From positions 2,170,001 to 2,234,000 of the forward strand of contig NZ_LT629710.1 of assembly GCF_900104535.1 (NCBI RefSeq): a stretch of DNA of 64,000 nt, read 5' to 3'. The translations under genes were made by a program, and so were the position numbers. This document shows positions 1-64,000 of this stretch, piece after piece (the first letter of the stretch is position 1; every line of letters begins with the position of its first letter). This stretch comes from Nakamurella panacisegetis. GTDB taxonomy: Bacteria; Actinomycetota; Actinomycetes; Mycobacteriales; Nakamurellaceae. The notes under the pieces are model-generated. The model did no database searches, was not told where the DNA came from, and was given only the letters and a program-made list of their open reading frames with translations.

Positions 1-1
1 T

Positions 2-2374
2 GTGCGCTCGAACGGCGAACCTGCGACCACCCGGCTGGGCGCGTCGCTGATGTCGGGCGTCGGCGAAACGGTCCGGCAAGCGGTTGCCGAATCCCGTCCC
101 GCTGAAGCACTTTTCGATGCGCTGGTGGCCCTGGTGTCCCACCGGTTCAGCACCTCGTACGCCAGGGTCTTCCTGCTCGGTCCGGAGTGCGACTGGCTCA
201 GGGCCGCGCTGGGCGGAAGTGGCGCCGAGATCGCCGCCGAGAACGGTTTCGGCGCGGCAGTCGCCCGGAACCGCGTGACCGTCGTCGTGCCGGACACCAG
301 TGCCCCGTCCGGTCCCCCAGCGGTCGACGCCGGGCCGGATGCCCGGTTCTTCGCCGGGGTCCCGCTGGTCGGCGTCGACGGAACCCCGCTCGGATCGCTG
401 TGCACCTGGGACATCGCACCGCGTTCCCCGAGCCGGGACGACATCGCATCGCTCGAGCAATTCGGGCGCCACGCCGCCACCATCCTCGAACTGCACCGTG
501 TCGCCTTCGAGTTGCACGAGGAACGAGAAGTACTGTCCGCCACCGGTTATCTCCTGGAGATGATCGTCGCTGGGGCGGAGTTGCCCGGTGTCCTCCATTC
601 CCTTGCCCTGGCCACCGAAGCGGCCATCATCGGGACCCGCTGCTCCATTCATCTGCTGGACGACACGGTGCTCCGCGAGGGAGCAAGTCCCCGCTTGCCC
701 GAATCGACGAGACGGGCTTTCGACGGTGCGCAGATCGGACCCTGCCATGGCTCCTGCGGCACCGCTGCCTTCACCGGCCAGACCGTGATCGTCTCCGACA
801 TCGCCGCCGACCTGCGGTGGACCAACTATCGGCACCACGTGTTGCCGTACGGGCTGCGGGCGTGCTGGTCGGTCCCGATCATCGGGGCGGCCGGCCTGGT
901 CCTCGGGACCTTCGCCCTCTACTACGAAGAAGTCCGGGCGCCCGGGCCGGATGACCTGGACCGCCTGGCCCGTTGGGTGAACCTGGCCGAGGTCGCGATC
1001 ACCCGGGCCCGCGACATCACCGCGCTGCGGGCCGCAGCCACCCGGGATGCCCTGACCGGACTGATGAACCGAGCCGAGGTGACGGCCCGGATCCGCGACG
1101 CGGCGCAGCGCCCGGACAGCCGGATCGCCGTGCTCTTCGTCGATCTCGACCAGTTCAAGTTCATCAACGACACGCTCGGGCACGACGCCGGTGACCAGTT
1201 CCTGCGCATCGTGGCCCGCCGCCTGACCGCGGCCTGCGGCCCCGGTGACACCGTGGCGCGTTTCGGGGGTGATGAATTCCTGGTGCTGCACGAGGACTGC
1301 GCCGACGTGGCCGAGGCGGAGGCGTTGGCCCGCCACATGCTCAACGCACTGCACCGGCCGATGACGATCGACGGTCGGTCCCTGTCGCTCTCGGCCAGCG
1401 TCGGGCTCGCCCTGGAATCGACCGATCACCGGACGGTCGGACCCGATGGTCTGATCAGTGATGCCGATCTGGCCATGTACGCGGCCAAACGCACGGGCCG
1501 CAATTCGGTGGCCGTTTTCACTCCCGCGCTACGGGCCGCGGCGGCCGACCGGCTCAGCCTGGAGGCCGACCTGAACATGGCCATGAACAACGGCGAACTC
1601 GACTGCGTCTTCCAGCCGATGGTTTCGATGGACACCGGCCGGATCCTCGACCTCGAGGCGCTGCTGCGGTGGGATTCGCCGAAGCGCGGCATGGTCGCTC
1701 CGCTGGACTTCATCTCCGTCGCCGAGGACAGCGGCATGATCGGCGCCGTCGGTGAGCTGGTTCTCCGGCGCTCCTGCGCGCAGATGGCGGCCTGGCGGAC
1801 GATCGGCCACGGCTGGGAGGACGTGGTGATGTGGGTCAACGTCTCACCTCGTCAGCTGCTCGACGCCGGGTTCGCGGCGCTGGTCGAGGAGATCCTGCAG
1901 ACCGCCGCGCTGCCCCCGGAGAATCTGGGCCTCGAGGTCACCGAGAGCACGTTCATCGAGGACTCGGTCGCCGTGCGGAACACCGTCCAGCAGCTGCGCG
2001 ACCGCGGGATACACATCGCCATCGATGACTTCGGGACCGGGTACTCGTCCTTGGCGCAGTTGGAGTACCTGCCGGTCGACGTGCTGAAGATCGACCGGCA
2101 GTTCGTGGCCGAGATCGTGCCCGGCGGGGCCAGGGCCGGGCTGGTGTCGGCCATCGTCTCACTGGCCGACACCATGGGCCTCCGGGTGGTCGCCGAGGGC
2201 GTGGAGACACCCGTCCAGCATGAGTTGCTGTTGCGCCTGGGCTGCCGGTGGGGTCAGGGCTACTTCTGGTCACCGCCGCTCACGGCTGACCGCTTCACCA
2301 CCTCGCTCTGGCAGTTCGCGCCCGAGACGAGAACGGTCGGGTCCGGATCGCCACGGAGTGATTGTCAGCAGTAG
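2..2374 (+). CDS. GAF-GAF-GGDEF-EAL cyclic-di-GMP turnover protein
   Basis: A signalling protein predicted to make and/or degrade cyclic-di-GMP. Two GAF-like sensor regions (about residues 30-165 and 185-335) are followed by a diguanylate cyclase domain with an intact GGDEF motif at residues 422-426. A phosphodiesterase EAL domain follows, with E552-A-L and a DDFGTGYSSL loop, so both catalytic motifs look intact. The inhibitory I-site expected just before GGDEF (RxxD) reads GPGD, so product inhibition at that site is probably lost. There is no membrane segment, so it should be cytosolic. The GTG at position 2 is the first possible start visible; the window edge hides any ribosome site, so the true start may lie upstream. 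Its 3' end overlaps the convergent next gene by 10 bases. Confidence 0.9.
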   Translation: MRSNGEPATTRLGASLMSGVGETVRQAVAESRPAEALFDALVALVSHRFSTSYARVFLLGPECDWLRAALGGSGAEIAAENGFGAAVARNRVTVVVPDTSAPSGPPAVDAGPDARFFAGVPLVGVDGTPLGSLCTWDIAPRSPSRDDIASLEQFGRHAATILELHRVAFELHEEREVLSATGYLLEMIVAGAELPGVLHSLALATEAAIIGTRCSIHLLDDTVLREGASPRLPESTRRAFDGAQIGPCHGSCGTAAFTGQTVIVSDIAADLRWTNYRHHVLPYGLRACWSVPIIGAAGLVLGTFALYYEEVRAPGPDDLDRLARWVNLAEVAITRARDITALRAAATRDALTGLMNRAEVTARIRDAAQRPDSRIAVLFVDLDQFKFINDTLGHDAGDQFLRIVARRLTAACGPGDTVARFGGDEFLVLHEDCADVAEAEALARHMLNALHRPMTIDGRSLSLSASVGLALESTDHRTVGPDGLISDADLAMYAAKRTGRNSVAVFTPALRAAAADRLSLEADLNMAMNNGELDCVFQPMVSMDTGRILDLEALLRWDSPKRGMVAPLDFISVAEDSGMIGAVGELVLRRSCAQMAAWRTIGHGWEDVVMWVNVSPRQLLDAGFAALVEEILQTAALPPENLGLEVTESTFIEDSVAVRNTVQQLRDRGIHIAIDDFGTGYSSLAQLEYLPVDVLKIDRQFVAEIVPGGARAGLVSAIVSLADTMGLRVVAEGVETPVQHELLLRLGCRWGQGYFWSPPLTADRFTTSLWQFAPETRTVGSGSPRSDCQQ

Positions 2375-3774
2375 ACGGTCAGGCGGGAGCGTCCGACGGC
2401 CAGTTCGAATTCCTCGACGGCGTCGGTGATCTCGCCGTCGTGCGCCGCCGGCAGCGGGCCGGACCCCGAGATGATCCGCACCGAGGGGGCGTCGAGTGTG
2501 GTCAAGACGTCGCTGCGCTCGATGAGGCCGAGCAGGGACAGCACCACGGCCTTGGTCCGGGCCAGCCGGCGGTCGGCCCGCAGGTACTGGACGTCCAGCA
2601 GGCCGGAGGCCAGGTGGTCACGCCAGGCCGGGGCCAGGCCCCGCGGCCGGTAGGCGCCGTTGCCGATGAAGACGACCCATACCGACACGGTCCGGCCGTC
2701 GATGGTCAGCGTCATCGGGGAGTGATGGCGCAGGGTGCGGTACAGCGCGTAGGCCGCCGCCGGCCACTTGCCGATCCGGTTGCCGAGCCGGTCCCGCCGC
2801 CGTACCAGTTCCGGGTAGCCGCCGATGCTGGCCGTGTTCAGGAACACGTCGCCGTTGATGGTCGCGATGTCGACCTCGGCGGCCGAGCCGGCTTCGACGG
2901 CACCGGCCATCTGGTCCGGCCCGCTGACGCCGAGGGCCCCGGCGAAGTGATTCAGGGTGCCGAAGGGAAAGACGGCCAGCGGCAGGCCCTTCTGGTGAGC
3001 CAGCCCCGCGACCGAGGCCACGGTCCCGTCACCGCCGGCGACTCCGAGAGCTCGCACATCGGAACCGATGAGCTCGGTCAGGGACTCGGTGGCCGGGTCC
3101 CAGGTGACGATGGTGGCCTTGGGCAGCAGCTTGGACAGCGCCTCCTCGGCGCCGTCGCTGGTTCCGGAGGCCTGGTTCACGACGATGGTCAGGCCCTCGC
3201 CGGCCGGCAGGGCCGGTGCCGTGCCCGGCGCCATGTCGGCCGCTCCGTGCGGTTTCACCGGCCACAGCCCGCGGCCGGCGAAGGCGACGGCCACGCCGAC
3301 GGCGGCCCCCGCGACGACGTCGGAGCGGTAGTGCACCCCGACGTGCACGCGGGAGTAGGCCACCGCAGCCGCCAATGGCACGACAGCCGGTGCGGCCCAG
3401 GGGAGTTCGAGCACGGCGCCGGTGGCGAACGCGGCCGCCGACGCGGCATGACCGCTCGGGAACGACGACGTCCACGGCTTGCGCCCGATGCGGCGGGCCA
3501 GCGACGTGCGCTCCGGGTCGGGACGTCGGCGCCCGACCAGGGGCTTCACCAGCGAGTTGGAGACGAAACTGGCCAAGGCCAGTGACCCGGCGCCGCGCAG
3601 GGCGGCCCGCCGCGGACGGCCCCCGATGGCGGTGCCGATCGCGGCGATCCCGAACCAGAGGAGACCGTGATTGGCCGATGTGGTCAGAGCGCGGAGCGCG
3701 GCGTCGACGGGGCGGGGGAGGGGCACCGGAGCGGGGACGACGGTGACCGGTGGCGGCTGATCGGTGGCGGGCAT
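2365..3774 (-). CDS. PAP2 phosphatase / diacylglycerol kinase fusion
   Basis: A bifunctional lipid enzyme of 469 residues. The N-terminal half is a membrane PAP2-type phosphatase with the three family motifs: KPLVGRRRPD (77-86), PSGH (106-109) and SRVHVGVHYRSD (141-152). The C-terminal half is a diacylglycerol/sphingosine-kinase catalytic domain with GGDGT (247-251) and PFGTLNHFA (270-278). Known fusions of this kind are common in actinobacteria and are thought to act in phospholipid or lipid-carrier recycling; the exact substrate cannot be read from sequence. The gene stands alone and converges on the cyclic-di-GMP gene, overlapping its stop. Confidence 0.88.
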   Translation of the reverse strand: MPATDQPPPVTVVPAPVPLPRPVDAALRALTTSANHGLLWFGIAAIGTAIGGRPRRAALRGAGSLALASFVSNSLVKPLVGRRRPDPERTSLARRIGRKPWTSSFPSGHAASAAAFATGAVLELPWAAPAVVPLAAAVAYSRVHVGVHYRSDVVAGAAVGVAVAFAGRGLWPVKPHGAADMAPGTAPALPAGEGLTIVVNQASGTSDGAEEALSKLLPKATIVTWDPATESLTELIGSDVRALGVAGGDGTVASVAGLAHQKGLPLAVFPFGTLNHFAGALGVSGPDQMAGAVEAGSAAEVDIATINGDVFLNTASIGGYPELVRRRDRLGNRIGKWPAAAYALYRTLRHHSPMTLTIDGRTVSVWVVFIGNGAYRPRGLAPAWRDHLASGLLDVQYLRADRRLARTKAVVLSLLGLIERSDVLTTLDAPSVRIISGSGPLPAAHDGEITDAVEEFELAVGRSRLTVYC

Positions 3775-3849
3775 CCGACCACCATGCCAGAGACGGCCCC
3801 GGGGCGACCGGTGAAGGTCGTCGTCGGCCGTGCGCCCCGATCGTGGGGC

Positions 3850-4143
3850 TCAGTCGATCTTGAGGGCCAAGCGCGCCGCGACGATCTGCAGGGTGGCCTT
3901 GGAACTCTCGTCGGTGACCTTGGGGATCCGGAAGGCCTCGATGAGGTTGGCCGTTCGCATCTCCTCGGCGATGGCCAGGCTGGCGTGCGCGGCGGCCGCG
4001 GCCACGGCCACCTGGGCCTGCGATCCGACCGCGTGGAGCGCCGCCCGCAGCAGGGTCGCCGACTCGGCCCGGTGGTGGGTCGCCGGGTCGAGCGGCTCCT
4101 GGTCGATGCGGTCCTGCGTGTCCAAAGGCGATGAGACGGTCAC
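3850..4143 (-). CDS. small hypothetical protein
   Basis: A 97-residue protein with no family I recognise. It is Ala-rich and probably helical in its central part (about residues 30-60). The C-terminal third (AFRIPKVTDESSKATLQIVAAR) has more balanced composition than a chance reading frame, which is the main reason to keep it. It starts with GTG and has no clear ribosome site. It lies between the PAP2/kinase gene and the MDMPI-type gene without operonic overlap. Confidence 0.5.
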   Translation of the reverse strand: MTVSSPLDTQDRIDQEPLDPATHHRAESATLLRAALHAVGSQAQVAVAAAAAHASLAIAEEMRTANLIEAFRIPKVTDESSKATLQIVAARLALKID

Positions 4144-4367
4144 CGGACGGACCCTACTCGCCCGACCGGTGTGCCCCAGATGAAGTCCCCGGGCGTGTCC
4201 GGCCCGGCCCGAGGGCCCCCGGGCGGGAGTTGCGCACAGGGCAAACCCGCTGTCTGCCGTAGACTTCGGCCGCGACGTCCTGCTTGGTGCGTGTGCCTCT
4301 TCGGTATCGCCCGAGGAGCCTCCGAAGCGTTGTTCCGGCGATGATGCGTTCGAACGGACGGTCCACG

Positions 4368-5174
4368 ATGGCGATGAACCTCGATTCGTATCGCGGCCTG
4401 TTGGACGATCTCCGCGCCGAGGGTGACGAGTTGGCCGCGGCCCTGGTCGAGATACCCGACGAACGATGGACTCTTCCGACCCCGGCCACCGGCTGGACCA
4501 TCCACGACCAGGTCGTCCACCTGATGCACTTCGACCAGCTCGCCCGGCTGGCCTTGCGCTGCCCGGCGGATTTCGCCCGGGAATCGGCCGCCGAGATCGC
4601 GGCGGGCCCGGGTTGGATCGATCGGATCAGCTTCGTCCGGCGCGGACTTCCGCCCAGTGAACTCCTCGAACAGTTCGCGTCCGGTCGGTCGGCGCTGCTC
4701 GGCAGCTTCGCGGACACCGAGCCGACCGCTCGCTCCCCGTGGTTCGGCCGGCCCATGAGCGCTGCCTCGAGTGCCAGCGCGCGGCTGATGGAGACCTGGG
4801 CCCACGGGCAGGACATCCACGACGCGATGGGTGTCTCCCGCCTGCCGAGCCAACGCGTGCGTCATGTGTGTCACCTCGGTGTCCTGACCCGCAAGTACTC
4901 GTTCTGCATCAACGACCGACCGGAACCGGTGGAGGACGTCAGGGTCGAGCTGGTCTCACCGGAGGGCAAGTTGTGGGTATGGGGTCCGGAGGACGCCTCG
5001 AACCGGGTGGTCGGGGACGCCTGGGATTTCGCGTTGGTGGTGACCCAGCGTCGGGACGTGGGGCAGACCCGCCTGACCGCCACGCCCGGCCCAGCGGCCG
5101 ACTGGCTGGCCATCGCCCAGGCCTTCGCCGGAGATCCGGGGCGGCTGACCCGATCCAAGCTGGCGAGATCCTGA
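4368..5174 (+). CDS. maleylpyruvate isomerase-like (MDMPI/DinB fold, TIGR03084 type) protein
   Basis: A metal-binding four-helix (DinB/MDMPI) protein of the mycothiol-dependent isomerase superfamily. The metal-site histidines are visible as TIHDQVVHL in the first helix and WAHGQDIHD in the third. The C-terminal part is the extra domain typical of TIGR03084 proteins. The family includes mycothiol-dependent maleylpyruvate isomerase, but the substrate here is unknown. I chose the ATG at 4368, preceded by ggacgg about 8 bases upstream, over the ATG at 4341 and a GTG at 4284, whose extra residues are Arg/Pro-rich and unlike the family. Confidence 0.8.
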   Translation: MAMNLDSYRGLLDDLRAEGDELAAALVEIPDERWTLPTPATGWTIHDQVVHLMHFDQLARLALRCPADFARESAAEIAAGPGWIDRISFVRRGLPPSELLEQFASGRSALLGSFADTEPTARSPWFGRPMSAASSASARLMETWAHGQDIHDAMGVSRLPSQRVRHVCHLGVLTRKYSFCINDRPEPVEDVRVELVSPEGKLWVWGPEDASNRVVGDAWDFALVVTQRRDVGQTRLTATPGPAADWLAIAQAFAGDPGRLTRSKLARS

Positions 5175-5188
5175 CCGGGCGGTCGTGA

Positions 5189-5214
5189 CCGGGCATGCGC
5201 CCGGCCGATCGGCC
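5189..5214. terminator. double stem-loop between convergent genes
   Basis: CCGGGC/GCCCGG with an ATGC loop (5189-5204) runs directly into the perfect palindrome GGCCGATCGGCC (5203-5214). It lies in the 59-base gap between two convergent genes, so it can act as a bidirectional terminator, although no U-tract follows on either strand. Confidence 0.5.
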
Positions 5215-5233
5215 TTGACCAGATGTGCCGTGA

Positions 5234-6061
5234 TCAGCGTCGGTAGGCGCCCAGAACGGCGGTGGACAGTCTCGGCCACAGCTGCGCCGCCCACGGACCG
5301 AAGTTGGTGTCGCACAGGCTCACGCAGGCCAACGACGCCGACCGGTCCACCCACACGAAACTGCCCGCCTGCCCGAAGTGGCCGAAGGTGTCGGCGCTGT
5401 TGTCCGGGCTGGTCCAGTGCCGGGTCTTGTGGTCCTTGATCTCGCAGCCCAGGCCCCAGTCGTTGGGCGTCTGCCGGCCGAAACCGGGCAGGATTCCGTC
5501 CAGCCCGGGGAAGGCGAGAGTGCTGGCCCAGCCGACGATCTCGGGCCCGATCACGGCCGGCGTCAGCAGTTCGGCGGCCAGTGCGATCAGATCGTCGAGC
5601 GACCCGACCGCGCTGCTGGCCGGCGAGCCTTCAACGGTGGTACCGGTCATCCTCAGCGGACCCAGCACCCGCCCGACCAGCTCATCGGCGAACGGGCCCC
5701 CGGCCGCGTCGGCCAGAGCCTCGGCCACGACCTCGTAGCCGTAGTTGGAGTAGAGCCGCCGCGTGGCCGGTGGATACCTCGCCGGGCCGGCTTCCTCGGG
5801 CAGGCCCGAGGCGTGGGCCAGCAGGTGCGCGATGGTGGAGCCCGGCGGGCCGGCCGGCTGATCCAGCCGGACCGTACCGTCGGCACACCCGTCGAGCACG
5901 GCCAGAGCGGTGAGCACCTTCGTCACCGACGCCCAGGCGAACCGCGTCGTGCCCCCGCCGGTCTCGTACCGGGCCAGGACTCCGCCCGGCCCGACGACGG
6001 CCACGGCCACCCGGCCGACCGGCCAGTCGGCGACTTCGCTCTTCAGGTCAAGGGTCGGCAC
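5234..6061 (-). CDS. serine hydrolase, beta-lactamase fold (class C/esterase type)
   Basis: A 275-residue serine hydrolase of the beta-lactamase/penicillin-binding-protein fold. The nucleophile motif SVTK is at residues 45-48 and the YxN-type motif YSN at 104-106. HFG at 228-230 takes the place of KTG, as in EstB-like esterases and D-aminopeptidases. There is no signal peptide, so it is probably cytosolic and more likely an esterase or peptidase than a resistance enzyme. It is monocistronic, convergent with the MDMPI-like gene and divergent from the SIMPL gene. Confidence 0.82.
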   Translation of the reverse strand: MPTLDLKSEVADWPVGRVAVAVVGPGGVLARYETGGGTTRFAWASVTKVLTALAVLDGCADGTVRLDQPAGPPGSTIAHLLAHASGLPEEAGPARYPPATRRLYSNYGYEVVAEALADAAGGPFADELVGRVLGPLRMTGTTVEGSPASSAVGSLDDLIALAAELLTPAVIGPEIVGWASTLAFPGLDGILPGFGRQTPNDWGLGCEIKDHKTRHWTSPDNSADTFGHFGQAGSFVWVDRSASLACVSLCDTNFGPWAAQLWPRLSTAVLGAYRR

Positions 6062-6165
6062 GCCGCTCAGCTAACCATGGTCGCGGCCGACCGTGATCGG
6101 CCTCGCCGGTCGCCGCCGGCCGACGCGGCCCGGCCCGGTCGCCGCAGGCCGGGCACACTGGTGCG

Positions 6166-6819
6166 ATGGACGAACGCGAGCGAGGTCGGCGGCGGAACGG
6201 GATCACCGTGAGCGGGAACGGTTCGGCCGCGGCCGCGGTGGATCAGGTTGCGGTCACGTTCGGCATCGCGGTGGTGAGACCCGATGCGGGAGAGGCCTTC
6301 CAGGGCGCCGCGCGCACCTCGACCCGGGTGTTGGCGATCCTGGCCGACGATGGGGTCGACTCCCGTGCCGTCCGCACCGCGGACCTGACCCTCGGTCCGC
6401 AGACGGAGTGGCGCGACAACCGTGAGGTGCTCGTCGGGTACCAAGCCGGGCAACGGCTGATCGTCCACCGGACCGGGCTGGCCGGGCTGGAACGCATGCT
6501 GTCCGACGTCGCCGTGCGGGGCGGCGAGGGCGTCCGGATCGAGAACGTCACGCTCACCCCGTCGGATCCGGCGGCGGCCCTGGCCCTGGCCAGGGTGGCC
6601 GCGTTCGCCGACGCGTCGGCCAAGGCGACCCAACTGGCCGAGTTGGCCGGTCGGTCCCTGGGCGAGGTGACCTGGATCGACGAACGGACGGAGAACGGAG
6701 CGAGGGACATCGGATTCGTGGGCCTGTCCGCCGGCGGCGGCGCCGCGAAGATGCCGGTCGCCGCCGGGGACAGCGTGGTCACGGCGTCGATCACCGCCCA
6801 CTGGTCGTTCGCCGAGTAG
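6166..6819 (+). CDS. SIMPL-domain (DUF541) protein
   Basis: A 217-residue SIMPL domain protein. It opens with the family pattern ITVSGNGSAAAA, follows with the long repeated alpha/beta region (about 15-180), and closes with the typical VVTASITAHWSF end. Most family members are exported (e.g. E. coli YggE, animal SIMPL in signalling). This one has no signal peptide, only a charged MDERERGRRR leader, so it is probably cytosolic. The biochemical role is unknown. Its stop is one base from the stop of the convergent acyltransferase-like gene. Confidence 0.85.
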   Translation: MDERERGRRRNGITVSGNGSAAAAVDQVAVTFGIAVVRPDAGEAFQGAARTSTRVLAILADDGVDSRAVRTADLTLGPQTEWRDNREVLVGYQAGQRLIVHRTGLAGLERMLSDVAVRGGEGVRIENVTLTPSDPAAALALARVAAFADASAKATQLAELAGRSLGEVTWIDERTENGARDIGFVGLSAGGGAAKMPVAAGDSVVTASITAHWSFAE

Positions 6820-6820
6820 C

Positions 6821-7696
6821 TCAGTCGCGAGGAGCCCCGTCGGAGGTCGCCCCGGACCGGCCGGCCGGGAGCGGTCTGGTGCCGTGGAAGGCCAGCCAGT
6901 GGTCGCCGCCGTCGATCCGGTCCAGCACCAGCCGCTGCAGCGACGTGATCCGCGGCAGCGCGGCGGAGCCGGACCGGGTCCGGAACACGAAATAAAGGAC
7001 GTCGTCGTCGCTCGGGACACCGTCGCCGCGCAGGTCGTAGCCGCGCTGGAACGAGGCGATGTTGCTGTCCGGCAGATGCCCCGCCAGGTACGGGTCCAGC
7101 AGCCAGGAGTAGCACACGAACCGGCCGGCGGGACGGTCCGGGAACCTTTCGGCGAAGAACCGCACGGCCCGGCCGTAGGCGTCCTGGACGGCCGCCGGGG
7201 TCAGGGATCCGGTCGGCGGGATGTGCACGTCGAGCTCCCAGCCCACCCCGGTGCCGCTCATCCGGAGGGCGAACTGCAGCCGCCCGAGGTGGAACAGGTT
7301 GCCGGCCAGGTGCAGCGTCAGCCAGCTCCAGCTCTCGAGGCCGAAGCGCCCGTGGGTGATCCGGTGCAGGCGGAACTGACGGCCGACATCGGCCAGGGTG
7401 GCCTCGGTGATCGCCGGCGGCACACCGTGATCGGTGTGCCAGCGGATCACCTCCGGCGCGAAGCGGACGATGGCCACGATCCAGGCCTGCGCCGCTCGAT
7501 CCCCGGTTCGGGCGCCGGCGGCCGGCCGATCGCGGGACGGCAGCTCGCGGGGAAAGGTGCCGAGTCGGCTGGTCAGCACGGCCATCGCATCGGCGACGCC
7601 GTCCGGCGGATCGGCCAGCAGAGCATCGATCGGGGGGCGGTCGACCGGGTCGAGGTCGAGTATCCGGACGAGATCGTCGTCGAGTTCGGTCGGCAC
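6821..7696 (-). CDS. acyltransferase-like protein (NAT-N / GNAT-C two-domain type)
   Basis: A 291-residue protein that resembles the actinobacterial acyltransferase-domain proteins with an all-helical N-terminal part and a GNAT-like C-terminal part. The conserved stretch runs through RFGLESWSW, HLGRLQFALR, GWELDVHIP and FFAERFPDRPAG. The frame stays open upstream to 8008, but the extra residues are Arg/Pro-rich and would overlap the divergent next gene. The GTG at 7696 starts the conserved part (VPTELDDDL). The substrate is unknown, and no catalytic residue can be assigned with confidence. Confidence 0.7.
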   Translation of the reverse strand: MPTELDDDLVRILDLDPVDRPPIDALLADPPDGVADAMAVLTSRLGTFPRELPSRDRPAAGARTGDRAAQAWIVAIVRFAPEVIRWHTDHGVPPAITEATLADVGRQFRLHRITHGRFGLESWSWLTLHLAGNLFHLGRLQFALRMSGTGVGWELDVHIPPTGSLTPAAVQDAYGRAVRFFAERFPDRPAGRFVCYSWLLDPYLAGHLPDSNIASFQRGYDLRGDGVPSDDDVLYFVFRTRSGSAALPRITSLQRLVLDRIDGGDHWLAFHGTRPLPAGRSGATSDGAPRD

Positions 7697-7986
7697 GGTG
7701 CCGAGTGTGCCTGGTGGGGGCCCGGCAAGTGCACGCGGACGGAGCGGATTGTCCGATCCGGGCGCCGCGAGCGGGTCGGAATCGGTCGATCGGGCGGCCA
7801 GCGGCAAAACCACCCATCTGCGGACCTGAGTGCTGCGACCTGGGGCGATGATGGCCGACCGGGGTGCTGGGCGGGCCGTCCGGGCGACGGGCGACGCTCG
7901 GACGGCGGCCTGCCCGGCAGAATGAGGGCTTCGAAGGCGGTCCGGAACCGCCTCCCGGCGCGGGCGGAAGACAGGTGGTGCAGGCG

Positions 7987-9324
7987 ATGAGTGGGCCAAC
8001 CGAGGCACGGTCGTGCCCGTCGTGCGGCGCCGTCGTCGACTCCCAGTACTGCCCGCACTGCGGGGCCAGGGTCGTCCCGATGGGCGGCGAGCCGTCCGCC
8101 CCGTCCCCGGTGTGGACCGGGGCGACGGCGGTCCGGGAGCCGGATCTCGAGGCGGTGACCCTTCCGTCGATCCCGGTCGTCCGGGCGGCCGACGGCCCGG
8201 CTGCGGCGGTTCCCGAGATGTTCCCGACCGAGATGGTCCCGACCTCGGCCCCGCCGGCCGCGCAGGCCTGGTCGCAGACGCCCGACCCGGCCAATCCGCA
8301 GACCGGGCTGTTCCCGGGCTGGACCGGCATGTATCCGGCGGTCGCCACCGACGGGGCCGGCGGCGGGCAGGGTTCGCGGCGTGAGCGTCGTCGTCGGGCT
8401 CTGTACGGCGTCCTCGGCATCGCCGCGGTCACCGCCGTCGTCCTGCTGGCCGCCCTGCTGATCGCGCCGCACTGGAGCGGTACGGCGGCCGACACGGCCG
8501 ACAAGAACGGTCAGCCGACCGCGGTGAGTTCAGCGCCGATGTCCGCGGCCCCGTCCTCGAGCCGGTCGGCCTCCGGCGTCCAACCGACCGCTGCCACGTC
8601 GGTGCCGGTCGCCCCTCCGGCCAGCACGGTCACCGTCACCGCCTCGGTCACCTCCACCACCGCGACCCCCACCCCGTCGTCACCCAAGACCACCCACGCG
8701 CCGGCCAAGGCGACCACACCGAAGAAGACCACACCCAAGAAGACCCCGCCGGCCGCCCTTCCGTTCGGGGTACCGCAGAAGAACATCGTCTGCAGTCCCG
8801 GCTACGTGGTGCAGTTGGCCTCGGAACTGACCGCCGCTGCCTTCACGGCGCGGGTCGCCACGTTGAAGGCGGCCGGTCAGGTGCCGGCCGGCTCCTTGGC
8901 CGCCGATTCGGCCAAGTCCTGCAAGATCTTCACGAGCCAGAGCAACACGCTGGTCCTGTACTCGGGGCCGTACGCCGGAAAGTACGACGGCTGCGCGGCT
9001 CGCCTCGCCGGCCCGGCCGACGCGTACATCAAGGGCGGCAACCCGGCCACCGCCCAGCAGTACGTCTCCTGCCTGTGTCCGATGGTGACCGGCCGCCTGC
9101 CGCAGTACGGTCAGGTCGGTCAGACAGGGGTGTGGATCGGTGAGCTGCAGCGGGTGCTCGGCAATCGGCTGAACATCGACATCCCCGACCTGACCGGGCA
9201 GTGGGGGACCTACACGGCCGGAACCAGGGACGCGGTCCGGAAGTTCCAGCAGGCGGCCCACCTGCCGCCGACCGGTGTGGTGACCGGTCGCACCTGGGAG
9301 TCGCTGCGCCGAGCCAGCTGCTGA
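7987..9324 (+). CDS. zinc-ribbon, single-TM, peptidoglycan-binding envelope protein
   Basis: A 445-residue modular protein. A zinc ribbon with two CxxC pairs (CPSCGAVVDSQYCPHCG, about residues 10-26) is followed by a Pro-rich linker and one transmembrane helix (about 138-158). Next come a long Ser/Thr/Pro and Lys-rich stretch that should span the wall, a Cys-containing domain (about 260-365), and a C-terminal PG_binding_1 domain with the typical RDAVRKFQQAAHLPPTG helix. The layout implies a cytosolic zinc finger joined through the membrane to a wall-binding domain. I took the ATG at 7987; a GTG at 7978 is an alternative. The 290 bases upstream hold the divergent promoters, which I cannot assign. 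Confidence 0.78.
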   Translation: MSGPTEARSCPSCGAVVDSQYCPHCGARVVPMGGEPSAPSPVWTGATAVREPDLEAVTLPSIPVVRAADGPAAAVPEMFPTEMVPTSAPPAAQAWSQTPDPANPQTGLFPGWTGMYPAVATDGAGGGQGSRRERRRRALYGVLGIAAVTAVVLLAALLIAPHWSGTAADTADKNGQPTAVSSAPMSAAPSSSRSASGVQPTAATSVPVAPPASTVTVTASVTSTTATPTPSSPKTTHAPAKATTPKKTTPKKTPPAALPFGVPQKNIVCSPGYVVQLASELTAAAFTARVATLKAAGQVPAGSLAADSAKSCKIFTSQSNTLVLYSGPYAGKYDGCAARLAGPADAYIKGGNPATAQQYVSCLCPMVTGRLPQYGQVGQTGVWIGELQRVLGNRLNIDIPDLTGQWGTYTAGTRDAVRKFQQAAHLPPTGVVTGRTWESLRRASC

Positions 9325-9336
9325 CGCGGAACGCGG

Positions 9337-10188
9337 TCAGCCGATGCGGGTGACCGCGAATTCGTTCGCCGGGTGGGCGATCTCGTCCTGCGCCTGCACC
9401 AGCTGGATCTCCCGGGCTCCGGCGTCGAGGGTGCGCCGGAGGATGGCATGTACCGAGGACGCCACCCGGCCCAGGGCGACCTCTATGCCGTCCGGGAGAT
9501 GGGCCAGGAACAGGGCCGCCGTGACGTCACCGGCGCCGTTGACCGCGATCGGCAGGCGGGGCGTACGGACCAGGAACGCCCCGGTCGGATCGACGGCCAG
9601 CATGCAGATCTCGTCCTCGGCGCCCAGGCCGTCCACCGACGTGACCAGGACGGTGGACGGACCCGCGGCCCGCACCCGTTCGACCGCGGCCAGCAGTCCG
9701 GGCATCTGGCCGACCGCGGCCACCGGCACACCGGCCAGGAAGGCCAGCTCGAAGGCGTTCGGGGTGACGATGTCGGCCGACGGGACGACCCGGTCGCGGA
9801 TCAGCTCGGGCACCCCGGGCAGCACGAACATGCCGCGGTCGACGTCGCCCATCACCGGGTCGCAGCAGTAGATCGCGGCCGGGTTCAGGGCCCGGACGCG
9901 GGCCACGGTGTCCAGCACCACCTCGGCGACGCCGGGGGAGCCCTGGTACCCGGTGAGCACCGCGTCGACCGTGCCGAGCATCCCGCGATCGGCGATACCC
10001 TCGATGACGTCGGCCACCACCGCCGCGTCGAACACCGGCCCCCGCCATGACCCGTAGCCGGTGTGGTTGGAGAAGTGAACGGTCAACACCGGCCAGACGT
10101 CGTGCCCGAGGCGCTGCAGCGGGAACGTGGCCGCGCTGTTCCCCACGTGTCCGTAGGCGACCGACGACTGGATGGACAGAATGCGCAT
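9337..10188 (-). CDS. pdxY: pyridoxal kinase PdxY
   Basis: Pyridoxal/pyridoxine kinase of the ribokinase family, in the vitamin B6 salvage pathway (ATP-dependent 5'-phosphorylation). Its 283 residues match the family length. Recognisable parts are the N-terminal SIQSSVAYGHVGNSAA substrate site, the LTGYQGSP stretch, the DPVMGD motif, the TPNAFELAFL segment and the NGAGD anion-hole/catalytic-Asp motif. It starts at ATG 10188, is divergent from deoC, and ends 12 bases from the convergent wall-binding gene. Confidence 0.93.
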   Translation of the reverse strand: MRILSIQSSVAYGHVGNSAATFPLQRLGHDVWPVLTVHFSNHTGYGSWRGPVFDAAVVADVIEGIADRGMLGTVDAVLTGYQGSPGVAEVVLDTVARVRALNPAAIYCCDPVMGDVDRGMFVLPGVPELIRDRVVPSADIVTPNAFELAFLAGVPVAAVGQMPGLLAAVERVRAAGPSTVLVTSVDGLGAEDEICMLAVDPTGAFLVRTPRLPIAVNGAGDVTAALFLAHLPDGIEVALGRVASSVHAILRRTLDAGAREIQLVQAQDEIAHPANEFAVTRIG

Positions 10189-10364
10189 GGACCAGAACTG
10201 TAGGGCGTCGGCCGTGGGCCGAATGCGTCCAGAACCCGTCCACAGAGTCCTGTGACACGATAAGGGTTGTCCTGCGTGCGGGTTTCAGAGCGCGGCCGGC
10301 GGGGGAATGGACGAGAATCGTTCCGGTCCCGCCGGCGGGGTCGATCAGTTCGAGGGAGAACGAC

Positions 10365-11129
10365 GTGGTCGCACCAACTGTCACCGACCAGTTCGATCCG
10401 CATCCGGGTGACGAGCCGGACCGGCTGCCCCACCCGGCCCTGGTCCTGCCGCCGGCCCAGCTGGCCGGCCGGATCCAGCACACCCTCGTCGGGCAGGCGA
10501 TCACCGAGCGGCAGGTCCGCGAGCACGCCCGGGAATGCCTGGAGTACGGCTTCGACGCGGCGATCGTCCCGCCGTCGTGGGTCTGGGCCGCGCAGGACGA
10601 GATGCGCGGGGCGCCGGGGCGGGTCGGCTCGTTCATCGACTACCCCCACGGCAGCGGCACCACCGCCGGGCGCGTCGCCGAGGCCAGGGCCCTGGTCGAC
10701 GCCGGTGTCGACGAGCTGGACTCGACGGTGAACATCGGCTATCTGCTGTCCAGTCGCTACGACGAGTTCGCGGCCGACATCCGCGCCGTGGTCGAAGCGG
10801 CCTCGCCGGTCGGCGTCAAGGTGATGCTCGAGCTGCCCCTGCTCAATCCCCGGCAACGGGAACGGTGTGTCCAGGCGGCGATCGACGCCGGCGTGGCCTT
10901 TGTGAAGAACGCGTCCCGTGGTGCCGTCGGCATCGCCGACCCGTCGACCATCTCCTATCTCCGCGGCGCCGTGCCCGACTCGGTCGGTGTGAAGGCGGCC
11001 GGGGGCATCAAGACGATCGAACAGGTGCGTGCCGTGCTGGTGGCCGGAGCCGATCTGGTGGGTACCTCCTGCGGTGTTCGGATCGTCACCGGCGGCGGTC
11101 CCGTGCGTGGCTCGCTGTACTCCTACTGA
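10365..11129 (+). CDS. deoC: deoxyribose-phosphate aldolase DeoC
   Basis: Class I aldolase splitting 2-deoxyribose-5-phosphate to glyceraldehyde-3-phosphate and acetaldehyde in deoxynucleoside catabolism. The Schiff-base lysine is K181 in FVKNAS, and the second active-site lysine is K210 in GVKAAGGI. The VGSFIDYPHG and DELDSTVNIG stretches are typical of the TIM barrel. The start is the GTG at 10365, behind gagggagaa at 10352-10360; the reading frame open further upstream is Arg-rich and overlaps pdxY. It has no obvious operon partner. Confidence 0.93.
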   Translation: MVAPTVTDQFDPHPGDEPDRLPHPALVLPPAQLAGRIQHTLVGQAITERQVREHARECLEYGFDAAIVPPSWVWAAQDEMRGAPGRVGSFIDYPHGSGTTAGRVAEARALVDAGVDELDSTVNIGYLLSSRYDEFAADIRAVVEAASPVGVKVMLELPLLNPRQRERCVQAAIDAGVAFVKNASRGAVGIADPSTISYLRGAVPDSVGVKAAGGIKTIEQVRAVLVAGADLVGTSCGVRIVTGGGPVRGSLYSY

Positions 11130-11299
11130 CACCGACGGTGACGGTGCTCGGATCGTGAACCTGATGTGACGGCCGGTGGCCTCCTTCCGGGACAGCGTGT
11201 CGTGATTCATCCGTTATCGGGCCATTCGGGATGTCCTCGCAGGTGTGCGCGTCAGTTGGTCAAATCGCGTGTCGCAATCGTGATCTATTTGGATGGGCA

Positions 11300-11317
11300 G
11301 TGACCTAAAGGTGACCT
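11300..11317 (+). promoter_or_regulatory. tandem 7-mer GTGACCT, 11-base period
   Basis: GTGACCT occurs at 11300-11306 and again at 11311-11317, separated by aaag. It ends 9 bases before the -35 box of the putative xyl promoter. A 7-base direct repeat with an 11-base period is the usual layout for OmpR/PhoP-family activators; the factor is unknown. Confidence 0.4.
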
Positions 11318-11326
11318 TCGTGCGGC

Positions 11327-11354
11327 TTGACAAGGCCTGACGCCGGTCCATAGT
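11327..11354 (+). promoter_or_regulatory. sigma-70-type promoter upstream of the xyl operon
   Basis: A perfect -35 TTGACA (11327-11332), then 16 bases, then CATAGT (11349-11354) as -10. It points toward the binding-protein gene and predicts a leader of about 320 bases. It is one of the few perfect -35 boxes in this GC-rich window. Confidence 0.5.
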
Positions 11355-11683
11355 TTGTTGGACGGCTGACCTAGCCCGTGGCGCACGTCACGGCATGGTC
11401 CCTGACACCCGGACGTATTCCCGTCTTGGTGGCCGAACAGCGAAGGACACCGATGTCTGAGTTCAAGTTGGGTTGCGACCCACGTTCACGGCCCCGGTTG
11501 TCCCTTGCCGTCCGGCGGATCGACAAGCCTGAAGGGTCACCGATCATCCGATCGGATTCCTGATCCGGCCCTGCCGATCACCGGCATCTTCTCCACGGTG
11601 AACGATCGTCCTCGATCTGTTCGCCCCCCCAAAATTCGCCGTCAGGTCGACCGGCCTGCGGTGCTCGAAAGAGAGGAAAGTAC

Positions 11684-12874
11684 ATGCGGCTCAAGACTTC
11701 CGCTGCTCTCGGCCTGATGATGGCCGGGACGCTCGTGGTTGCAGCATGTAGTAGCTCCAGCAGTTCCACGAGCTCGTCCGCGTCGTCGGCGACCTCGGCG
11801 GCCTCGTCGGCCGCCGCCGGTTCGTCGTCGGCCGGCTCGTCGGTTGCCTCGTCGGCCGCTGTCGGTTCGTCGTCGGCCGCCGGTTCCTCGTCCTCCGGAC
11901 CGGTCAAGGGCAAGGTCGGCGTCATCCTGCCGGACACCAAGTCCTCGGCTCGCTGGGCCACCGCCGATGCACCGCTGCTGACCGCGGCGTTCAAGGCGGC
12001 CGGTATCCCGGCCGACATCCAGAACGCCCAGGGCAGCGCGACCCAGATGGCCACCATCGCCGATCAGATGATCGCCGGCGGCGTCACCGTCCTCGCGATC
12101 GTCAACCTGGACAACGCCTCCGGTGCGGCCATCGAGAAGAAGGCGGCCACCCAGGGCGTCAAGACCCTCGACTACGACCGCCTGACCCTCGGCGGCAGTG
12201 CCTCGGCCTACATCTCGTTCGACAACGTCAAGGTCGGCGAGCTGCAGGGCCAGGGCCTGGCCACCTGCCTGGGCTCCGGCAACAAGAACATCATCTTCCT
12301 GGACGGGTCCCCGACCGACTCCAACGCAACCGATTTCGCCAAGGGTGCGCACAACATCCTCGACAAGATCACCAGCTACAAGAAGGTCGGCGAGCAGGCG
12401 GTCAAGGACTGGGACAACCAGATCGCGGCCACTGACTTCGAGCAGCTCTTCACCGCCGCCGGCGGCAAGGTCGACGGCGTCCTCGCCGCCAACGACGGTC
12501 TCGGCAACGCCGCGATCTCGATCCTGAAGAAGAACAACCTGAAGATCCCGGTCACCGGCCAGGACGCCACCGTCCAGGGCATGCAGAACATCCTCGACGG
12601 CTACCAGTGCATGAGCGTCTACAAGCCGGTCAAGCAGGAGGCCGCGGCTCTGGCCGCCGCCGCCATCGCTCTGGCCAAGGGCGGATCCCCGGCGACCACC
12701 GGCACCATCACCGACTCGCAGACCAAGAAGGCCGTCCCGGCCGTCCTGCTGACCCCGGTCGCCATCACCAAGAGCAACATCAGTGTCCCGATCAAGGACG
12801 GCTACCTGAAGCTGTCGGACGTCTGCACCGCGGCCTACCAGGCCAAGTGCACCGCCGCCGGCGTCACCGGCTGA
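11684..12874 (+). CDS. xylF: xylose-type sugar ABC transporter, substrate-binding lipoprotein
   Basis: Extracytoplasmic sugar-binding protein of the XylF/RbsB (periplasmic-binding-protein type I) family, 396 residues. A lipoprotein signal ends at the lipobox cysteine C22 (VVAAC) and is followed by a Ser/Ala-rich linker to about residue 66. The two-lobed binding domain starts at GKVGVILPDT. The stretches KTLDYDRL and DGVLAANDGLGNAAI are close to XylF. The ATG at 11684 follows gagaggaaag. It is the first gene of the importer cluster; xylulokinase downstream supports D-xylose, but a related sugar is possible. Confidence 0.85.
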   Translation: MRLKTSAALGLMMAGTLVVAACSSSSSSTSSSASSATSAASSAAAGSSSAGSSVASSAAVGSSSAAGSSSSGPVKGKVGVILPDTKSSARWATADAPLLTAAFKAAGIPADIQNAQGSATQMATIADQMIAGGVTVLAIVNLDNASGAAIEKKAATQGVKTLDYDRLTLGGSASAYISFDNVKVGELQGQGLATCLGSGNKNIIFLDGSPTDSNATDFAKGAHNILDKITSYKKVGEQAVKDWDNQIAATDFEQLFTAAGGKVDGVLAANDGLGNAAISILKKNNLKIPVTGQDATVQGMQNILDGYQCMSVYKPVKQEAAALAAAAIALAKGGSPATTGTITDSQTKKAVPAVLLTPVAITKSNISVPIKDGYLKLSDVCTAAYQAKCTAAGVTG

Positions 12875-12894
12875 CCTGAGCAGTAGCAGCTGAC

Positions 12895-12936
12895 ACCGGG
12901 CGGCGGCACAGGACATATCCTGAGCCGTCGCCCGGT
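12895..12936 (+). promoter_or_regulatory. strong intercistronic stem-loop
   Basis: ACCGGGCGGCGGC (12895-12907) pairs with GCCGTCGCCCGGT (12924-12936) with a single G-U wobble. It continues into CAGGA/TCCTG around a CATA loop, giving about 18 pairs with one A-A mismatch. It sits 21 bases after the binding-protein stop and 93 bases before the ATPase gene. Such hairpins are known to stabilise the 5' message or partly terminate, keeping binding protein in excess over the membrane complex. Confidence 0.65.
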
Positions 12937-13029
12937 TGTGCGGGTCGAGGCCTCACCGGCCCGCTCGAAACGAGCCGAATCCGCGGCCGGATCCAGATGT
13001 CGCGGCCTGTACAGAGATGAGAAACGCCG

Positions 13030-13815
13030 ATGACCGAGAGCCAGACACCCATCCTGGAACTGCGGGGGGTGAACAAGAGCTTCGGCGCTGTGCAGGTGCT
13101 GCACGACGTCAATCTGTCCCTGTACCCCGGCATGGTGACCGCCCTCGTCGGTGACAACGGCGCAGGCAAGTCCACGTTGGTCAAATGCGTGGCCGGCATC
13201 AACTCCATCGACTCCGGCGAGTACTTGTTCGAGGGCAAGCCGGTGACGGTCAGCGGCCCCCGCGACGCGGCCGCCCTGGGGATCGAGATCGTCTATCAAG
13301 ATCTCGCCCTGTGCGACAACCTGGACATCGTCCAGAACATGTTCCTGGGCCGTGAGCCCAAGAGCGGCATCGTCCTGGACGAGGCGACCATGGAGACGCG
13401 GGCCAAGGAGACCCTGGCCTCGCTGTCCGTGCGCACCATCTCCTCGGTCCGGCAACTGGTCTCGAGTCTGTCCGGCGGACAGCGCCAGTCGGTCGCCATC
13501 GCCAAGTCAGTGCTCTGGAACTCCAAGGTGGTCATGCTCGACGAGCCGACCGCCGCCCTCGGCGTGGCCCAGACGCGGCAGGTCCTCGACCTGGTCCGCC
13601 GACTGGCCGACAACGGATTGGCCGTCATGCTCATCAGCCACAACATGAACGACGTCAAAGAGGTCGCCGACCGCATCACCCCCCTGTACCTGGGCCGGGT
13701 GGCGGCCGATGTCGCATCGAAGGACGTCACCACCGCCCAGATCATCGAACTGATCACCTCCGGCCGCACCGGTGACATCGGTCTGCCGCCCGTCGTTGCG
13801 CAGGCCTCGGCATGA
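13030..13815 (+). CDS. xylG: xylose-type sugar ABC transporter, single-domain ATPase
   Basis: ATP-binding subunit energising sugar import. Walker A is GDNGAGKST (41-49), the signature LSGGQ is at 147-151, Walker B ends at D171-E-P, and the switch histidine is in LISHN. At 261 residues it has only one nucleotide-binding domain, whereas XylG/RbsA/AraG of enterobacteria have two in about 500 residues; the short form resembles the FrcA type. It therefore probably works as a homodimer. The ATG at 13030 follows gagatgagaaa. Its stop overlaps the permease start by 4 bases (ATGA). Confidence 0.88.
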   Translation: MTESQTPILELRGVNKSFGAVQVLHDVNLSLYPGMVTALVGDNGAGKSTLVKCVAGINSIDSGEYLFEGKPVTVSGPRDAAALGIEIVYQDLALCDNLDIVQNMFLGREPKSGIVLDEATMETRAKETLASLSVRTISSVRQLVSSLSGGQRQSVAIAKSVLWNSKVVMLDEPTAALGVAQTRQVLDLVRRLADNGLAVMLISHNMNDVKEVADRITPLYLGRVAADVASKDVTTAQIIELITSGRTGDIGLPPVVAQASA

Positions 13816-15110
13816 GCACACCAGATCTGAACAAGAAGGATTCGTCCGGGGACGCGTCCTCCCTTGAGGCCCGCACATCGTTCTCCGGTGACGAGGCCAC
13901 CACGGGAATCGGCGGCTACTTCCAGGGCTACGTGAACAAGGTCCGCGGTGGTGATGTCGGTGCCCTCCCGGCCGTCCTCGGCCTGGTCGTCCTGGTCATC
14001 GTGTTCTGGATCGCCAAGCCCGGCGCCGACGGATTCCCGACCGTCTACAACTTCGCGAACCTGTTGCAGCAGGCCGGGTCGATCATCGTGTTGGCCATGG
14101 GCCTTGGCTTCGTGCTCATGCTCGGCCACATCGACCTGTCGGCCGGCCTGATCGGCGGCGTCGGTGCCGCGGTGATGGCCGAACTGCTGTTGAACCAGGG
14201 TTGGCCCTGGTACTGGTCGGTGCTCGCCGCCCTGGTCGTCGGCGTCCTGATGGGGCTGCTCACCGGCTGGCTGGTGACCGTGGTCGGGATCCCGTCGTTC
14301 GTGGTGACCCTGGCCTTCTTCCTGGCCTGGCAGGGCGTCCTGCTGCGCATCATCGGCGACGGCGGCACCGTTCCGGTCACCGACCAGACGATCGTGAACA
14401 TCGACAGCGGCAACGTGTCCGTCGGCCTGGGCTGGATCATCGTGATCCTGTCGATCGTGGCCTACGCCGCGCTGAACCTGTTCGTGTGGCAGCGGCGCAG
14501 TTCCAAGCAGTTGGTCACCACACCGCTGGTGGTGGTGGTGATCCGCATCGTACTGATCGCGGTCGTGCTCATCCTGGCCACCTGGGCCCTGTCGACCAAC
14601 CGTTCCAAGGGACCGGTGCCATTGGCCGGTGTCCCGTGGATCGCACCCATCGTCGGTGTGCTGCTGGTGGTCTGGACGTTCGTCCAGCACCGGACGGCCT
14701 TCGGCCGCTACGTCTACGCCGTCGGTGGCAACGCCGAAGCCGCGCGTCGGGCCGGTATCCGGGTCGGCCGGATCACCATCTACTGCTTCGTGATCAGCTC
14801 GGCCATGGCGGCGTTCTCCGGCGTCATCGACGCCTCCCGGCTCGGATCGGTGGCGCCGAGCTCCGGCGGCGGCAACGTCCTGCTCTATGCCGTGGCCGCG
14901 GCCGTCATCGGCGGTACGTCGTTGTTCGGCGGCAAGGGCAAGGCCCGCGACGCCATCCTCGGTGGCCTGGTGATCGCGGTCATCAACAACGGGCTAGGGC
15001 TGCTCGGACTGCAGGCCGACGTGAACTACATCATCACCGGCATCGTGCTGTTGCTGGCCGCCTCGGTCGACGCGCTGTCCCGCCGTCGCCGGGCCGGGTC
15101 AGCCCGCTAG
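13812..15110 (+). CDS. xylH: xylose-type sugar ABC transporter, permease
   Basis: Membrane subunit of the importer, 432 residues, in the BPD_transp_2 (RbsC/XylH) family. A cytosolic N-terminal tail of about 50 residues precedes about ten hydrophobic segments. Family landmarks are FANLLQQAGSIIVLAMG, LGHIDLSAG, the EAA-like loop YVYAVGGNAEAARRAGI and GGTSLFGGKG. The ATGA overlap with the ATPase gene shows translational coupling. The long hairpin downstream probably marks the end of the importer message. Confidence 0.9.
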   Translation: MSTPDLNKKDSSGDASSLEARTSFSGDEATTGIGGYFQGYVNKVRGGDVGALPAVLGLVVLVIVFWIAKPGADGFPTVYNFANLLQQAGSIIVLAMGLGFVLMLGHIDLSAGLIGGVGAAVMAELLLNQGWPWYWSVLAALVVGVLMGLLTGWLVTVVGIPSFVVTLAFFLAWQGVLLRIIGDGGTVPVTDQTIVNIDSGNVSVGLGWIIVILSIVAYAALNLFVWQRRSSKQLVTTPLVVVVIRIVLIAVVLILATWALSTNRSKGPVPLAGVPWIAPIVGVLLVVWTFVQHRTAFGRYVYAVGGNAEAARRAGIRVGRITIYCFVISSAMAAFSGVIDASRLGSVAPSSGGGNVLLYAVAAAVIGGTSLFGGKGKARDAILGGLVIAVINNGLGLLGLQADVNYIITGIVLLLAASVDALSRRRRAGSAR

Positions 15111-15123
15111 CACCCACGCGGGG

Positions 15124-15192
15124 TCAGCCCTCGGCGGGGATGAAGGTTGTCCGATCGGTCGCACTGACCGAGCAACCTTCATCCCCGGCTGA
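15124..15192 (+). terminator. long interrupted hairpin between permease and ROK regulator
   Basis: A perfect 14-pair stem, GGGGATGAAGGTTG (15136-15149) with CAACCTTCATCCCC (15173-15186), encloses an inner CGGTC/GACCG stem (15156-15160, 15166-15170). It is flanked by TCAGCC/GGCTGA (15124-15129, 15187-15192). There is no U-tract, which is common for actinobacterial terminators. The perfect inverted repeat could also bind the ROK protein encoded 63 bases downstream. Confidence 0.6.
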
Positions 15193-15255
15193 ACCGACCC
15201 GGTTGTCCACCGCCGCAGACCGATCCGACCCAGCACCGACGCCGAGGAGGCCCAC

Positions 15256-16497
15256 GTGCGCACCCTCTCGGCCACTGGCGCCGTCGGCTCACCGGCCGAC
15301 CAGGCCACCGTCCGTCGGCTCAACCTCGGCCTGCTGATGCGCAGCCTGGCCGCGGGCGGCCCGCGTTCGCGGGCCCGCCTGGCCGAGGACACCGGACTCA
15401 ACAAGGCCACGGTTTCCAGCCTCGTCACCGAATTGGTCGACCGCGGCCTGGTCACCGAAGGCATCATCCAGCGCCGTGGGGTCGGGCGCCCCGGACGCAC
15501 CATCGAGGTCAACGTCGGCGTGGTGCGATGCATCGGGCTGGAACTCAACGTCGACTATCTGGCCGGCGTCATCACCGATCTGACCGGGCGGGTCCTGGCC
15601 CGCCGCCGGATGTCCCTGCCGATGCTCGACCTCGGGCCGGCCCGGGCCATGGGTCAGGTGGCCGAGATGGCCGGGGAGCTGGTCGCCGGTTGCGGGGCGA
15701 CGCCGAATCAGGTGCAGACCCTCCATCTGTCGTTGCCCGGCCTGATCGACATCGACGCCGGGGTGCTGGCCTACGGCCCCAACCTGCGGTGGCGTCAGGT
15801 CGATGTGGTGCACACCCTGATGGGGCGGCTGCGGTGGGCCGGCACCCGGATCGCCGTCGACAACGACGCCAACCTGGGGGCCATGGCCGAGTACGCGTCC
15901 GGCCCGTCGGCCGGATCCAACAACCTGCTGTACCTGGTCGGCGAGATCGGGGTCGGCGCGGGCATGATCATCGACGGCCGGATCGTCCGTGGGGCAACGG
16001 GTTTCGCCGGCGAGGTGGGCCACATGCCGATCGGGGATCCCACCGTGCAGTGCGGCTGCGGACGCCGGGGATGCTGGGAGACGGCGGTCGGGATGAACGC
16101 GGTGGTCGATGCCGTCTCCGCCGACCGGGGTGATCGCCTGCGCGAGGGGGACATGACGGCGCGGTTGGCCGAGATCGTCCGCCGGGCCGAGGCGGGCGAC
16201 GCCCGGACCCTGGCCGCCCTGACTTCGGCCGGCCGCAATCTGGGGGTCGGTGCGTCCGTGCTGGCCAACCTGCTCGATCCGGAAGTGATCATCTTCGGGG
16301 GGCACTTCGCCGCCCTGGAGAAGTACGTGGCCGACGCGGTGTCGGCCGAGATGCGCTCCCGGGTGCTCGGCGGCGAGGTGATGGCCTGCCGGATCGAGTA
16401 CTCCACCCTCGGCTTCGAGGCGCCGGCCCTAGGTGCCGCGCACGCCGGGATCGACAGCCTGATCAACGACCCGACCCTTGTCCTGGTCGCCCAGTAG
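15256..16497 (+). CDS. ROK-family transcriptional regulator (XylR type)
   Basis: A 413-residue repressor-type ROK protein. A winged helix-turn-helix (about 25-85, with SRARLAEDTGLNKATVSSLV) is fused to a sugar-kinase-like ROK domain. The ROK zinc motif is CGCGRRGCWE (C266, C268, C273). The kinase-like pocket is EVGHMPI. Such proteins bind a sugar or its phosphate and control the adjacent transport and kinase genes; here that means the xyl importer and xylulokinase. The GTG at 15256 follows gaggagg at 15244-15250. Confidence 0.88.
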   Translation: MRTLSATGAVGSPADQATVRRLNLGLLMRSLAAGGPRSRARLAEDTGLNKATVSSLVTELVDRGLVTEGIIQRRGVGRPGRTIEVNVGVVRCIGLELNVDYLAGVITDLTGRVLARRRMSLPMLDLGPARAMGQVAEMAGELVAGCGATPNQVQTLHLSLPGLIDIDAGVLAYGPNLRWRQVDVVHTLMGRLRWAGTRIAVDNDANLGAMAEYASGPSAGSNNLLYLVGEIGVGAGMIIDGRIVRGATGFAGEVGHMPIGDPTVQCGCGRRGCWETAVGMNAVVDAVSADRGDRLREGDMTARLAEIVRRAEAGDARTLAALTSAGRNLGVGASVLANLLDPEVIIFGGHFAALEKYVADAVSAEMRSRVLGGEVMACRIEYSTLGFEAPALGAAHAGIDSLINDPTLVLVAQ

Positions 16498-16546
16498 GCC
16501 GGCCGGGCAACGTCTGACGGCTCGTCGCCGACCGTCCTGTCCTCGG

Positions 16547-16584
16547 GCCGGCCGCGGCGGGCGCGGCGCCGCCCGCGGGCCGGC
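16547..16584 (+). promoter_or_regulatory. GC-rich hairpin just upstream of xylulokinase
   Basis: The outer stem is GCCGGCC (16547-16553) with GGCCGGC (16578-16584). The inner stem is GCGGGCG (16557-16563) with CGCCCGC (16570-16576). It ends 9 bases before the xylB ATG, so besides terminating the regulator message it could limit ribosome access to xylB. Confidence 0.5.
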
Positions 16585-16593
16585 AATGAAAGG

Positions 16594-17982
16594 ATGACCG
16601 ACGTGACCGAAACTCTCGTGGCCGGTATCGACTCCTCGACGCAGTCGACCAAGATCCTTCTGGTGCGTGCGTCCGACGGCGTGGTCGTCGACCAGGCGTC
16701 CGCCCCCCACCCCAACGGCACGTCGGTGAATCCCGACGCCTGGTGGGATGCCCTGCAGCAGGCCGGATCCGGGCTGCTGGAGCGGGCGTCGGCCATCGGG
16801 GTCGGCGGCCAGCAACACGGCATGGTGGCGCTGGATGCCACCGGAGCGGTAGTGCGCGACGCGCTGCTCTGGAACGATCTCCGGTCGGCCCCGCAGGCGG
16901 ACAGCGTGGTCGAACACCTCGGTGGCCCGCAGGCCTGCGCCGACGAGATCGGATCGGTGCCGACCGCCTCGTTCACCGTCACGAAACTGCGCTGGATGGC
17001 CGAGCACGAACCGGAGAACGCGGCCCGCACGGCGGCCGTGCTCCTCCCGCACGACTGGCTGACGTGGAAACTCTCGGGCGAGACGGAGATGACGACCGAC
17101 CACGGTGACGCCTCGGGCACCGGGTACTACTCGCCGATGCGCCGGGCCTGGATCCCGGAGATCGCCGCCTGGGCGCTGGGGCGGACCGCCGCGCCCGTCC
17201 TGCCGCGACTGGTCGCTCCGGGCGCCGTCGCCTCGCGGACCCCCGACGGGACGATCCTGTCCGCCGGCACCGGCGACAACATGGCGGCGGCCCTCGGCCT
17301 GGCCATCGGTCCCGGGGACGTGGTCGTCTCCATCGGCACCTCCGGTACCGCCTTCTGCGTGGCCTCGCAGGCCTGCGCCGATCCCACCGGCTCGGTATCG
17401 GGGTTCGCCGACGCCACCGGCCAGTACCTGCCGTTGGTGTGCACCATCAACGCGTCCCGCATCCTTTCCGTGGTCGGGGGCCTGCTCGGGGTCGATCACG
17501 CGGAGTTCGCCCGGCTCGCCCTGGCCGGGGACGTGGGCGCCGGCGGGCTCACCCTGTTGCCGTATCTCGACGGCGAGCGCACCCCGAACCGCCCGTCCGC
17601 ATCCGGTGTGTTCTCCGGCCTCACCTCCGGCGCCACCCGGGAGAACTTCGCCCGCGCCGCTGTCGAGGCCCTGCTGTGCTCGCTGGCCGACGCGGTTGAC
17701 GCCCTCGGGGTCAAGCCGACCCGAGTGCTGATGATCGGCGGCGGCGCCAAGAACCCGGCCGTGCAGCAGTTGGCGCCCGGCGTGTTCGGCCAGGCCGTCC
17801 GGGTGCTCGAAGCCGGTGAGTACGTCGCACTGGGCGCGGCCCGTCAGGCGGCGTGGGCCCTGTCCGGCGGGCAGGCGCTGCCCGAGTGGGCCCCGGCCCC
17901 GTACCAGGAGTTCACCGGCGAACCGACCCCGCAGGTGCGAGTTGCGTACGACGCGCTGCGGGACGCCACCGTTGGCTGGTGA
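16594..17982 (+). CDS. xylB: xylulokinase
   Basis: FGGY-family carbohydrate kinase, 462 residues, predicted to phosphorylate D-xylulose to xylulose-5-phosphate for the pentose phosphate pathway. It has the N-terminal phosphate loop AGIDSSTQSTK, the substrate region GVGGQQHGMVALD, a WNDLR site, the ATP-site GTSGTAF, and RVLMIGGGAKNPAVQQL near the C-terminus. It follows the ROK gene by 96 bases and is in the same direction as the importer. No xylose isomerase gene lies in the window, so it must be elsewhere if xylose is the sugar. Confidence 0.9.
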   Translation: MTDVTETLVAGIDSSTQSTKILLVRASDGVVVDQASAPHPNGTSVNPDAWWDALQQAGSGLLERASAIGVGGQQHGMVALDATGAVVRDALLWNDLRSAPQADSVVEHLGGPQACADEIGSVPTASFTVTKLRWMAEHEPENAARTAAVLLPHDWLTWKLSGETEMTTDHGDASGTGYYSPMRRAWIPEIAAWALGRTAAPVLPRLVAPGAVASRTPDGTILSAGTGDNMAAALGLAIGPGDVVVSIGTSGTAFCVASQACADPTGSVSGFADATGQYLPLVCTINASRILSVVGGLLGVDHAEFARLALAGDVGAGGLTLLPYLDGERTPNRPSASGVFSGLTSGATRENFARAAVEALLCSLADAVDALGVKPTRVLMIGGGAKNPAVQQLAPGVFGQAVRVLEAGEYVALGAARQAAWALSGGQALPEWAPAPYQEFTGEPTPQVRVAYDALRDATVGW

Positions 17983-17995
17983 CGCGGTCGTCCCG

Positions 17996-18448
17996 GTGAC
18001 CGGGCGGCACAGCGCCGCCGACGCACCGGACGACAACGGCGCCCTCGGTCGACCCGTCGTGCCCCCGCGGCGGCACATCAGCTCCGGATCGGTCTTCGAG
18101 AAGCAGATCGGTTACGCCCGCGCGGTGGTCGACGGCGAGTGGGTCTTCCTGTCCGGTTGCACCGGTTTCGACTACGCCACGATGACCATGCCCGACGGGG
18201 TGGAGGCGCAGACGGAGCAGGCGCTGCGCAACGTGGGATCGGCCCTGGCCGCCGCCGGTGCGTCGTTCGCCGACGTCGTCCGGGTCCGCTACCTGCTGCC
18301 CGACCGCGCCGACTTCCCCGCCAGTTGGCCCGCGCTGCGGGCGGCCTTCGGTGACGCCCCGCCGGCCGCGACGATGATGCAGTGCGGCCTGATGGACGAG
18401 AAGATGCTGATCGAGATCGAGGTCACCGCCCGGGTCTCTCACCGTTGA
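17996..18448 (+). CDS. RidA-family protein
   Basis: A small RidA/YjgF-type protein: the core SGSVFEKQIGYARAVVDGEWVFLSG through IEIEVTARV covers nearly the whole trimer-forming fold. True RidA proteins hydrolyse reactive imines, but many paralogues have other or unknown roles. The usual catalytic arginine of RidA near the C-terminus is not evident (the segment reads GLMDEKMLIEIEV), so deaminase activity is doubtful. The frame is open back into xylB. I chose the GTG at 17996, 14 bases after the xylB stop; GTG 18059 would give the bare domain. Probably co-transcribed with xylB. Confidence 0.75.
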   Translation: MTGRHSAADAPDDNGALGRPVVPPRRHISSGSVFEKQIGYARAVVDGEWVFLSGCTGFDYATMTMPDGVEAQTEQALRNVGSALAAAGASFADVVRVRYLLPDRADFPASWPALRAAFGDAPPAATMMQCGLMDEKMLIEIEVTARVSHR

Positions 18449-18460
18449 TCGGGTGCGGCG

Positions 18461-19609
18461 TCAGTCCCGGCGGGCGCCCTGGGCCGGTGTCACGGTCCGG
18501 ATGACCGGCGCGGTCAGGGATCTCGCGGCGAAGGCCGCGAGCACCTGGGAGCTCACCCGATCCTTGGCCGAGTGTGGGACCAGCGCGACGACCGAACCGC
18601 CGAAACCGCCGCCGGTCATCCGGGCGCCGAGGGCGCCGGCGGTCAGGGCCGCGTCGACCGCGACATCCAGCTCGAGGCAGGACACCTCGAAGTCGTCCCG
18701 CAGCGATACGTGGGATGCGGTCAGATCCGGTCCGATGGCGATCGCCCCGGCGTGACGGAGCTGCTCGACGACGCGTTCCACCCGCCGGTTCTCCGTGACG
18801 ATGTGACGCACGCGCCGCCGCAACAGGGCGTCGTCCAACCGGGCCAGTGCCGCGTCCAGACCGTCGAAGGTGATGTCCCGCAACGACTCGATCCCCAGCG
18901 TGGCCGCGGCCTGCTCGCACGAGGCCCGCCGCTTGGCGTACTCCCCGTCGGCCAGGGAGTGGTGCGCCCTGGTGTCGATGACCAGCACCGACAGGCCGTC
19001 GGACTCCGGGTCGAACGGGATGTTCTCGCACGTATCCGCGCCGACGTCGAAGAACAGGACGTTGCCCTGCTCACAGGTGGCCGAGGCCATCTGGTCCATC
19101 AGTCCACACGGCATCCCGACGTAGTCGTTCTCCGCGCGCTGAGCCAGCCGGGCGATCTGGTCCAGGCTCAGGTCGTGGCCGAACACGGTCGAAACGGCGA
19201 GCCCCACCGCACATTCCAGCGCCGCCGAGGATGACAGACCGGCGCCGACGGGAACGGTGGAGCTGATCGCCAGGTCGATCCCGCCCACCTCGCGTCCGGA
19301 GTCGGCGAACGCCCAGAGAACGCCGAAAACGTAGGCCGACCAATCACTTCCGGCCGTCTCGGGGTCGATCCGGTCGACCGCGATCGTTCTGATCTCGTCG
19401 GGTCGCTGCGCGGAGACCACCCGGACGGTGCGGAGTTCGTTCCGCGCGACCACCACGTGGGTGCGCGCGTCGATGGCGAACGGCAGCACCAGACCGTTGT
19501 TGTAGTCGGTGTGCTCGCCGATCAGGTTCACCCGCCCGGGAGCGGAGAACGCCTGAGCACCAATGGCTTCCGGAAATGTGCGGTGGAACAGGTCGATCGC
19601 TTCGGTCAC
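18461..19609 (-). CDS. galK: galactokinase
   Basis: GHMP-family kinase, 382 residues, making galactose-1-phosphate from galactose in the Leloir pathway. The galactokinase signature GRVNLIGEHTDYN is at residues 25-37. The GHMP ATP motif is PVGAGLSSSAALECA, and the C-terminal GGGFGGS loop is present. It starts with GTG at 19609, overlapping the galE stop by 4 bases (GTGA), so it is translationally coupled as the last gene of deoR-galT-galE-galK. The frame extends further upstream only inside galE. Confidence 0.95.
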   Translation of the reverse strand: MTEAIDLFHRTFPEAIGAQAFSAPGRVNLIGEHTDYNNGLVLPFAIDARTHVVVARNELRTVRVVSAQRPDEIRTIAVDRIDPETAGSDWSAYVFGVLWAFADSGREVGGIDLAISSTVPVGAGLSSSAALECAVGLAVSTVFGHDLSLDQIARLAQRAENDYVGMPCGLMDQMASATCEQGNVLFFDVGADTCENIPFDPESDGLSVLVIDTRAHHSLADGEYAKRRASCEQAAATLGIESLRDITFDGLDAALARLDDALLRRRVRHIVTENRRVERVVEQLRHAGAIAIGPDLTASHVSLRDDFEVSCLELDVAVDAALTAGALGARMTGGGFGGSVVALVPHSAKDRVSSQVLAAFAARSLTAPVIRTVTPAQGARRD

Positions 19610-20574
19610 CGTGGTTCCTGGGCGGCGACGGAGTTGCTGAATTCCCAGGCGTCGGCCACCATCTGGCGAAGGTCGTGCTGCGGCTCCCAACCGAGGCGTT
19701 CCCGCGCCCGGTCGGCCGAGGCGACCAGCCGGGTCGGGTCGCCGGCTCGGCGCGGGCCGGACACCACGGGCATCTCCAGCCCGGTCACCCGTTCCACCTC
19801 GGCGATGACCTGCTTGACGCTGAACCCGTTGCCGTTGCCCAGGTTGCAGATCAGGTGCTCTCCCGGGTGGGCTGCGGTCAGGGCCAGGACATGCGCCCGG
19901 GCCAGGTCGGCCACGTGTACGTAGTCCCGGATCGGGGTGCCGTCCGGGGTCGGCCAGTCGTCGCCGTAGATGTTGAGCTTGTCGCGCCGTCCGGCCACCG
20001 CGTCGAGGGCGATCGGAATCAGGTGGGTCTCGGTGGTGTGCCGTTCGCCGGCACCCCACGCCGCCCCGGCGACGTTGAAGTAGCGCAGCGAGACGGCGGC
20101 CAGTTCGGTGGCCGCGCACTCGTTGGTGATCATCATGTCGACGGCGAGCTTGGTCGCCCCATAGGTACTGGTGGGTTTGGTGGGTGAGTCCTCGGTGATC
20201 GGGAACGTGTCCGGCTCACCGTAGACGGCAGCGGTGGAGGAGAACACCAAGCGCGGCACGCCGTGTTCGGTGATGGCGTCGAGCAGCGCCCGGGAACCGA
20301 TCACGTTGGTGTGCCAGTACAGCGACGGGTGAGCAACCGATTCGCCGACCAGGGATTTGGCCGCGAAGTGCAGGACGGCGTCGAAATCGGCCCCGGCCAG
20401 CACCTCACCGACGGCCGAGATGTCGGCCTGGACGAACCGGACGCCGGCCGGGATCGAGTCCGCGTGGCCGGTCGAGCAGTTGTCGAGCACGACCACCTCG
20501 TGGCCGTCCTGGATCAGCAGGCGGGTGACGACGGATCCGATGTAACCGGCGCCGCCGACGACAAGAGTCTTCAT
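19606..20574 (-). CDS. galE: UDP-glucose 4-epimerase
   Basis: Short-chain dehydrogenase-type epimerase, 322 residues, interconverting UDP-galactose and UDP-glucose with bound NAD. The dinucleotide motif is GGAGYIG (7-13). The catalytic pair is Y138 and K142 (YGATK), with the Ser/Thr cluster at 112-114. The C-terminal half carries the substrate-binding stretch LRYFNVAGA. It sits 54 bases after galT and overlaps galK. Besides galactose use, it can supply UDP-galactose for cell-wall polymers. Confidence 0.95.
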   Translation of the reverse strand: MKTLVVGGAGYIGSVVTRLLIQDGHEVVVLDNCSTGHADSIPAGVRFVQADISAVGEVLAGADFDAVLHFAAKSLVGESVAHPSLYWHTNVIGSRALLDAITEHGVPRLVFSSTAAVYGEPDTFPITEDSPTKPTSTYGATKLAVDMMITNECAATELAAVSLRYFNVAGAAWGAGERHTTETHLIPIALDAVAGRRDKLNIYGDDWPTPDGTPIRDYVHVADLARAHVLALTAAHPGEHLICNLGNGNGFSVKQVIAEVERVTGLEMPVVSGPRRAGDPTRLVASADRARERLGWEPQHDLRQMVADAWEFSNSVAAQEPR

Positions 20575-20628
20575 GATGTCAGCATTCCATTTCGTGCGAT
20601 CGGCGCGGCGCGGTGCGCCGGCGGCAGG

Positions 20629-21702
20629 TCATGATGCGTCCCGGAGACGCTGGGCGGCGACCTCCGGCGGGATGTCGTTGACGAATGCGCCCATGGCCGA
20701 CTCGGATCCGGCCAGGTACTTGAGCTTTCCGACCTCGCGGCGGATGGTGAAGATCTGCAGGTGCAACCAGAAGTCCTCCCGCCCCTGCGACACCGGGGCC
20801 TGGTGCCACGCCGAGATGGCGGGCAGGGTGTCGGCGAAGACGCCCTCCATCCGGCGGAGGACCTCGAGGTAGATCGGAGCCAGCGCGAGCCGCTGCTGCG
20901 TCGACAGGGCGGGGATGTCCGGGACCCGCGTCCGCGGGAAGACCTGTACCTCGACCGGCCAGCGCCCGGCGAACGGGACGAAGGCGACCCAGTGCTCGTT
21001 CTGGGCCACGATCCGCGAACCGTCGGCGATCTCGGCGTCGATCAGGTCACCGAACAGGTTGCGGCCGCTCGCCTCTCGATGCTTCTCGACCTGGCGCAGC
21101 ATGGCCGCGGTGTGCGGCGTGACGTAGGGATAGCCGTAGATCTGCCCGTGGGGGTGGGCCAGCGTGACCCCGATCTCAGCCCCGCGGTTCTCGAAGCAGA
21201 AGACCTGTTCGATGCCGGGCTGCCGGGACAATTCCACCGTCCGGTCGGCCCACGCCTCGATCACCGTGCCGACTCGTTCGGGCGTCAGGTGGGAGAAGGT
21301 GGCGTTGTGGTCGGACGTGAAACAGACCACCTCGCATCGCCCGTTGCCCGGAGCGACGGTGAACAGTTCCTTGACCTCGGCCGGACTGCCGCTCCCGGAC
21401 AACGACGGAAAGCGGTTCTCGAAGACGACGACATCGTATTCGGGAGAAGGGATCTCGCTCTGGTTCTCGGCGGTCGACGGGCAGAGCGGACACTGGTTGG
21501 CCGGGGGGTGATAGATCCGGGTCTGGCGGTGCCCGGCGATTCCCACCCACTCCCCGGTGAGCTGGTCGTAGCGCACGGTGGACGTCGACTCGACTTTGGG
21601 CAGGTCCCGTGGATCCACGAGAATCCTGGTTTCGTCAGGACTCTCGTCGAAGTAGATGATCTCACGGTCATCGGCGAGGCGAGCGGAGAGGCGATGGATC
21701 AT
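20629..21702 (-). CDS. galT: galactose-1-phosphate uridylyltransferase
   Basis: HIT-superfamily transferase, 357 residues, exchanging UMP between UDP-glucose and galactose-1-phosphate. The HPHGQ active-site motif is at residues 183-187, with H185 as the nucleophile. A metal-binding CPLC pair (C71, C74) lies near the N-terminus. The ATG at 21702 is one base from the stop of the upstream DeoR-type regulator, so it is the first enzyme gene of the operon. Confidence 0.94.
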   Translation of the reverse strand: MIHRLSARLADDREIIYFDESPDETRILVDPRDLPKVESTSTVRYDQLTGEWVGIAGHRQTRIYHPPANQCPLCPSTAENQSEIPSPEYDVVVFENRFPSLSGSGSPAEVKELFTVAPGNGRCEVVCFTSDHNATFSHLTPERVGTVIEAWADRTVELSRQPGIEQVFCFENRGAEIGVTLAHPHGQIYGYPYVTPHTAAMLRQVEKHREASGRNLFGDLIDAEIADGSRIVAQNEHWVAFVPFAGRWPVEVQVFPRTRVPDIPALSTQQRLALAPIYLEVLRRMEGVFADTLPAISAWHQAPVSQGREDFWLHLQIFTIRREVGKLKYLAGSESAMGAFVNDIPPEVAAQRLRDAS

Positions 21703-21703
21703 G

Positions 21704-22531
21704 TCAGGCGTCCGACTTCCGGTCGTCGTGGTCGCCGGAGGAGAACGATGTCTCGTCCGACGTCGGGATGATGATGACTTCGCCGACCTGGTCGGCCAGC
21801 ACGGCCGCCGCGTGCGGGTCGAGCCGATCGTCGGTGATCAGCGTGCTGACGGCGCGGAGCGGGGCGATCTGGGCCAGGCCGACCACGCCCCACTTGGTGT
21901 GATCGGCGACGACCACCAGGCGCCGGGAGGACTCGACGAGAGCGCGGTTGGTCTCAGCCTCCATCAGGTTCGGCGTTGACAGGCCGGCGTGCTCGTCGAT
22001 GCCGTGCACCCCCATGATCACCATGTCCACTCGCAGCGAGCGGATCGCCTGCACAGCAATGGGTCCGACCAGCCCGTCGGACGGAGTGCGGAGGCCACCG
22101 GTGAGGACCACGGTGAGATCCGGTCGCTGCTGGTGGTTGAGGACCTCGGCCACCTTCAACGAGTTGGTGACGACGGTGAGGTCGGCGACACCGGCCAGAT
22201 GCCGGGCCAGGGTCCAGGTGGTGGTGCCGGCGGTGATGGCGATGGCCATGCCCGGGCGGACCAGGGTGGCGGCGCGCTCGGCGATCGCCTCCTTCTCCGG
22301 GAGCTCGCGGACACTCTTGGCCTCGAAGTCGGGCTCGATCGCACTGGCCGTCTCGACCGCGGTGGCGCCTCCGTGCACCTTGGCCAGCAGGCCCTTGCGA
22401 TCGAGGATCTCCAGATCACGGCGCACCGTCATGTCCGAGACGCCCAACAACGTGGTGAGATCGGCCACGCGGACGCCGCCGGACCGGCGCACTTCGTCCA
22501 GGATCCGGGCTTGGCGGACTGGGGCCAGCAA
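21704..22531 (-). CDS. DeoR/GlpR-type repressor of the gal operon
   Basis: A 275-residue regulator. An N-terminal DeoR helix-turn-helix (RQARILDEVRRSGGVRVADLTTLLGVSDMTVRRDLEIL) is followed by the DeoRC sugar-phosphate-binding domain (VTNSLKVAEVL, LTGGLRTPSDGLVG). The start is the TTG at 22531. It has AGGAGG exactly 7 bases upstream and begins where the family usually begins; an ATG at 22615 would add 28 unrelated residues and lacks such a site. It is the first gene of the operon, so it probably represses itself and galTEK, with a galactose-pathway phosphate as inducer (inference). Confidence 0.87.
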   Translation of the reverse strand: MLAPVRQARILDEVRRSGGVRVADLTTLLGVSDMTVRRDLEILDRKGLLAKVHGGATAVETASAIEPDFEAKSVRELPEKEAIAERAATLVRPGMAIAITAGTTTWTLARHLAGVADLTVVTNSLKVAEVLNHQQRPDLTVVLTGGLRTPSDGLVGPIAVQAIRSLRVDMVIMGVHGIDEHAGLSTPNLMEAETNRALVESSRRLVVVADHTKWGVVGLAQIAPLRAVSTLITDDRLDPHAAAVLADQVGEVIIIPTSDETSFSSGDHDDRKSDA

Positions 22532-22561
22532 CTCAGTTCCTCCTCGTAACGGTGGTCCGGA

Positions 22562-22615
22562 TGTTCGAAAGCGTGCGGACATGTTGAGTCTTGACTCCAA
22601 TTCGAACACTGTCAA
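22562..22615 (-). promoter_or_regulatory. gal operon promoter with overlapping inverted repeats
   Basis: On the minus strand, TTGACA (22615-22610) and AAGACT (22592-22587) with a 17-base spacer form a promoter. The 8-base arms TTCGAACA (22601-22608) and TGTTCGAA (22562-22569) are an inverted repeat, one inside the spacer and one just downstream of the start site. A further palindrome, GAGTC-tt-GACTC (22586-22597), overlaps the -10. This is a good layout for DeoR autorepression. Confidence 0.6.
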
Positions 22616-22739
22616 CCATATCCGAGCCGGCTGTGTGCCTTTCTGTGGGATCTGCCGGAGAGGCGTGACCAGCGGAGGTCAGCGCGTCCGGCGTCCGGCG
22701 GGCGGTCCGGTCGGCCGTGAGGTCGGGGAGAATGAGTCG

Positions 22740-24020
22740 GTGTCCGTCTCCCCCCAGATCCACGTTCCGGTGTTCGCCGACGGACTCACCGCCGCCGATG
22801 TCGATCAGGCCACGCGCCGAATCGCCGGGGTCGTCGTCCCGACCCCGCTGGAGACGTGCGAGCGGCTGTCGCAGGCGACCGGGCTCAAGGTCTACCTCAA
22901 GCGCGAGGACCTGCAGGTGGTCCGCTCGTACAAGCTGCGCGGGGCGTTCAACCTGATGTCCCAATTGACCGCCGACGAACGAGCGGCCGGCGTGGTGTGC
23001 GCCAGTGCCGGCAACCACGCGCAGGGTGTGGCCTTCGCCTGCCGGGTACTGGGCATCAGCGGCACCATCTTCCTGCCCCGGACAACGCCGCGGCAGAAGC
23101 GAGACCGCATCCGCGTCCACGGCGGCGACCACGTCGATCTGGTGATGGTGGGCGACACCTTCGACGACGCCTCGGAGGCGGCGCGGGTGTTCGCCCGCGA
23201 CACCGGCGCCGTGATGGTGCCGCCGTTCGACGATCCCCGCACCGTGGCCGGTCAGGGCACCATCGCAGCGGAGATCATCGAGGACCTCGGTCGGGAGCCG
23301 GACGTCATCGTGGTCCCGGTCGGTGGCGGCGGCTTGCTCTCCGGACTCACCGTCTACCTGCGGGAGCGGGCGCCGGGAGTCCGGTTGGCCGCGGTCGAGC
23401 CGGTCGGGGCCGCGTCGCTGACGGCCGCTCTGGCCGCCGGCGGACCGGTCCGGTTGGAGTCGTTGGATCCCTTCGTCGACGGGGCTGCCGTGCGCCGGAT
23501 CGGCGACCTCCCGTACCGGGTGCTGGGCGGGGCCGACCTGTCCGTGACGAGCGTCGACCCGGGCGCCATCTGCACCGAGATGCTGGCCCTGTACCAGAAC
23601 GAGGGCATCATCGCCGAGCCGGCCGGTGCCCTGTCGGTGGCCGCCCTGCCGCAGCTCGACCTGCCCCTCGGGTCGACCGTGGTCTGCCTGATCTCGGGGG
23701 GCAACAACGACATCTCCCGATACGGCGAGATCCTGGAACGCTCGCTGGTGCACGCCGGGCTCAAGCACTACTTCCTGGTCGACTTCCCCCAGGAGCCCGG
23801 CGCGCTGCGCCGCTTCCTGGACGAGGTCCTCGGCCCGGACGACGACATCACCCTGTTCGAGTACGTCAAGCGCAACAACCGTGAGACCGGGCCGGCCTTG
23901 GTCGGTATCGAACTCGGTTCGGCCGACGGGCTGGACGGGCTCATGGCGCGCATGGCAGCCGGTCCCATGGATTACGAGCGAATCGAGCCCGGTTCCGCCG
24001 CCTACCGCTTCCTGATGTAG
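22740..24020 (+). CDS. ilvA: threonine ammonia-lyase (threonine dehydratase)
   Basis: PLP enzyme, 426 residues, deaminating L-threonine to 2-oxobutyrate for isoleucine synthesis. The PLP lysine is K65 in RSYKLRGAF. The phosphate-binding glycine loop GGGG is at 195-198, and SGGNN is near 320. The C-terminal part (about 340-426, HYFLVDFPQEPGALRRF) is one ACT-like regulatory domain, as in the short IlvA form, so isoleucine feedback is likely. The GTG at 22740 follows ggggag at 22725-22730; the long frame open further upstream overlaps the regulator gene and is not real. Confidence 0.92.
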   Translation: MSVSPQIHVPVFADGLTAADVDQATRRIAGVVVPTPLETCERLSQATGLKVYLKREDLQVVRSYKLRGAFNLMSQLTADERAAGVVCASAGNHAQGVAFACRVLGISGTIFLPRTTPRQKRDRIRVHGGDHVDLVMVGDTFDDASEAARVFARDTGAVMVPPFDDPRTVAGQGTIAAEIIEDLGREPDVIVVPVGGGGLLSGLTVYLRERAPGVRLAAVEPVGAASLTAALAAGGPVRLESLDPFVDGAAVRRIGDLPYRVLGGADLSVTSVDPGAICTEMLALYQNEGIIAEPAGALSVAALPQLDLPLGSTVVCLISGGNNDISRYGEILERSLVHAGLKHYFLVDFPQEPGALRRFLDEVLGPDDDITLFEYVKRNNRETGPALVGIELGSADGLDGLMARMAAGPMDYERIEPGSAAYRFLM

Positions 24021-24086
24021 GTCCTGCGGCAGCGGGTCGTTGGCGCGCGGGTGGGGGTGGGCCCTGTCGGCTCGGCGCGCGGGGTG

Positions 24087-24168
24087 GTGGGCGACTCGTC
24101 ATACCGGTGGGCTACTCGTCATGCTGCCGGGGACATGACGGGTGCGAGGCAGGTCTTACGAGTCGCCC
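24087..24168. repeat. short direct and inverted repeats, GGGCGACTCGT type
   Basis: GTGGGCGACTCGTCAT (24087-24102) recurs at 24107-24122 with a single change. An 11-base inverted copy, ACGAGTCGCCC, is at 24158-24168. They could form alternative hairpins after ilvA or be scars of a rearrangement. Confidence 0.5.
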
Positions 24169-24181
24169 CGAGCCGCCATAG

Positions 24182-24262
24182 TCACGTTGCCCCGGCCCGC
24201 GTGAGCCGCTCGGCCGCTGCCGCGCCGACGATCCCGGCCCCGACGACCACCACATGCACCAT
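24182..24262 (-). pseudogene. truncated N-terminus of an FAD-dependent oxidoreductase
   Basis: A 26-codon frame with ATG start and ribosome-site-like gagaggg upstream reads MVHVVVVGAGIVGAAAAERL and stops six codons later. This is the Rossmann GxGxxG start (beta strand, glycine loop, helix) of DAO/glycine-oxidase-type flavoenzymes. Nothing downstream on the minus strand continues the protein; the ilvA 3' end follows instead. It is most simply a deletion remnant of a gene once divergent from the DUF1992 gene. Confidence 0.55.
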
Positions 24263-24376
24263 GGGACCGGCCCTCTCACGACCACCCGTCCGCGATTCGA
24301 TGGACACCGCACCGGGCGGGATCGAGGGGACGCGGCTACCGTCGAAGGACGCCCGGCCGACGCCGAAGGGATGGAC

Positions 24377-24865
24377 ATGAGCAGCATCGACCGCATCGTC
24401 GAGCGTCAGATCCTGGCCGCCCAGGAAAAGGGGCTCTTCGACGATCTCCCCGGCGCCGGCAAACCGCTGCGCGACCTGGGGGGACCCCGGGACGAGAACT
24501 GGTGGCTGCGTCAGTACATGATGCGGGAGGGGATCGACGGCGTCGCCTTCCTGCCGCCGGCGCTGGCCTTGCGCCGGGAAGCCGAGGACCTCCTGTCCCG
24601 CATCCCCGCGATGGCGACCGAGACCAGCGTTCGGCAGGCGGTCGCCGAACTCAACGTCCGGATCGGCGATGCGCTGGCCAAGCCGGCCGGCGAGGGACCG
24701 TCGATGACGTTGATGCAACTGGACGCCGACCAGATCGTCATCGGCTGGCGGGCCGCCCGCACCCCGCAACGACCCGAGCCGGCCGAGCGGCCGCCGGACC
24801 CGCGCCGACGGCGGCGCCTGACGCACCTGACGAGGTGGATCCGCGTCCGGGACCATCGTGCATGA
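24377..24865 (+). CDS. DUF1992 (DnaJ-homologue-like) protein
   Basis: A 162-residue protein of the DUF1992 family. The conserved core is at the N-terminus: IDRIVERQILAAQEKGLFDDLPGAGKPL. It is followed by a helical region, and the last 40 residues are Arg/Pro-rich and basic. The family is sometimes annotated as a DnaJ homologue subfamily, but no J-domain HPD motif is present and its role is unknown. I chose the ATG at 24377 with gaaggg 6 bases upstream; ATG 24371 is possible. It ends 7 bases before the first dehydrogenase gene. Confidence 0.8.
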   Translation: MSSIDRIVERQILAAQEKGLFDDLPGAGKPLRDLGGPRDENWWLRQYMMREGIDGVAFLPPALALRREAEDLLSRIPAMATETSVRQAVAELNVRIGDALAKPAGEGPSMTLMQLDADQIVIGWRAARTPQRPEPAERPPDPRRRRRLTHLTRWIRVRDHRA

Positions 24866-24872
24866 TCTCCCC

Positions 24873-25922
24873 ATGAAAGCAGCCGTTCTCCACGCACCGG
24901 GCGACATCTCCGCGGACGACGTGCCGGACCCGAGGATCGTCACGCCCAGCGACGCAATCGTCCGAGTCACGGCCGCCTGCATCTGTGGGTCCGACCTGTG
25001 GGGGTACCGCGGGGTGGTCGACGGCAGCGAGCGCCGTATCGGGCACGAGTTCGTCGGGGTGGTGGAGGAACTCGGAGCCGACGTCGAGGGTCTGTCGGTC
25101 GGCCAGTTGGTCATTGCACCGTTCGTGGTGTCCTGTGGGAAGTGCGTGAACTGCCTCGCCGGCTGGACCACGTCGTGCCTGATCGGCGGCAGCTACGGGG
25201 CCCAGGATCGGGACGGTTGGCTCATCGACGGCGGCCAGGGCCAGTACGTCCGGCTGCCGCAGGCGGCCGGCACCCTGGTGCCGGTGCCGTCCGACGAACA
25301 TGACGAACGAACGGCCGCGTTCCTGTCCCTGTCCGATGTCATGGGGACCGGACATCACGCCGCGCTCTCGGCCGGGGTCGGGCCGGGCAGCACGGTCGCC
25401 ATCGTGGGCGACGGGGCGGTCGGCCTGTGCACCGTGCTGGCGGCCCGCCGCCTCGGGGCGGAGAAGATCATCATGCTGTCGACCCACGAGGACCGTGCCG
25501 CGATGGCCACCGACTTCGGAGCCACGCACATCGTCAACGCCCGCGGCCCGGATGCGATCAGCGGGGTCCACGACCTGACCGACGGTCTCGGCGCGGCCAG
25601 CGTGTGCGAGTGCGTCGGCACCACCGACAGCTGGGACACCGCGCTGGGAGCCGCCCGGCCCGGCGGGACCGTCGGATACGTCGGCGTCCCGCACGGGGTC
25701 AAGGACGGCCTGCCCCTGCGAAAGATGTTCGGCCGCAACGTCTCGGTACACGGCGGCGTGGCCCCGGTGCGGACGTACCTGCCCGCGCTGCTGGACGACG
25801 TACTGGCCGGCACGCTGGATCCCGGACCGGTGTTCACCTCTGAGGTGCCGCTGGCCGATATCGCCGTCGGCTACGCCGACATGGACCAGCGCCGGTCGAT
25901 CAAGGTGCTGGTCCGGCCTTGA
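24873..25922 (+). CDS. zinc-dependent alcohol dehydrogenase (MDR family) 1
   Basis: A 349-residue medium-chain dehydrogenase. Catalytic zinc ligands are C38 (CICGSD) and H58-E59 (GHEF). The structural zinc cysteines are C88, C91, C94 and C102. The NAD(P) Rossmann motif is VGDGAVGLCTV. The pattern is near the glutathione-independent formaldehyde/threonine dehydrogenase-like group, but the substrate is unknown. The ATG at 24873 is 7 bases after the DUF1992 stop; a GTG at 24858 would overlap it. The end overlaps the second dehydrogenase by 4 bases. Confidence 0.85.
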   Translation: MKAAVLHAPGDISADDVPDPRIVTPSDAIVRVTAACICGSDLWGYRGVVDGSERRIGHEFVGVVEELGADVEGLSVGQLVIAPFVVSCGKCVNCLAGWTTSCLIGGSYGAQDRDGWLIDGGQGQYVRLPQAAGTLVPVPSDEHDERTAAFLSLSDVMGTGHHAALSAGVGPGSTVAIVGDGAVGLCTVLAARRLGAEKIIMLSTHEDRAAMATDFGATHIVNARGPDAISGVHDLTDGLGAASVCECVGTTDSWDTALGAARPGGTVGYVGVPHGVKDGLPLRKMFGRNVSVHGGVAPVRTYLPALLDDVLAGTLDPGPVFTSEVPLADIAVGYADMDQRRSIKVLVRP

Positions 25923-26953
25923 AAGCGCTGTGCTACACCGAGATCGGTGGCGCGCTGGAACTCATGGACGTCCCGGCGCCGGCTTGTCCCGACGACGGCG
26001 TCGTGCTCGACGTGGTGGCCACCGGCGTCTGCCGGTCCGACTGGCACGCCTGGAAGGGCCACGATCCGGTTGTCCTGCCGCACATTCCCGGCCACGAGTA
26101 CTCCGGGGTGATCGCGGCCGTCGGGCCGTCGGTGACCCGCTGGAAGGTGGGCGACCGGGTCACGGCACCGTTCGTGCTGGGCTGCGGGCAATGTGAGTAC
26201 TGCCGCGCCGGAGACGCCCAGGTGTGCCCGGATCAGGAACAGCCGGGCTTCACCCGGCCCGGGTCGTTCGCCCAGCAACTCGCCCTGCCACGTGCCGACA
26301 CCAACCTGGTCCACGTCCCCGACGAGGTCGACCTGATCGCGGCCGCATCTCTCGGCTGCCGGTTCGCGACGGCATTCCGGGCTCTGACCGCTCATGGCCG
26401 CGTGCACCGCGGGCAGTGGGTGGCCGTCCACGGCTGCGGAGGTGTCGGACTTTCGTTGGTGATGATCGCCGTTGCTCTCGGTGCTCGGGTGATCGCGGTC
26501 GACGTGTCGCCGGCGGCCCTGGCGGCCGCGGCCGAACTGGGAGCGGAGGCGGGGGTGAACGCGAGCGAGGTCGCCGACACGGCGGCCGCTGTGTTCGAAT
26601 TGACCGGGGGCGGCGCGCACGTCTCGGTCGACGCGATCGGTCACCCGGCCACGGTGGCCGCCTCGGTAGCATCGCTCCGACGGCGGGGCCGGCACGTGCA
26701 GGTCGGGCTGCTGCTGGCCGAGAAGGCCATGACCGCAGTGCCCTTCGATCTGGTCATCAGCCGCGAGCTGGAGATCTTCGGCTCGCACGGGATGGCCGTC
26801 GGGGACTACCCGGAAATGCTGGCTGCCGTTGCCGACGGGCGGTTGCACCCGCGACAACTGGTCGGGGAGGTGGTCGCCTTCGAGCAGGCCACCGGGGTGC
26901 TGGCGGCGATGGACCGCCCCGGCGGGGCCGGTATGACCGTCATCCGGATATGA
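25919..26953 (+). CDS. zinc-dependent alcohol dehydrogenase (MDR family) 2
   Basis: A 344-residue MDR dehydrogenase only distantly similar to its neighbour. Catalytic zinc ligands are C38 (GVCRSD) and H59-E60 (PGHEY). The structural zinc cysteines are C89, C92, C95 and C103. The coenzyme motif is HGCGGVGLSLV. It starts with TTG at 25919, overlapping the first dehydrogenase stop (TTGA), so the two are translationally coupled. With the HMG-CoA-lyase-type gene 40 bases downstream this looks like a small catabolic operon for an alcohol or branched-chain compound. Confidence 0.86.
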   Translation: MKALCYTEIGGALELMDVPAPACPDDGVVLDVVATGVCRSDWHAWKGHDPVVLPHIPGHEYSGVIAAVGPSVTRWKVGDRVTAPFVLGCGQCEYCRAGDAQVCPDQEQPGFTRPGSFAQQLALPRADTNLVHVPDEVDLIAAASLGCRFATAFRALTAHGRVHRGQWVAVHGCGGVGLSLVMIAVALGARVIAVDVSPAALAAAAELGAEAGVNASEVADTAAAVFELTGGGAHVSVDAIGHPATVAASVASLRRRGRHVQVGLLLAEKAMTAVPFDLVISRELEIFGSHGMAVGDYPEMLAAVADGRLHPRQLVGEVVAFEQATGVLAAMDRPGGAGMTVIRI

Positions 26954-26993
26954 ACCCCTCTACCCTGGGCGTGGAGACGGGAGTGTGACGACG

Positions 26994-27926
26994 ATGTCGC
27001 TTGATCTACCCCCAGCGGTCGATATCCGTGAAGTGGGTCTGCGTGACGGGCTGCAACTCGAGCGACCGATCGGGCTGGACGCGAAGCTGGCCATCATCGC
27101 GGCCCTGGTGGCCACCGGTGTCCGGCGGATCGAGGCCACCGCCTTCGTCTCTCCGCGGGCGGTGCCGGCGATGGCCGATTGCGACCAGGTGGCGGCTCAA
27201 CTCCACCGGTGGCCGCACGTGCTCTGGTCGGCGCTGGTGGCGAGCCCCAACGGGGCCCGACGTGCTCTGGATGCCGGCTTCACCGAACTGGAGTACGTCG
27301 TCTCGGCGGCCGACGGGCACTCGCTGGCCAACGTCGGGCGGACCAGCGACGATGCGCTGGCGCTCACGGCGCCGATCGCGGAGTTGGTCCACCAACGCGG
27401 CGGCCACTGCGAGGTGATCGTCGCCGTGGCCTGGGACTGCCCGTTCGACGGGCCCACCCCGCCCGCGCGGACGGTCGAGATCGCCCGGCGAGCAACCGAA
27501 CTCGGCGCCGACCGGCTGGCCCTGGGGGACACCATCGGCACCACCACCCCGCGCCGGGTGGTGGACCTGGTGCAGGCGGTACGGTCGGCCGCGGGTCTTG
27601 ACGTCGGCGTGCACTTCCACGACACCCGCGGCACCGGGCAGGCCAATGTGCTGGCCGCGGTGCAGGCCGGAGTGACCCAGATCGATGCATCCGTCGGCGG
27701 TCTGGGTGGTTGCCCGTTCGCCCCTGGGGCCAGCGGCAACATCGCCACCGAGGAGCTGGTGTACATGCTCCAGGAGTCGGGGGTGAACACCGGAATCGAC
27801 CTGGACGCCGTTCTGGTCGCGGCCGGTCTGGTCGAGCAGGCAGTCGGGCACCCGCTGGCCAGTTCCCTTCACCGCGCCGGCGGACGCCCGAAGCCTCTTG
27901 GCCGCGTGGGCCTTCACCTGCCCTAG
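26994..27926 (+). CDS. mvaB: hydroxymethylglutaryl-CoA lyase
   Basis: TIM-barrel lyase of the HMGL/DRE family, about 310 residues, splitting HMG-CoA to acetyl-CoA and acetoacetate (the last step of leucine catabolism). Motifs are R17-D-G-x-Q (VGLRDGLQ), the metal histidines H207 and H209 in HFHDTRGTG, and the catalytic cysteine C240 in GGLGGCPFAPGASGN, which separates HMG-CoA lyases from isopropylmalate synthases. The ATG at 26994 and a GTG at 26985 share the same ribosome region. It is last in the dehydrogenase operon and convergent with dps. Confidence 0.88.
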   Translation: MSLDLPPAVDIREVGLRDGLQLERPIGLDAKLAIIAALVATGVRRIEATAFVSPRAVPAMADCDQVAAQLHRWPHVLWSALVASPNGARRALDAGFTELEYVVSAADGHSLANVGRTSDDALALTAPIAELVHQRGGHCEVIVAVAWDCPFDGPTPPARTVEIARRATELGADRLALGDTIGTTTPRRVVDLVQAVRSAAGLDVGVHFHDTRGTGQANVLAAVQAGVTQIDASVGGLGGCPFAPGASGNIATEELVYMLQESGVNTGIDLDAVLVAAGLVEQAVGHPLASSLHRAGGRPKPLGRVGLHLP

Positions 27927-27971
27927 AACCGGGTCGCCGACCCTGGAACCTGATCGCCCGGCCGGGCCGGA

Positions 27972-28538
27972 TCAGCTGGCCTTGGCCCCCGAGGCGGCAC
28001 CGGACTTCTCGGTGGTATCGCCGGTGGTGGCCAGCGTGCCGGAAGCGTTCTCCAGGTGTGCGCGGATGAACCAGTGGAAGAGTTCCAGCTGGTGCAGATG
28101 CCCGATCAGCATGTCATTGGTCACCGGGTCGGTTTCCTCGGTGTCCTCGGCCGCTTTGCGGTGATCGGCGATGACGCCCTGGTACACGACGTCGAGCGCG
28201 CCGAGGTGGGCGATCGTGTCGGCTCGGCCGATCGAATAGTCGTCCCATGTCCGTTCGGCGACCAGGGCACCCGGAGTCCCCTTGACCGAACTGCCGAGGG
28301 TGGCGATCCGCTCCGCCGTCTCGTCCACGTACGCGCGGACGACCTCCACCTGCGGGTCGATCATTTCGTGGACGCCGATGAAATGGGGGCCGACCACGTT
28401 CCAGTGGACGTGTTTGAGGGTCAGGGCCAGGTCGTTGAGCGCATGCAACCGCTGTTGCAGAATGGCGGCCACCTCGGCTCCCTGCTTCGGATCCAGGCTG
28501 GGCACGGTGAAACGCGGAACGGAGGTCTTGCGGGCCAT
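27972..28538 (-). CDS. dps: Dps-family DNA-protection ferritin
   Basis: A 188-residue miniferritin that oxidises ferrous iron with peroxide and protects DNA in stress. The intersubunit ferroxidase ligands are visible: H45 (KHVHWN), H57, D61, D72 and E76 (VHEMIDPQVEVVRAYVDETAER). An extended tail rich in Thr/Gly/Ala/Lys (about 165-188) could contact DNA. The start is ATG 28538 with aaggag 6 bases before it; the frame open to 28619 includes the promoter. A stress-sigma promoter lies upstream (separate entry). Confidence 0.93.
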   Translation of the reverse strand: MARKTSVPRFTVPSLDPKQGAEVAAILQQRLHALNDLALTLKHVHWNVVGPHFIGVHEMIDPQVEVVRAYVDETAERIATLGSSVKGTPGALVAERTWDDYSIGRADTIAHLGALDVVYQGVIADHRKAAEDTEETDPVTNDMLIGHLHQLELFHWFIRAHLENASGTLATTGDTTEKSGAASGAKAS

Positions 28539-28600
28539 CACTATCTCCTTCGCGGCCACGAGTTGCATGGCGCTGGTGTCGATTCGGTGTCTCGGCGGCA

Positions 28601-28625
28601 GTACCCGGTTCACCCACACCGAAAC
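28601..28625 (-). promoter_or_regulatory. SigB/SigF-type promoter of dps
   Basis: On the minus strand GTTT (28625-28622), exactly 15 bases, then GGGTAC (28606-28601) matches the GTTT-N15-GGGTA promoter of actinobacterial stress sigma factors (SigF/SigB). It predicts a leader of about 55 bases before the dps start. dps genes are well-known members of this regulon. Confidence 0.7.
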
Positions 28626-28694
28626 GTCTTTCGATCGCCGCCGATTTTTCCCATTCGCCGTGCAAGGTCGCCCGGCCGCGATTATCGTCCGAGC

Positions 28695-29222
28695 ATGACC
28701 ACTCCTTCATACCCTGCCTCAGCTGCCAATACGTCCTACGGACCGGGCCCCCGGCCGGCACCGCCGGGAACCGTCACCGGCGCATTCGCCATTTACCTTC
28801 TCGTTGCTCTTCTGGCTGCGGTCGGGATCGTCCTGGGGTTGACCAGCAACGTCTGGGACGAGGCGGTCGCCGCAAACGCGGGCAATTCCGGGGTCGACGC
28901 GCAAGCGCTGGTGAACACGGCCAAGACGATCACCGTGGTGGTCGGGGCCGCTCTCCTGGCGCTGTACCTGCTGTTCGCCTTCAAGATGAGGGCCGGGCGC
29001 AACTGGGCCCGGATCGTGCTCACCGTGCTGTCGGCGCTATCGATCCTCAGCGCCTTCTCGGCCTCGGCTTCGGTGACGGTGAACGGGCATGTCTACCGGT
29101 CCTCGAGCACGCAGATCTCGGGCTGGATCGGGGTGGCGCTGGCCGTGGTGGCCATCGTTCTCATGTACATGAGTGCGTCGAACGCCTACTTCACCGCCAG
29201 CCGGGCCTCCCGCGGTCGGTGA
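28695..29222 (+). CDS. hypothetical four-TM membrane protein
   Basis: A 175-residue membrane protein. The Pro/Tyr/Ser-rich cytosolic N-terminus (1-25) is followed by four hydrophobic segments near residues 28-50, 77-97, 104-126 and 140-158, with a 30-residue Ala/Asn loop between the first two. No family function is recognised; similar small membrane proteins with Pro-rich heads are common in actinobacteria. The ATG at 28695 lacks a clear ribosome site. It is divergent from dps and convergent with the esterase gene. Confidence 0.7.
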   Translation: MTTPSYPASAANTSYGPGPRPAPPGTVTGAFAIYLLVALLAAVGIVLGLTSNVWDEAVAANAGNSGVDAQALVNTAKTITVVVGAALLALYLLFAFKMRAGRNWARIVLTVLSALSILSAFSASASVTVNGHVYRSSSTQISGWIGVALAVVAIVLMYMSASNAYFTASRASRGR

Positions 29223-29228
29223 TCGCGG

Positions 29229-30422
29229 TCATCGAGCGGGGGCGACGGGGCGGAACCCGGGCACTGTGCGGCCCAGCCACTGCAGCGTCTGCGGGACCAG
29301 GCCCACCCAGACGGAGAATCGGTGGCCGGCATTGGGGATGACGTCTGCGGTCACCGACAGCGGGGCCCGGGCGGTCTTGAGCAGTTCGCTGGTCGTGCCC
29401 CAGGAGAAGACGTCGGCCGGCGAGGTCTGCACCCACAGCGCGACCTTCGGCGGGTCGTCGTGGGCCGTGGCGAGCAGGTCGTAGTGCCGGGCCTGTTGGC
29501 TGTTCGGTGCGAACGGGACGTAACCGGCCTCGAAGCCGGGCTGCCAGTAGCCCCCGAGGCTGATGGCCGCCGAGTAGAGGGTCGGATGCAGCATGGTCAG
29601 CATCGACGCGCACCAGGCGCCGGCGCTCAGGCCGATGGTGGCCCACGAGCTCCGGTCCTCGTAGACCCGCAGGTGGTGCTCCACCCATGTGGTCACGTCC
29701 TTCGTCAGGAACGTTTCCATCTGGATGAAGCCCTTGCCCCCGTCGAGGCACTCGGTGTCGACATTCTTGGGGGACCAGTAGGGCATCACGACAACCGAGT
29801 CGGCGATCGTGCCGGCCGAGACCGCCGTCGCCACCTGATCGCCCAGATGCATGTTGAACCAGATCTGCCGCGGCGCACCAGGGACCCCGTGGAAGGCTTC
29901 GATCACTGGGTAGCGATGGCCGGCCATGGCCGGCTCGGTGTACGACGCGGGGAACCAGACGGCCACCGAGCCTCGGTATCCGCTCGCCTTTCCGTCGATC
30001 TCGTACGAGCGGATCTGGCCGTTGGCCGGCCCGCGTCCGGTGGCGAGGTCGATCTTCGCCAGGCTCGGCAGATCGGCCAGCGGAACGGCAGTGTGGTGGA
30101 CGCTCGTCCGCGAGTCGACCGCGATCGGCCCCGCCGCCGCGGTCGCTGCCGCGCCGGCCGCCACCTCGTGTCCGGGCGCGGCCGTGGCGCCGAAGATCGT
30201 GCCGAGGTCCCCCCAATTGGCGTACCAGCCGTACTGGTCGTTCAGGGCGGTACCGACGGCCAGCAGCAGCAGGATGACGACCGCGAGTTGGTATCCGACC
30301 CGGCGCAGGACCGACAGCCAACCGGGGCGCGCGGACCGGGGCCAATCGATGATGACCCAGACGAACAGGCCGATGGCCGCCACCCAGACGATCCAGGCGA
30401 ACAGCGAGCCGGTCAACTCCAC
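29229..30422 (-). CDS. membrane-anchored esterase (alpha/beta hydrolase, antigen-85-like class)
   Basis: A 397-residue protein. Two N-terminal membrane segments (about 5-27 and 43-62) anchor an outward-facing alpha/beta hydrolase of the putative-esterase (EstD/Ag85) type. The nucleophile elbow is GLSAGAW (264-270, S266), and the catalytic histidine is probably in NAGHRFSVW. An Ala-rich linker (80-100) separates anchor and enzyme. Ag85-like proteins transfer mycolates, but nothing here shows such a role; it may be a general envelope esterase. The GTG at 30422 follows ggggaag. Confidence 0.78.
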   Translation of the reverse strand: MELTGSLFAWIVWVAAIGLFVWVIIDWPRSARPGWLSVLRRVGYQLAVVILLLLAVGTALNDQYGWYANWGDLGTIFGATAAPGHEVAAGAAATAAAGPIAVDSRTSVHHTAVPLADLPSLAKIDLATGRGPANGQIRSYEIDGKASGYRGSVAVWFPASYTEPAMAGHRYPVIEAFHGVPGAPRQIWFNMHLGDQVATAVSAGTIADSVVVMPYWSPKNVDTECLDGGKGFIQMETFLTKDVTTWVEHHLRVYEDRSSWATIGLSAGAWCASMLTMLHPTLYSAAISLGGYWQPGFEAGYVPFAPNSQQARHYDLLATAHDDPPKVALWVQTSPADVFSWGTTSELLKTARAPLSVTADVIPNAGHRFSVWVGLVPQTLQWLGRTVPGFRPVAPAR

Positions 30423-30547
30423 GTGCGCACTTCCCCAACTTCCGACGACGGAGGGTCATTCGGGTGGCGTCGGTGGCTCACCTGTGACCCGCCCCTGAAT
30501 CAGCGACCACGTTGCCCACATCCGTCCTCCGGTAGTAGACAAGGTTA

Positions 30548-31372
30548 GTGACATCAATGTTCAGCCCGCGTTCGTTGGCGCCGCGACGCCGACGGAGTGT
30601 GCTTGGCCTGCTCGGATCACTGATCCTGATGTCCGGGATGTCGGTCGTTTCGGCGACCGCCGCGGCGGGCGCCACGGCCTCCACGGTGGCTCCCGTACCG
30701 AGCGTCGGGGCGATCTTCGCCGATGGCGCCACTCCGCAGCACACCTGTACCGGGAGTCTGCTGGCCGCGGGATCGGGACTGGTCCTGACGGCGGCGCACT
30801 GCGTGCACGGCACCGGCGCCGGCATGACCTTCGTCCCCGGCTACGACGGGACGAAGAAGCCGGTCGAGCCGTACGGGGCGTGGACCGTGGTCCGGGCGTG
30901 GATGCCGCGACTCTGGGTCAGCGCCCAGGACCCGAGCTACGACTACGCGATCCTGCAGGTCGACGACCGGGTCATCAAGGGCCGGATCATGGGGCTGAGC
31001 GAACTCGTCAAGGGCAACGCCGCCGGTGTCGCGGCCGCTCTGCCCGACTGGGTGTCCGTGACCGGCTACGTCGCCGGATCCGGGGATGCGCCCATCAGCT
31101 GCAAGGTCGCGCCGCGGGTCGAGCAGGGGTACCCGAGTTTCCGGTGCGGGGGATACCTGGCCGGTTCCAGTGGCAGCCCGTGGATCGACTCGACCAGCGT
31201 CAAGGGCACGTCGACGGTCGATGCCGTGATCGGCGGTCTGCACCAGGGCGGGTGCACCGATTCCACCTCGTACTCCTCCGCGTTCGACACGCAGATCTAC
31301 GTACTGGAGGTCAGGGCGATCCTCGGCCTACCGGCCGACAGTGCACCCTCGACCGGGGACGACGGCTGCTGA
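30548..31372 (+). CDS. secreted trypsin-like serine protease
   Basis: A 274-residue chymotrypsin-fold protease with a Sec signal (RRRRSVLGLLGSLILMSG..., likely cut near residues 40-44). The catalytic triad is H84 (TAAHC), D132 (SYDYAI) and S208 (GSSGSP). Cysteines pair plausibly as C67-C85 and C185-C200. It lacks a propeptide and PDZ domain, so it is a simple extracellular protease. The start is GTG 30548 or ATG 30557; the ribosome site is weak (caaggt). It is divergent from the esterase and convergent with the DUF2079 gene. Confidence 0.87.
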   Translation: MTSMFSPRSLAPRRRRSVLGLLGSLILMSGMSVVSATAAAGATASTVAPVPSVGAIFADGATPQHTCTGSLLAAGSGLVLTAAHCVHGTGAGMTFVPGYDGTKKPVEPYGAWTVVRAWMPRLWVSAQDPSYDYAILQVDDRVIKGRIMGLSELVKGNAAGVAAALPDWVSVTGYVAGSGDAPISCKVAPRVEQGYPSFRCGGYLAGSSGSPWIDSTSVKGTSTVDAVIGGLHQGGCTDSTSYSSAFDTQIYVLEVRAILGLPADSAPSTGDDGC

Positions 31373-31374
31373 GT

Positions 31375-32787
31375 TCATCGTCCGACCGCCCGCAGCACGA
31401 CGTAACGCCCTGGGCGGGCGACCTCGGCGAACCGGCCGCCGGCCAGCAATGACGCGAGCAGGGTGCGGCTCCATCCAGGGGTGAACGAGGTGCTGTCCAG
31501 GTCGAGGATGACCCAGTCGGCCCGCAGTGGCAGGCCGGTGGAGTCGACGAAGCCCGGCACGGCCTGCATCACCTGCGCCCGGTCCACCAGGTGTGGCAGC
31601 AGGAACACATCCGCCGCCACTCTGGCTCCGTCCGGGATCACTGACACTGCGGCCTGCGCCTGGTCGCAGCGCGGGCAGGCGGCGACCACGGGGGCGATGC
31701 TCGGAATGGTCGGCGCCCGGGCCACGCTGACCGCGACCACCCCGGCCAGCAGCACGGTCTGCCAACGCAGGACCTGCGTGGCACGGCCTCCCCCGCCACG
31801 CTGTCGGACGATCCCGTCGATCAGGGCGAAGAAGCAGATGACCATCAGGGTGGCGTTGTAGTGGAAGAGGAATCCGGTGTAGGCGTAGTTGCTCGAGACG
31901 ATCCGGGCGCCCAGGGTGGGCAGCAGGGCGAGGATCAGGGGCGAACGCAGACCCAATCCGGCGGTCAGCGCGAGGGCACCGAGAAAGATCAGGCCACGCA
32001 GCGAGAACACGGTGTGCCACGCCGTACCGATCAGGCCGCCCACACCGTGCGAACCACCGCCGGCGTAGGCGAAGTACGTGTAGGTGTGCGAGTAACTGAA
32101 GTGCGGGATGACGACCGTGATCAACAGGATGAACGCACCGATCCCGAAGACCCCGAGGATCGCCGCCCAGCGGAAGCGGCGCTGCACCAACAGCACCAGG
32201 GCGATCCCGATGATCAGCAGCGGCGAATCCTCCTTGACCAGCACGAGGGACCCGGCGAGCAGGGCCATCCGGAGCATCCGACCGTCCAGCACGGCGTCCA
32301 GGGCCAGTACCAGCAGGGGCACCGCGAAGGCGATCTCGTGGAAGTCGAAATCGACCGCCTGCAGCACCCCCCAGCTCAGGGCGAATGCGGCCCCGAGGAA
32401 ATAGCCCAGGCGGCCCAGACGCCGCACCGCCACCCGCGACAGCAGATGCACGGACACCGCGAACAGCACGGCCTGAGCCACCAGCAGCATCCGGGCGTCG
32501 GGCCACAACCGGTAGAGCGGAGCCAGCAGCATCAGGATCGGGTGGAAGTGATCGCCCAGGAGGTTGAACGGTTGCTGCGACTTGATCAGCACATCCGGGG
32601 CGCGGAAGTGTGCGTAGTCGTCGACCCCCTGGTCGAAGATCGTCAGGTCGTAGCCGGAGAGGAAGCGGGCGTTCCGGATCAGGGAGTCGAGCAGGTACAG
32701 CACCAAGGCGCCGCCGCTGATGAACGCGACGCGCCGATGGGGGGCGGCTTCGCCGGCGACGACGGCGTCGGACCGGCCGCCGGCCAT
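31375..32787 (-). CDS. DUF2079 polytopic membrane protein (GT-C-like)
   Basis: A 470-residue membrane protein of the DUF2079 family, with about 11 hydrophobic segments. The first outward loop carries the conserved GYDLTIFDQGVDDYAHFRAPDV and a GDHFHPILMLLAPLY stretch. These are GT-C glycosyltransferase-like features, where the Asp and His residues often sit in the active site. The C-terminal 100 residues form an outside domain. The donor is probably a polyprenyl-phosphate sugar (inference). The ATG at 32787 follows aggggt. It is 59 bases after the GT87 gene, in the same operon. Confidence 0.8.
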   Translation of the reverse strand: MAGGRSDAVVAGEAAPHRRVAFISGGALVLYLLDSLIRNARFLSGYDLTIFDQGVDDYAHFRAPDVLIKSQQPFNLLGDHFHPILMLLAPLYRLWPDARMLLVAQAVLFAVSVHLLSRVAVRRLGRLGYFLGAAFALSWGVLQAVDFDFHEIAFAVPLLVLALDAVLDGRMLRMALLAGSLVLVKEDSPLLIIGIALVLLVQRRFRWAAILGVFGIGAFILLITVVIPHFSYSHTYTYFAYAGGGSHGVGGLIGTAWHTVFSLRGLIFLGALALTAGLGLRSPLILALLPTLGARIVSSNYAYTGFLFHYNATLMVICFFALIDGIVRQRGGGGRATQVLRWQTVLLAGVVAVSVARAPTIPSIAPVVAACPRCDQAQAAVSVIPDGARVAADVFLLPHLVDRAQVMQAVPGFVDSTGLPLRADWVILDLDSTSFTPGWSRTLLASLLAGGRFAEVARPGRYVVLRAVGR

Positions 32788-32846
32788 GGTTGTACCCCTG
32801 CTTCTCGCGGCTGGAACGTCGACGCGGTCGAGCCGACGCGGCGAGC

Positions 32847-34205
32847 CTACCGGGACCCCGCGAGCGGACGGGGCCTCTCGGATGACATGTCCGTGCGGAT
32901 GGGCAACAACACCAGCGCGGCCAGCATCCAGATCGTCTGGATGCTGCCGGCCAGGGCCGCTCCGATCGACCGGCCGGCGTAGTGCACGTCGGGCAGGCCG
33001 AACAGGTTGCGCGTGTTCACGATGAACACGAACAGGCCGGTCGCCAGCAGGCCGGCGCCGGCGATCCACCGGCGCATGGCGGTGCGGTCGGCCGGGTCGA
33101 GGCGGGTGTTGCCGGCCGCCGGCCGGAACCGGTGACGGGGCACCGTGCGAACCAGCTGGGCGACGGCCACGACCACGGCCGGCACGATCCAGACCGCGTG
33201 GTGGATCCAGCTGACCGGGCTGATGAGTACCCCCATCAGACCGGTGACGGTGACCGCCAGCAGCGTGTCGCCGGCACCGACCGCTCGATGTATCCGTACC
33301 GATCCCACGGCGAGCACGATGAGCACACCGACGGCCCAGACCACCTTGTCGGGAGCGAGCGAGCCGGTGATCCGGGCCAGGGTTCCGTTGAGCGACTGGT
33401 TGGCGGTGTTGTCGACGACGCCCACCCGGCCGGCGTCCCAGAGCAGGGAGGTGAAGTACTGCCAGGAGTCGGCCGGGACGACCAGAGCCGCGGCCAGCGT
33501 GGCCGCGGCGGCGGTGGCCACGGCGACTCTCAGCATTCGCCAGCGACGCCCGATCACCAGGTAGACCAGGAAGATGGCCGGCGTCAGTTTGATCGCCATG
33601 GCCAGACCGATCCCGACGCCGGCGAAGCGGCTGCCGCGGCGGCCAAGGACGAACACGTCGACCATCACCAGCACAGCCAGCGCGGTGTTCACCTGCCCGT
33701 AGGCCAACGTCTGCGAGACCGGCTGCAGGCAGAAGGCGGCGGCCGTGGCCAGACCGGTGGCCAGCAGGAACTGCGGCCGACGCAGGTACATCCGTTCGCG
33801 GAGGGACAGCATCACCAGGACGACGGTGGTGGCCACGATCCCGAGCCCGGCGATCGCGATGATCCATCGGATCGACAGCATCGGCAGGGGAGACATGATC
33901 AGGGCGGCGAACGGCGGGTAGGTGAACCCGAGCAGGCCGTTGACCTTGTCCGGGTAGGCGTAGCTGTACAGATCGTTGCCGCCGTGCCACGACGCCATCG
34001 CGTTGTAGTAGATACGCAGATCGAGTTCGTTGCGCGGGGCGCCGAATCGGCGGTAGATCTCGAATGAAATTGCGAATGCGGCGAGCAGTCCCAGGACTGC
34101 GACACCGATCACAATTGTCCGGGTGCGACGCGGTAATTCGCGAACATCGACGGCGGCCCAGGTCGGCAAAGACCGGGTCGATCGGAGGATGTCCACGGTC
34201 CGCAT
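32847..34205 (-). CDS. GT87 (DUF2029) polyprenyl-phosphate-mannose-type glycosyltransferase
   Basis: A 452-residue integral membrane GT-C transferase of the GT87/PimE type. The family start pattern is ELDLRIYYNAMASWHGGNDLY followed by GFTYPPFAAL, in the first extracytoplasmic loop where the catalytic Asp lies. About ten further hydrophobic segments follow, with ISPVSWIHHAVW near 320. Known members add alpha-1,2-mannose to PIMs, lipoarabinomannan or glycans. Coupled with the DUF2079 gene, it suggests an envelope polysaccharide or glycolipid step. It starts at ATG 34205, with a 20-base palindrome just upstream. Confidence 0.85.
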   Translation of the reverse strand: MRTVDILRSTRSLPTWAAVDVRELPRRTRTIVIGVAVLGLLAAFAISFEIYRRFGAPRNELDLRIYYNAMASWHGGNDLYSYAYPDKVNGLLGFTYPPFAALIMSPLPMLSIRWIIAIAGLGIVATTVVLVMLSLRERMYLRRPQFLLATGLATAAAFCLQPVSQTLAYGQVNTALAVLVMVDVFVLGRRGSRFAGVGIGLAMAIKLTPAIFLVYLVIGRRWRMLRVAVATAAAATLAAALVVPADSWQYFTSLLWDAGRVGVVDNTANQSLNGTLARITGSLAPDKVVWAVGVLIVLAVGSVRIHRAVGAGDTLLAVTVTGLMGVLISPVSWIHHAVWIVPAVVVAVAQLVRTVPRHRFRPAAGNTRLDPADRTAMRRWIAGAGLLATGLFVFIVNTRNLFGLPDVHYAGRSIGAALAGSIQTIWMLAALVLLPIRTDMSSERPRPLAGSR

Positions 34206-34237
34206 TGTGCCACCTGCGGTGGGGTCTGGGCGGTGAT

Positions 34238-34257
34238 CCGCCCATTCGAATGGGCGG
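34238..34257. promoter_or_regulatory. perfect 20-base palindrome upstream of GT87
   Basis: CCGCCCATTCGAATGGGCGG is self-complementary over all 20 bases and ends 33 bases before the GT87 start. It is a candidate operator for a dimeric regulator, or a small hairpin in the leader. Confidence 0.5.
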
Positions 34258-34473
34258 CGGTGGTCGGATCATTAACCCTGTGCTATCGGCGGCCGCAGGG
34301 ACGTCACATCGTCACCGACCGAGATGTCCGGTTTCCCTGCGAAAGATCTTGCCGGCAAGGATGTTCTGTGCCGTCCGCCGGCCCGCAGAATCCGGGACGA
34401 CAGCCCTGCCGGCGAAGCGCGCCGCCGCCGGAACCGCCGTTCGCGTGACCAGGTTCACTGGTCTGCTCCTACG

Positions 34474-34497
34474 TTTGAGTTTCCTTTGTGTGGGTAA
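34474..34497 (+). promoter_or_regulatory. SigB/SigF-like promoter match reading into the mmpL 3' end
   Basis: GTTT (34474-34477), 15 bases, GGGTA (34493-34497) on the plus strand. No plus-strand gene follows; a transcript would be antisense to the mmpL tail. It may be a chance match. Confidence 0.3.
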
Positions 34498-34530
34498 AGC
34501 ACGCCTGATCGGGTGGTGTCCGGCCCGGCC

Positions 34531-36687
34531 TCACTCCTCGGACAGGCCGACCTTTGCGTGCAGTTTCCGCAGCGGGCCCGGCGACCAGAAGTTGGCCGGC
34601 CCGAGCAGGCGCATCACCGCCGGTACCAGGACGCCCCGAATGAGGGTGGCGTCGATCAACACCGCCAGGCCGGCCCCGAATCCGAACAGTTGGAGCATCG
34701 ACACCGATGAGGTCGTGAAGGCGAAGAAGCTCACCGCCAGCAGCAGCGCCGCGCTGCTCACGAGACGTCCGGTACGGGCGAGTCCGTGGGTCACGGCGTC
34801 CTGCAGGCCCGAACCGGCGAAGTGCAGTTCGGTGATCCGGCTGGCCAGGAACACTTCGTAGTCCATGGACAGGCCGAAGGTGATGGACAGCAGCAGCACC
34901 GTCATGGACGCGTCCATCGGGCGTGCGGTGGCACCCAGGAGCCCGATCAGGTGTCCGTCCTGGAAGATCCAGGTCACGACGCCGATCGACGCCGACAGCG
35001 ACAGGCCGTTGACCACCAGGGCGCGGAGCGGCTGCAGGACGCTTCCGGTGAACAGGAAGAGCAGGATGAAGGTCGTCACCACGATGATCAACAGCACCCA
35101 CGGCAGCTGGTGCCCGATGCCGGACAGTGTATCGGTGAGCGAGGCATCGGAACCGCCGACCAGGAAGACCGCCGCCGCGGTCCCGGGCGCGGCCGCTCGG
35201 ATCGCCTTCACCAGTGACTTCGCCGCCTCGGAGGCCTTCGGAGCGTCGGTCGAGACCTTCAGCTGCCGGTAGGACAGGGTGTCCGGCGTGGCGGTGCCGA
35301 ATTCGACGCCGGTGACGCCCGGGACCTTGCTGACGATCGCGCCCGCGGCCGTGGCCGTGGCCGAGTCGGTCGGTGTCGCCGAGACCAGCGTGATGACGGC
35401 GGTGGATTGCGACGGGTACTGCTGGGCCAGGATGGTGGCCACTTGGCGGCTGGCCGCGTCGGTCGGCAGCACCGAGGCGTCGGGCAGAGCGAATTTGATG
35501 CCCATCAGCGGTACGGCGGCCAGCAACAACACGACCAACACAGGGCCGCCCGTCCGCACCGGGTGCCGGAACACGGCGGTGGCGAACCGCAACCAGAACC
35601 GCGATTCGGCGTTGCGGGCCGTGCCGGTGAAGGGGAGGCGGCCGGCGTCGACGCGGCGGCCGAGCAGGGCCAGAGCGGCCGGGATCAGCACCAGTGCGCC
35701 GAGCGCGGCGATCAGCACCACACCGATCCCGGCGTAACCGAACGAGGAGAGGAAGTAGAGCGGGAACAGGATGAGGGTGGCCAGGGCGGCGACCACGGCC
35801 GCGGCCGAGAACAGGATCGTCCGGCCCGCGGTGGCGACGGTCCGGGCCACCGCGACATCGACCACCTCGCCGGCGGCCAGTTGTTCACGGAACCTCGCGA
35901 CCAGCAGGAGTCCGTAGTCGATGCCGAGACCGAGACCCAGGGCCGTGGTCAGGTTGATGGCGAACACCGAGACGTCGGTGATCGAGCCCAGCACCGACAG
36001 CTCGAAGAACGTCCCGGCGATGGCGAAGGCCCCGATCAGCAGGGGCAGCAGCGCCGCCACGACTGACCCGAACACCACGAGCAGCAGGATCAGGGTCAAC
36101 GGCAGGGCGATGGCTTCGGCCAGGACCAGCGAACTCGAGACGTGGCGGTTGATGTCGCCCAGGACCGCCGCCTGCCCGCCGACCTTGACCGTCACGCCGC
36201 CGCGTTCGCCGCTGAACTCGGCGGACAGATCGGCCGCGCGGGAGACCGAATGATCGCCCGAGATGACCACCGTGATCAGGCCGGAGCTGCGGTCGGTGGC
36301 GGCCAGGCCGGCCGCGGGGGTGGTCCAGTACGAGCCGGTTACCGTCACGTCCGGCTTCGAGGCGATGGCCGTGGTCAGGGCCGATCCGGCCGCTTTGCTG
36401 GGCGCGGAGTCGAGCCGTCCGTCGTCCGGGGTGACCACCAGCAACAGGTTGGGGTCGGCGGCAAAGTGGGCGTTGGTGATCGCGGCGGCGCGAGAGGAAT
36501 CACTGCCCAGATCTTCGAAACCGCCGGCCTTGAGTTTCCCGAAGGCGCCGACCCCGATGACGCCGAAGACCACCAGGGCGATTCCGCCCAGGATCAACAC
36601 CGCCTTGGCGTGCCGTCCGAGCCAGAGACCGAAACGGTAGAGAAGGCCGTCGCGGCGAACGGTCGGAGCGGTGGCGGTCTTGGTCAT
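34531..36687 (-). CDS. MMPL-family RND transporter
   Basis: A 718-residue RND-superfamily transporter of the MmpL/YdgH class. Two repeats each have one TM helix, an outside domain and five more TM helices. Both halves carry the proton-relay motif (GLGIDYGLLL about residue 255-264; FGLSMDYEVFL near 610). Family members export lipids, siderophores or drugs; the substrate here is unknown. The ATG at 36687 follows gtggggacc. It is divergent from a TetR gene with a shared operator, so it is probably induced by a ligand of that regulator. Confidence 0.9.
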   Translation of the reverse strand: MTKTATAPTVRRDGLLYRFGLWLGRHAKAVLILGGIALVVFGVIGVGAFGKLKAGGFEDLGSDSSRAAAITNAHFAADPNLLLVVTPDDGRLDSAPSKAAGSALTTAIASKPDVTVTGSYWTTPAAGLAATDRSSGLITVVISGDHSVSRAADLSAEFSGERGGVTVKVGGQAAVLGDINRHVSSSLVLAEAIALPLTLILLLVVFGSVVAALLPLLIGAFAIAGTFFELSVLGSITDVSVFAINLTTALGLGLGIDYGLLLVARFREQLAAGEVVDVAVARTVATAGRTILFSAAAVVAALATLILFPLYFLSSFGYAGIGVVLIAALGALVLIPAALALLGRRVDAGRLPFTGTARNAESRFWLRFATAVFRHPVRTGGPVLVVLLLAAVPLMGIKFALPDASVLPTDAASRQVATILAQQYPSQSTAVITLVSATPTDSATATAAGAIVSKVPGVTGVEFGTATPDTLSYRQLKVSTDAPKASEAAKSLVKAIRAAAPGTAAAVFLVGGSDASLTDTLSGIGHQLPWVLLIIVVTTFILLFLFTGSVLQPLRALVVNGLSLSASIGVVTWIFQDGHLIGLLGATARPMDASMTVLLLSITFGLSMDYEVFLASRITELHFAGSGLQDAVTHGLARTGRLVSSAALLLAVSFFAFTTSSVSMLQLFGFGAGLAVLIDATLIRGVLVPAVMRLLGPANFWSPGPLRKLHAKVGLSEE

Positions 36688-36712
36688 CTGGTCCCCACAT
36701 CGGCTCACCCGC

Positions 36713-36733
36713 TATGTTTACGGCGTAAACATA
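36713..36733. promoter_or_regulatory. TetR operator between mmpL and tetR
   Basis: Perfect 9-base arms TATGTTTAC (36713-36721) and GTAAACATA (36725-36733) around ggc. It lies 26 bases from the mmpL start and 48 from the tetR start, the usual site for repressing both divergent genes. It is markedly AT-rich for this window. Confidence 0.8.
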
Positions 36734-36780
36734 GGCGGGCCGTATTGGCGTCGTCAACCGTCGGGCCCGAACGGGGGACA

Positions 36781-37431
36781 ATGCGTGACATGAGCGCGGA
36801 AACAGGCGAAACCGAAACGACGGTGATCAGCCGGACGCGCGGATATCACCACGGCCATTTGGCCGAGGCGTTGTTGGACGCCGGGGTCGAGCTGGCGCGG
36901 ATCGGCGGCCCGGACGCGGTTGTGCTTCGGGGTGCGGCGCGTCGGGTCGGAGTGTCGGCCACCGCGGCGTATCGGCATTTCGACGGCCAGACGGCTCTGG
37001 TCACAGCAGTCAAACTGCGCGCCCTCGAGGAGTTGGCGACACAGATGCAGGCGGCCGGCCGGAAGGTCCCGGCATCGGATCCGGTCGCGCGCCTGGAAGC
37101 GATCGGACGGGCCTACCTGAATTTCGCGCTCACCGAGTCGGGCCTGTTCCGAACGTTCTGTATCGGGTTGCCGATGATGGAGGACATCGAGCTCACCACC
37201 GACGTCCGCGCCTTCGGGCTGCTCACCGAGATCCTCCAGGAGATGGAGTCGGCGGGCCTGCTCGATCCGACGATGGCGGCCGGTGCGCCGGTCTCGGCCT
37301 GGGCGGCGGTGCACGGACTGGCCATCCTCTGTCTGGACGGTCCGTTGTCCCACCTGCCGGAGCCGGAGCTGGAGCTGATCTTCCAGACCACCCTGAGGAT
37401 GGTGCTCGGTGGGTTGTCGGGACGCCGTTGA
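36781..37431 (+). CDS. TetR-family regulator (WHG-type C-terminus)
   Basis: A 216-residue TetR repressor. The DNA-binding domain lies at about residues 20-65, with RRVGVSATAAYRHFDGQTALVTAV containing the recognition helix. The C-terminal ligand domain resembles the TetR-WHG group (AWAAVHGLAILCLDGPL). It is divergent from mmpL with a shared palindrome, so it should repress the transporter and itself. ATG 36781 and ATG 36790 are both possible; the stretch gggggaca precedes the first. Confidence 0.87.
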   Translation: MRDMSAETGETETTVISRTRGYHHGHLAEALLDAGVELARIGGPDAVVLRGAARRVGVSATAAYRHFDGQTALVTAVKLRALEELATQMQAAGRKVPASDPVARLEAIGRAYLNFALTESGLFRTFCIGLPMMEDIELTTDVRAFGLLTEILQEMESAGLLDPTMAAGAPVSAWAAVHGLAILCLDGPLSHLPEPELELIFQTTLRMVLGGLSGRR

Positions 37432-37443
37432 CCCCCCGGTCGG

Positions 37444-38037
37444 TCAGGTCCGGGCGGTCAGCCGGGTGGACGGGTCGAGGCACCAGGCCAGCACCGACGG
37501 CCATCGACCGTATCCGGCGGTCAGATCCAGGTGACCGGCCCCGGGTATGACATCGGTGTCGATGGCCAATGGCGTCCCGTAGGTCGCGGCCGCGCCGTCG
37601 GGGTGGTACGGGTCGTCGTCCGAGGCGACCAGACGCACCGGTCCGGACGAACTGGCGGCCAGCTGTGCGGCCGTCACCGTCGGCTCCGCGAAGGCGGCAA
37701 CCTCGGGGATCCCGGCCAGGACGGCGGGGGACGGCGGGGCCACCAACAGGACCCGGTCCGCCGAGACGGTCCCGAGGGCGGCGGCGTGCAGCCAGGCGAC
37801 GGCGGCCAGGCTGTGGGTTACCACCACCCGGTGTCCGGTCGGCATGGCCGCGACCAGTGCGGACATCTTGCCCAGCCATGCCGCCCGGTCGGGGTGGTCC
37901 GGGTCGGGCAGCGGCGGGTAGGAGACCGGGTGTCCGGCCGCCCGGAGATCGTCGGTCAGCAGGTGCTGCCAGTGCCCGGCCGGTCGGTGGTTCTGGAAGC
38001 CGTGCAGGACAAGGAAACTGGGGCGCGTCTCGGGCAA
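37444..38037 (-). CDS. RBBP9/YdeN-type serine hydrolase
   Basis: A small 197-residue alpha/beta hydrolase of the RBBP9/YdeN family. The oxyanion start is FLVLHGFQN, the nucleophile S76 lies in VVTHSLAAV, the acid is probably in ASDDDPY, and the histidine is in GAGHLDLTAGYGRWP, the typical family end. The elbow is THSLA, as usual for this family, in place of GxSxG. The substrate is unknown. It starts at ATG 38037 and ends 12 bases from the convergent tetR gene. Confidence 0.85.
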   Translation of the reverse strand: MPETRPSFLVLHGFQNHRPAGHWQHLLTDDLRAAGHPVSYPPLPDPDHPDRAAWLGKMSALVAAMPTGHRVVVTHSLAAVAWLHAAALGTVSADRVLLVAPPSPAVLAGIPEVAAFAEPTVTAAQLAASSSGPVRLVASDDDPYHPDGAAATYGTPLAIDTDVIPGAGHLDLTAGYGRWPSVLAWCLDPSTRLTART

Positions 38038-38147
38038 CGGGGATCCTCCTGATCGATGAGGGCACAGGCTACCGGCCGGCGGTGATCAGGTCGGAGCGGT
38101 CCTCGTCATTCCGAACAGCGGAAGCCCCCGTGTGCTCGAGACCCGCG

Positions 38148-40520
38148 TCAGTTGGTCAACAGCTGGTAGTCGGGATTGGCGATGACGTACCCGGCGTCCT
38201 GCTGGAGCGAACGGCCCTGGACCCGGAGCAGCCGGCCCGGTTCGATTCCGGCGACGGTGCGCCGTCCGTAGAACTGAACCGTGAGATTGCCGGTCGAGTC
38301 GGCGATCTCGCAGACGAAGGTCGGGCTGTCGCCGACGCAGCCGACCCTGACCGTCCGCACCCGTCCCTGGACGTTGCAGGAATCGCCGGACACCAGGTCG
38401 CGGATCGGGACCGCACCGGCCGGCGGTTCGGGCGCGGCGTACTTCAGGATCGCGGTCCGGGTCGACCCGGTCGGGCGGTCGGCCAACACCGCGGTCACCG
38501 GTCGCGCCGGTGGCTCCGGGAGATCGGCTCGCCGATCCTCCTGCATCGAGGTGATCTTGGCGTTCGTGTCGTAGGGAATGATCGTGGCCGTGGCGTTGGG
38601 AATTCGGCTGATCAACCGCGCGAGATGGTCTGCCGTCCGGTCGTGCAGCAGGCGGCCGAGCATGGTGGCGTAGCTGCGTCGCGGCAACAACACCGTCACC
38701 TCGGTGCGGGGCCTGGCCTCTCTTGCGATCATCTCCAGCGTGGCCCGGCCCAGGCGCCGATCAGGGCAGTCGACCAGTTCCAGGGGGACGATCTGGGCGG
38801 CTCGCTGCCACTTCTTCGAGAGCCGATCGGCGTGCGCGCTGTCGAGCACGAAATGCACGGCACGGAGCGTGCTCGGACGCAGGCTCTGCCCGTACCGAAG
38901 CGCCTCGACCGAAGCCAGATCGAGGGCGTCGACGAAGACCAGCACCGTGTGGTGCGAGTACTTGGTGCCCGCCGAGAGCCGTTCGGAGTCGAGGTCGCGC
39001 AGCACCTCGGCCTCCGTCCGGTACTCGCGATTGAGTCGGATCAGCGCGAACACCAGTACCGGGAACAGGATCACCACCACCCAGGCGCCCTCGCTGAACT
39101 TCACCACCGCGAAGATCAGAACCACGATCAGCGACGTGGTGCCGGCGGCCACGTTGAGCGCGATCTTGCGCCGCTGGCCCGGACCGCCGTGGGTCCGAAA
39201 GTACTTGGCCATGCCGAAACCGGCCATGGTGAACCCGGTGAAGACGCCGATCGCGTAGAGCGGGACCAGGGCGTCCAGCTTGCCGTCGGTGGCGACCACC
39301 AGGACCAGCGCCACCGCCGTGAGCACCATGATCGCGTTGGAGAACACCAGCCGATGCCCGCGCTTGCGGAGCTGGCGAGGCAGGAACGCGTCGTCGGCGA
39401 CGAAGCTGGCCAGGAACGGGAAGCCGTTGAAGCTGGTGTTGCCGCCGGTGTACAGGATGATCGCGGTGGCCGTCTGCATGACCCCGAACAGGATGTTGCC
39501 GACCACCCCGTGCCCGAACACCAGGCGGGCTTCCTGGCTGATCACCGACGGGAACCCGTCGGCGTACGGCGTGGCGTGGGTGAAGTGGGCCAGCAGGGAG
39601 ACCCCACAGACCAGGAAGCCCAGAGTGCAGGCCATGACCAGCATGGCCTTCCTGGCGTTCTGCCCTTCCGGGCAGCGGAACATGCCCACCCCGTTGCTGA
39701 TGGCCTCCAGACCGGTCAGCGAGGAACCGCCGTTGGCGAAGGCACGCAACAGCACCATCGCGGTCGCGCCCATCACGAAGCCGTTGGCGTGGCCGATGTG
39801 CACGCCCTGCAAATGCGTCGGGTCGATCTGCGGCAGGTTGCCCATCAACTCCCGGATGATGCCGACGATGATCATGGAGCCGGCCACCAGAGCGAAGAAG
39901 TAGGTCGGCAGGGCGAACGCCTTGCCGGCCTCCTTGATCCCGCGGAGATTGCCCCAGCACAGCAGCAGGATCATGCCGACGTCGATCAACACCGGCCGAG
40001 GACCGACGCCGAGCACCGGGAAGGCCGACACAACGGCCACCGTCCCCGCGGCGATCTGCACGGCCACGGTCACGACGTAGTCGATCAGCAGGGCGACCGC
40101 GGCGACCTGGGCCACCCGAGGGCCGAAGTTCTCCTTGGCCACGATGTAGGACCCGCCGGCCTTGGTGTACACCGACACCACCTGGCGGTAGCAGATGGTC
40201 AACAGCACCAGGATCGCGATCACGACCCCGGTGATCGGCAGCACCAGGGTGAAGGCGCCCAGCGCGGCGTACGGGAGCAAGGCGGTCAGGATCTGCTCGG
40301 TGCCGTAGGCCGAGGACGAGATGCAGTCCGGGGCCAGGACGCCCAACGCCAGGAACTTCCCCAGCCGCTCGTGCTTGAGCTGGTCGTTGGTCAACGGCGG
40401 TCCGAGCAGGCGGCGCTTGACGCGGTAAGACAGCCGCTCTGGGAGGTTCAGGTCGGGGAGGACGGCGGAGGATGCCGCGATGGGGGTGGGTGACACGGCC
40501 CGAGTGTCGGCGGGGCACAC
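38148..40520 (-). CDS. APC-superfamily permease (KimA-like) fused to USP-like and OB-fold domains
   Basis: A 790-residue transporter. A cytosolic head (1-60) is followed by about 12 membrane segments (60-500) with the APC/KimA-like pattern DCISSSAYGTEQI, SVYTKAGGSYIVAKENFGP and LTGLEAISNGV. Next comes a cytosolic USP-like alpha/beta domain (about 515-650, HTVLVFVDALD). It ends with an OB-fold-like domain (about 703-790, CNVQGRVRTVRV and FVCEIADSTGNLTVQFYG). Relatives are K+ or amino-acid symporters. In mycobacteria an OB-fold protein gene lies near a related permease and K+ genes as a separate gene; here it is fused. The start is GTG 40520 or GTG 40496. Confidence 0.82.
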   Translation of the reverse strand: MCPADTRAVSPTPIAASSAVLPDLNLPERLSYRVKRRLLGPPLTNDQLKHERLGKFLALGVLAPDCISSSAYGTEQILTALLPYAALGAFTLVLPITGVVIAILVLLTICYRQVVSVYTKAGGSYIVAKENFGPRVAQVAAVALLIDYVVTVAVQIAAGTVAVVSAFPVLGVGPRPVLIDVGMILLLCWGNLRGIKEAGKAFALPTYFFALVAGSMIIVGIIRELMGNLPQIDPTHLQGVHIGHANGFVMGATAMVLLRAFANGGSSLTGLEAISNGVGMFRCPEGQNARKAMLVMACTLGFLVCGVSLLAHFTHATPYADGFPSVISQEARLVFGHGVVGNILFGVMQTATAIILYTGGNTSFNGFPFLASFVADDAFLPRQLRKRGHRLVFSNAIMVLTAVALVLVVATDGKLDALVPLYAIGVFTGFTMAGFGMAKYFRTHGGPGQRRKIALNVAAGTTSLIVVLIFAVVKFSEGAWVVVILFPVLVFALIRLNREYRTEAEVLRDLDSERLSAGTKYSHHTVLVFVDALDLASVEALRYGQSLRPSTLRAVHFVLDSAHADRLSKKWQRAAQIVPLELVDCPDRRLGRATLEMIAREARPRTEVTVLLPRRSYATMLGRLLHDRTADHLARLISRIPNATATIIPYDTNAKITSMQEDRRADLPEPPARPVTAVLADRPTGSTRTAILKYAAPEPPAGAVPIRDLVSGDSCNVQGRVRTVRVGCVGDSPTFVCEIADSTGNLTVQFYGRRTVAGIEPGRLLRVQGRSLQQDAGYVIANPDYQLLTN

Positions 40521-40546
40521 GAGAGGGTCAACGCACCGGGGTCGAT

Positions 40547-40564
40547 CTTGACGAATTCTTGACG
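40547..40564 (-). promoter_or_regulatory. tandem 7-mer CTTGACG, 11-base period, upstream of the permease
   Basis: CTTGACG occurs at 40547-40553 and 40558-40564 with a 4-base aatt spacer (CGTCAAG in gene direction). The layout fits an OmpR-type response regulator site 27-51 bases upstream of the permease start. Confidence 0.4.
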
Positions 40565-40761
40565 GCCAACGACCGGCACTGATCTGAACTCGCAGGTCAG
40601 AGCGTTCAGCGCGACACCACTGCCCAGCAGTTTCGATCCCTTTGCGGCCATCGACAGGCCCCGAGAGCCCGAAAGGCCCAGGACCTCGTGTTTAGCGCTG
40701 CTTCTCATTCCGCGTGTCCTCACCTGTATGCCAACGCGCCGTTCACTCTGTCGAGATCTGT

Positions 40762-40774
40762 CTTACGGTGTATG
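40762..40774. promoter_or_regulatory. candidate TetR operator upstream of tetR-FAH-pxpA
   Basis: CTTAC-ggt-GTATG is a near-palindrome of the CTTACnnnGTAAG kind, one mismatch from perfect. A further GTAAG follows at 40784-40788. It is placed 131 bases before the TetR gene. Confidence 0.35.
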
Positions 40775-40904
40775 ACTTGAGATGTAAGGCAGCAAGAGCC
40801 GTCGTAACGTGTGTGGCACGCCCCACGAGGGTGGACCCGATGTCGCGGATTCGCCCGCGGAGCGAACTGGCAGATGTGGATCGGCCGCTAGTGAAAGGCT
40901 TCAG

Positions 40905-41570
40905 ATGAGTGCGGACCGGGTCCCGTTGACGAGGGAGCGAATCGTCCAGGCCGCGCTCGGGTTGGCCCGCCAGGAGGGTCTGGCCGGCGTATCCATGCGC
41001 AAGCTCGCCCAGGAACTCGGCGTCGAGGCCATGTCCCTCTACCACCACGTCCCGAACAAGCGGGCCCTGCTGGTCCTGATGGCCGATCGTTCGCTCGCCA
41101 CTCTCCGCCCGGTCGACCCGGCGACGCCGTGGACGGAGCGCCTGACCGGACTCCTCCAGGACATCTTCCACGCCGGTATGGAGAATCCGGCCATGATCTC
41201 CGTGCTCGTCGCGCAGGAACTCGACGCCCCCGACGTCAACGTCTCCGGTCGCTCGGCCATCGAGGTGATCGATTCCATCCTGGAGATCCTGGCCGATTCG
41301 GGGCTGTCGGCTCAGGATCAGGTGCACGCCTACAACTCGCTGATAAGTCTGGTCTGCGGGTTCGTGCTCGGTCCGGCGCTGGCCCTGACACCGGCTCCGC
41401 CCAACGAATCCGTCCGGGAGCAGCGCCGTCTGAGCGGCGCCGCGGTCGAGACGTTGCCGGCCCTGGCCGGCGTGCTCGACCGGCTCCATACGGCCGACGC
41501 CGCGGCCGATCTGAGGTTCAGCCTCGATCTCTACGTCGGCGCCCTCGACCGGCTGGCCGCGTCGAAGTAG
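40905..41570 (+). CDS. TetR-family regulator (TetR_C type)
   Basis: A 221-residue regulator. The N-terminal helix-turn-helix (about 10-55) includes GVSMRKLAQELGVEAMSLYHHVPNKRALL, close to the classical tetracycline-repressor subgroup. The C-terminal domain has the long helices of that group (SLVCGFVLGPALAL). It starts at ATG 40905 after aaagg. It lies 66 bases before the FAH-family gene, and probably controls that operon and its own expression. Confidence 0.85.
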   Translation: MSADRVPLTRERIVQAALGLARQEGLAGVSMRKLAQELGVEAMSLYHHVPNKRALLVLMADRSLATLRPVDPATPWTERLTGLLQDIFHAGMENPAMISVLVAQELDAPDVNVSGRSAIEVIDSILEILADSGLSAQDQVHAYNSLISLVCGFVLGPALALTPAPPNESVREQRRLSGAAVETLPALAGVLDRLHTADAAADLRFSLDLYVGALDRLAASK

Positions 41571-41636
41571 CGATGACGGCCTCGTCCGGGTGGCCTGGGC
41601 CGGTCGCCGGTCGTCGCGCCGGGTAGGTTCGCGTTC

Positions 41637-42482
41637 ATGAAGCTGCTACGGGTCGGACCCGCGGGATCGGAGATCCCCGTCGTGATGGATCGGACCGGTG
41701 CGACGTTCGACGCGTCGGGCATCACCACCGAATTCGACGGGGCGTTCTTCGCCGGCGGCGGACTGGCCCGACTGGCCGCGGCGGCCGGTCGGCTCCCCTC
41801 GATCGACATCACCGGACGCCGGCTGGGGGCGCCGATCGCGCGGCCGGGGGCGGTGCTGTGCATCGGCATGAACTACGTCGCGCACGCAGCCGAGACCGGC
41901 TCGCCCCCGCCGGCCGTACCGATCCTGTTCTACAAGTCGCCCAACACCGTGGTCGGGCCGAACGACGAGGTGCTGATCCCGCGCGGGTCGAGCAAGACCG
42001 ACTGGGAGGTGGAACTGGGCGTCGTCATCGGGTCCACCGCGCGCTACCTGCCGTCCCGGGAGGCGGCGCTGGAGTGCGTCGCCGGGTACGCGGTGTCCAA
42101 CGACGTCTCCGAGCGCGCCTTCCAACTCGAGACCAGCGGCGGGCAGTGGTCCAAGGGCAAGAGTTGCGAGACGTTCAACCCGCTCGGTCCCTACCTCGTC
42201 ACCCCGGACGAATTGGGCGACCCGCAGGACCTGCGGCTGCAGAGCTGGGTGAACGGCGAGCCGCGTCAGGATTCCAACACGTCCGACATGATCTTCGACG
42301 TCGCCGAGATCATCTATCAGCTGAGCCAGGTTCTCGTCCTGGATCCGGGGGATCTGGTCAACACCGGAACCCCGCAGGGCGTTGCCCTGTCCGGCCGATT
42401 CCCGTACCTGCAGCGGGCTGACGTGCTCGAACTTCAGATCCAGGGTCTGGGCCGGCAACGTCAGGTGATCGGCCAGGCGTGA
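41637..42482 (+). CDS. fumarylacetoacetate hydrolase-family protein
   Basis: A 281-residue FAH-fold enzyme. The metal site acidic residues are E124 and E126 in DWEVELG, with the downstream NDVSER and [18 protein letters not shown] stretches typical of the family (acylpyruvase, 2-hydroxyhepta-2,4-diene-dioate isomerase, oxaloacetate decarboxylase-like). The exact reaction, a C-C bond hydrolysis or decarboxylation of a 2-oxo acid, cannot be fixed. Its stop overlaps pxpA by 4 bases (GTGA). Confidence 0.88.
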
Positions 42483-43240
42483 TCGCGATCGATCTCAACG
42501 CCGACCTGGGCGAGAGTTTCGGGTCCTGGACGCTCGGTGACGACGACGCCATGCTCGAGGTGGTCACCAGTGCCAACGTGGCCTGCGGGTTCCACGCGGG
42601 GGACCCGTCGACGCTCTGGCGCACAGTGCACGCCGCGGCCCGGCACGGAGTGGTGGTCGGCGCCCAGGTCGGCTATCACGACCTGGCCGGTTTCGGCCGG
42701 CGGTTCATCGACGTGGAGCCGGAGGACCTGGCGGCCGACGTCATCTACCAGATCGGTGCGCTGGCCGGCGTGGCCCGGGCGGCCGGAACCCGCGTCCGGT
42801 ACGTGAAGCCCCACGGCGCGTTGTACAACGCGATCGTCGGGCACGCCGACCAGGCGGCCGCCGTGGTGGCCGCCGTGACCGCCTACGACGACGACCTGGC
42901 TGTGGTCGGACTGCCGGGGTCGGCGTTCCTGGCCGCGGCCGAGCGCGCCGGGCTGCGGACAGTGCGGGAGGCGTTCGCCGACCGGGCGTACGCGGCGGAC
43001 GGGACATTGGTGTCGCGACGTGAGCCGGGCGCGGTCCTGCACGATCCGGAAGAGATCGCGACCCGGATGGTGGACCTGGTCACGTCCGGGCGGATCCGGG
43101 CCGTCACCGGCGAATCGATTGCCGTGCAAGCCGATTCGATCTGCGTGCACGGTGATTCGGTTGGTGCGGTCGGGATCGCCCGGGCCGTGTACGAGGCGTT
43201 GACCGCAGCGGGGACCCGGGTGCGGTCGTTCGTCGAGTGA
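42479..43240 (+). CDS. pxpA: 5-oxoprolinase subunit A (LamB/YcsF family)
   Basis: A 253-residue PxpA-type protein, with [11 protein letters not shown] at the N-terminus, then [37 protein letters not shown] and SICVHGD. These are the standard LamB/YcsF blocks. In B. subtilis and E. coli, PxpA works with PxpB and PxpC in ATP-dependent opening of 5-oxoproline to glutamate; no pxpB or pxpC lies here. It starts with GTG at 42479, coupled to the FAH gene. Confidence 0.9.
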
Positions 43241-43303
43241 ACTGGGTGGATCGGCCCGCCGCGGCCTGATCGGACCGGTGGGATCGACGTCTTTCCCGGG
43301 ACC

Positions 43304-44032
43304 TCAGCGGCGAGTGAACTCCAGGTCGAAGATCTCCCGGCCGGCGGCGATGCCGCGCCGCTCGAACCGGGTACGAGGGCGGAAGTCCGGTCGGGCGGCC
43401 CAGCCGGGGTAGGCATTGCGGAGCCCCTTGGTCGTGCTTCCGACGGCGAGCATCTGCTCGGCGTACGGCGCCCAATCGGTGGCCAGCCGGAAAGTGCCGC
43501 CCTTGCGCAGTCGCGACGCCACCAGTTCGGTGAAGGGCGGCGTGACCAGGCGCCGCTTGAGGTGCTTGGTCTTCGGCCACGGATCGGGGAAGAACAGCCA
43601 TGCCTCGGCCAGCGAACCCGGCGCGATCAACTCGGTGAGGATCTGTACCCCGTCGCCCCGCATCACCCGGACGTTGCTCGCCCCGGCCCGGGCCAGATGG
43701 TGGAACGTCTGAGCCACTCCGGGCTTGTAGACCTCGACGGCCATCAGGTTGATGTCCGGGCGGGCCACGGCCATGGCCGCGGTCGATTCACCCATGCCGG
43801 ACCCGATCTCGATGACGAGCGGCGCGGACCGCCCGAACGCCCGGTCGCCGTCGAACGGATTCTCCGGCCCGTAGTCCTCGGGGTCCAGGTACCAGCTCTC
43901 GGCGTGCTCGGTCCACGCCCGACGCTGGACGTCGTTGAGCCGGCCACCGCGAGGATGGAAACTGACCACCCGACGGAAGTGCGCGGGGAGGCCGTCCTCC
44001 GGCGTGACGGTTCTGATCCGCGAGTCCTGCAT
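43304..44032 (-). CDS. trmB: tRNA (guanine-N7-)-methyltransferase TrmB
   Basis: A 242-residue SAM methyltransferase making m7G46 in tRNA. The SAM motif is VIEIGSGMGEST; MAVEVYKPGV is the acidic loop. FFPDPWPKTKHLKRRL is the TrmB signature, and PRTRFERRGIAAGREIFDLEF closes the protein. I prefer the ATG at 44032; a GTG at 44041 would add three residues. It is monocistronic, convergent with pxpA and 63 bases upstream of the ABC permease stop. Confidence 0.93.
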   Translation of the reverse strand: MQDSRIRTVTPEDGLPAHFRRVVSFHPRGGRLNDVQRRAWTEHAESWYLDPEDYGPENPFDGDRAFGRSAPLVIEIGSGMGESTAAMAVARPDINLMAVEVYKPGVAQTFHHLARAGASNVRVMRGDGVQILTELIAPGSLAEAWLFFPDPWPKTKHLKRRLVTPPFTELVASRLRKGGTFRLATDWAPYAEQMLAVGSTTKGLRNAYPGWAARPDFRPRTRFERRGIAAGREIFDLEFTRR

Positions 44033-44095
44033 GCTCGCCACGGTAGGTGGCGGGGGAGCCGGAAAGCGAATCCGGATCTTTCCGGCGCCGGTCGG

Positions 44096-44851
44096 TCAGG
44101 CGTCCCGCTTGTTCAGCACGACCGCCGCGATCAGCCAGAGCACGATCCCCGTGGCCAGGAACACCAGCAGCCCCTGGATCGGTGTCGGTCCGCCGCTGGT
44201 GGTCGCCCGCCCGACGGTCTCGACGTTGCTGGTCGGGCTGACGAACTCGGTTCCGGCGGTGAACGGCATCCAGGCGTGGATCTTGTCGCCGACCTTGGGG
44301 ATCAGCTGGAACAGGCTTTCGAACAGCAGCGACCAGACCAGCAGCAGGCTGATCGCCCCCGCCGACTGCCGCAACAGGGTCCCGACGGCGACGGCGATCA
44401 CCGCGGCGATCGCGAACAGTGCGGCGTAACCGGCCACCTCCCGCCAGACCTCGCCCTCCAGGACCAGTGGGATCGGCGGGTTCGTGGCCAGCGCCTTCGT
44501 CAGGAAGAAGGCCGCGATCGCGCACACGAAGCCGAGCACGGCTCCGAACACGGCCAGCAGCACCGTCTTGGCCAGGAGCACGTTGACCCGGTGTGGCGCG
44601 GCCAGGAAGGTGCTCTTCATGGTGTTGAAGCGGTATTCGGTGGTCACGGCGAGGGCGGCGATGATCATGAAGACGCTCTTGCCCAGGTTGACCCCGCTGA
44701 CCCCATTGACCGTGGTCGCCTGGGAGCCGTGATCGGACAGCCCGATGACCAGCGCGATCAGCACCGACGCCACCAGGATGGACGCGACACACCAGTACGG
44801 GGACTTGGTCGACAGCAGCTTGATCCGCTCGACCTTGATCAGGCTCATCAT
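44096..44851 (-). CDS. ABC-2-type exporter permease
   Basis: A 251-residue membrane subunit with six predicted membrane segments, starting MSLIKVERIKLLSTKSPYWC and containing the EYRFNTMKSTFLAAPHR loop usual for ABC-2 permeases paired with a separate ATPase. It overlaps the ATPase stop by 4 bases, so the pair forms one exporter. The substrate is unknown; similar pairs export antibiotics, lipids or act in self-resistance. Confidence 0.87.
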   Translation of the reverse strand: MMSLIKVERIKLLSTKSPYWCVASILVASVLIALVIGLSDHGSQATTVNGVSGVNLGKSVFMIIAALAVTTEYRFNTMKSTFLAAPHRVNVLLAKTVLLAVFGAVLGFVCAIAAFFLTKALATNPPIPLVLEGEVWREVAGYAALFAIAAVIAVAVGTLLRQSAGAISLLLVWSLLFESLFQLIPKVGDKIHAWMPFTAGTEFVSPTSNVETVGRATTSGGPTPIQGLLVFLATGIVLWLIAAVVLNKRDA

Positions 44852-45912
44852 CGCGGCTGTCCTTCCGGTCCGGTGGTGCCGGTCGTGCCGGGTCCGCCCG
44901 GCGGACCGTACCTGTCGGGCGGCCCGTACCCGCTTTGCGGACCGTACCCACCGGTCCCGCCGCCCGGGGCAACCGTCCCCGACGGCAGCATCGGGTCCCC
45001 TCCGGCCGGGAGCCCATGACCGCCGTACTCGACCGAATCGCCGGTCAGCTGCATGAACGCCTCTTCCAGCGATCCCTGGACCCCGGACAGTTCGTGAAGG
45101 GTGATTCCGGCGGCGCCGGCTAGATCACCGACCTGCTCGATCGGGGCGCTGTGCACGGTGAGCGCTCCGTCGGTCGGTGTGATGCGGATGTTGTTGCGGA
45201 CGAGCAGGTCGGCCAGCTCGGCCAGACGTGGCGAGCGCACCTTGACCGTCGACTCGGTCGACTCCTTGATGAAGTCGGCCGTGGATGCATCGGCGATCAA
45301 CCGGCCCCGGCCGATGACGATCAGGTGATCGGCGGTGACGGCCATCTCCGACAGCAGGTGAGAGGACACGAACACGGTGCGGCCGGCGGACGCCAGGCTC
45401 TGCATGAACTGCCGGATCCAGACGATGCCCTCCGGATCGAGTCCGTTCACCGGTTCGTCGAACAGCAGCACCTCGGGATCACCGAGAATGGCACCGGCCA
45501 ATCCGAGCCGCTGTTTCATGCCGAGGGAGAACTTGCCGACCGCCTTGCCGGCCACGCTGGTGAGGCCGACGGTGTCAAGGACCTCGTCGACCCGGTGGGT
45601 GGGCAGCCCGTTCGAGGCGGCCATCCACCGCAGGTGGGCCCGTGCGCTCCGGTTCGGGTGCACCCAGTTCGCGTCGAGCAGCGCGCCGACCTTGGTCAGC
45701 GGCCTGACCAGCGAGGCGTACTGGCGCCCGTCGATCAGGGCCTGGCCCGAGGTTGGGTTGTCCAGACCCAGGATCATCCGCATGGTGGTGGACTTGCCGG
45801 CGCCGTTCGGGCCGAGGAAGCCGGTGACCACGCCGGGCCGGACCGTGAACGAGAGATGGTCGACGGCCTTGGTACGGCCGAAGGTCTTGGACAGTGCCGT
45901 CACTTCGATCAT
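44848..45912 (-). CDS. ABC exporter ATPase with Gly/Pro/Tyr-rich tail
   Basis: A 354-residue ATP-binding subunit of the DrrA/CcmA type. Walker A is GPNGAGKST, the signature region FSLGMKQRLGLA, and Walker B LLFDEPVNGLDPEG. The C-terminal DrrA-like extension is followed by a low-complexity tail of GYGPP-like repeats (about 315-354). The start is ATG 45912 after ggatggg; the frame extends to 45957 without support. It overlaps the permease gene, and the pair forms a two-gene operon. Confidence 0.88.
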   Translation of the reverse strand: MIEVTALSKTFGRTKAVDHLSFTVRPGVVTGFLGPNGAGKSTTMRMILGLDNPTSGQALIDGRQYASLVRPLTKVGALLDANWVHPNRSARAHLRWMAASNGLPTHRVDEVLDTVGLTSVAGKAVGKFSLGMKQRLGLAGAILGDPEVLLFDEPVNGLDPEGIVWIRQFMQSLASAGRTVFVSSHLLSEMAVTADHLIVIGRGRLIADASTADFIKESTESTVKVRSPRLAELADLLVRNNIRITPTDGALTVHSAPIEQVGDLAGAAGITLHELSGVQGSLEEAFMQLTGDSVEYGGHGLPAGGDPMLPSGTVAPGGGTGGYGPQSGYGPPDRYGPPGGPGTTGTTGPEGQPR

Positions 45913-46027
45913 GAGCCCATCCTGCAGCAGCAGGGAGGCAAGCGCGCGTATTCCCATGGCATCGGACGCGATGATGCGTGCTTTGCTGCCGGATGTCGCG
46001 GTTTCCAGCGGTCCTGCGGACGATCGC

Positions 46028-46639
46028 TCAGGCCGACGGCCCGGTCACCGGCCGACGGCGGGCGGTGGACGTGATCGACCGCGTCAGCGATGTAGTGGCT
46101 GCCGGCGGCGACGGATTCGCCTTCACCGTGGCCATGGCATTCGGCCTGGCCGTGGCCGCGGCGTTGAGCCTGGCCGTGTCGGCGGCGGCCGGTGTGGTGA
46201 ACTCGGTCGGTGCCGGGGCGGCCCGGGTCTCGGTCGAGGCGGCCAGCCCCGCGGCGGCCGGGGCGGTGGCGACGGCCAGCACCAGGCAGGCGATCGCGAT
46301 CGGTATCTCCAGCGTGAATCCCATGACGAGGGCCACGGTTCGGGCGCTCCCGGCGGCCGAGGTGGTCATGTCGATCCAGGCGTCGAGTGCCATCAGCGCA
46401 GAGGTGAACGCCGCGGGCAGACTCCGGTGGCGGCTGCGGCGCCACTGCAGGATCCCGGTGACGATCAGCCCGATCGCCTCGGCAACGTCGAGTCCGATCC
46501 ACATCGTCGACCAGTTGCTCGCTTTGACGGTGCCCGGCAGCTGGAAGGACAGGTAGATCAACCAGGGAATGATGAAGAGGCCGGAGACGATCAGCAACGG
46601 GCCGAGTATCCGATGGCGACTGCTGATCCACGTGCTCAC
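46028..46639 (-). CDS. hypothetical membrane protein with Ala/Thr/Pro-rich tail
   Basis: A 203-residue protein. Three to four hydrophobic segments (about 11-31, 44-63, 78-98, 101-128) precede a disordered Ala/Thr/Pro-rich tail (130-203). I do not recognise a family. The WIGLDVAEAIGLIVTGIL stretch is well formed and supports coding. It starts with GTG 46639, 75 bases after the 80-residue gene in the ESX-associated set, and might be its last member. Confidence 0.65.
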   Translation of the reverse strand: MSTWISSRHRILGPLLIVSGLFIIPWLIYLSFQLPGTVKASNWSTMWIGLDVAEAIGLIVTGILQWRRSRHRSLPAAFTSALMALDAWIDMTTSAAGSARTVALVMGFTLEIPIAIACLVLAVATAPAAAGLAASTETRAAPAPTEFTTPAAADTARLNAAATARPNAMATVKANPSPPAATTSLTRSITSTARRRPVTGPSA

Positions 46640-46714
46640 TCCATCGAGAGTATGTCCGAATGCGAAACATCGGGTGGCCGTGACCTATGCAGGCCCTGTG
46701 GGTGTGGGCTTCCC

Positions 46715-46957
46715 CTACCGCCGTCCGATCATCGCCCCGACCCGTCCGCCGACCGCCACCGCGAGAACGATGATGGCCGCGATGACGACCGATGCGATCA
46801 GCGTCCCGAACGGTTTCCGCATGTCCCGGGGGCCGCGCTCCCATCCGTGCAGCAACAGGGCGAGCGCCGTCAGCGATCGCGTCGCGTGTGCCTGGAGCAC
46901 CACCCTGGGCCGTGGGGCTGCGGTCGCCGGCCGACCAGTGGGTGAGGGGTCGGTCAC
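46715..46957 (-). CDS. small membrane protein of the ESX-associated set
   Basis: An 80-residue protein with a basic cytosolic head and one C-terminal transmembrane helix (about 52-73, ending GAMIGRR). It starts with GTG overlapping the stop of the 269-residue gene (GTGA). It has no recognised family; its role follows only from the coupled neighbours. Confidence 0.65.
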   Translation of the reverse strand: MTDPSPTGRPATAAPRPRVVLQAHATRSLTALALLLHGWERGPRDMRKPFGTLIASVVIAAIIVLAVAVGGRVGAMIGRR

Positions 46958-47763
46958 GGGAGTCTCTCGCCGAATTCGTCCGGCTCGTCGGCCGGGGGAT
47001 CAAGGCGCCGTTGGACCAGGGTCCCGAAGCCGCGCTCGAAGCCCGGCGCGGCCAGGCTGGGTGAGGGGGTGAACTCCGGCTCCGCCGAGCCGGTCTCCGC
47101 CGGGTCGGTCTCCGCCGGGTCGGTCGGCCGTTCGCCCCGGTCCTCGTCGTCGGTTCGGATGCTCTCGGCCACGGACCGGACCAGCGCCTCGAGCGGGTCG
47201 GTCAGTTCCGGGTAGGCACTCGCGGTCGACAGCACGACCGTCCACGACGTGTCCGGGATGGGCACGAAGATCTGGATGCTGGTCAGGGCCGCGACCTGGG
47301 CCGTCCCCGGCACCATCATCGTCATCCGGTCGCGGTGCAACACCCCGGGCCCGGTTGCCGTGTTGATCTCGCTGGTCACGCCGGTCCGCGGCAGGATGTC
47401 GTGGATCCGGCCGAGTGAGGCCGGACGGCCGTCGCCGGCGAACGCCACGTGCAGGCCGAAGCTCGCGGCGCCCCCGGCGGCCCGGCGTCCGACGGTGACC
47501 AGACTCAGCGCGGCCCCGGCTCGCTGACAATCGGCGACCAGCCCTTCGAGCAGGCCGACGATCTCGCGTCGCTCCCGAGCGGGCAGCCGGGCGCCGCGGA
47601 AGGTGGTGTCGATCAGGTCGTCGGCCGAGCGCCGCCAGGTGCCCGGGTTCGAGTCGAGCGGGGACCAACTGGACGGGACCGAGATCCAGAGTGGGAACGG
47701 CGGGAACGGAACGTCCGGGTTGAGCTCTGTCCGCTGCGCGGCCAGCTCGTCGATGCGCGTCAT
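46954..47763 (-). CDS. hypothetical ESX-associated protein
   Basis: A 269-residue cytosolic protein of mixed alpha/beta character. It begins DELAAQRTELNPDVPFPPFPLWISVPSSW, has a domain to about residue 205, and ends in a Pro/Glu/Asp-rich tail. I do not recognise a family. Both ends overlap neighbours by 4 bases (the WXG100-like gene before it, the small membrane gene after it). That coupling suggests a chaperone or accessory for the secreted WXG100-like protein, but this is inference. Confidence 0.7.
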   Translation of the reverse strand: MTRIDELAAQRTELNPDVPFPPFPLWISVPSSWSPLDSNPGTWRRSADDLIDTTFRGARLPARERREIVGLLEGLVADCQRAGAALSLVTVGRRAAGGAASFGLHVAFAGDGRPASLGRIHDILPRTGVTSEINTATGPGVLHRDRMTMMVPGTAQVAALTSIQIFVPIPDTSWTVVLSTASAYPELTDPLEALVRSVAESIRTDDEDRGERPTDPAETDPAETGSAEPEFTPSPSLAAPGFERGFGTLVQRRLDPPADEPDEFGERLP

Positions 47764-48092
47764 ACGGCCCGCGCCGAACCCTGTGGGCCACCAGCGGAAC
47801 CGCCGGGCCGCATCGCCTTCGCCAGTTCCTCATCGGTCTGCGCGGCGATGGTCCCGATCTGGGTGCTCAGCTCGCCGAAGCCGCCGATGTTCTCGCCGAG
47901 TTTCTTGACGCTGGCCTCCCACTCGGACCGGAAGTGCCCGATCGCGTCGTTGATCCGGGACTGGTCCTGAGTGAGACCGGCGATGTCGAAGGCGCCCTTG
48001 GACTTCGAGCCGATCTGCTCGGAGATGCCTCTGAGGTTGGCGCCGACCGACTGGAGCGCCGCGTACGGATACTGCGCATGAGGAGTGGACAC
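47760..48092 (-). CDS. WXG100-like (ESX substrate-type) protein
   Basis: A 110-residue, mostly helical protein with the size and hairpin layout of WXG100/Esx secretion substrates: two helices (about 8-45 and 55-95) around a turn. The motif is SEWEAS in place of a strict WxG. A C-terminal YxxxD/E export motif is not evident. The start is GTG 48092; the frame open upstream is a Pro/Arg-rich leader. It is the first gene of a tight minus-strand set near eccC and eccD, as expected for a secreted partner. Confidence 0.7.
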   Translation of the reverse strand: MSTPHAQYPYAALQSVGANLRGISEQIGSKSKGAFDIAGLTQDQSRINDAIGHFRSEWEASVKKLGENIGGFGELSTQIGTIAAQTDEELAKAMRPGGSAGGPQGSARAV

Positions 48093-48297
48093 CGTTGCGC
48101 CTGCCTTTCCTGACCTGCCGTGCGGGTGGTACCCGGGACGCCGGTATGCGATCACGGACGAACCGGCGGTCGCGATGGTCCCGGGTCGTTCCGTGGGTCA
48201 TGCTGCCAGGGCCCGGGGCGCCGACGGACGAGTTGTCCACAGTCGATCCGTCATTGCCGGGCTGGAACTCGTGGCCCGCGCCTCCCGCTGACGACGG

Positions 48298-48945
48298 TCA
48301 GCGGGACCGTTTACGGGCCAGGACATGTCCACCGGGGAACCGGTCGGACGGCCCGGCTTCGACCCGCAGCCGGGCCATCTCGTCGAAACCGGCCGTGGTC
48401 AGCCGCGCGGACATGGCGTCGATCGACCAGCAGAAGGCGGGGGACACCTTGTGCTCGAACGCCGTCCACCCGGGCGGCCCGGCGTCGCCGGTCTGGAACG
48501 ACAACAGCAGGAGACCACCCGGCGCCAGGACCCGGGCGAACTCGGCGAACGCCGTCGGCACGTCGGCCGGCGGCGTGTGGATGATCGAGAAGTGCGCCAG
48601 GACGCCGCCGACGGACGCGTCCTCCAGCTCCAGGTCGAGCATCGAACCGGTGTCGAACGCGAGCTCGGGGTGGGCGTTCCGGGCCAGCTCGACCATCGCC
48701 GGCGACAGGTCGATGCCACGTGCGGCCAGCCCGAGGTCGGCCATCCAGCTGGTCACATGTCCCGGGCCGCAACCGATGTCGAGGACTGTCGGGTTCTCCT
48801 GGCCGCCGACGAGTTCGGCGAACGCCCGCAACATGGCCAGATCGAGGGTCTGCTCCCGGAAGACGCCGGGCACCCAGTCGGCGTAGCGCTGGGCCATGGC
48901 GTCGTAATTGCGGCGGGTGAGCTCGAGCGCACGGGTGTCCGTCAT
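48298..48945 (-). CDS. class I SAM-dependent methyltransferase
   Basis: A 215-residue methyltransferase: motif I VLDIGCGPGHVTSWMADLG, the acidic loop GIDLSPAMV, motif II VLAHFSIIHT and LAPGGLLLLSF as motif III. It is a UbiE/Methyltransf_11-type small-molecule or cofactor methylase of unknown substrate. It starts at ATG 48945. It lies between eccC and the WXG100 set on the same strand, but a strong hairpin separates it from eccC, so co-transcription is doubtful. Confidence 0.86.
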   Translation of the reverse strand: MTDTRALELTRRNYDAMAQRYADWVPGVFREQTLDLAMLRAFAELVGGQENPTVLDIGCGPGHVTSWMADLGLAARGIDLSPAMVELARNAHPELAFDTGSMLDLELEDASVGGVLAHFSIIHTPPADVPTAFAEFARVLAPGGLLLLSFQTGDAGPPGWTAFEHKVSPAFCWSIDAMSARLTTAGFDEMARLRVEAGPSDRFPGGHVLARKRSR

Positions 48946-49013
48946 GGATGGGGAGGCTAGCGGCGGTCACCGACAGCCCCCGCGGCTCCCGCGCCCGGCT
49001 CGCCTGGCGCGCA

Positions 49014-49072
49014 TCGACCGGTATGACATTCACGCTCTCAGGCCGTTTCAGCGTGAATACCATTCCGGTCGA
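49014..49072. terminator. bipartite hairpin after eccC
   Basis: The outer arms are TCGACCGG (49014-49021) and CCGGTCGA (49065-49072); the inner arms are ATTCACGCT (49028-49036) and AGCGTGAAT (49050-49058). It lies 24 bases past the eccC stop and 69 bases before the methyltransferase start. Probably a terminator for eccC. The inner AT-rich palindrome also looks like a regulator site. Confidence 0.55.
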
Positions 49073-49095
49073 CGGTCGGGCCGCTCCGGTGAACG

Positions 49096-52000
49096 TCAGT
49101 CGACCGCGTCGTCCGGTCGGTGGCCGAGCTGGATCAACACCGGCTTGCGGCCGCGGCGGATCAGCGTGCCGCGGCCGGGTGGTTGGACCGACAGGTGCAC
49201 CCCGGGGTAGATCGCGCCCTCCTGACGGTCGCCGGACAGCAGCAGACCGGTCGCCCCGACCTCCCGCAGACGCTGCGGCACCGGCTCGTACAGCGCGCGG
49301 GACACGCCCCCGGAGCGGCGGGCCACAATCAGGTGGAACCCGACGTCGCGGGCCTGGGGCAGGAACTCGACGAACGGCGCCAAGGGTCCGGCGCCGGCGG
49401 GGGAGAGCAGGTCGTAGTCGTCGACGATGACGAAGATCTCCGGCCCGCGCCACCAGGACCTGGTGCGCAGGGCGACGGCGGTCACGTCATCCGGGGGCAG
49501 ACGTCCCCGGAGCTCCCCGGCCACGCCGGCGGCCATCCCGGCGGCCATGGCGGTGGTGCCGGCGTACGCCCCGAGGTAGTCCTCGGGCACCACGTCGAGC
49601 AGAGTGCGCCGGACATCGAACACCGCGAACACCACTTCCTGGTCGGTGTATCGCGACACCAGATCCCGCACGAGCAGCTTCAACAGCGACGTCTTGCCCG
49701 ACTCCGCGTCGCCGACGATCAGCAGATGCGAGTCGGCGCCCCGCCAGTCCAGCTCGACCGGCTTCAGATCGGTCTCGTCCACCCCGATGACGATGCCTGC
49801 GCGCGGGCCGGCCGAGGCCAGCAGCCGGGCCTGGTCGACCAGCGTCGGCAGCATCCGGATCGGCGGGACCGGATCGCCGGGCCACGCGGCGGCGATCGAG
49901 CGGATCAGGGACTCCAGGGTGGTCCCCGGCGACGGACCCGCCGGGTCCGCCGGCTCGGTCGCGGCCGGCTCCGGGGCGGCCGGCCCCGGCGTGGTCGAAC
50001 CGCCGGTCGAGGTCCCGCGAAGGCGACCCGGCAGCCCGGCGGCGAATTCCGGACGGGCGATCTGCGCCATCAGGCCGCCCTCGACCAGGCAGCGCCCGGG
50101 GTTCCCGGCGCGCAGGTTCACCGCCTGCTTGCGGCCGAGCACCGAATCACCCGGGTCGTTGAGCCGGAATTCGATCTTCGTCCCGATCGCCGCCTGCAGT
50201 TGCATCCGGACGTCCGACCACCGGCCGCAGGTCAGGATCAGGTGGATGCCGTAACCGGGGCCGCGGGTTCCGAGGTCCTGGACCAGATCGGCCAGATCCT
50301 CGAAATCGCTGCGCAGCACCGGAAAGTTGTCGATCACCAGGAACACGTCGGCCACCGGCAGTTCGGTGAGCCGGCCCCGCCGGAACGCCTCGCGCATGGC
50401 CTCGACCGAATCGAGCCCGAGCCGGGCGAACAGCTCCTCCCGCTCGGCCAGAGCCGCCGCCACCTCGGCCACCGTCCGGCGGACCCGGTCCGGCTCGAGC
50501 CGGCTGGCGACACCGGCCACGTGCGGCAGGCCGTCGAGGACGCGCAGCGCTCCGCCTCCGAGATCCAGGCAGTAGAAGGCGACCTCGCCCACCTGGTGGC
50601 TCAGGGCGGCCGAGACGACCAGGGTCCGCACCAGGTTCGACTTGCCGGTCCGGGGAGCACCGAGGACGGCCAGGTGCCCGCCGGACGCGGCCAGGTCCAG
50701 TCGCAGCGGCTCCTGCTTCTGCTCGGCCGGTTTGTCGAGCCGGCCCAGCGCGACCGTCAACGGCGGCGGCGCCGATTCCGTCCGCAAGCCGAGGACACCG
50801 TCGACCCGCAGCCCGCCGACGACATCGTCAAGGGTGAGTTCGGCCGGGAGCGGGGGCAGCCAGATCGGGCTGACCTGACGGCCGGCCCGGGCGAGCTGAC
50901 GGACGGCCACGTCCAGCACCGTCGGGGCCAGGGCGTCGTCGGCCGGCCCGGCCGCCGGGCGGTCCGGTGCGACGGCGGCCAGGTACTCCGCCGTGTCGTT
51001 GAACAGCGGGAAAGGGGCCGGTACCGGTGGCGCGTCGACCAAGGTCTCTGCGGTCGCCGGCGGCACGTACGGCCCCGATACGTAGCCGGCCTTGAACCGC
51101 TCGAAGACCGTGGTGTCGACCTTCAGGAAGCCCGATCCCGGCATCGGCGGCAGCTCGTAGGCGTCCCCGACGCCGAGGACGGCCCTGGACTCGCCGACGT
51201 TGAAGGTCCGCAGGCCCAGCCGGTAGGACAGGAACGACTCCAGTCCACGCAGCCGGCCCTCCTCGAGTCGCTGGCTGGCCAGCAGCAGATGGACCCCGAT
51301 GGACCGTCCGATCCGTCCGATGGCCAAGAACAGCTCGATGAAGTCGGGTTTGGCCGTGAGCAGCTCGCCGAACTCGTCGATGACCACGAACAGGTTCGGC
51401 AGCGGGGCTCGGCAGGCCTCGTCGCCCTGGTCGCGGCGACGGTTGTACTCGGTGATGTTGGGCAGGTTGCCGGCGTCGGCCAGCACCTGCTGGCGGCGCT
51501 TCATCTCCCCGAACAGGGCGTCGTGCAGGCGATCGACCAGGCCGGTGTCGTCGGACAGATTGGAGATCATCGCGGCGCAGTGCGGAATGTGCTCGAGGCC
51601 GGCGAAGGTGGCGCCGCCCTTGTAGTCGACCAGCACCATGGACAGCCGCTCCGGCGGATGCAGGATGGCCAGGGTCAGCACCAGGGTGCGGAGCACCTCC
51701 GACTTGCCCGACCCGGTCGCCCCGACGCACAACCCGTGCGGACCCATACCGCCCAGGGCCGGCTCCTTCAGGTCGAGAAAGACCCGCTCGCCGGTCGGGC
51801 CCAGCCCGAACGGCACCCGCAGGAAGTCGGCCCCGGCCCGCGGAGCCCAGGTCCGGCTGACGTCGAAGTGCGCCGGGTCGGTGACCCCGACCAGATCACC
51901 GAGGTCGAGCGTGGCGTCCAGCGGAGCGGCGGCCGCGGTCTCCTCGACCAGCCGTACGGCCGTCAACTCCCGGACCAGGGCCCGGAGGGTTGACGCCTCG

Positions 52001-53214
52001 ATCCGGTCGCCCAGCCCGGTCCTGGCCCCGGCCGCCCTGAGGCGGGCCTCCGCGTTGTCGTCCTCCCCCGGAGGGCGCAGGTCCTGCACCGTGATCCCGG
52101 CATCGTGGCAGGTCAGCCGGACGTCGACCCGTTCCGGTTCGAGGGCTGCGTGCTCGACCAGGGTGACGACGCTGATCCCGAGATCGGCTGGTTCGAACTC
52201 GGGAGGCAACCCGATGAACAGGTCGACCGACACGCCCAGGTCGACGATGACCACCAGCGCCGGTCCGAGCCGGGACGGGTCCGCCCGCCCGAACCGACCG
52301 GCCCGGACCGCTTCCGAGGTGCGGCGCGAGATCTCCGGGCCAAGGAGCGTGGCCAGCTGCTCGGCATGCTCGGTGACCAGGCGTTTCGGGGCGGACCCGT
52401 CGAACTCCTCGGTGGAGAGGGATTGCGGCAGCCACTTGAGCCAGTCCAGCCATCCCGCGCTGCGCCGCGGAACGCACCCGTAGATCCGCAGTTCACCCGG
52501 CCCGTGCGTGGCCGCCAGCTGGGCCAGGGCCGCGGTGACGATCTGACGGACCGGCCCGGACGGCCCGACCACGCAGACCCGGCCGTTGACGGGCAGGCCG
52601 ATCGGCATACCGGCCACCACGCGGTCCCGCTCCACGATGCGCAGGGTGGCCGCGGCGACCACCACGTCCGGCTCGGCCAGTTGATCCCGTGCGGGGGGAG
52701 CGCTCACCCTTCGCCACAACGGGCTGGACCCGGTGCCGACCCGGGCGATCAGGAAGTCCGGGTCCTGGGGGCGTCGCTCCCACAACCGGAGGGGATCCCG
52801 GACCAGTTCCGGCAGCACCGCCGGGTCGGGGTGGTGCCGCAGGGCGCGGGAGCGCTGCTCGGCCACGGCCACGGCCAGGTCGGATCGCACGCGGTCCAGA
52901 TAGTCCAGATACCGCCGCCGCAGGTCGGTGGCTCGCCTGGCGGTCCCGGTCCGCTGGGCCACGAACATCACCACGGCGCCGCCGATGGTGGCGGTCAGCA
53001 TGATGCCGCCGGCGATCAGCATCACCGGGTTCCGGTTGGCCACGATCATGATCAACGATCCGGCGCCGCCCATGATCGGCATCAGGATCTGCATGACGCC
53101 CTGCAGACCGGCCGCGGCGTCGGGCAACGTGGGGGGCGCGAGCAATTCGACCGGGCGCAGATCGACCGGCTCCGGGTGGCTCCGCGCCGGGCGGTGGATC
53201 AGCCGTTGGGTCAT
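49096..53214 (-). CDS. eccC: type VII secretion ATPase EccC
   Basis: The motor ATPase of an ESX (type VII) secretion system, 1372 residues, close to the family length. Two N-terminal membrane helices (about 40-85) are followed by a stalk and three FtsK/SpoIIIE-type ATPase domains. Walker A motifs are GATGSGKS (498-505), GAPRTGKS (852-859) and GDAESGKT (1168-1175). Walker B of domain 1 is complete (VVIDEFGE, 610-617); domain 2 has IDNF in place of Asp-Glu, as in EccC domains that bind rather than turn over ATP. The ATG at 53214 follows ggaggagagg. It is divergent from eccD. Confidence 0.93.
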   Translation of the reverse strand: MTQRLIHRPARSHPEPVDLRPVELLAPPTLPDAAAGLQGVMQILMPIMGGAGSLIMIVANRNPVMLIAGGIMLTATIGGAVVMFVAQRTGTARRATDLRRRYLDYLDRVRSDLAVAVAEQRSRALRHHPDPAVLPELVRDPLRLWERRPQDPDFLIARVGTGSSPLWRRVSAPPARDQLAEPDVVVAAATLRIVERDRVVAGMPIGLPVNGRVCVVGPSGPVRQIVTAALAQLAATHGPGELRIYGCVPRRSAGWLDWLKWLPQSLSTEEFDGSAPKRLVTEHAEQLATLLGPEISRRTSEAVRAGRFGRADPSRLGPALVVIVDLGVSVDLFIGLPPEFEPADLGISVVTLVEHAALEPERVDVRLTCHDAGITVQDLRPPGEDDNAEARLRAAGARTGLGDRIEASTLRALVRELTAVRLVEETAAAAPLDATLDLGDLVGVTDPAHFDVSRTWAPRAGADFLRVPFGLGPTGERVFLDLKEPALGGMGPHGLCVGATGSGKSEVLRTLVLTLAILHPPERLSMVLVDYKGGATFAGLEHIPHCAAMISNLSDDTGLVDRLHDALFGEMKRRQQVLADAGNLPNITEYNRRRDQGDEACRAPLPNLFVVIDEFGELLTAKPDFIELFLAIGRIGRSIGVHLLLASQRLEEGRLRGLESFLSYRLGLRTFNVGESRAVLGVGDAYELPPMPGSGFLKVDTTVFERFKAGYVSGPYVPPATAETLVDAPPVPAPFPLFNDTAEYLAAVAPDRPAAGPADDALAPTVLDVAVRQLARAGRQVSPIWLPPLPAELTLDDVVGGLRVDGVLGLRTESAPPPLTVALGRLDKPAEQKQEPLRLDLAASGGHLAVLGAPRTGKSNLVRTLVVSAALSHQVGEVAFYCLDLGGGALRVLDGLPHVAGVASRLEPDRVRRTVAEVAAALAEREELFARLGLDSVEAMREAFRRGRLTELPVADVFLVIDNFPVLRSDFEDLADLVQDLGTRGPGYGIHLILTCGRWSDVRMQLQAAIGTKIEFRLNDPGDSVLGRKQAVNLRAGNPGRCLVEGGLMAQIARPEFAAGLPGRLRGTSTGGSTTPGPAAPEPAATEPADPAGPSPGTTLESLIRSIAAAWPGDPVPPIRMLPTLVDQARLLASAGPRAGIVIGVDETDLKPVELDWRGADSHLLIVGDAESGKTSLLKLLVRDLVSRYTDQEVVFAVFDVRRTLLDVVPEDYLGAYAGTTAMAAGMAAGVAGELRGRLPPDDVTAVALRTRSWWRGPEIFVIVDDYDLLSPAGAGPLAPFVEFLPQARDVGFHLIVARRSGGVSRALYEPVPQRLREVGATGLLLSGDRQEGAIYPGVHLSVQPPGRGTLIRRGRKPVLIQLGHRPDDAVD

Positions 53215-53410
53215 GCGTCGGACCTCTCCTCCCGAGTGCGGCCCTAGACTACGGCGGTCGGGCAGCCGACCGGGGGGTCTTCGCCGGATGTGTGGACGGC
53301 CGGACGTGGGGCCATCGGCGGTTGACGGAACCGAACGGTCGCCGGAGCGGTCCAGGCGGACGTCGGGGCCGCGATCGGCGGCACCGCAGGCACGCGCTCG
53401 AGGGAGGTTC

Positions 53411-54826
53411 ATGAGCACCCGGTTCACCAGGGTCACCGTCGTCGGTGACGGTCGGCAGATCGATGTCTCGCTCCCGGCCGACGCGCCCCTGACCGAACAG
53501 ATGCCGATCGTGCTGCGCCTGCTGTCGGTTCCCACCGGTGCGGCCCCGGTGCGTTGGCGATTGGCCGCCCCCGAGTTCGGGGCCCTCGATCCGAACCGCT
53601 CCCTGGACGACGTCGGGGTGCTGGACGGGGCGGCCCTGTACCTCACCGAGGCGGCGACCGCGCCCCCGGCGCCGTTCGTCGACGACGTGGAGGAGGTCGT
53701 CGCCGAGACCGTGGTCGACGCGGCGCCGGCCTGGCGGGATCAGGCCAGGCGGAGTGGGATCGCCTGGCTGCTCGTGGTCGTCATGGGCGGCGGCCTGCTG
53801 CTGGGCCTCGGTACGACCTCGGCCGTGGGCTGGATCGCCCCGGCCGTGGTGTTGCTGGCCGCCCTTGCGGTCGGCGCGGCCATCGGAGAACCGGGCGGCC
53901 GGACGGCCGCCCTCACCGCGGTTCCGGCTGCTCCTGCGGTCGTCCTCGGGGTCGTCGCGGCCCGACCGTCGATCCTCGGCCGGGTGGGCGACCTGTCCTT
54001 TCCCGGAGTAGTGCCGACCCGGCCGATCGACGAACTCGGCGTCGCGTGGAACGGATTCCCCCTTCTGCTGGTCACCGCGGCGGCGCTCGGACTGGCTGCG
54101 GCCGGGGCGGTGGGCCGGACGCCCGGTCTGGCCACCGGTGCGCTGATCGGCGCTCTCGCGTCGGTCGGCGGCCTGATCGGGATCCGGGCCGGGCTGCCGG
54201 TCGATCGCACCGCCGCCCTGGCGCTGGTGCTCGCCGTGGTGCTCACCGGCCTGGCCGGCCAGGCGGCCCTCGGGGGCGCCGGGCTGGTCGACCTGATGGT
54301 GGCCGACGAGCGCGGGGAGCCGGTGCCCCGCGCGCTGGTCGTGGCCGCGGTCCGGCGGGGGCTGTCCCTGGCCGGTGGCCTCGTCGGCTCGGCCGCGGTG
54401 GTGGGCGCCGTGGCCGGCTGGGAACTGATCGTCCGTGCTCCCGACGACGGCAGCATCGCCTGGACCGCCCCTGCCCTCGGTATTCTCGGCGGCGCGGTGT
54501 TCGGGTCGCGCAGCCGGATGTTCACCCGGGCGGCCCACATCGGGCCGATGTTGGCGGTCACCGTGGTCGTTGCGGTCGCGGTCGCTCTGCGGCTGCCCGC
54601 CTGGCTCGAGTTGACCCCGGCCACCGGGTCGGTCCTGGTGCTCCTGGTCTTGATGGTGGTCGGTGCGCTACTCCTGCTGGGCGGTTTGCGTACGCTCCGC
54701 GAAGTGAGCGGGGCCCGGGTACAACGCGGGCTCGAGCGGTTGGAGCTGCTGGCCGTGCTGGCCCTGGTGCCCGGGCTGGTCCTGCTGTTCCGGGTCATTC
54801 CGGCAGTTCAACGATGGTGGGGCTGA
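53411..54826 (+). CDS. eccD: type VII secretion membrane protein EccD
   Basis: The ESX inner-membrane channel component, 471 residues. The N-terminal ubiquitin-like YukD domain (about 1-85, FTRVTVVGDGRQIDVSLPAD, LDPNRSLDDVGVLDGAALYL) is followed by a linker and about 11 hydrophobic segments from residue 112 on. In known ESX systems EccD dimers line the membrane pore with EccB, EccC and EccE. The ATG at 53411 follows gagggagg. It is 30 bases upstream of the Hsp70-like gene, so they are probably co-transcribed. Confidence 0.88.
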   Translation: MSTRFTRVTVVGDGRQIDVSLPADAPLTEQMPIVLRLLSVPTGAAPVRWRLAAPEFGALDPNRSLDDVGVLDGAALYLTEAATAPPAPFVDDVEEVVAETVVDAAPAWRDQARRSGIAWLLVVVMGGGLLLGLGTTSAVGWIAPAVVLLAALAVGAAIGEPGGRTAALTAVPAAPAVVLGVVAARPSILGRVGDLSFPGVVPTRPIDELGVAWNGFPLLLVTAAALGLAAAGAVGRTPGLATGALIGALASVGGLIGIRAGLPVDRTAALALVLAVVLTGLAGQAALGGAGLVDLMVADERGEPVPRALVVAAVRRGLSLAGGLVGSAAVVGAVAGWELIVRAPDDGSIAWTAPALGILGGAVFGSRSRMFTRAAHIGPMLAVTVVVAVAVALRLPAWLELTPATGSVLVLLVLMVVGALLLLGGLRTLREVSGARVQRGLERLELLAVLALVPGLVLLFRVIPAVQRWWG

Positions 54827-54856
54827 CCATGACAGCGGAAGACGGAGGCAGGTGAC

Positions 54857-56857
54857 ATGCGGCTCCTGGCCATCGACTTCGGTACGTCGAACACCGTCGC
54901 GGCATTGCTGGTCGACGGGCAGGCACCCCGGACGGTCACCTTCGACACGTCTCCCATGCTGCCGTCGGCCGTGTTCGTCGCGGCCGATGGACAGGTGACG
55001 GTCGGCCGTGACGCCCAGCGTCAGGCCCGGCTCGACCCGACCCGCTTCGAACCCAATCCCAAACGGCGCATCGACGACGGGGAGGTCCTGCTGGGCGACC
55101 GCGTCGTTCCGGTGGTGGACGTCATTGCCGCCGTGCTGCGGGTGGTGGCCACTGAGGTCCGCCGGCAACTGGGTGGCGCGGCACCCGACGAGGTCCGGCT
55201 GACGCACCCGGCGCAGTGGGGCGCCACTCGGCAGAACGTGCTGGTGACGGCCGCGCGCGCGGCCGGGCTGGGCGCCAACCTGGTGCTCATCCCGGAGCCG
55301 GTGGCCGCGGCGGCCCAGTTCACCCGGCTGCCCGGCCGTGCGCTGCCGCCGGGCGGAACGGTGGCGGTGTACGACCTCGGGGGCGGAACCTTCGACGTCG
55401 CCATCGTCGGCCGCACGCCGCCCAGCCCGTCGGCCCCGGATGCCGACGACGGGCAGTTCCACGTGCTGGCCGAGGCCGGGCTGCCCGATCTCGGCGGTCT
55501 CGATTTCGACCAGGCGATCCTGGACCAGGTCGGGCGGACCACCTCGTCCATCGATCCGGCCCGCTGGCAGCAGATCCTGCGGCCGGCCGATCCCTACGGA
55601 CGCCGGGCCGCGCGAGCCCTGGCCGAGGACGTCCGGGCGGCCAAGGAGACGCTGTCCCGGTATCCGCAGACCGACGTCTCGCTGCCGGACCCCTTCGCCG
55701 ACGCCCACCTGACGCGTACCGAGTTCGAGGGGCTGATCCGGCCCAATCTGCTCCGCTCGATCGAGGTGCTCTCGGCGACCCTGCGGACGGCCGGGATCAC
55801 ACCGGACCGGCTGGGCGGCATCTTCCTGGTCGGAGGCTCGTCGCGGATCCCGTTGGTCGCCGGTCTGATCCAGGACCGGCTGCACGTCACCCCGGTCGCG
55901 CTGGACCAGCCGGAGACCGCGGTCGCGCTGGGTGCGCTGTTGGTGCCGGTGCACCGCGGCGGAAGCCGGACGGTGGCGATGTCCGACCGCCCTGGGCCCT
56001 CCACCGGGCCGCGTCCGCTCCGATCCGACACGCCGGTCGCCGGCGGCGACCCGGCCCTCGTGCCGCCCCCGAGGGCGCGGCCCGCCCCGGCCCCGACGGT
56101 CGCAGCGACGGCCGGGGCCAGGGGACGGCGTTGGCCGATCCTGGTCGGCGGGTTGGTCCTGCTGGCCGTCATCGGCTTGGTCCTGGTGGTCACCCGGCCG
56201 TTCGGCGGGAACGCCCCGGCGGCCGAACCGACCGCTACGCAGACATCCGACCCGTCGACGAACCTCACCACTTCCGGTGGGCCGGCCTCCAGTGCCGGGG
56301 GCGGTCCACGGGTCAGCGCCACCGTGACCACCGGGCTCGGGCCGGGCAAGGTGTTCACCGCCGGCGAGGTGGCGTTCATGAGCCAGAACGTTTCCGGGCT
56401 GATCGACTGTTCCGACATCACGACCGACTTCAACACCGCCGTGAAGGGAACGGCCGGCGGGGTGTTCCAGGTCAGCCGGGCCGTTCGGTGCGGGATCACC
56501 CCGGGTGAGCTGCCGGACGGGCAGACGAAGGTGTTCGTCTACACGATGACGGTCAGGGACTCGGCCGCCGCGGCGGCGTACGTCGAGGCCGTCTACCGCA
56601 ACAAGGTCAAGGACAAGTACGACGCCTACAAGCGGGACTCCACGACGCAGTTCGCCAATGGTCCCGGCGGCCGCGTGGTGGCCGTCTACGACCTGCCCGA
56701 TCTCGGGACGTCGTCGTTGAACCCGTCGGTGGGCGCAACCGTGCTGGCCTGGGACCTGAGCGGTCAGCGCTACGTCGGGCTGGTCGTCTCCCTCGACCTG
56801 TCCACCCAGAGCGACCTGCTCGACTACTGGTCACAGACGTTCAAACCCCGGGGTTGA
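54857..56857 (+). CDS. membrane-anchored Hsp70-like protein
   Basis: A 666-residue protein. An actin-fold Hsp70 nucleotide-binding domain fills 1-365: DFGTSNT (7-13), DLGGGTFD (173-180) and VGGSSRIP (325-332). In place of the substrate-binding domain there is a Pro-rich linker, one transmembrane helix (427-446) and an outward domain (about 485-666) with two cysteines. ATP hydrolysis in the cytosol could therefore be coupled to a domain outside. It sits between eccD and the dynamin-like gene in one direction. A minimal GrpE-like protein encoded two genes on is a plausible nucleotide-exchange partner. Confidence 0.86.
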   Translation: MRLLAIDFGTSNTVAALLVDGQAPRTVTFDTSPMLPSAVFVAADGQVTVGRDAQRQARLDPTRFEPNPKRRIDDGEVLLGDRVVPVVDVIAAVLRVVATEVRRQLGGAAPDEVRLTHPAQWGATRQNVLVTAARAAGLGANLVLIPEPVAAAAQFTRLPGRALPPGGTVAVYDLGGGTFDVAIVGRTPPSPSAPDADDGQFHVLAEAGLPDLGGLDFDQAILDQVGRTTSSIDPARWQQILRPADPYGRRAARALAEDVRAAKETLSRYPQTDVSLPDPFADAHLTRTEFEGLIRPNLLRSIEVLSATLRTAGITPDRLGGIFLVGGSSRIPLVAGLIQDRLHVTPVALDQPETAVALGALLVPVHRGGSRTVAMSDRPGPSTGPRPLRSDTPVAGGDPALVPPPRARPAPAPTVAATAGARGRRWPILVGGLVLLAVIGLVLVVTRPFGGNAPAAEPTATQTSDPSTNLTTSGGPASSAGGGPRVSATVTTGLGPGKVFTAGEVAFMSQNVSGLIDCSDITTDFNTAVKGTAGGVFQVSRAVRCGITPGELPDGQTKVFVYTMTVRDSAAAAAYVEAVYRNKVKDKYDAYKRDSTTQFANGPGGRVVAVYDLPDLGTSSLNPSVGATVLAWDLSGQRYVGLVVSLDLSTQSDLLDYWSQTFKPRG

Positions 56858-56899
56858 GTCGCGGGTCCACCTCCGATCCATCCGAGAAGGCAGGCACCG

Positions 56900-58609
56900 A
56901 TGCAGGGTCCGTTGTCGCAGGCCGTCGGCGCGATGTGCACCGCGCTGCTCCCCCAGGTGTCACCGCGCACCGCGGCGGGGGTCGGCGAGGTACTGCGGCG
57001 TCTGGACACGCCGCTGCAGCTGGCCGTGGCCGGGCGCATCAAATCCGGCAAGTCGACGCTGGTCAACGCGCTGATCGGGCGGCGCGTGGCGCCCACCGAC
57101 ATCGGCGAGTGCACCCGGCTGGTGACCCGCTTCCGGTACGGCACCGTCGACCGCATCGAAGTGCTGTTCAAGGACGGCCGCCGGTCCACGCTGCCGTTCG
57201 CGCCGGACGGCGGCATCCCGGCCGACCTGGGGGTCGATCTGGCCGGTGTCTCCCATCTCGAGGCCTACCTGACCAGCGCGCTGCTGGCCGACATCACCGT
57301 CATCGACACCCCGGGGCTCGGCTCGCTGGACGCGGTGTCGGTGTCGCGAACCGAAGCGCTGCTCGGCGCGGCTGGGGCGACAGCCGCGGCGTCGCCGTCC
57401 TCGGTCGCGGAGAGCGGGAAGGGCGCGGGGCTCGACCCCGTCTCGCAGTTCGCGGTGGCCGGCGCCGAAGCGGTCGTGTACGTGTTCACCCAGTCCGTCC
57501 GGGCCGACGACACGATGGTGCTGGCCGCGTTCACCGCCGCCACGGCCTCTCGTGATGCCGGCCCGGTGAACGCCCTGGCCGTGCTGAACAAGGCCGACAC
57601 CGTGGTCGCCGACTCGGTGCAGGGCGCCGGCGGTGACATCAGGGAGGCCGCCCGCATCCTGGCCCGCAGCCAGGCCGATCTGCTCCGGCCGCGGGTGGCC
57701 GACGTTCTCCCGGTGATCGGGCTGCTGGCCGAGACAGCCGAGACCGGAGCTTTCACCGCGGCCGACGCCGAGGCCCTGCGAGCTCTGACCGGCGTCGACC
57801 CGGGCCTGTTCGGGGCGATGACGATGGCCGCCGACCTGTTCACCGAAATGGACGCCCCGATCGATCGCCCGACCCGGATCCGGCTGCTGCAGCTGCTGGA
57901 CCTGTTCGGCATTGCCGAGGCGGTGTCGATCCTGCGCGCCGAGCCGTCGATCTCGGCCGGTGAGCTCCGCCGACGCCTGCTGGACGCGTCCGGGTTCGCC
58001 GACCTGCGTCGGCGGCTCGGCGAGGTCTTCCGTGCCCGGGCCGACGGGATCAAGGCGTCGGCCGCGTTGGCGTCGATGGCGGCCCTGGCCGCGTCCTCCG
58101 ACGACTGGGCGGAGCGGCAGCGGGTGCACGACGCGATCGAGGTGCTGCTGCAGCGCCCGGAAGCCCACCAGCTTCGCCTGATGGAGGCCTTGACGCTGGT
58201 CAGCACGGGGGCGGTGGCCATGCCGGCGGACCTCACGGCCGAGATCCTCCGCCTGGGTGGCTCGGTGCGGCCGGAGGATCAACTGGGTCTGCCCGGCGCG
58301 CCGGCGACGCTGCTGGCGGCGGCGGCACTGGAACGCGCCGGCTGGTGGCGTTCGTTCGCATCCTTCGGCGCGACACCGGCCCAGAGCCGGGTCGCGCATG
58401 TCGTGCACCGCGCGTACTTCCTGCTCTGGCAGGACCTCAGGGGCGACCTGCCGTCGGGTCCGATCGGTGCGCTGGCCGCGGGCAATTTCCCGCAGCCGAT
58501 GATCCCGCCGAACCGATGGCCGCCGGTCTCGGACGGCCGGGCCCCGGCCGCTCCGCCGTTCGCCGCTGAGTACCCGAACCAGGGCCGGCCGGGCGAGGGT
58601 TGGCGATGA
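56900..58609 (+). CDS. dynamin-family GTPase 1
   Basis: A 569-residue bacterial dynamin-like GTPase. G1 is GRIKSGKST (45-53), G3 DTPG (136-139), G4 NKAD (230-233). The remaining two-thirds is helical (stalk-like) with no obvious membrane insert, ending in a Pro-rich tail. Bacterial dynamin-like proteins (e.g. Streptomyces DynA/DynB, mycobacterial IniA/IniC) bind and remodel membranes and often come in pairs; the second is at 61032. The ATG at 56900 follows gagaaggcag. Its stop overlaps the GrpE-like gene by 4 bases. Confidence 0.87.
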   Translation: MQGPLSQAVGAMCTALLPQVSPRTAAGVGEVLRRLDTPLQLAVAGRIKSGKSTLVNALIGRRVAPTDIGECTRLVTRFRYGTVDRIEVLFKDGRRSTLPFAPDGGIPADLGVDLAGVSHLEAYLTSALLADITVIDTPGLGSLDAVSVSRTEALLGAAGATAAASPSSVAESGKGAGLDPVSQFAVAGAEAVVYVFTQSVRADDTMVLAAFTAATASRDAGPVNALAVLNKADTVVADSVQGAGGDIREAARILARSQADLLRPRVADVLPVIGLLAETAETGAFTAADAEALRALTGVDPGLFGAMTMAADLFTEMDAPIDRPTRIRLLQLLDLFGIAEAVSILRAEPSISAGELRRRLLDASGFADLRRRLGEVFRARADGIKASAALASMAALAASSDDWAERQRVHDAIEVLLQRPEAHQLRLMEALTLVSTGAVAMPADLTAEILRLGGSVRPEDQLGLPGAPATLLAAAALERAGWWRSFASFGATPAQSRVAHVVHRAYFLLWQDLRGDLPSGPIGALAAGNFPQPMIPPNRWPPVSDGRAPAAPPFAAEYPNQGRPGEGWR

Positions 58610-58938
58610 CCGACCAGACCGGGCGCGGCGAGGTGGAGTCCGATCCCGACCTCGCGGCCGAGCGCCGGCTGCTGATCGATCTGTTGATCTACGCCTGGGA
58701 CCGGGCGCGCAGTCCCGGGGTCTGGGAACGGTTGACAGTCGGGCTGGAACAGGTCGGGGTGGAGGTCATCCGGCCCGACGGCCAGCCGTTCGACCCGTCG
58801 TCCCACGAGGTCGGCGGGGTCGAACCGACCTCGGACCCGGCCCGGCACAACACCGTGGCCGAGACGGAGACCGTGGGCTTCCGCGACCGCGGGCGGCTGG
58901 TTCGGGAGCCGGTGGTCGTCGTTTTCCGCTCCGGCTGA
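58606..58938 (+). CDS. minimal GrpE-like nucleotide exchange protein
   Basis: A 110-residue protein that keeps the GrpE C-terminal beta domain: EVIRPDGQPFDPSSHEVGG, VEPTSDPARHNTVAETETVGF and the closing REPVVVVF. Only a short N-terminal helix (about 17-45) replaces the long coiled coil of GrpE, so it would be a miniature form. GrpE releases ADP from Hsp70; the partner is probably the membrane Hsp70 two genes upstream. The ATG at 58606 overlaps the dynamin stop (ATGA), showing tight coupling. Confidence 0.78.
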   Translation: MTDQTGRGEVESDPDLAAERRLLIDLLIYAWDRARSPGVWERLTVGLEQVGVEVIRPDGQPFDPSSHEVGGVEPTSDPARHNTVAETETVGFRDRGRLVREPVVVVFRSG

Positions 58939-59437
58939 GGTCTCCGGCCGACGCCAAACGGGCAATCCCCGGGGCGGATGCCCCGGCTGGGCGCCGGGAA
59001 TTCCGCGCCCGGGGAATAGGCGGGCGATCGGTCCCGCCCGGAATCGGCCGATTCGCCCTGAGCCGGTCGTCGTTCGGCGTGGCGACCCCGGATCGACCGG
59101 CCGATCACGCGTGCGCGGTCGGCCCATCGAGATATCGGCTGCCGGCAGGTCGGTAATTCGCGCGCAATCGGCGCCGGGTCCGGAATCGCCAACCGTGACT
59201 GCGACGAGGTTGATTCGACTGTCCGGCAACCAGTTTCGCCGAGACGGGGCGACGCCGGGATTGTTGACCGGTTCATCCGGCGCGATGGAGTCGCTCGCGG
59301 GTGGTGGAGGGTCTAAGCCCTCAGCGACACTAAAGGCAGTCCTTTCGTTTCGCCGGATCGGTGGTTCGTCGTCACGTTCCGGTCTTCCGTGAGCGATGAT
59401 GTGGTCCACACGTTCACCCGAATCGGAAGGCCTCGTC
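58939..59437 (+). promoter_or_regulatory. 499-base intergenic region upstream of lsr2
   Basis: No gene with support. It contains two small stem-loops near lsr2, GAGGG/CCCTC (59307-59322) and AAAGG-cagt-CCTTT (59332-59345), and a ribosome site ggaagg at 59425-59430. I see no confident promoter. The length fits a regulated leader, since lsr2-type genes usually bind their own promoters. Confidence 0.5.
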
Positions 59438-59779
59438 ATGGCTCAGGTCACCAATGTCAAACTTCTCGACGATCTCGACGGCAGCAAGGCCGTGGAGACG
59501 ATCTCCTTCGGTATCGACGGCGTCGGCTATGAAATCGATCTGAATCTGAAGAACGCGAAGGCGCTCCGCAAGGCCATGGCCGAGTTCGTCGCCGCCGGTC
59601 GGCACCTCAAGGTGCCGGCCGCCGGTTCGGCCGCCCGGTCGACATCGCGGAGCCGGTCAGCCGGACCCGATGCCGCCGTCATTCGGCAGTGGGCCAACGA
59701 GAACGGGGTGCCGGTCTCCGTCCGCGGCCGGGTGTCGGCCGACGTCCGGGCGCAGTACATGGCGGCCACCGGGCAGTAG
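59438..59779 (+). CDS. lsr2: Lsr2 nucleoid-associated protein
   Basis: A 113-residue Lsr2, the actinobacterial H-NS-like xenogeneic silencer. The N-terminal oligomerisation part starts MAQVTNVKLLDDLDGSKAVET; the C-terminal DNA-binding helix pair ends with the AT-hook-like VSVRGRVSADVRAQY (RGR grips the minor groove). It binds AT-rich DNA and silences horizontally acquired genes. The ATG at 59438 follows ggaagg. It lies inside the ESX/dynamin region between the GrpE-like and desaturase genes. Confidence 0.95.
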   Translation: MAQVTNVKLLDDLDGSKAVETISFGIDGVGYEIDLNLKNAKALRKAMAEFVAAGRHLKVPAAGSAARSTSRSRSAGPDAAVIRQWANENGVPVSVRGRVSADVRAQYMAATGQ

Positions 59780-59862
59780 TCAGCGGCCGCCTTGTGCCAC
59801 CCCAACGTGCGGACACCGACGAAGGTTCCGCTGATGTGAATATCTCTCCGTCGAGGAAATCT

Positions 59863-59885
59863 CCCCGAAACACGGGGTAGCTTTT
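59863..59885 (+). terminator. hairpin after lsr2
   Basis: CCCCG-aaaca-CGGGG (59863-59877) followed by tagctttt. It is the only stem-loop with a partial U-tract that I see here. It lies 83 bases after lsr2 and 60 bases before the desaturase start, so it likely separates them. Confidence 0.5.
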
Positions 59886-59945
59886 GGGCAAGTACGTCCG
59901 TCGGATTCGACGCGTCGCCCAAACCCCGGAGTTGGAGAGCAAGAC

Positions 59946-60980
59946 TTGACGATCACCTCGAGTGGAATCAGCACCAGAACGATTTCCCGCGACGCCGCGG
60001 GACTGCAGACCCGGCTGCTGCACGACCTCGAACCGGTCGTCGAGGAGAACCTCAACCGTCACCTGTCGGTCTTCAAGAACTGGATGCCGCACGATTACAT
60101 CCCGTGGAGCAAGGGCCGGGATTTCGAGATGCTGGGCGGCCAGGACTGGGATCCGGCCGATTCCACCCTCGATCCGACGGCCAAGACGGCGATGATCGTC
60201 AACCTGCTCACCGAGGACAACCTGCCGTCCTACCACCGTGAGATCTCCACCCGGTTCGGCCGGGACGGCGCCTGGGGTCAGTGGGTCGGCCGCTGGACCG
60301 CCGAGGAGGGCCGCCACGGCATCGCCCTGCGCGACTACCTGGTGGTGACCCGCGGCGTCGACCCGGTCGAACTCGAGAACCTGCGCATCGCGCACATGAC
60401 GGCCGGCTACGACTCCGGTGACAAGTCGGTGCTGAACACCGTGGCCTACGTCTCCTTCCAGGAGTTGGCCACCCGCGTGTCGCACCGCAACACCGGCAAG
60501 GCGTCGGGGGATCCGTTGGCCGAAGCCCTGCTGGCCCGGATCGCCCTGGACGAGAACCTGCACATGATCTTCTACCGGAACCTGGTCGGGGCCGCGTTCG
60601 ACCGCGCTCCGGACGCCACCATGGCGGCGATCCGCGACGAGGTGCTCGGGTTCGAGATGCCCGGGGCGAACATGCCCGGCTACACCCGCAACGCCGTCAC
60701 CATCGCCAAGGCCGGCATCTACGACCTGCGTCTGCACCACGACGCAGTGGTTCAGCCGGTGCTGAAGTTCTGGAACGTCTTCACCCGCTGCGACCTCGGC
60801 CCGGAGGGTGAGCGGGCCCGTGAGGAACTGGCCGCCTTCATGGCCGGGCTGGATGCCCAGGCCGCCCGGTTTGTGGAGCAGCGCGAGACCATGCGGGCCC
60901 GGATGGCGGCCAAGGCGGAGGCGAAGGCCGGAGCCACGCCCGTCCCCTCGCCGTTGCTCGTGCCTTCGGCCACGACCTGA
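59946..60980 (+). CDS. acyl-ACP desaturase (DesA type)
   Basis: A 344-residue soluble di-iron desaturase that introduces a cis double bond in acyl-ACP. Iron ligands are in TEDNLPSYH, TAEEGRHG and LDENLHMIF (the two ExxH motifs). It resembles mycobacterial DesA1/DesA2. An Ala/Lys-rich tail ends the protein. It starts with TTG at 59946 after ggagagc. Its role is membrane-lipid fluidity or long-chain lipid synthesis. It ends 51 bases before the second dynamin gene. Confidence 0.88.
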   Translation: MTITSSGISTRTISRDAAGLQTRLLHDLEPVVEENLNRHLSVFKNWMPHDYIPWSKGRDFEMLGGQDWDPADSTLDPTAKTAMIVNLLTEDNLPSYHREISTRFGRDGAWGQWVGRWTAEEGRHGIALRDYLVVTRGVDPVELENLRIAHMTAGYDSGDKSVLNTVAYVSFQELATRVSHRNTGKASGDPLAEALLARIALDENLHMIFYRNLVGAAFDRAPDATMAAIRDEVLGFEMPGANMPGYTRNAVTIAKAGIYDLRLHHDAVVQPVLKFWNVFTRCDLGPEGERAREELAAFMAGLDAQAARFVEQRETMRARMAAKAEAKAGATPVPSPLLVPSATT

Positions 60981-61031
60981 CCTTCGCCGAAGCCACCCGA
61001 CCGCCACCGGGACGCAGGTAGGTTCGGCGGC

Positions 61032-63209
61032 ATGACTGCACCCGATCCGTTCGCGTCGGTCGCGGCACTCGGCATCGCCACGCCGGCGGCGGCTCGTCCG
61101 GTGGCCGGCCGGCCGGTCGGGCTGCCGCTCCCGCAGGCGGTTCGCCAGTGGCGGGACGGGTCCACCGACTGGCTACGCGTCGACGACCCGGACAGCGCCG
61201 GAAACCTGGCCGCGCGCAAGGCGAGCCCGCAGTCGCCGCGGGTGGTCGTGGTCGGCGAGACCAACCGCGGGAAGTCATCACTGGTCAACGCGCTCCTCGG
61301 CGTGAACGGCCTGTCGCCGGTCGATGCCGGTACCGCGACCTGCAGCTACCTGGTGTTCAGGCACGCACCGGTCCCGTACACGGTGGCCCGGTTCGGAGGC
61401 GGCCTGGCCGACGTCACCTTCCCGCCGAAGGACCTGCGAGCCTGGGCCACGGTCGACGGCGAGCCGGATGTCGAGCTCCCGCCGCCGCGCTGGATCGAGG
61501 TCGGTGTGCCGTCCCCGATCACCGCCGAGATGACGATCGTGGACACCCCCGGCGTCGGTGGGCTGATCGCCGCCCACGCCGAGCTGGCCGCCGAGGCCGC
61601 GGCCGCCGCGACCGCGGTGCTGTTCGTGGCCGACGCCTCGGCGCCGCTCACCCGGCGGGAGCTGGACTTCCTGGCCCAGGTCTCCGACCGGGTCGAGGCC
61701 GTCCATTTCGTCATCACCAAGACCGACGCCTACCGCGGGTGGCGTGAGATCGTCGAGGCGAACCGACTGCTGCTGGCCCGCCACGCGCCGCGGTTCGCCG
61801 CCGCGCAGGTCCATCCGGTCTCGTCCCGGCTGGCCGAGGCCGCGGCCGGCCAGACCGATCCGAAGATCGCCGACGTGCTGCTGGCCCAGTCCGGCGTCCC
61901 CCAACTGCGCGCCGCGCTCCGGACGGAGGTGGCCGCGGCCGCGGCGATGATGGCCGAAGCCAACATCATCCGCACCTCGATCACCGTGTTGACCGGCACG
62001 CTGGCCCAGCTCGACGCCCGACGCGCGGCTCTCACCGCCGGGGCGGCGCAGGCCGATGCGCTCAAGGCCCGACGTGAGGAATTGCTGAATCAGCGCAAGG
62101 CGGGGACCCGCGGCTGGCAGGTGATGTTGCGGGCCGAGATCCAGCGGGCGCGGGTCGACCTCACGCACGAGACGGCGCGTGAGGTGCGGGAGGCATCCCA
62201 GATGTTCCGCGGGGCGATCGACGCCGCGGACAACGCCGAACTGAAGAACATGGCTTTCCACATCGACGCCTACGCCCAGGCGATGACCGCCCGGGCCCAT
62301 GGCCGGCTGACCGACGCCATGGGCCGGATCTGCCGGACGGTGCTGTCCGAGTTGTTCACGCCGCCGGAGCTCACCGTGCTGGTCTCCCAGCTGGCCACCC
62401 GTCCGTACCAGGCACTGGTCACGCGGGCCCCGGACAAACCCAGGAACATGGACGACACGATCATGACGATGTCCGGCGCCGGCATGGGTTTCACCATGTC
62501 CCGGATGCTGACCATGCTGCCGGCGGCCGCCCTGCCCGCAGCCTTCGGCGTGGTGATGGCGCCGGTGTCGATCGTCCTCGGCGGCGCCGCCGCGTTCTAC
62601 CTGATGAAATCGCGCCGTCGGATCGCCGAGAAGGGACACCTCAAGCAGTGGCTGATGGAGGTGCTCGGGGAGGCCAAGGCCCAGATCGACCAGAACATCG
62701 CCGAGCAGTTCATCGAGGCCGACGAGCAGTTGACCCTGGCCCTGGACGACGCCCTCACGCGTCAGGTCGCCGCTCTCGACCAGCAGATCAGAGAGGTCGA
62801 CGGCGCGCTGAAACTGGACGCCACCGAACGGTCCGGGCGCGTGCGGACGTTGGACGAACGCCGCGCCGCCGGAGCGAGCATCGTGGCCGGCGGGGAGGCG
62901 TTGCTGCACCGCATCCGGGCCACCCGGGCCGGTGTCCTCCAGGCGACCGAGTCGGGCGACGCGAGCCCCGCCACGCGGCCGGCCCCGGCCGCGCCGGCGC
63001 CCCCTCGATCCATCAAGTTGCCCGGTGGCCTGCCGGAACTGATGCGGGCACCGTCCGGTCGCCACGCGGCGCCCGAACCGTCGCCGCGGCCGACATCCGA
63101 TGCCCGGTTCGCCGGGTTGAACCTGGCCGCCCTGGTCGCGGCGGCGCCCGCGCGCCGTCCAGCTTCTCCGGCCGATCCGGCCGATCCGCCGCTCGCTCCG
63201 CCGCCCTGA
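61032..63209 (+). CDS. dynamin-family GTPase 2 with hydrophobic paddle
   Basis: A 725-residue dynamin-like GTPase. G1 is GETNRGKSS (75-83), G3 DTPG (171-174), G4 TKTD (229-232). A helical stalk (about 290-480) is interrupted by a hydrophobic hairpin (about 482-525, GAGMGFTMSRMLTMLP... APVSIVLGGAAAFYLM) that can insert in the membrane, then a return helical part and a Pro/Ala-rich tail. The first dynamin lacks such a paddle, so the two probably form a hetero-pair. ATG 61032; the next gene begins 103 bases later. Confidence 0.88.
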   Translation: MTAPDPFASVAALGIATPAAARPVAGRPVGLPLPQAVRQWRDGSTDWLRVDDPDSAGNLAARKASPQSPRVVVVGETNRGKSSLVNALLGVNGLSPVDAGTATCSYLVFRHAPVPYTVARFGGGLADVTFPPKDLRAWATVDGEPDVELPPPRWIEVGVPSPITAEMTIVDTPGVGGLIAAHAELAAEAAAAATAVLFVADASAPLTRRELDFLAQVSDRVEAVHFVITKTDAYRGWREIVEANRLLLARHAPRFAAAQVHPVSSRLAEAAAGQTDPKIADVLLAQSGVPQLRAALRTEVAAAAAMMAEANIIRTSITVLTGTLAQLDARRAALTAGAAQADALKARREELLNQRKAGTRGWQVMLRAEIQRARVDLTHETAREVREASQMFRGAIDAADNAELKNMAFHIDAYAQAMTARAHGRLTDAMGRICRTVLSELFTPPELTVLVSQLATRPYQALVTRAPDKPRNMDDTIMTMSGAGMGFTMSRMLTMLPAAALPAAFGVVMAPVSIVLGGAAAFYLMKSRRRIAEKGHLKQWLMEVLGEAKAQIDQNIAEQFIEADEQLTLALDDALTRQVAALDQQIREVDGALKLDATERSGRVRTLDERRAAGASIVAGGEALLHRIRATRAGVLQATESGDASPATRPAPAAPAPPRSIKLPGGLPELMRAPSGRHAAPEPSPRPTSDARFAGLNLAALVAAAPARRPASPADPADPPLAPPP

Positions 63210-63312
63210 TCCACGCCCCTGATCGCGGGTCGGCGGAACCGAAAGGCCCGTCCGCGAGTCCGAACCGCAGTACCGTGCCTCATCCGCGACCGCGACTGCC
63301 CGAGGAGGATCG

Positions 63313-64000
63313 ATGTTCACCGACGCCGACCCGGCCGACCACTTCGGATCCGAACCCGATGTGCCGCCGGACCACCTCGAAGCGCTGTCCGCAGCCGCTT
63401 TCGACGACCACGACTATCCGGGCGTGCCCGGGGAGCACATCGGGGCGGCCGCGGCCGGGGACGCCGACGGCGACGGCGAGTCCGCTCCGGCGCACGGCGC
63501 CGAATTCGTCCCGACCACCGAGGCTGAGCCATCCGCTCCCGGCCCGGCGCCCGGGGCCGATCCGCCGGCGACCCACACCGCTCCGGACATCGTCTACACC
63601 AGCCTCGGCGGCGGCACGACGGACCTCGGCCCACCGGTCGAGGACCTCGACGGGGACGGGATCGCCGAGTCGGTCGCGGTGCACACGGCGGCCGGCGACA
63701 TCCTCGTCCTGTCCGACACCGACGGCGACGGCCACCCCGACCAGATGATCCAGATCGACCCGACCACCGGCACCGCGACCTGGGCCGTTCCCGACGACCA
63801 CGGTGGCTGGGACGTCGTCCAGACCGGTCACGTCGACGCCGACGGCATCGTGGTCGTCGACCATGCGCAGCAGACCCCGGCCCACGTCGCGGCCCGGACC
63901 GACCCCGACCGGGGCGACGTCGAGGTGGCGGTGGGCGGCCGGTCGTTCGACGCCGGGCCGGCCACCATCGACAGTGACGGCGACGGCGTTCCGGACACCG
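63313..64000 (+). CDS. DxDxDG-repeat protein, cut by window end
   Basis: The first 229 residues of an acidic protein that continues past the window. A Pro/Ala-rich head (1-100) is followed by repeated Asp-rich loops (LDGDGIAESVAV, DTDGDGHPDQ, DSDGDGVPDT) of the calcium-binding thrombospondin-3/EF-hand-like type. There is no signal peptide at the N-terminus. It resembles actinobacterial DUF6802-like proteins (family assignment is inference). The ATG at 63313 follows gaggagg. It follows the dynamin gene in the same direction and may be a substrate or surface partner of the module. Confidence 0.72.
   Translation, partial: MFTDADPADHFGSEPDVPPDHLEALSAAAFDDHDYPGVPGEHIGAAAAGDADGDGESAPAHGAEFVPTTEAEPSAPGPAPGADPPATHTAPDIVYTSLGGGTTDLGPPVEDLDGDGIAESVAVHTAAGDILVLSDTDGDGHPDQMIQIDPTTGTATWAVPDDHGGWDVVQTGHVDADGIVVVDHAQQTPAHVAARTDPDRGDVEVAVGGRSFDAGPATIDSDGDGVPDT

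Follow-up and report, generated by a model that had tools for sequence, protein, structure and literature searches.

Within the stretch of Nakamurella panacisegetis DNA that was analysed here (the window, 64,000 nucleotides), a gene on the reverse strand at positions 38148 to 40520 appears to encode a KimA-type K+/H+ symporter with a C-terminal OB-fold domain. This gene raises the question of whether the OB domain is a genuine part of the transporter, and of what a domain of this kind would do at the cytosolic end of a K+ importer.

Architecture and authenticity of the fusion protein

The gene starts with GTG and forms one uninterrupted frame of 790 aa. Alignment to KimA assigned residues ca. 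30–509 (38994 to 40433) to a 12-TM transport core, and alignment together with AlphaFold placed the KimA cytosolic domain (PPAT/USP-like) at residues ca. 520–655 (38556 to 38963). A flexible linker, recognised from AlphaFold and dN/dS, occupies residues 656–702 (38415 to 38555), and residues 703–790 (38151 to 38414) were identified as an OB-fold domain by profiles, AlphaFold and Foldseek; all of these segments are read from the reverse strand. The Pfam model AA_permease_2 matched residues 68–488 (1e-18). KimA is the closest solved structure, both by sequence and by fold: Bacillus subtilis KimA (PDB 6s3k) matched residues 32–633 in a phmmer search against the PDB (2e-89), and Foldseek paired the fusion with KimA 8b70 (E 7.5e-33). 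The AlphaFold monomer model of the fusion, built with 76 natural relatives, had a mean pLDDT of 83.5, and residues ca. 664–690 within the linker were disordered. The USP-like domain described in the earlier note is present at residues ca. 520–655, but it is not an addition to the transporter, because KimA has this cytosolic domain as well.

The roles of D36, Y43, T121, T230, Y377 and E233 of KimA in K+ and H+ handling have been described (PMC6994465). In the alignment, the K+ residues correspond to D65, Y72, T151, T269 and Y422 of the fusion and the proton-coupling E233 corresponds to E272; these residues were invariant in all 76 fusion proteins, except for Y422, which was kept in 75 of the 76 (one Y422F). 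Judged from these residues, the fusion would belong to the KimA subfamily of the KUP family and import K+ by proton coupling. Its transport core may work as in B. subtilis KimA, with K+ held by D65/Y72/T269/Y422 and H+ coupled via E272, and its cytosolic dimer may be domain-swapped, as in KimA. K+ signalling genes near relatives of the fusion support the K+ reading: a KdpD-type kinase gene was located near 10 fusion loci and an OmpR-type regulator gene near 9, and a TrkA_N/ion-channel gene adjoins OB-less mycobacterial tandems in 15 loci that lack the fusion. No conserved operon was found around the fusion across the family. In the window, genes named by resemblance as those for a TetR-type regulator, a fumarylacetoacetate-hydrolase-like protein and a LamB/YcsF-like protein lie beside the fusion (40809 to 43240), and these neighbours at 41–43 kb are common only to the closest relative, G005 (L034).

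The C-terminus alone gave no Pfam match. The OB part of the NCBIfam RecG model, however, matched residues 704–789 (4e-5), and a profile made from nine fusions matched a PDB RecG chain over the OB (1.9e-4). In the AlphaFold model of the full fusion, residues 701–790 formed a five-stranded barrel with pLDDT values of 82–95, and the model of the OB alone, built with 87 relatives, had a mean pLDDT of 87, exceeding 90 over the barrel. Strands were assigned to residues 714–729, 732–740, 745–751, 764–774, 777–781 and 784–787, and the top PDB matches of the OB model in Foldseek were the OB folds of RPA, hSSB1, Stn1/Ten1, RecG and POT1. The earlier note had identified a KimA-like transporter bearing an OB fold and proposed that structure prediction be applied to this region; the KimA match and the barrel modelled for residues 703–790 agree with that identification.

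A fusion of this kind might arise on paper if the stop between two genes had been lost through a sequencing or assembly error. The search for APC–OB fusions that had been proposed earlier found the same architecture, at 40–82% identity, in more than 80 loci, as full-length homologues from independently sequenced genomes. Since the full-length architecture recurs in more than 80 Actinomycetota loci, a sequencing error is excluded. Besides, the ancestral locus of the host genome has the OB gene upstream of the permease gene, so that a lost stop could not yield the domain order of the fusion. An artefact has, in effect, no chance of being the explanation. GC3 ranged from 0.82 to 1.00 along the entire fusion gene, linker and OB included. 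In one pairwise comparison, with an 82%-identical relative, dN/dS was ca. 0.25 for the OB, 0.15 for the core and ca. 0.51 for the linker; the OB domain is under purifying selection, and selection on the linker is relaxed.

Distribution of the fusion and of its separate counterparts

The host genome carries the fusion as an extra copy, as an OB protein and a KimA-like permease are also encoded by individual genes on the same chromosome. Eight further full-length copies were found within the host order, and full-length fusions were also detected in ca. 60 named genomes, from Mycobacterium, Mycolicibacter, Rhodococcus, Williamsia, Amycolatopsis, Pseudonocardia, Streptomyces, Kitasatospora, Trebonia, Streptosporangiaceae and others, as well as on further branches of Actinomycetota. 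The fusion, which had been regarded as an unusual feature of this locus, is instead recurrent across the phylum: an even sample of 397 Actinomycetota genomes contained 15 carriers, the host genome among them. The OB state required four changes on a permease tree of 166 rows (FastTree, no bootstrap), which by itself cannot separate gain from loss. The fusion probably had a single old origin followed by several losses, and the simplest reading of the tree places OB losses in Prescottella, in the mycobacterial tandem pair and in Amycolatopsis acididurans (frame break). An OB-less relative is also carried on a Streptomyces plasmid. The OB is dispensable in some settings, since the subfamily has lost it on two or more occasions and this plasmid relative lacks it.

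Several variant loci were observed among the relatives. In A. acididurans, the OB is split off by a frame break (L087:6541-6843), which reflects either gene decay or a fault in the assembly. Diverged fusion paralogues form tail-to-tail pairs in L056, L062, L067, L080, L081, L099, L120 and L121, and in one member of most pairs the position of KimA N237 is occupied by D, not N; nine of the 11 such N-to-D cases in the alignment came from tail-to-tail loci or from the allied L076. This substitution pattern suggests that the tail-to-tail paralogues may be heteromeric or specialised pairs. Mycobacterial tandems of OB-less KimA-like paralogues were seen in L064, L065, L068-L070, L073, L077, L079, L083 and L084, and also in L086, L089, L092, L095, L098, L101, L107 and L112; in L070, a fused copy comes after the OB-less tandem. 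Two consecutive KimA-type cytosolic domains replace the OB in the related permease group L147-L156 (e.g. L151:1420-3840), a duplication confirmed by BLASTP for L151 only. In L151, L153 and L155, the stop of the permease with two cytosolic domains is met by a separate, convergent OB gene.

By their mutual matches and common motifs, the fused and standalone OBs belong to one small-protein family. The standalone OB of the host genome and the fused OB retrieved each other in genome searches (1.6e-10 to 4e-9), and the two groups have in common a GRR-x-V-x-G-I-x-PG turn and an NP-x-Y motif; the OB tree is too short for resolving whether the fused OBs are one clade. In the host genome, the separate OB gene is followed by a DUF3159 gene, by two TrkA-type genes that read in the other direction and then by the KimA-like permease gene, and this locus has the mycobacterial ceoBC layout, which is of the ancestral type. 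The earlier note had stated that in mycobacteria an OB-fold protein and a related permease lie as separate genes in a K+-linked neighbourhood, as is seen in this ceoBC/trk locus. The OB gene was located upstream of a KimA-like permease gene on the same strand in 56 of 57 host-order genomes, at a median distance of 2.4 kb. In other classes of the phylum, 51 of 76 OB genes lay no more than 5 kb from a listed permease, and seven OB genes lay 5–49 bp upstream of the permease. The OB–permease pair of G171, 10 bp apart, stands beside two opposite-strand ORFs that are TrkA-like by sequence resemblance only, and in G159 the permease is followed, after a 1-bp gap, by a separate OB gene, which is the order found in the fusion. 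A synteny study of Streptomyces has placed an OB-fold cluster with trkA and kdpDE (PMC13118837).

Candidate roles of the OB domain

Genetic data are available from M. smegmatis for the unfused permease and OB, which are each only ca. 36% identical to the corresponding part of the fusion. The OB-fold gene MSMEG_2768 and the amino acid permease gene MSMEG_2772 flank trkB (MSMEG_2769) and trkA (MSMEG_2771) (PMC5401905), and they were matched by annotation and position to the OB and permease genes of the conserved locus. In a Tn-seq experiment using benzyl alcohol, just three M. smegmatis genes were over-represented among the survivors, their loss aiding survival, namely MSMEG_2768, MSMEG_2772 and one unknown gene (PMC10547480). 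Under dibucaine, the permease gene MSMEG_2772 was also recovered, without the OB gene, in the accessible portion of that study (PMC10127668). Under rifampicin selection, 11 mutations versus 1 without the drug were found in an OB-fold gene whose locus tag is two away from that of trkB, with 4 versus 0 in trkB and 8 versus 0 in the K+ channel gene mchK (PMC10433840). In a mycobacterial relative, TrkA-type genes on the opposite strand intervene between the OB and permease genes, which makes it unlikely that OB insertions affect the permease through polarity. A common phenotype in a membrane-stress screen is no proof of contact between the OB and the permease. Since loss of the OB and loss of the permease act in the same direction, however, a positive partner is favoured over an inhibitory gate. 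The earlier prediction that the OB and the permease work as one unit is backed by this common Tn-seq phenotype, by the linkage in 56 of 57 genomes and by the direct abutment seen elsewhere.

The small OB protein probably works together with the transporter as its partner, and we lean, by a little, towards reading it as a positive partner for the KimA-like transporter class, one that has been covalently captured here. A small RecG-like OB protein, otherwise the companion of actinobacterial KimA-like permeases, is in this protein joined to the C-terminus via a flexible linker and would most likely serve as a positive accessory module, not as a simple inhibitory lid. The OB may pack on the cytosolic domain or on the partner protomer and may help to keep the transporter active or stable, perhaps under the control of a ligand.

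The earlier note had proposed a ligand-sensing gate, in which the OB would bind a nucleotide or second messenger and switch transport off or on, alongside the c-di-AMP site of KimA or in its place. Nucleotides and oligonucleotides are common ligands of OB folds, and the host genome (G000) encodes a c-di-AMP synthase with a DAC domain, both of which are in keeping with such a gate. However, disruption of the separate OB or of the permease has the same, not the opposite, effect, which an activating or stabilising partner fits better; a purely inhibitory gate would fit less well, as loss of the separate OB mimics permease loss, the opposite of what such a gate leads one to expect. KimA has a known gate ligand, c-di-AMP, which is bound in the cytosolic domain; the contacts have been described (PMC10284832). 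Among the pocket positions tested (KimA R337, P479, V506, H579, N580, Q581 and S582), R337 and H579 are kept in the fusion and S582 is replaced by T, whereas P479, N580 and Q581 are replaced by F, D and R, respectively; H626, R628 and T629 occupy the positions of H579, Q581 and S582, and the P479 position is F, L or M across the fusion proteins. A DAC domain was undetectable in nine of the ten re-tested fusion genomes, namely G002 and G010, which belong to the same genus as the host, and seven of the eight f67 fusion genomes (G223, G266, G286, G297, G405, G414 and G446; G422 has one), each of them 96–98% complete. The ligand-linked R382 and H626 sit in the core and the cytosolic domain and, because they are kept also in genomes where the synthase was undetectable, they are not diagnostic of c-di-AMP control. 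Given the nine fusion genomes with no detectable synthase, c-di-AMP is disfavoured as an obligate or general ligand of the OB. We regard a ligand-sensing gate as rather unlikely.

The OB might instead bind RNA or single-stranded DNA and link the transporter to the nucleoid, to mRNA or to ribosomes, given that its nearest folds and sequence relatives (the RecG wedge, RPA, SSB and aminoacyl-tRNA synthetases) bind nucleic acid and that the standalone OBs have kept a basic GRR turn. The motif is, however, weaker in the fused OBs, where the second R is retained in only 24%; the strongest common positions are G, D, P and Y, which are mostly turn-like and make up no obvious basic or aromatic binding face, and the linkage partners are K+ genes. 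Such a tether is very improbable. A passive structural add-on, with the OB merely stabilising the domain-swapped dimer or travelling with the protein without regulatory meaning, would accord with the repeated loss of the OB and the fast evolution of the linker. It is made less likely by the purifying selection on the OB, and the persistence of the fusion across the phylum and the Tn-seq phenotype of the separate OB also argue against it; we consider it improbable. As to the positive partner that we favour, it is conceivable, though on the whole doubtful, that actinobacterial KimA-type transporters have a dedicated and hitherto unrecognised regulatory OB subunit, provided in trans from the trk locus in most species and covalently in the fusion lineage, which senses a cytosolic signal other than c-di-AMP.

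Relation to known systems

In the open literature, no description of a KimA–OB fusion or of the partner hypothesis was found, most of the subscription literature lying outside the search; the Streptomyces plasmid relatives carry the database label 'APC family permease'. The OB-fold genes beside trkA in mycobacteria and streptomycetes are annotated just as 'nucleic acid binding', with no assigned role, and recur in unrelated screens of membrane stress and rifampicin selection. The fusion offers a testable hypothesis for these genes, that of a transporter and its obligate partner, and suggests that KimA-like K+ uptake may be controlled differently in Actinomycetota and in Firmicutes.

The fusion shares its 12-TM APC-fold core, its cytosolic PPAT/USP-like domain and all of the K+/H+ residues with B. 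subtilis KimA (YdaO) of the KUP family (PDB 6s3k, 8b70 and 8b71); KimA ends after the cytosolic domain, at 607 aa, whereas the fusion continues into a linker and an OB barrel. With the wedge OB of RecG it has the OB fold in common, the profile similarity being weak but significant. RecG is, however, a DNA helicase, and an assignment of the OB to RecG was rejected because only the OB part matches and no helicase family was found by Pfam in the fusion protein, where the partner of the OB is a transporter. The standalone OB of the ceoBC/trk locus (Rv2694c / MSMEG_2768 type) shares with the fused OB the motifs D-x-x-G, GRR-x-I-x-G-I-x-PG and NP-x-Y, and a profile built on standalone and fused OBs recovers both. 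Unlike the fused OB, it is the product of a separate gene, ca. 120 aa long with an N-terminal segment of its own, and the frequency of the second R of its GRR motif is 0.88, as against 0.24 in the fused OBs.

What the first reader, a model, noticed from the sequence alone, without database searches (positions are those of the whole stretch)
53411..64000. ESX - Hsp70 - dynamin - GrpE envelope module
eccD, a membrane-anchored Hsp70-like protein, a dynamin-like GTPase and a GrpE-like protein lie head to tail (30-base, 42-base and 4-base junctions). A second paddle-bearing dynamin and a DxDxDG protein follow. Chaperone ATPase, exchange factor, membrane-remodelling GTPases and a type VII pore component together suggest a machine for exporting or inserting envelope material. 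Close relatives of the parts (IniA/IniC, DynA/DynB) are known, but a linked chaperone pair is not a standard ESX element.
Basis: partly seen in the sequence, partly recalled or inferred. Interest (0 to 1): 0.75.

Follow-up and report, generated by a model that had tools for sequence, protein, structure and literature searches.

The report
Dynamin pair with tethered Hsp70 helpers
This bacterium carries a conserved gene set that puts a membrane-anchored Hsp70 chaperone engine and a cut-down GrpE beside two membrane-remodelling dynamins related to the IniA/IniC envelope-stress proteins of mycobacteria; the secretion gene next door belongs to it only in a few close relatives.

Summary
A second dynamin and a DUF6802 (DxDxDG) protein follow, but Lsr2 and desaturase genes intervene here.

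The conserved unit is Hsp70–dynamin–GrpE–dynamin, not eccD. By phylogeny the dynamins are IniC and IniA orthologues. The GrpE is a 110-aa protein that keeps the DnaK-contacting beta-domain. Of 150 genomes of the order, 43 have it; in 42 it lies within 2 kb of the IniC-like gene. All seven cases from other orders also lie beside both dynamins.

The Hsp70 keeps an intact ATPase domain, lacks the peptide-binding domain and has one transmembrane helix. Its family also sits beside PspA–PspM in this genome and inside ESX-4 loci of Pseudonocardiaceae. In mycobacterial ESX-4 a protein in the place of Rv3446c looks like a decayed member. Here the EccC/EccD block occurs in three of seven congeners with the close module, and no EccB was found in the genome.

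Best reading: an Ini-type envelope-stress membrane-remodelling module with a dedicated tethered Hsp70/GrpE ATPase that controls dynamin coats. The composition is well supported. The mechanism is inferred.

The parts
54857..56857 (+). Membrane-anchored Hsp70 (666 aa): complete Hsp70 ATPase domain (1-~367), Pro-rich linker, one TM helix (~428-446), extracytoplasmic domain (~450-666) with two conserved Cys; no peptide-binding domain
   Evidence: Pfam HSP70 2.7e-31; motifs DFGTSN 7, PKRRIDD 68, EPVAAA 147, DLGGGTFD 173, GGSSRIP 326 and no LLLDV linker; AlphaFold ATPase domain mostly pLDDT >90, best PDB match DnaK NBD 2.5e-27; Cys conservation in A6
56900..58609 (+). IniC-type dynamin-like GTPase (569 aa), no transmembrane segment
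   Evidence: Dynamin_N 5.9e-12; falls in the clade that holds mycobacterial IniC, 100/100; G1/G3/G4 intact
58606..58938 (+). Short GrpE (110 aa): short helical part plus the beta-domain, no long stalk; overlaps the dynamin stop by 4 bases
   Evidence: PF01025 2.2e-9, positions 100-163/165; profile hits solved GrpE chains, best 1.6e-8; 108-176 bits against <=52 for canonical GrpE; alignment to the genome's own GrpE
61032..63209 (+). IniA-type dynamin-like GTPase (725 aa; alternative start GTG 61101) with one hydrophobic segment
   Evidence: Dynamin_N 2.6e-16; end-to-end match to solved IniA 6j72, 1.9e-16; IniA clade 100/100
63313..64000 (+). DUF6802 (DxDxDG) protein, continues to 64162 outside the window; a second DUF6802 gene follows
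   Evidence: PF20615 7e-8 on the full 282 aa; second copy 2e-17; follows the IniA-type gene in most congeners and Pseudonocardiaceae
53411..54826 (+). EccD of a neighbouring EccC/EccD block; adjacent but not part of the conserved module
   Evidence: YukD and EccD domains; present next to the Hsp70 only in 3 of 7 congeners with the close module
49096..53214 (-). EccC (1372 aa), divergent from EccD
   Evidence: TIGR03924 5.8e-229 and TIGR03925 1.2e-221
59438..59779 (+). Lsr2, lies between the short GrpE and the second dynamin in this genome
   Evidence: PF11774 2.6e-23; the gene is not there in other congeners
59946..60980 (+). Acyl-ACP desaturase, lies between; shared only with G003
   Evidence: PF03405 6.6e-70

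Best explanation
The window holds an Ini-type membrane-remodelling module with its own chaperone engine. The two dynamin-like GTPases (IniC-type and IniA-type) form a pair that coats and remodels the inner face of the plasma membrane, probably to repair or shed damaged membrane under envelope stress. The Hsp70 is tethered to the same membrane by one helix. Its cytoplasmic ATPase domain acts on the dynamins (inferred) and drives assembly or release of the coat. The short GrpE opens the Hsp70 cleft to exchange ADP for ATP and so resets it. The extracytoplasmic domain of the Hsp70 tells it where, or when, the envelope is stressed (inferred). Shown here: gene order and its conservation, orthology of the dynamins, intact motifs of both GTPases and the ATPase, loss of the peptide-binding domain, presence of the GrpE beta-domain. 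Inferred: that the Hsp70 acts on the dynamins, that the short GrpE acts on this Hsp70, and the stress role.
For: Conserved linkage: 43 of 150 order genomes have the short GrpE, 42 within 2 kb of the IniC-type gene, median gap 196 bases. Seven of seven short-GrpE genes found in other orders, without using dynamins as the query, sit with both dynamins, and six also with the Hsp70. The Hsp70 lies within 10 kb of the IniC-type gene in about 20 of those 43 genomes, where under about 2% is expected from 1-5 such genes per 4-10 Mb genome. The Hsp70 tree needs several separate linkages to dynamins (7 changes, at least 4 forced), so this is not one inherited block. The pair splits congruently in both halves of the dynamin tree. 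The Hsp70 keeps the catalytic motifs and a DnaK-like ATPase fold. GrpE's beta-domain makes most of the contacts with DnaK (PMC4753570), and that is the part kept. A sister Hsp70 in this genome sits directly behind PspA and PspM, another membrane-stress remodelling set. Precedent: the HSP70B/CDJ2/CGE1 chaperones assemble and disassemble VIPP1, a PspA relative (PMC6882379). IniA cuts membranes in vitro and is drug-induced (PMC6715688).
Against: No physical interaction is shown. The Hsp70 lacks the normal peptide-binding domain and the LLLDV linker, so a DnaK-like way of gripping clients is excluded. No J-domain protein is in the module. In most Pseudonocardiaceae the short GrpE and dynamins are together but the Hsp70 lies elsewhere in the genome. 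Mycobacterial iniBAC has no short GrpE, and its linked Hsp70-like protein has lost the ATP motifs. In this genome Lsr2 and a desaturase separate the second dynamin. The GrpE model has only moderate confidence (pLDDT 71) and a weak fold match (E 0.025, GrpE top).
Confidence: 0.5

Rival explanations
1. The Hsp70 is a transmembrane sensor or actin-like scaffold rather than a motor on the dynamins: its outer domain reads the wall, and the ATP/ADP state set by the short GrpE switches the dynamins on or recruits them.
For: No peptide-binding domain; Pro-rich linker plus TM plus a variable outer domain that differs with each partner machine (hhalign finds no match between the outer domains of dynamin-linked and ESX-4-linked members); weak MreB matches; decayed ATP motifs in mycobacterial members suggest a binding role can survive without ATPase.
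Against: Catalytic motifs are kept in nearly all non-mycobacterial members and a dedicated GrpE is kept beside it, which points to an active ATP cycle. Some members end right after the TM helix and so have no outer domain.
Confidence: 0.27
2. One reading: one machine in which the ESX component EccD, the chaperone pair and the dynamins export or insert envelope material.
For: 30-base junction between eccD and the Hsp70; EccD next to the Hsp70 in 3 congeners; other branches of the same Hsp70 family are fixed members of ESX-4 loci.
Against: Four of seven congeners with the close module, and all other families surveyed, lack EccC/EccD there. The window's Hsp70 groups with dynamin-linked, not ESX-linked, members and its outer domain has no TIGR03931 match. 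No EccB found in the genome.
Confidence: 0.07
3. A GTPase-centred conflict (immunity) system like the GAP1-N2 systems that carry HSP70, GrpE and a second HSP70 without its peptide-binding domain.
For: Such systems are described in actinobacteria (PMC7159879); the IniA-type dynamin resembles LeoA/LeoBC in PADLOC (2.5e-24).
Against: The GTPases here are dynamins of the IniA/IniC clades; no GAP1, FNIII or effector domain in the module; the LeoA/LeoBC match runs through the shared dynamin fold and no other protein matches PADLOC; inheritance is steady within families, with PEPCK as a recurrent neighbour, not patchy.
Confidence: 0.06
4. No working link: neighbours kept together only by shared descent.
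For: Other unrelated neighbours (PEPCK, TldD/PmbA) also recur beside the module.
Against: Recurs in other orders with different gene orders and strands, and with different branches of the Hsp70 family; 4-base overlap between the dynamin and the short GrpE.
Confidence: 0.1

Closest known systems
iniBAC operon with iniR of mycobacteria (IniB, IniA, IniC)
   Same: Both dynamins are orthologues of IniA and IniC. A dnaK-like gene next to iniR is on record for M. smegmatis (PMC5760070), and I see Hsp70-like plus IniR beside iniBAC in other Mycobacteriaceae.
   Different: Gene order is reversed (IniC before IniA), a short GrpE is present, the Hsp70 has intact ATP motifs and is co-directional, IniB is not seen, IniR is not beside it in this genome.
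Canonical DnaK-GrpE-DnaJ chaperone set
   Same: Hsp70 ATPase fold and catalytic motifs; GrpE beta-domain.
   Different: No peptide-binding domain, no LLLDV linker, one TM helix and an outer domain; GrpE without its long stalk; no J-protein. The genome has a canonical DnaK-GrpE elsewhere.
ESX-4 type VII secretion with Rv3446c (TIGR03931)
   Same: ESX-4 loci of Pseudonocardiaceae contain an Hsp70 of the same family directly after EccC, with a TIGR03931 C-terminal domain.
   Different: The window's Hsp70 belongs to another branch and has another outer domain; the EccC/EccD block here is a local neighbour.
HSP70B-CDJ2-CGE1 acting on VIPP1
   Same: Hsp70 plus GrpE-type factor working on a membrane-remodelling oligomer (PMC6882379); an analogy of mechanism.
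   Different: Target is an ESCRT-III-type protein, the Hsp70 is a normal soluble one, a J-protein is needed.
GAP1-N2 GTPase systems with HSP70 and GrpE (Kaur et al. 2020, PMC7159879)
   Same: GTPase, Hsp70, GrpE and an Hsp70 without peptide-binding domain in one neighbourhood.
   Different: Different GTPase family, GAP1 and FNIII proteins and effectors, none of which are here.

Membership tests
IniA/IniC dynamin pair | Each GTPase falls in the clade of its mycobacterial counterpart | tested here: met
   64-protein tree: IniC-type and IniA-type groups each on one side of a branch at 100/100
IniA/IniC dynamin pair | Intact GTPase motifs in both | tested here: met
   G1, DTPG and N/TKxD present in both
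IniA/IniC dynamin pair | Membrane fission or remodelling activity | not testable with these tools
   Needs purified protein on membrane tubes
iniBAC operon | IniB gene and order iniB-iniA-iniC | tested here: not met
   Order reversed; no IniB N-terminal domain in the module or in the DUF6802 proteins
iniBAC operon | Induction by isoniazid or ethambutol | not testable with these tools
   No expression data
Hsp70 chaperone (DnaK) | ATPase domain with catalytic residues | tested here: met
   Motifs and fold
Hsp70 chaperone (DnaK) | Peptide-binding domain and interdomain linker | tested here: not met
   Matches stop at the ATPase domain; no LLLDV; TM and unrelated domain instead
GrpE nucleotide exchange factor | Beta-domain that opens the DnaK cleft | tested here: met
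   PF01025 positions 100-163/165; hits to solved GrpE
GrpE nucleotide exchange factor | Long stalk helix and dimer | tested here: not met
   110 aa, sequence starts after the stalk of the genome's own GrpE; dimer state unknown
GrpE nucleotide exchange factor | Speeds ADP release from its Hsp70 | not testable with these tools
   Biochemistry needed
ESX / type VII secretion | EccC and EccD present | tested here: met
ESX / type VII secretion | EccB present | tested here: not met
   0 matches in the own genome and G003, 4 each in two Mycobacteriaceae controls
ESX / type VII secretion | Module always travels with the ESX block | tested here: not met
   EccC/EccD near the module only in own genome, G003, G051
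Rv3446c family (TIGR03931) | TIGR03931 C-terminal domain in the window's Hsp70 | tested here: not met
   No match; hhalign against that domain negative
GAP1-N2 conflict systems | DO-GTPase, GAP1 and effector domains | tested here: not met
   Pfam, NCBIfam and PADLOC show none in the module

The most novel reading that the evidence does not exclude
Actinobacteria have a family of membrane-anchored Hsp70 ATPases without a peptide-binding domain that serve as dedicated recycling motors for membrane machines: dynamin pairs, PspA coats and ESX-4. In the dynamin branch they have a private miniature GrpE, a second bacterial nucleotide exchange factor. Mycobacterial Rv3446c and the dnaK-like gene next to iniR would be decayed members.
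Probability: 0.35. Interest if true: 0.85.

Novelty: new variant of a known kind. Interest (0 to 1): 0.62.

Why it matters
IniA and IniC help mycobacteria survive cell-wall drugs, but how bacterial dynamins are loaded on and taken off membranes is not known. A conserved, tethered Hsp70 with its own GrpE beside them names candidate control factors that can be tested in harmless actinobacteria. The same Hsp70 family beside PspA and in ESX-4 offers one shared explanation for three membrane machines and suggests what the unexplained ESX-4 protein Rv3446c is. A short second GrpE also runs against the review statement that bacterial genomes encode only one exchange factor for Hsp70 (PMC4753570).

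Tried and rejected
A genome-wide search with the full Hsp70 profile failed; a 50-residue N-terminal query was used instead. The solved-structure search with the Hsp70 outer domain found nothing and AlphaFold gave it low confidence, so its fold and ligand stay unknown. Promoter and terminator scans were uninformative in this high-GC DNA. The first EccB search could not be read because no control genome rang; it was repeated with two Mycobacteriaceae genomes as positive controls. Considered and rejected: the GrpE match as a chance hit (bimodal scores); ESX membership of the window's Hsp70; a conflict system; the DUF6802 protein as IniB (no IniB domain). Literature searches found no paper joining a short GrpE, this Hsp70 type and Ini dynamins, but the library lacks most subscription journals.

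Full report
What is there. EccD (53411-54826), an Hsp70 (54857-56857), a dynamin-like GTPase (56900-58609) and a GrpE-like gene (58606-58938) run head to tail with gaps of 30 and 42 bases and a 4-base overlap. The second dynamin (61032-63209) and a DUF6802 protein (63313-64162, ending outside the window) follow, but a 499-base gap, Lsr2 and an acyl-ACP desaturase lie between the GrpE-like gene and the second dynamin. EccC (49096-53214) stands divergent to EccD. The genome is one contig of 5.01 Mb. From memory, the size of congener G073 (6,060,298 bases) is that of Nakamurella multipartita, so the genus is probably Nakamurella; this is a lead, not a test.

The proteins. The Hsp70 has a complete ATPase domain: DFGTSN, PKRRIDD, EPVAAA, DLGGGTFD and GGSSRIP motifs, mostly pLDDT above 90 over residues 1-360, best PDB match the DnaK nucleotide-binding domain at 2.5e-27. 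It has no peptide-binding domain and no LLLDV linker; instead there is a Pro-rich stretch, one TM helix (about 428-446) and an outer domain with two conserved cysteines. The GrpE-like protein is 110 aa and matches only the last 64 positions of the GrpE model, the beta-domain that makes most contacts with DnaK (PMC4753570). The genome's canonical DnaK-GrpE pair lies elsewhere. The two dynamins carry G1, G3 and G4 motifs. They give the only full-length Dynamin_N matches in the genome; a third, short match at 190881 is 385 aa.

Orthology. In a tree of 64 dynamins the first window dynamin falls with mycobacterial IniC and the second with IniA, each group at 100/100. The second also matches solved IniA end to end (1.9e-16). 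The mycobacterial loci were recognised by their IniB N-terminal domain.

Conservation. Searching 150 genomes of the order with a short-GrpE profile gives two clearly separated score groups: 43 genes at 108-176 bits and canonical GrpE at 52 bits or less. In 42 of the 43 genomes the short GrpE is on the same contig as, and within 1,919 bases (median 196) of, the IniC-type dynamin found independently. The exception, G010, has both on different contigs. In a class-wide sample seven further genomes of other orders have the short GrpE; all seven have both dynamins beside it and six the Hsp70. In the order, about 20 of 43 have the Hsp70 within 10 kb. Usual orders are Hsp70-IniC-GrpE-IniA-DUF6802 (this genus) or the same without DUF6802 (family f3), or IniC-GrpE-IniA with the Hsp70 elsewhere (most Pseudonocardiaceae). 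Genomes without the short GrpE mostly have IniA-IniC in the mycobacterial order, often with an Hsp70-like gene nearby and, in Mycobacteriaceae, with IniR. The IniR paper records a dnaK-like gene downstream of iniR in M. smegmatis (PMC5760070). Mycobacterial members have lost the ATP motifs.

The ESX question. EccC/EccD lie near the module only in the window, G003 and G051. In G003 the whole block, with homologues of the window's 46954 and 47760 genes, sits between an ABC-transporter pair and the Hsp70; four other congeners have the transporter pair directly upstream of the Hsp70. No EccB was found in the own genome or G003, against four copies in each of two Mycobacteriaceae controls. So eccD is a local neighbour.

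A wider pattern found on the way. A second Hsp70 of the same family in this genome (64% identical in the ATPase domain) sits directly behind PspA and PspM/Rv2743c and before DUF3046-RecA. Four congeners have an Hsp70 next to PspA there. Another branch follows EccC in ESX-4-like loci (mycosin, EccD, EccC, Hsp70, two WXG100) in all 11 Pseudonocardiaceae genomes looked at, one of which (L173) is a contig end that shows only part of the locus. Its C-terminal domain is TIGR03931, the Rv3446c domain. In a Mycobacterium ESX-4 locus the gene between EccC and the WXG100 pair gives a 388-aa protein whose C-terminal part matches that profile (1.3e-15) and whose N-terminal part aligns as a shortened, motif-less Hsp70 at about 21-26% identity. 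The ESX evolution paper counts Rv3446c as an ESX-4 component without naming it an Hsp70 (PMC4791881). The Hsp70 tree separates this family from DnaK and shows PSP, ESX and most dynamin branches as distinct clades. The outer domains differ between branches.

How it most likely works. I think the Hsp70 is a tethered ATP-driven factor for the dynamin coat, reset by the short GrpE, in an envelope-stress repair module. Shown: composition, orthology, conservation, intact motifs. Inferred: every interaction and the stress role. Precedents are IniA membrane fission in vitro (PMC6715688) and Hsp70-driven assembly and disassembly of VIPP1 (PMC6882379). Because the peptide-binding domain is missing, how the Hsp70 would grip a dynamin is open; a sensor or scaffold role is the main rival.

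Novelty. Ini dynamins, Hsp70 and GrpE are known, and one dnaK-like neighbour of iniR is on record. I found no paper in the searched library that describes the short GrpE, the tethered Hsp70 family or its three partner machines. I file it as a new variant of a known kind.

Noticed in passing
L148:7523-11305 (G000:C1:3280522-3284304): Second Hsp70 of the same family directly behind PspA and PspM (Rv2743c family), before DUF3046-RecA; Hsp70 next to PspA also in four congeners.
   Followed up: yes
L164, L166, L170, L172-L179: ESX-4-like loci of Pseudonocardiaceae carry an Hsp70 directly after EccC in all 11 genomes looked at (L173 is a partial locus at a contig end); the four scanned have a TIGR03931 domain.
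   Followed up: yes
L192:2770-3936 (minus): Mycobacterial ESX-4 protein in the position of Rv3446c looks like a decayed Hsp70 (short, no ATP motifs, TM, conserved C-terminal domain).
   Followed up: partly
window 46954-54826: EccC/EccD block with a 110-aa gene and a 269-aa gene (no Pfam match; both also present in G003) in a genome where no EccB was found: an incomplete or unusual type VII set.
   Followed up: partly
L059, L078, L083: Hsp70-like protein between IniR and iniBAC in Mycobacteriaceae has lost the DxG and GGG ATP motifs but keeps a TM helix and a Thr/Pro-rich tail.
   Followed up: partly
L072:4337-10906: A second DUF6802 gene, a TldD/PmbA protease pair and PEPCK follow the module; TldD/PmbA recurs in 4 loci and PEPCK in 11.
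   Followed up: partly
window 63221-63296 (minus): tRNA-Pro (CGG) between the second dynamin and the DUF6802 gene.
   Followed up: no
window 59951-60048 (minus): ARAGORN tRNA-Arg call overlaps the start of the desaturase coding sequence; probably false.
   Followed up: no
L039, L041 (G019, G115): Some congeners carry a divergent IniC/IniA-type set with its own Hsp70 (about 40-43% identical in the ATPase domain).
   Followed up: no
L053, L055 (and L056, L057): In some families the short GrpE has one or two N-terminal TM segments, so the exchange factor itself may be membrane-bound.
   Followed up: no
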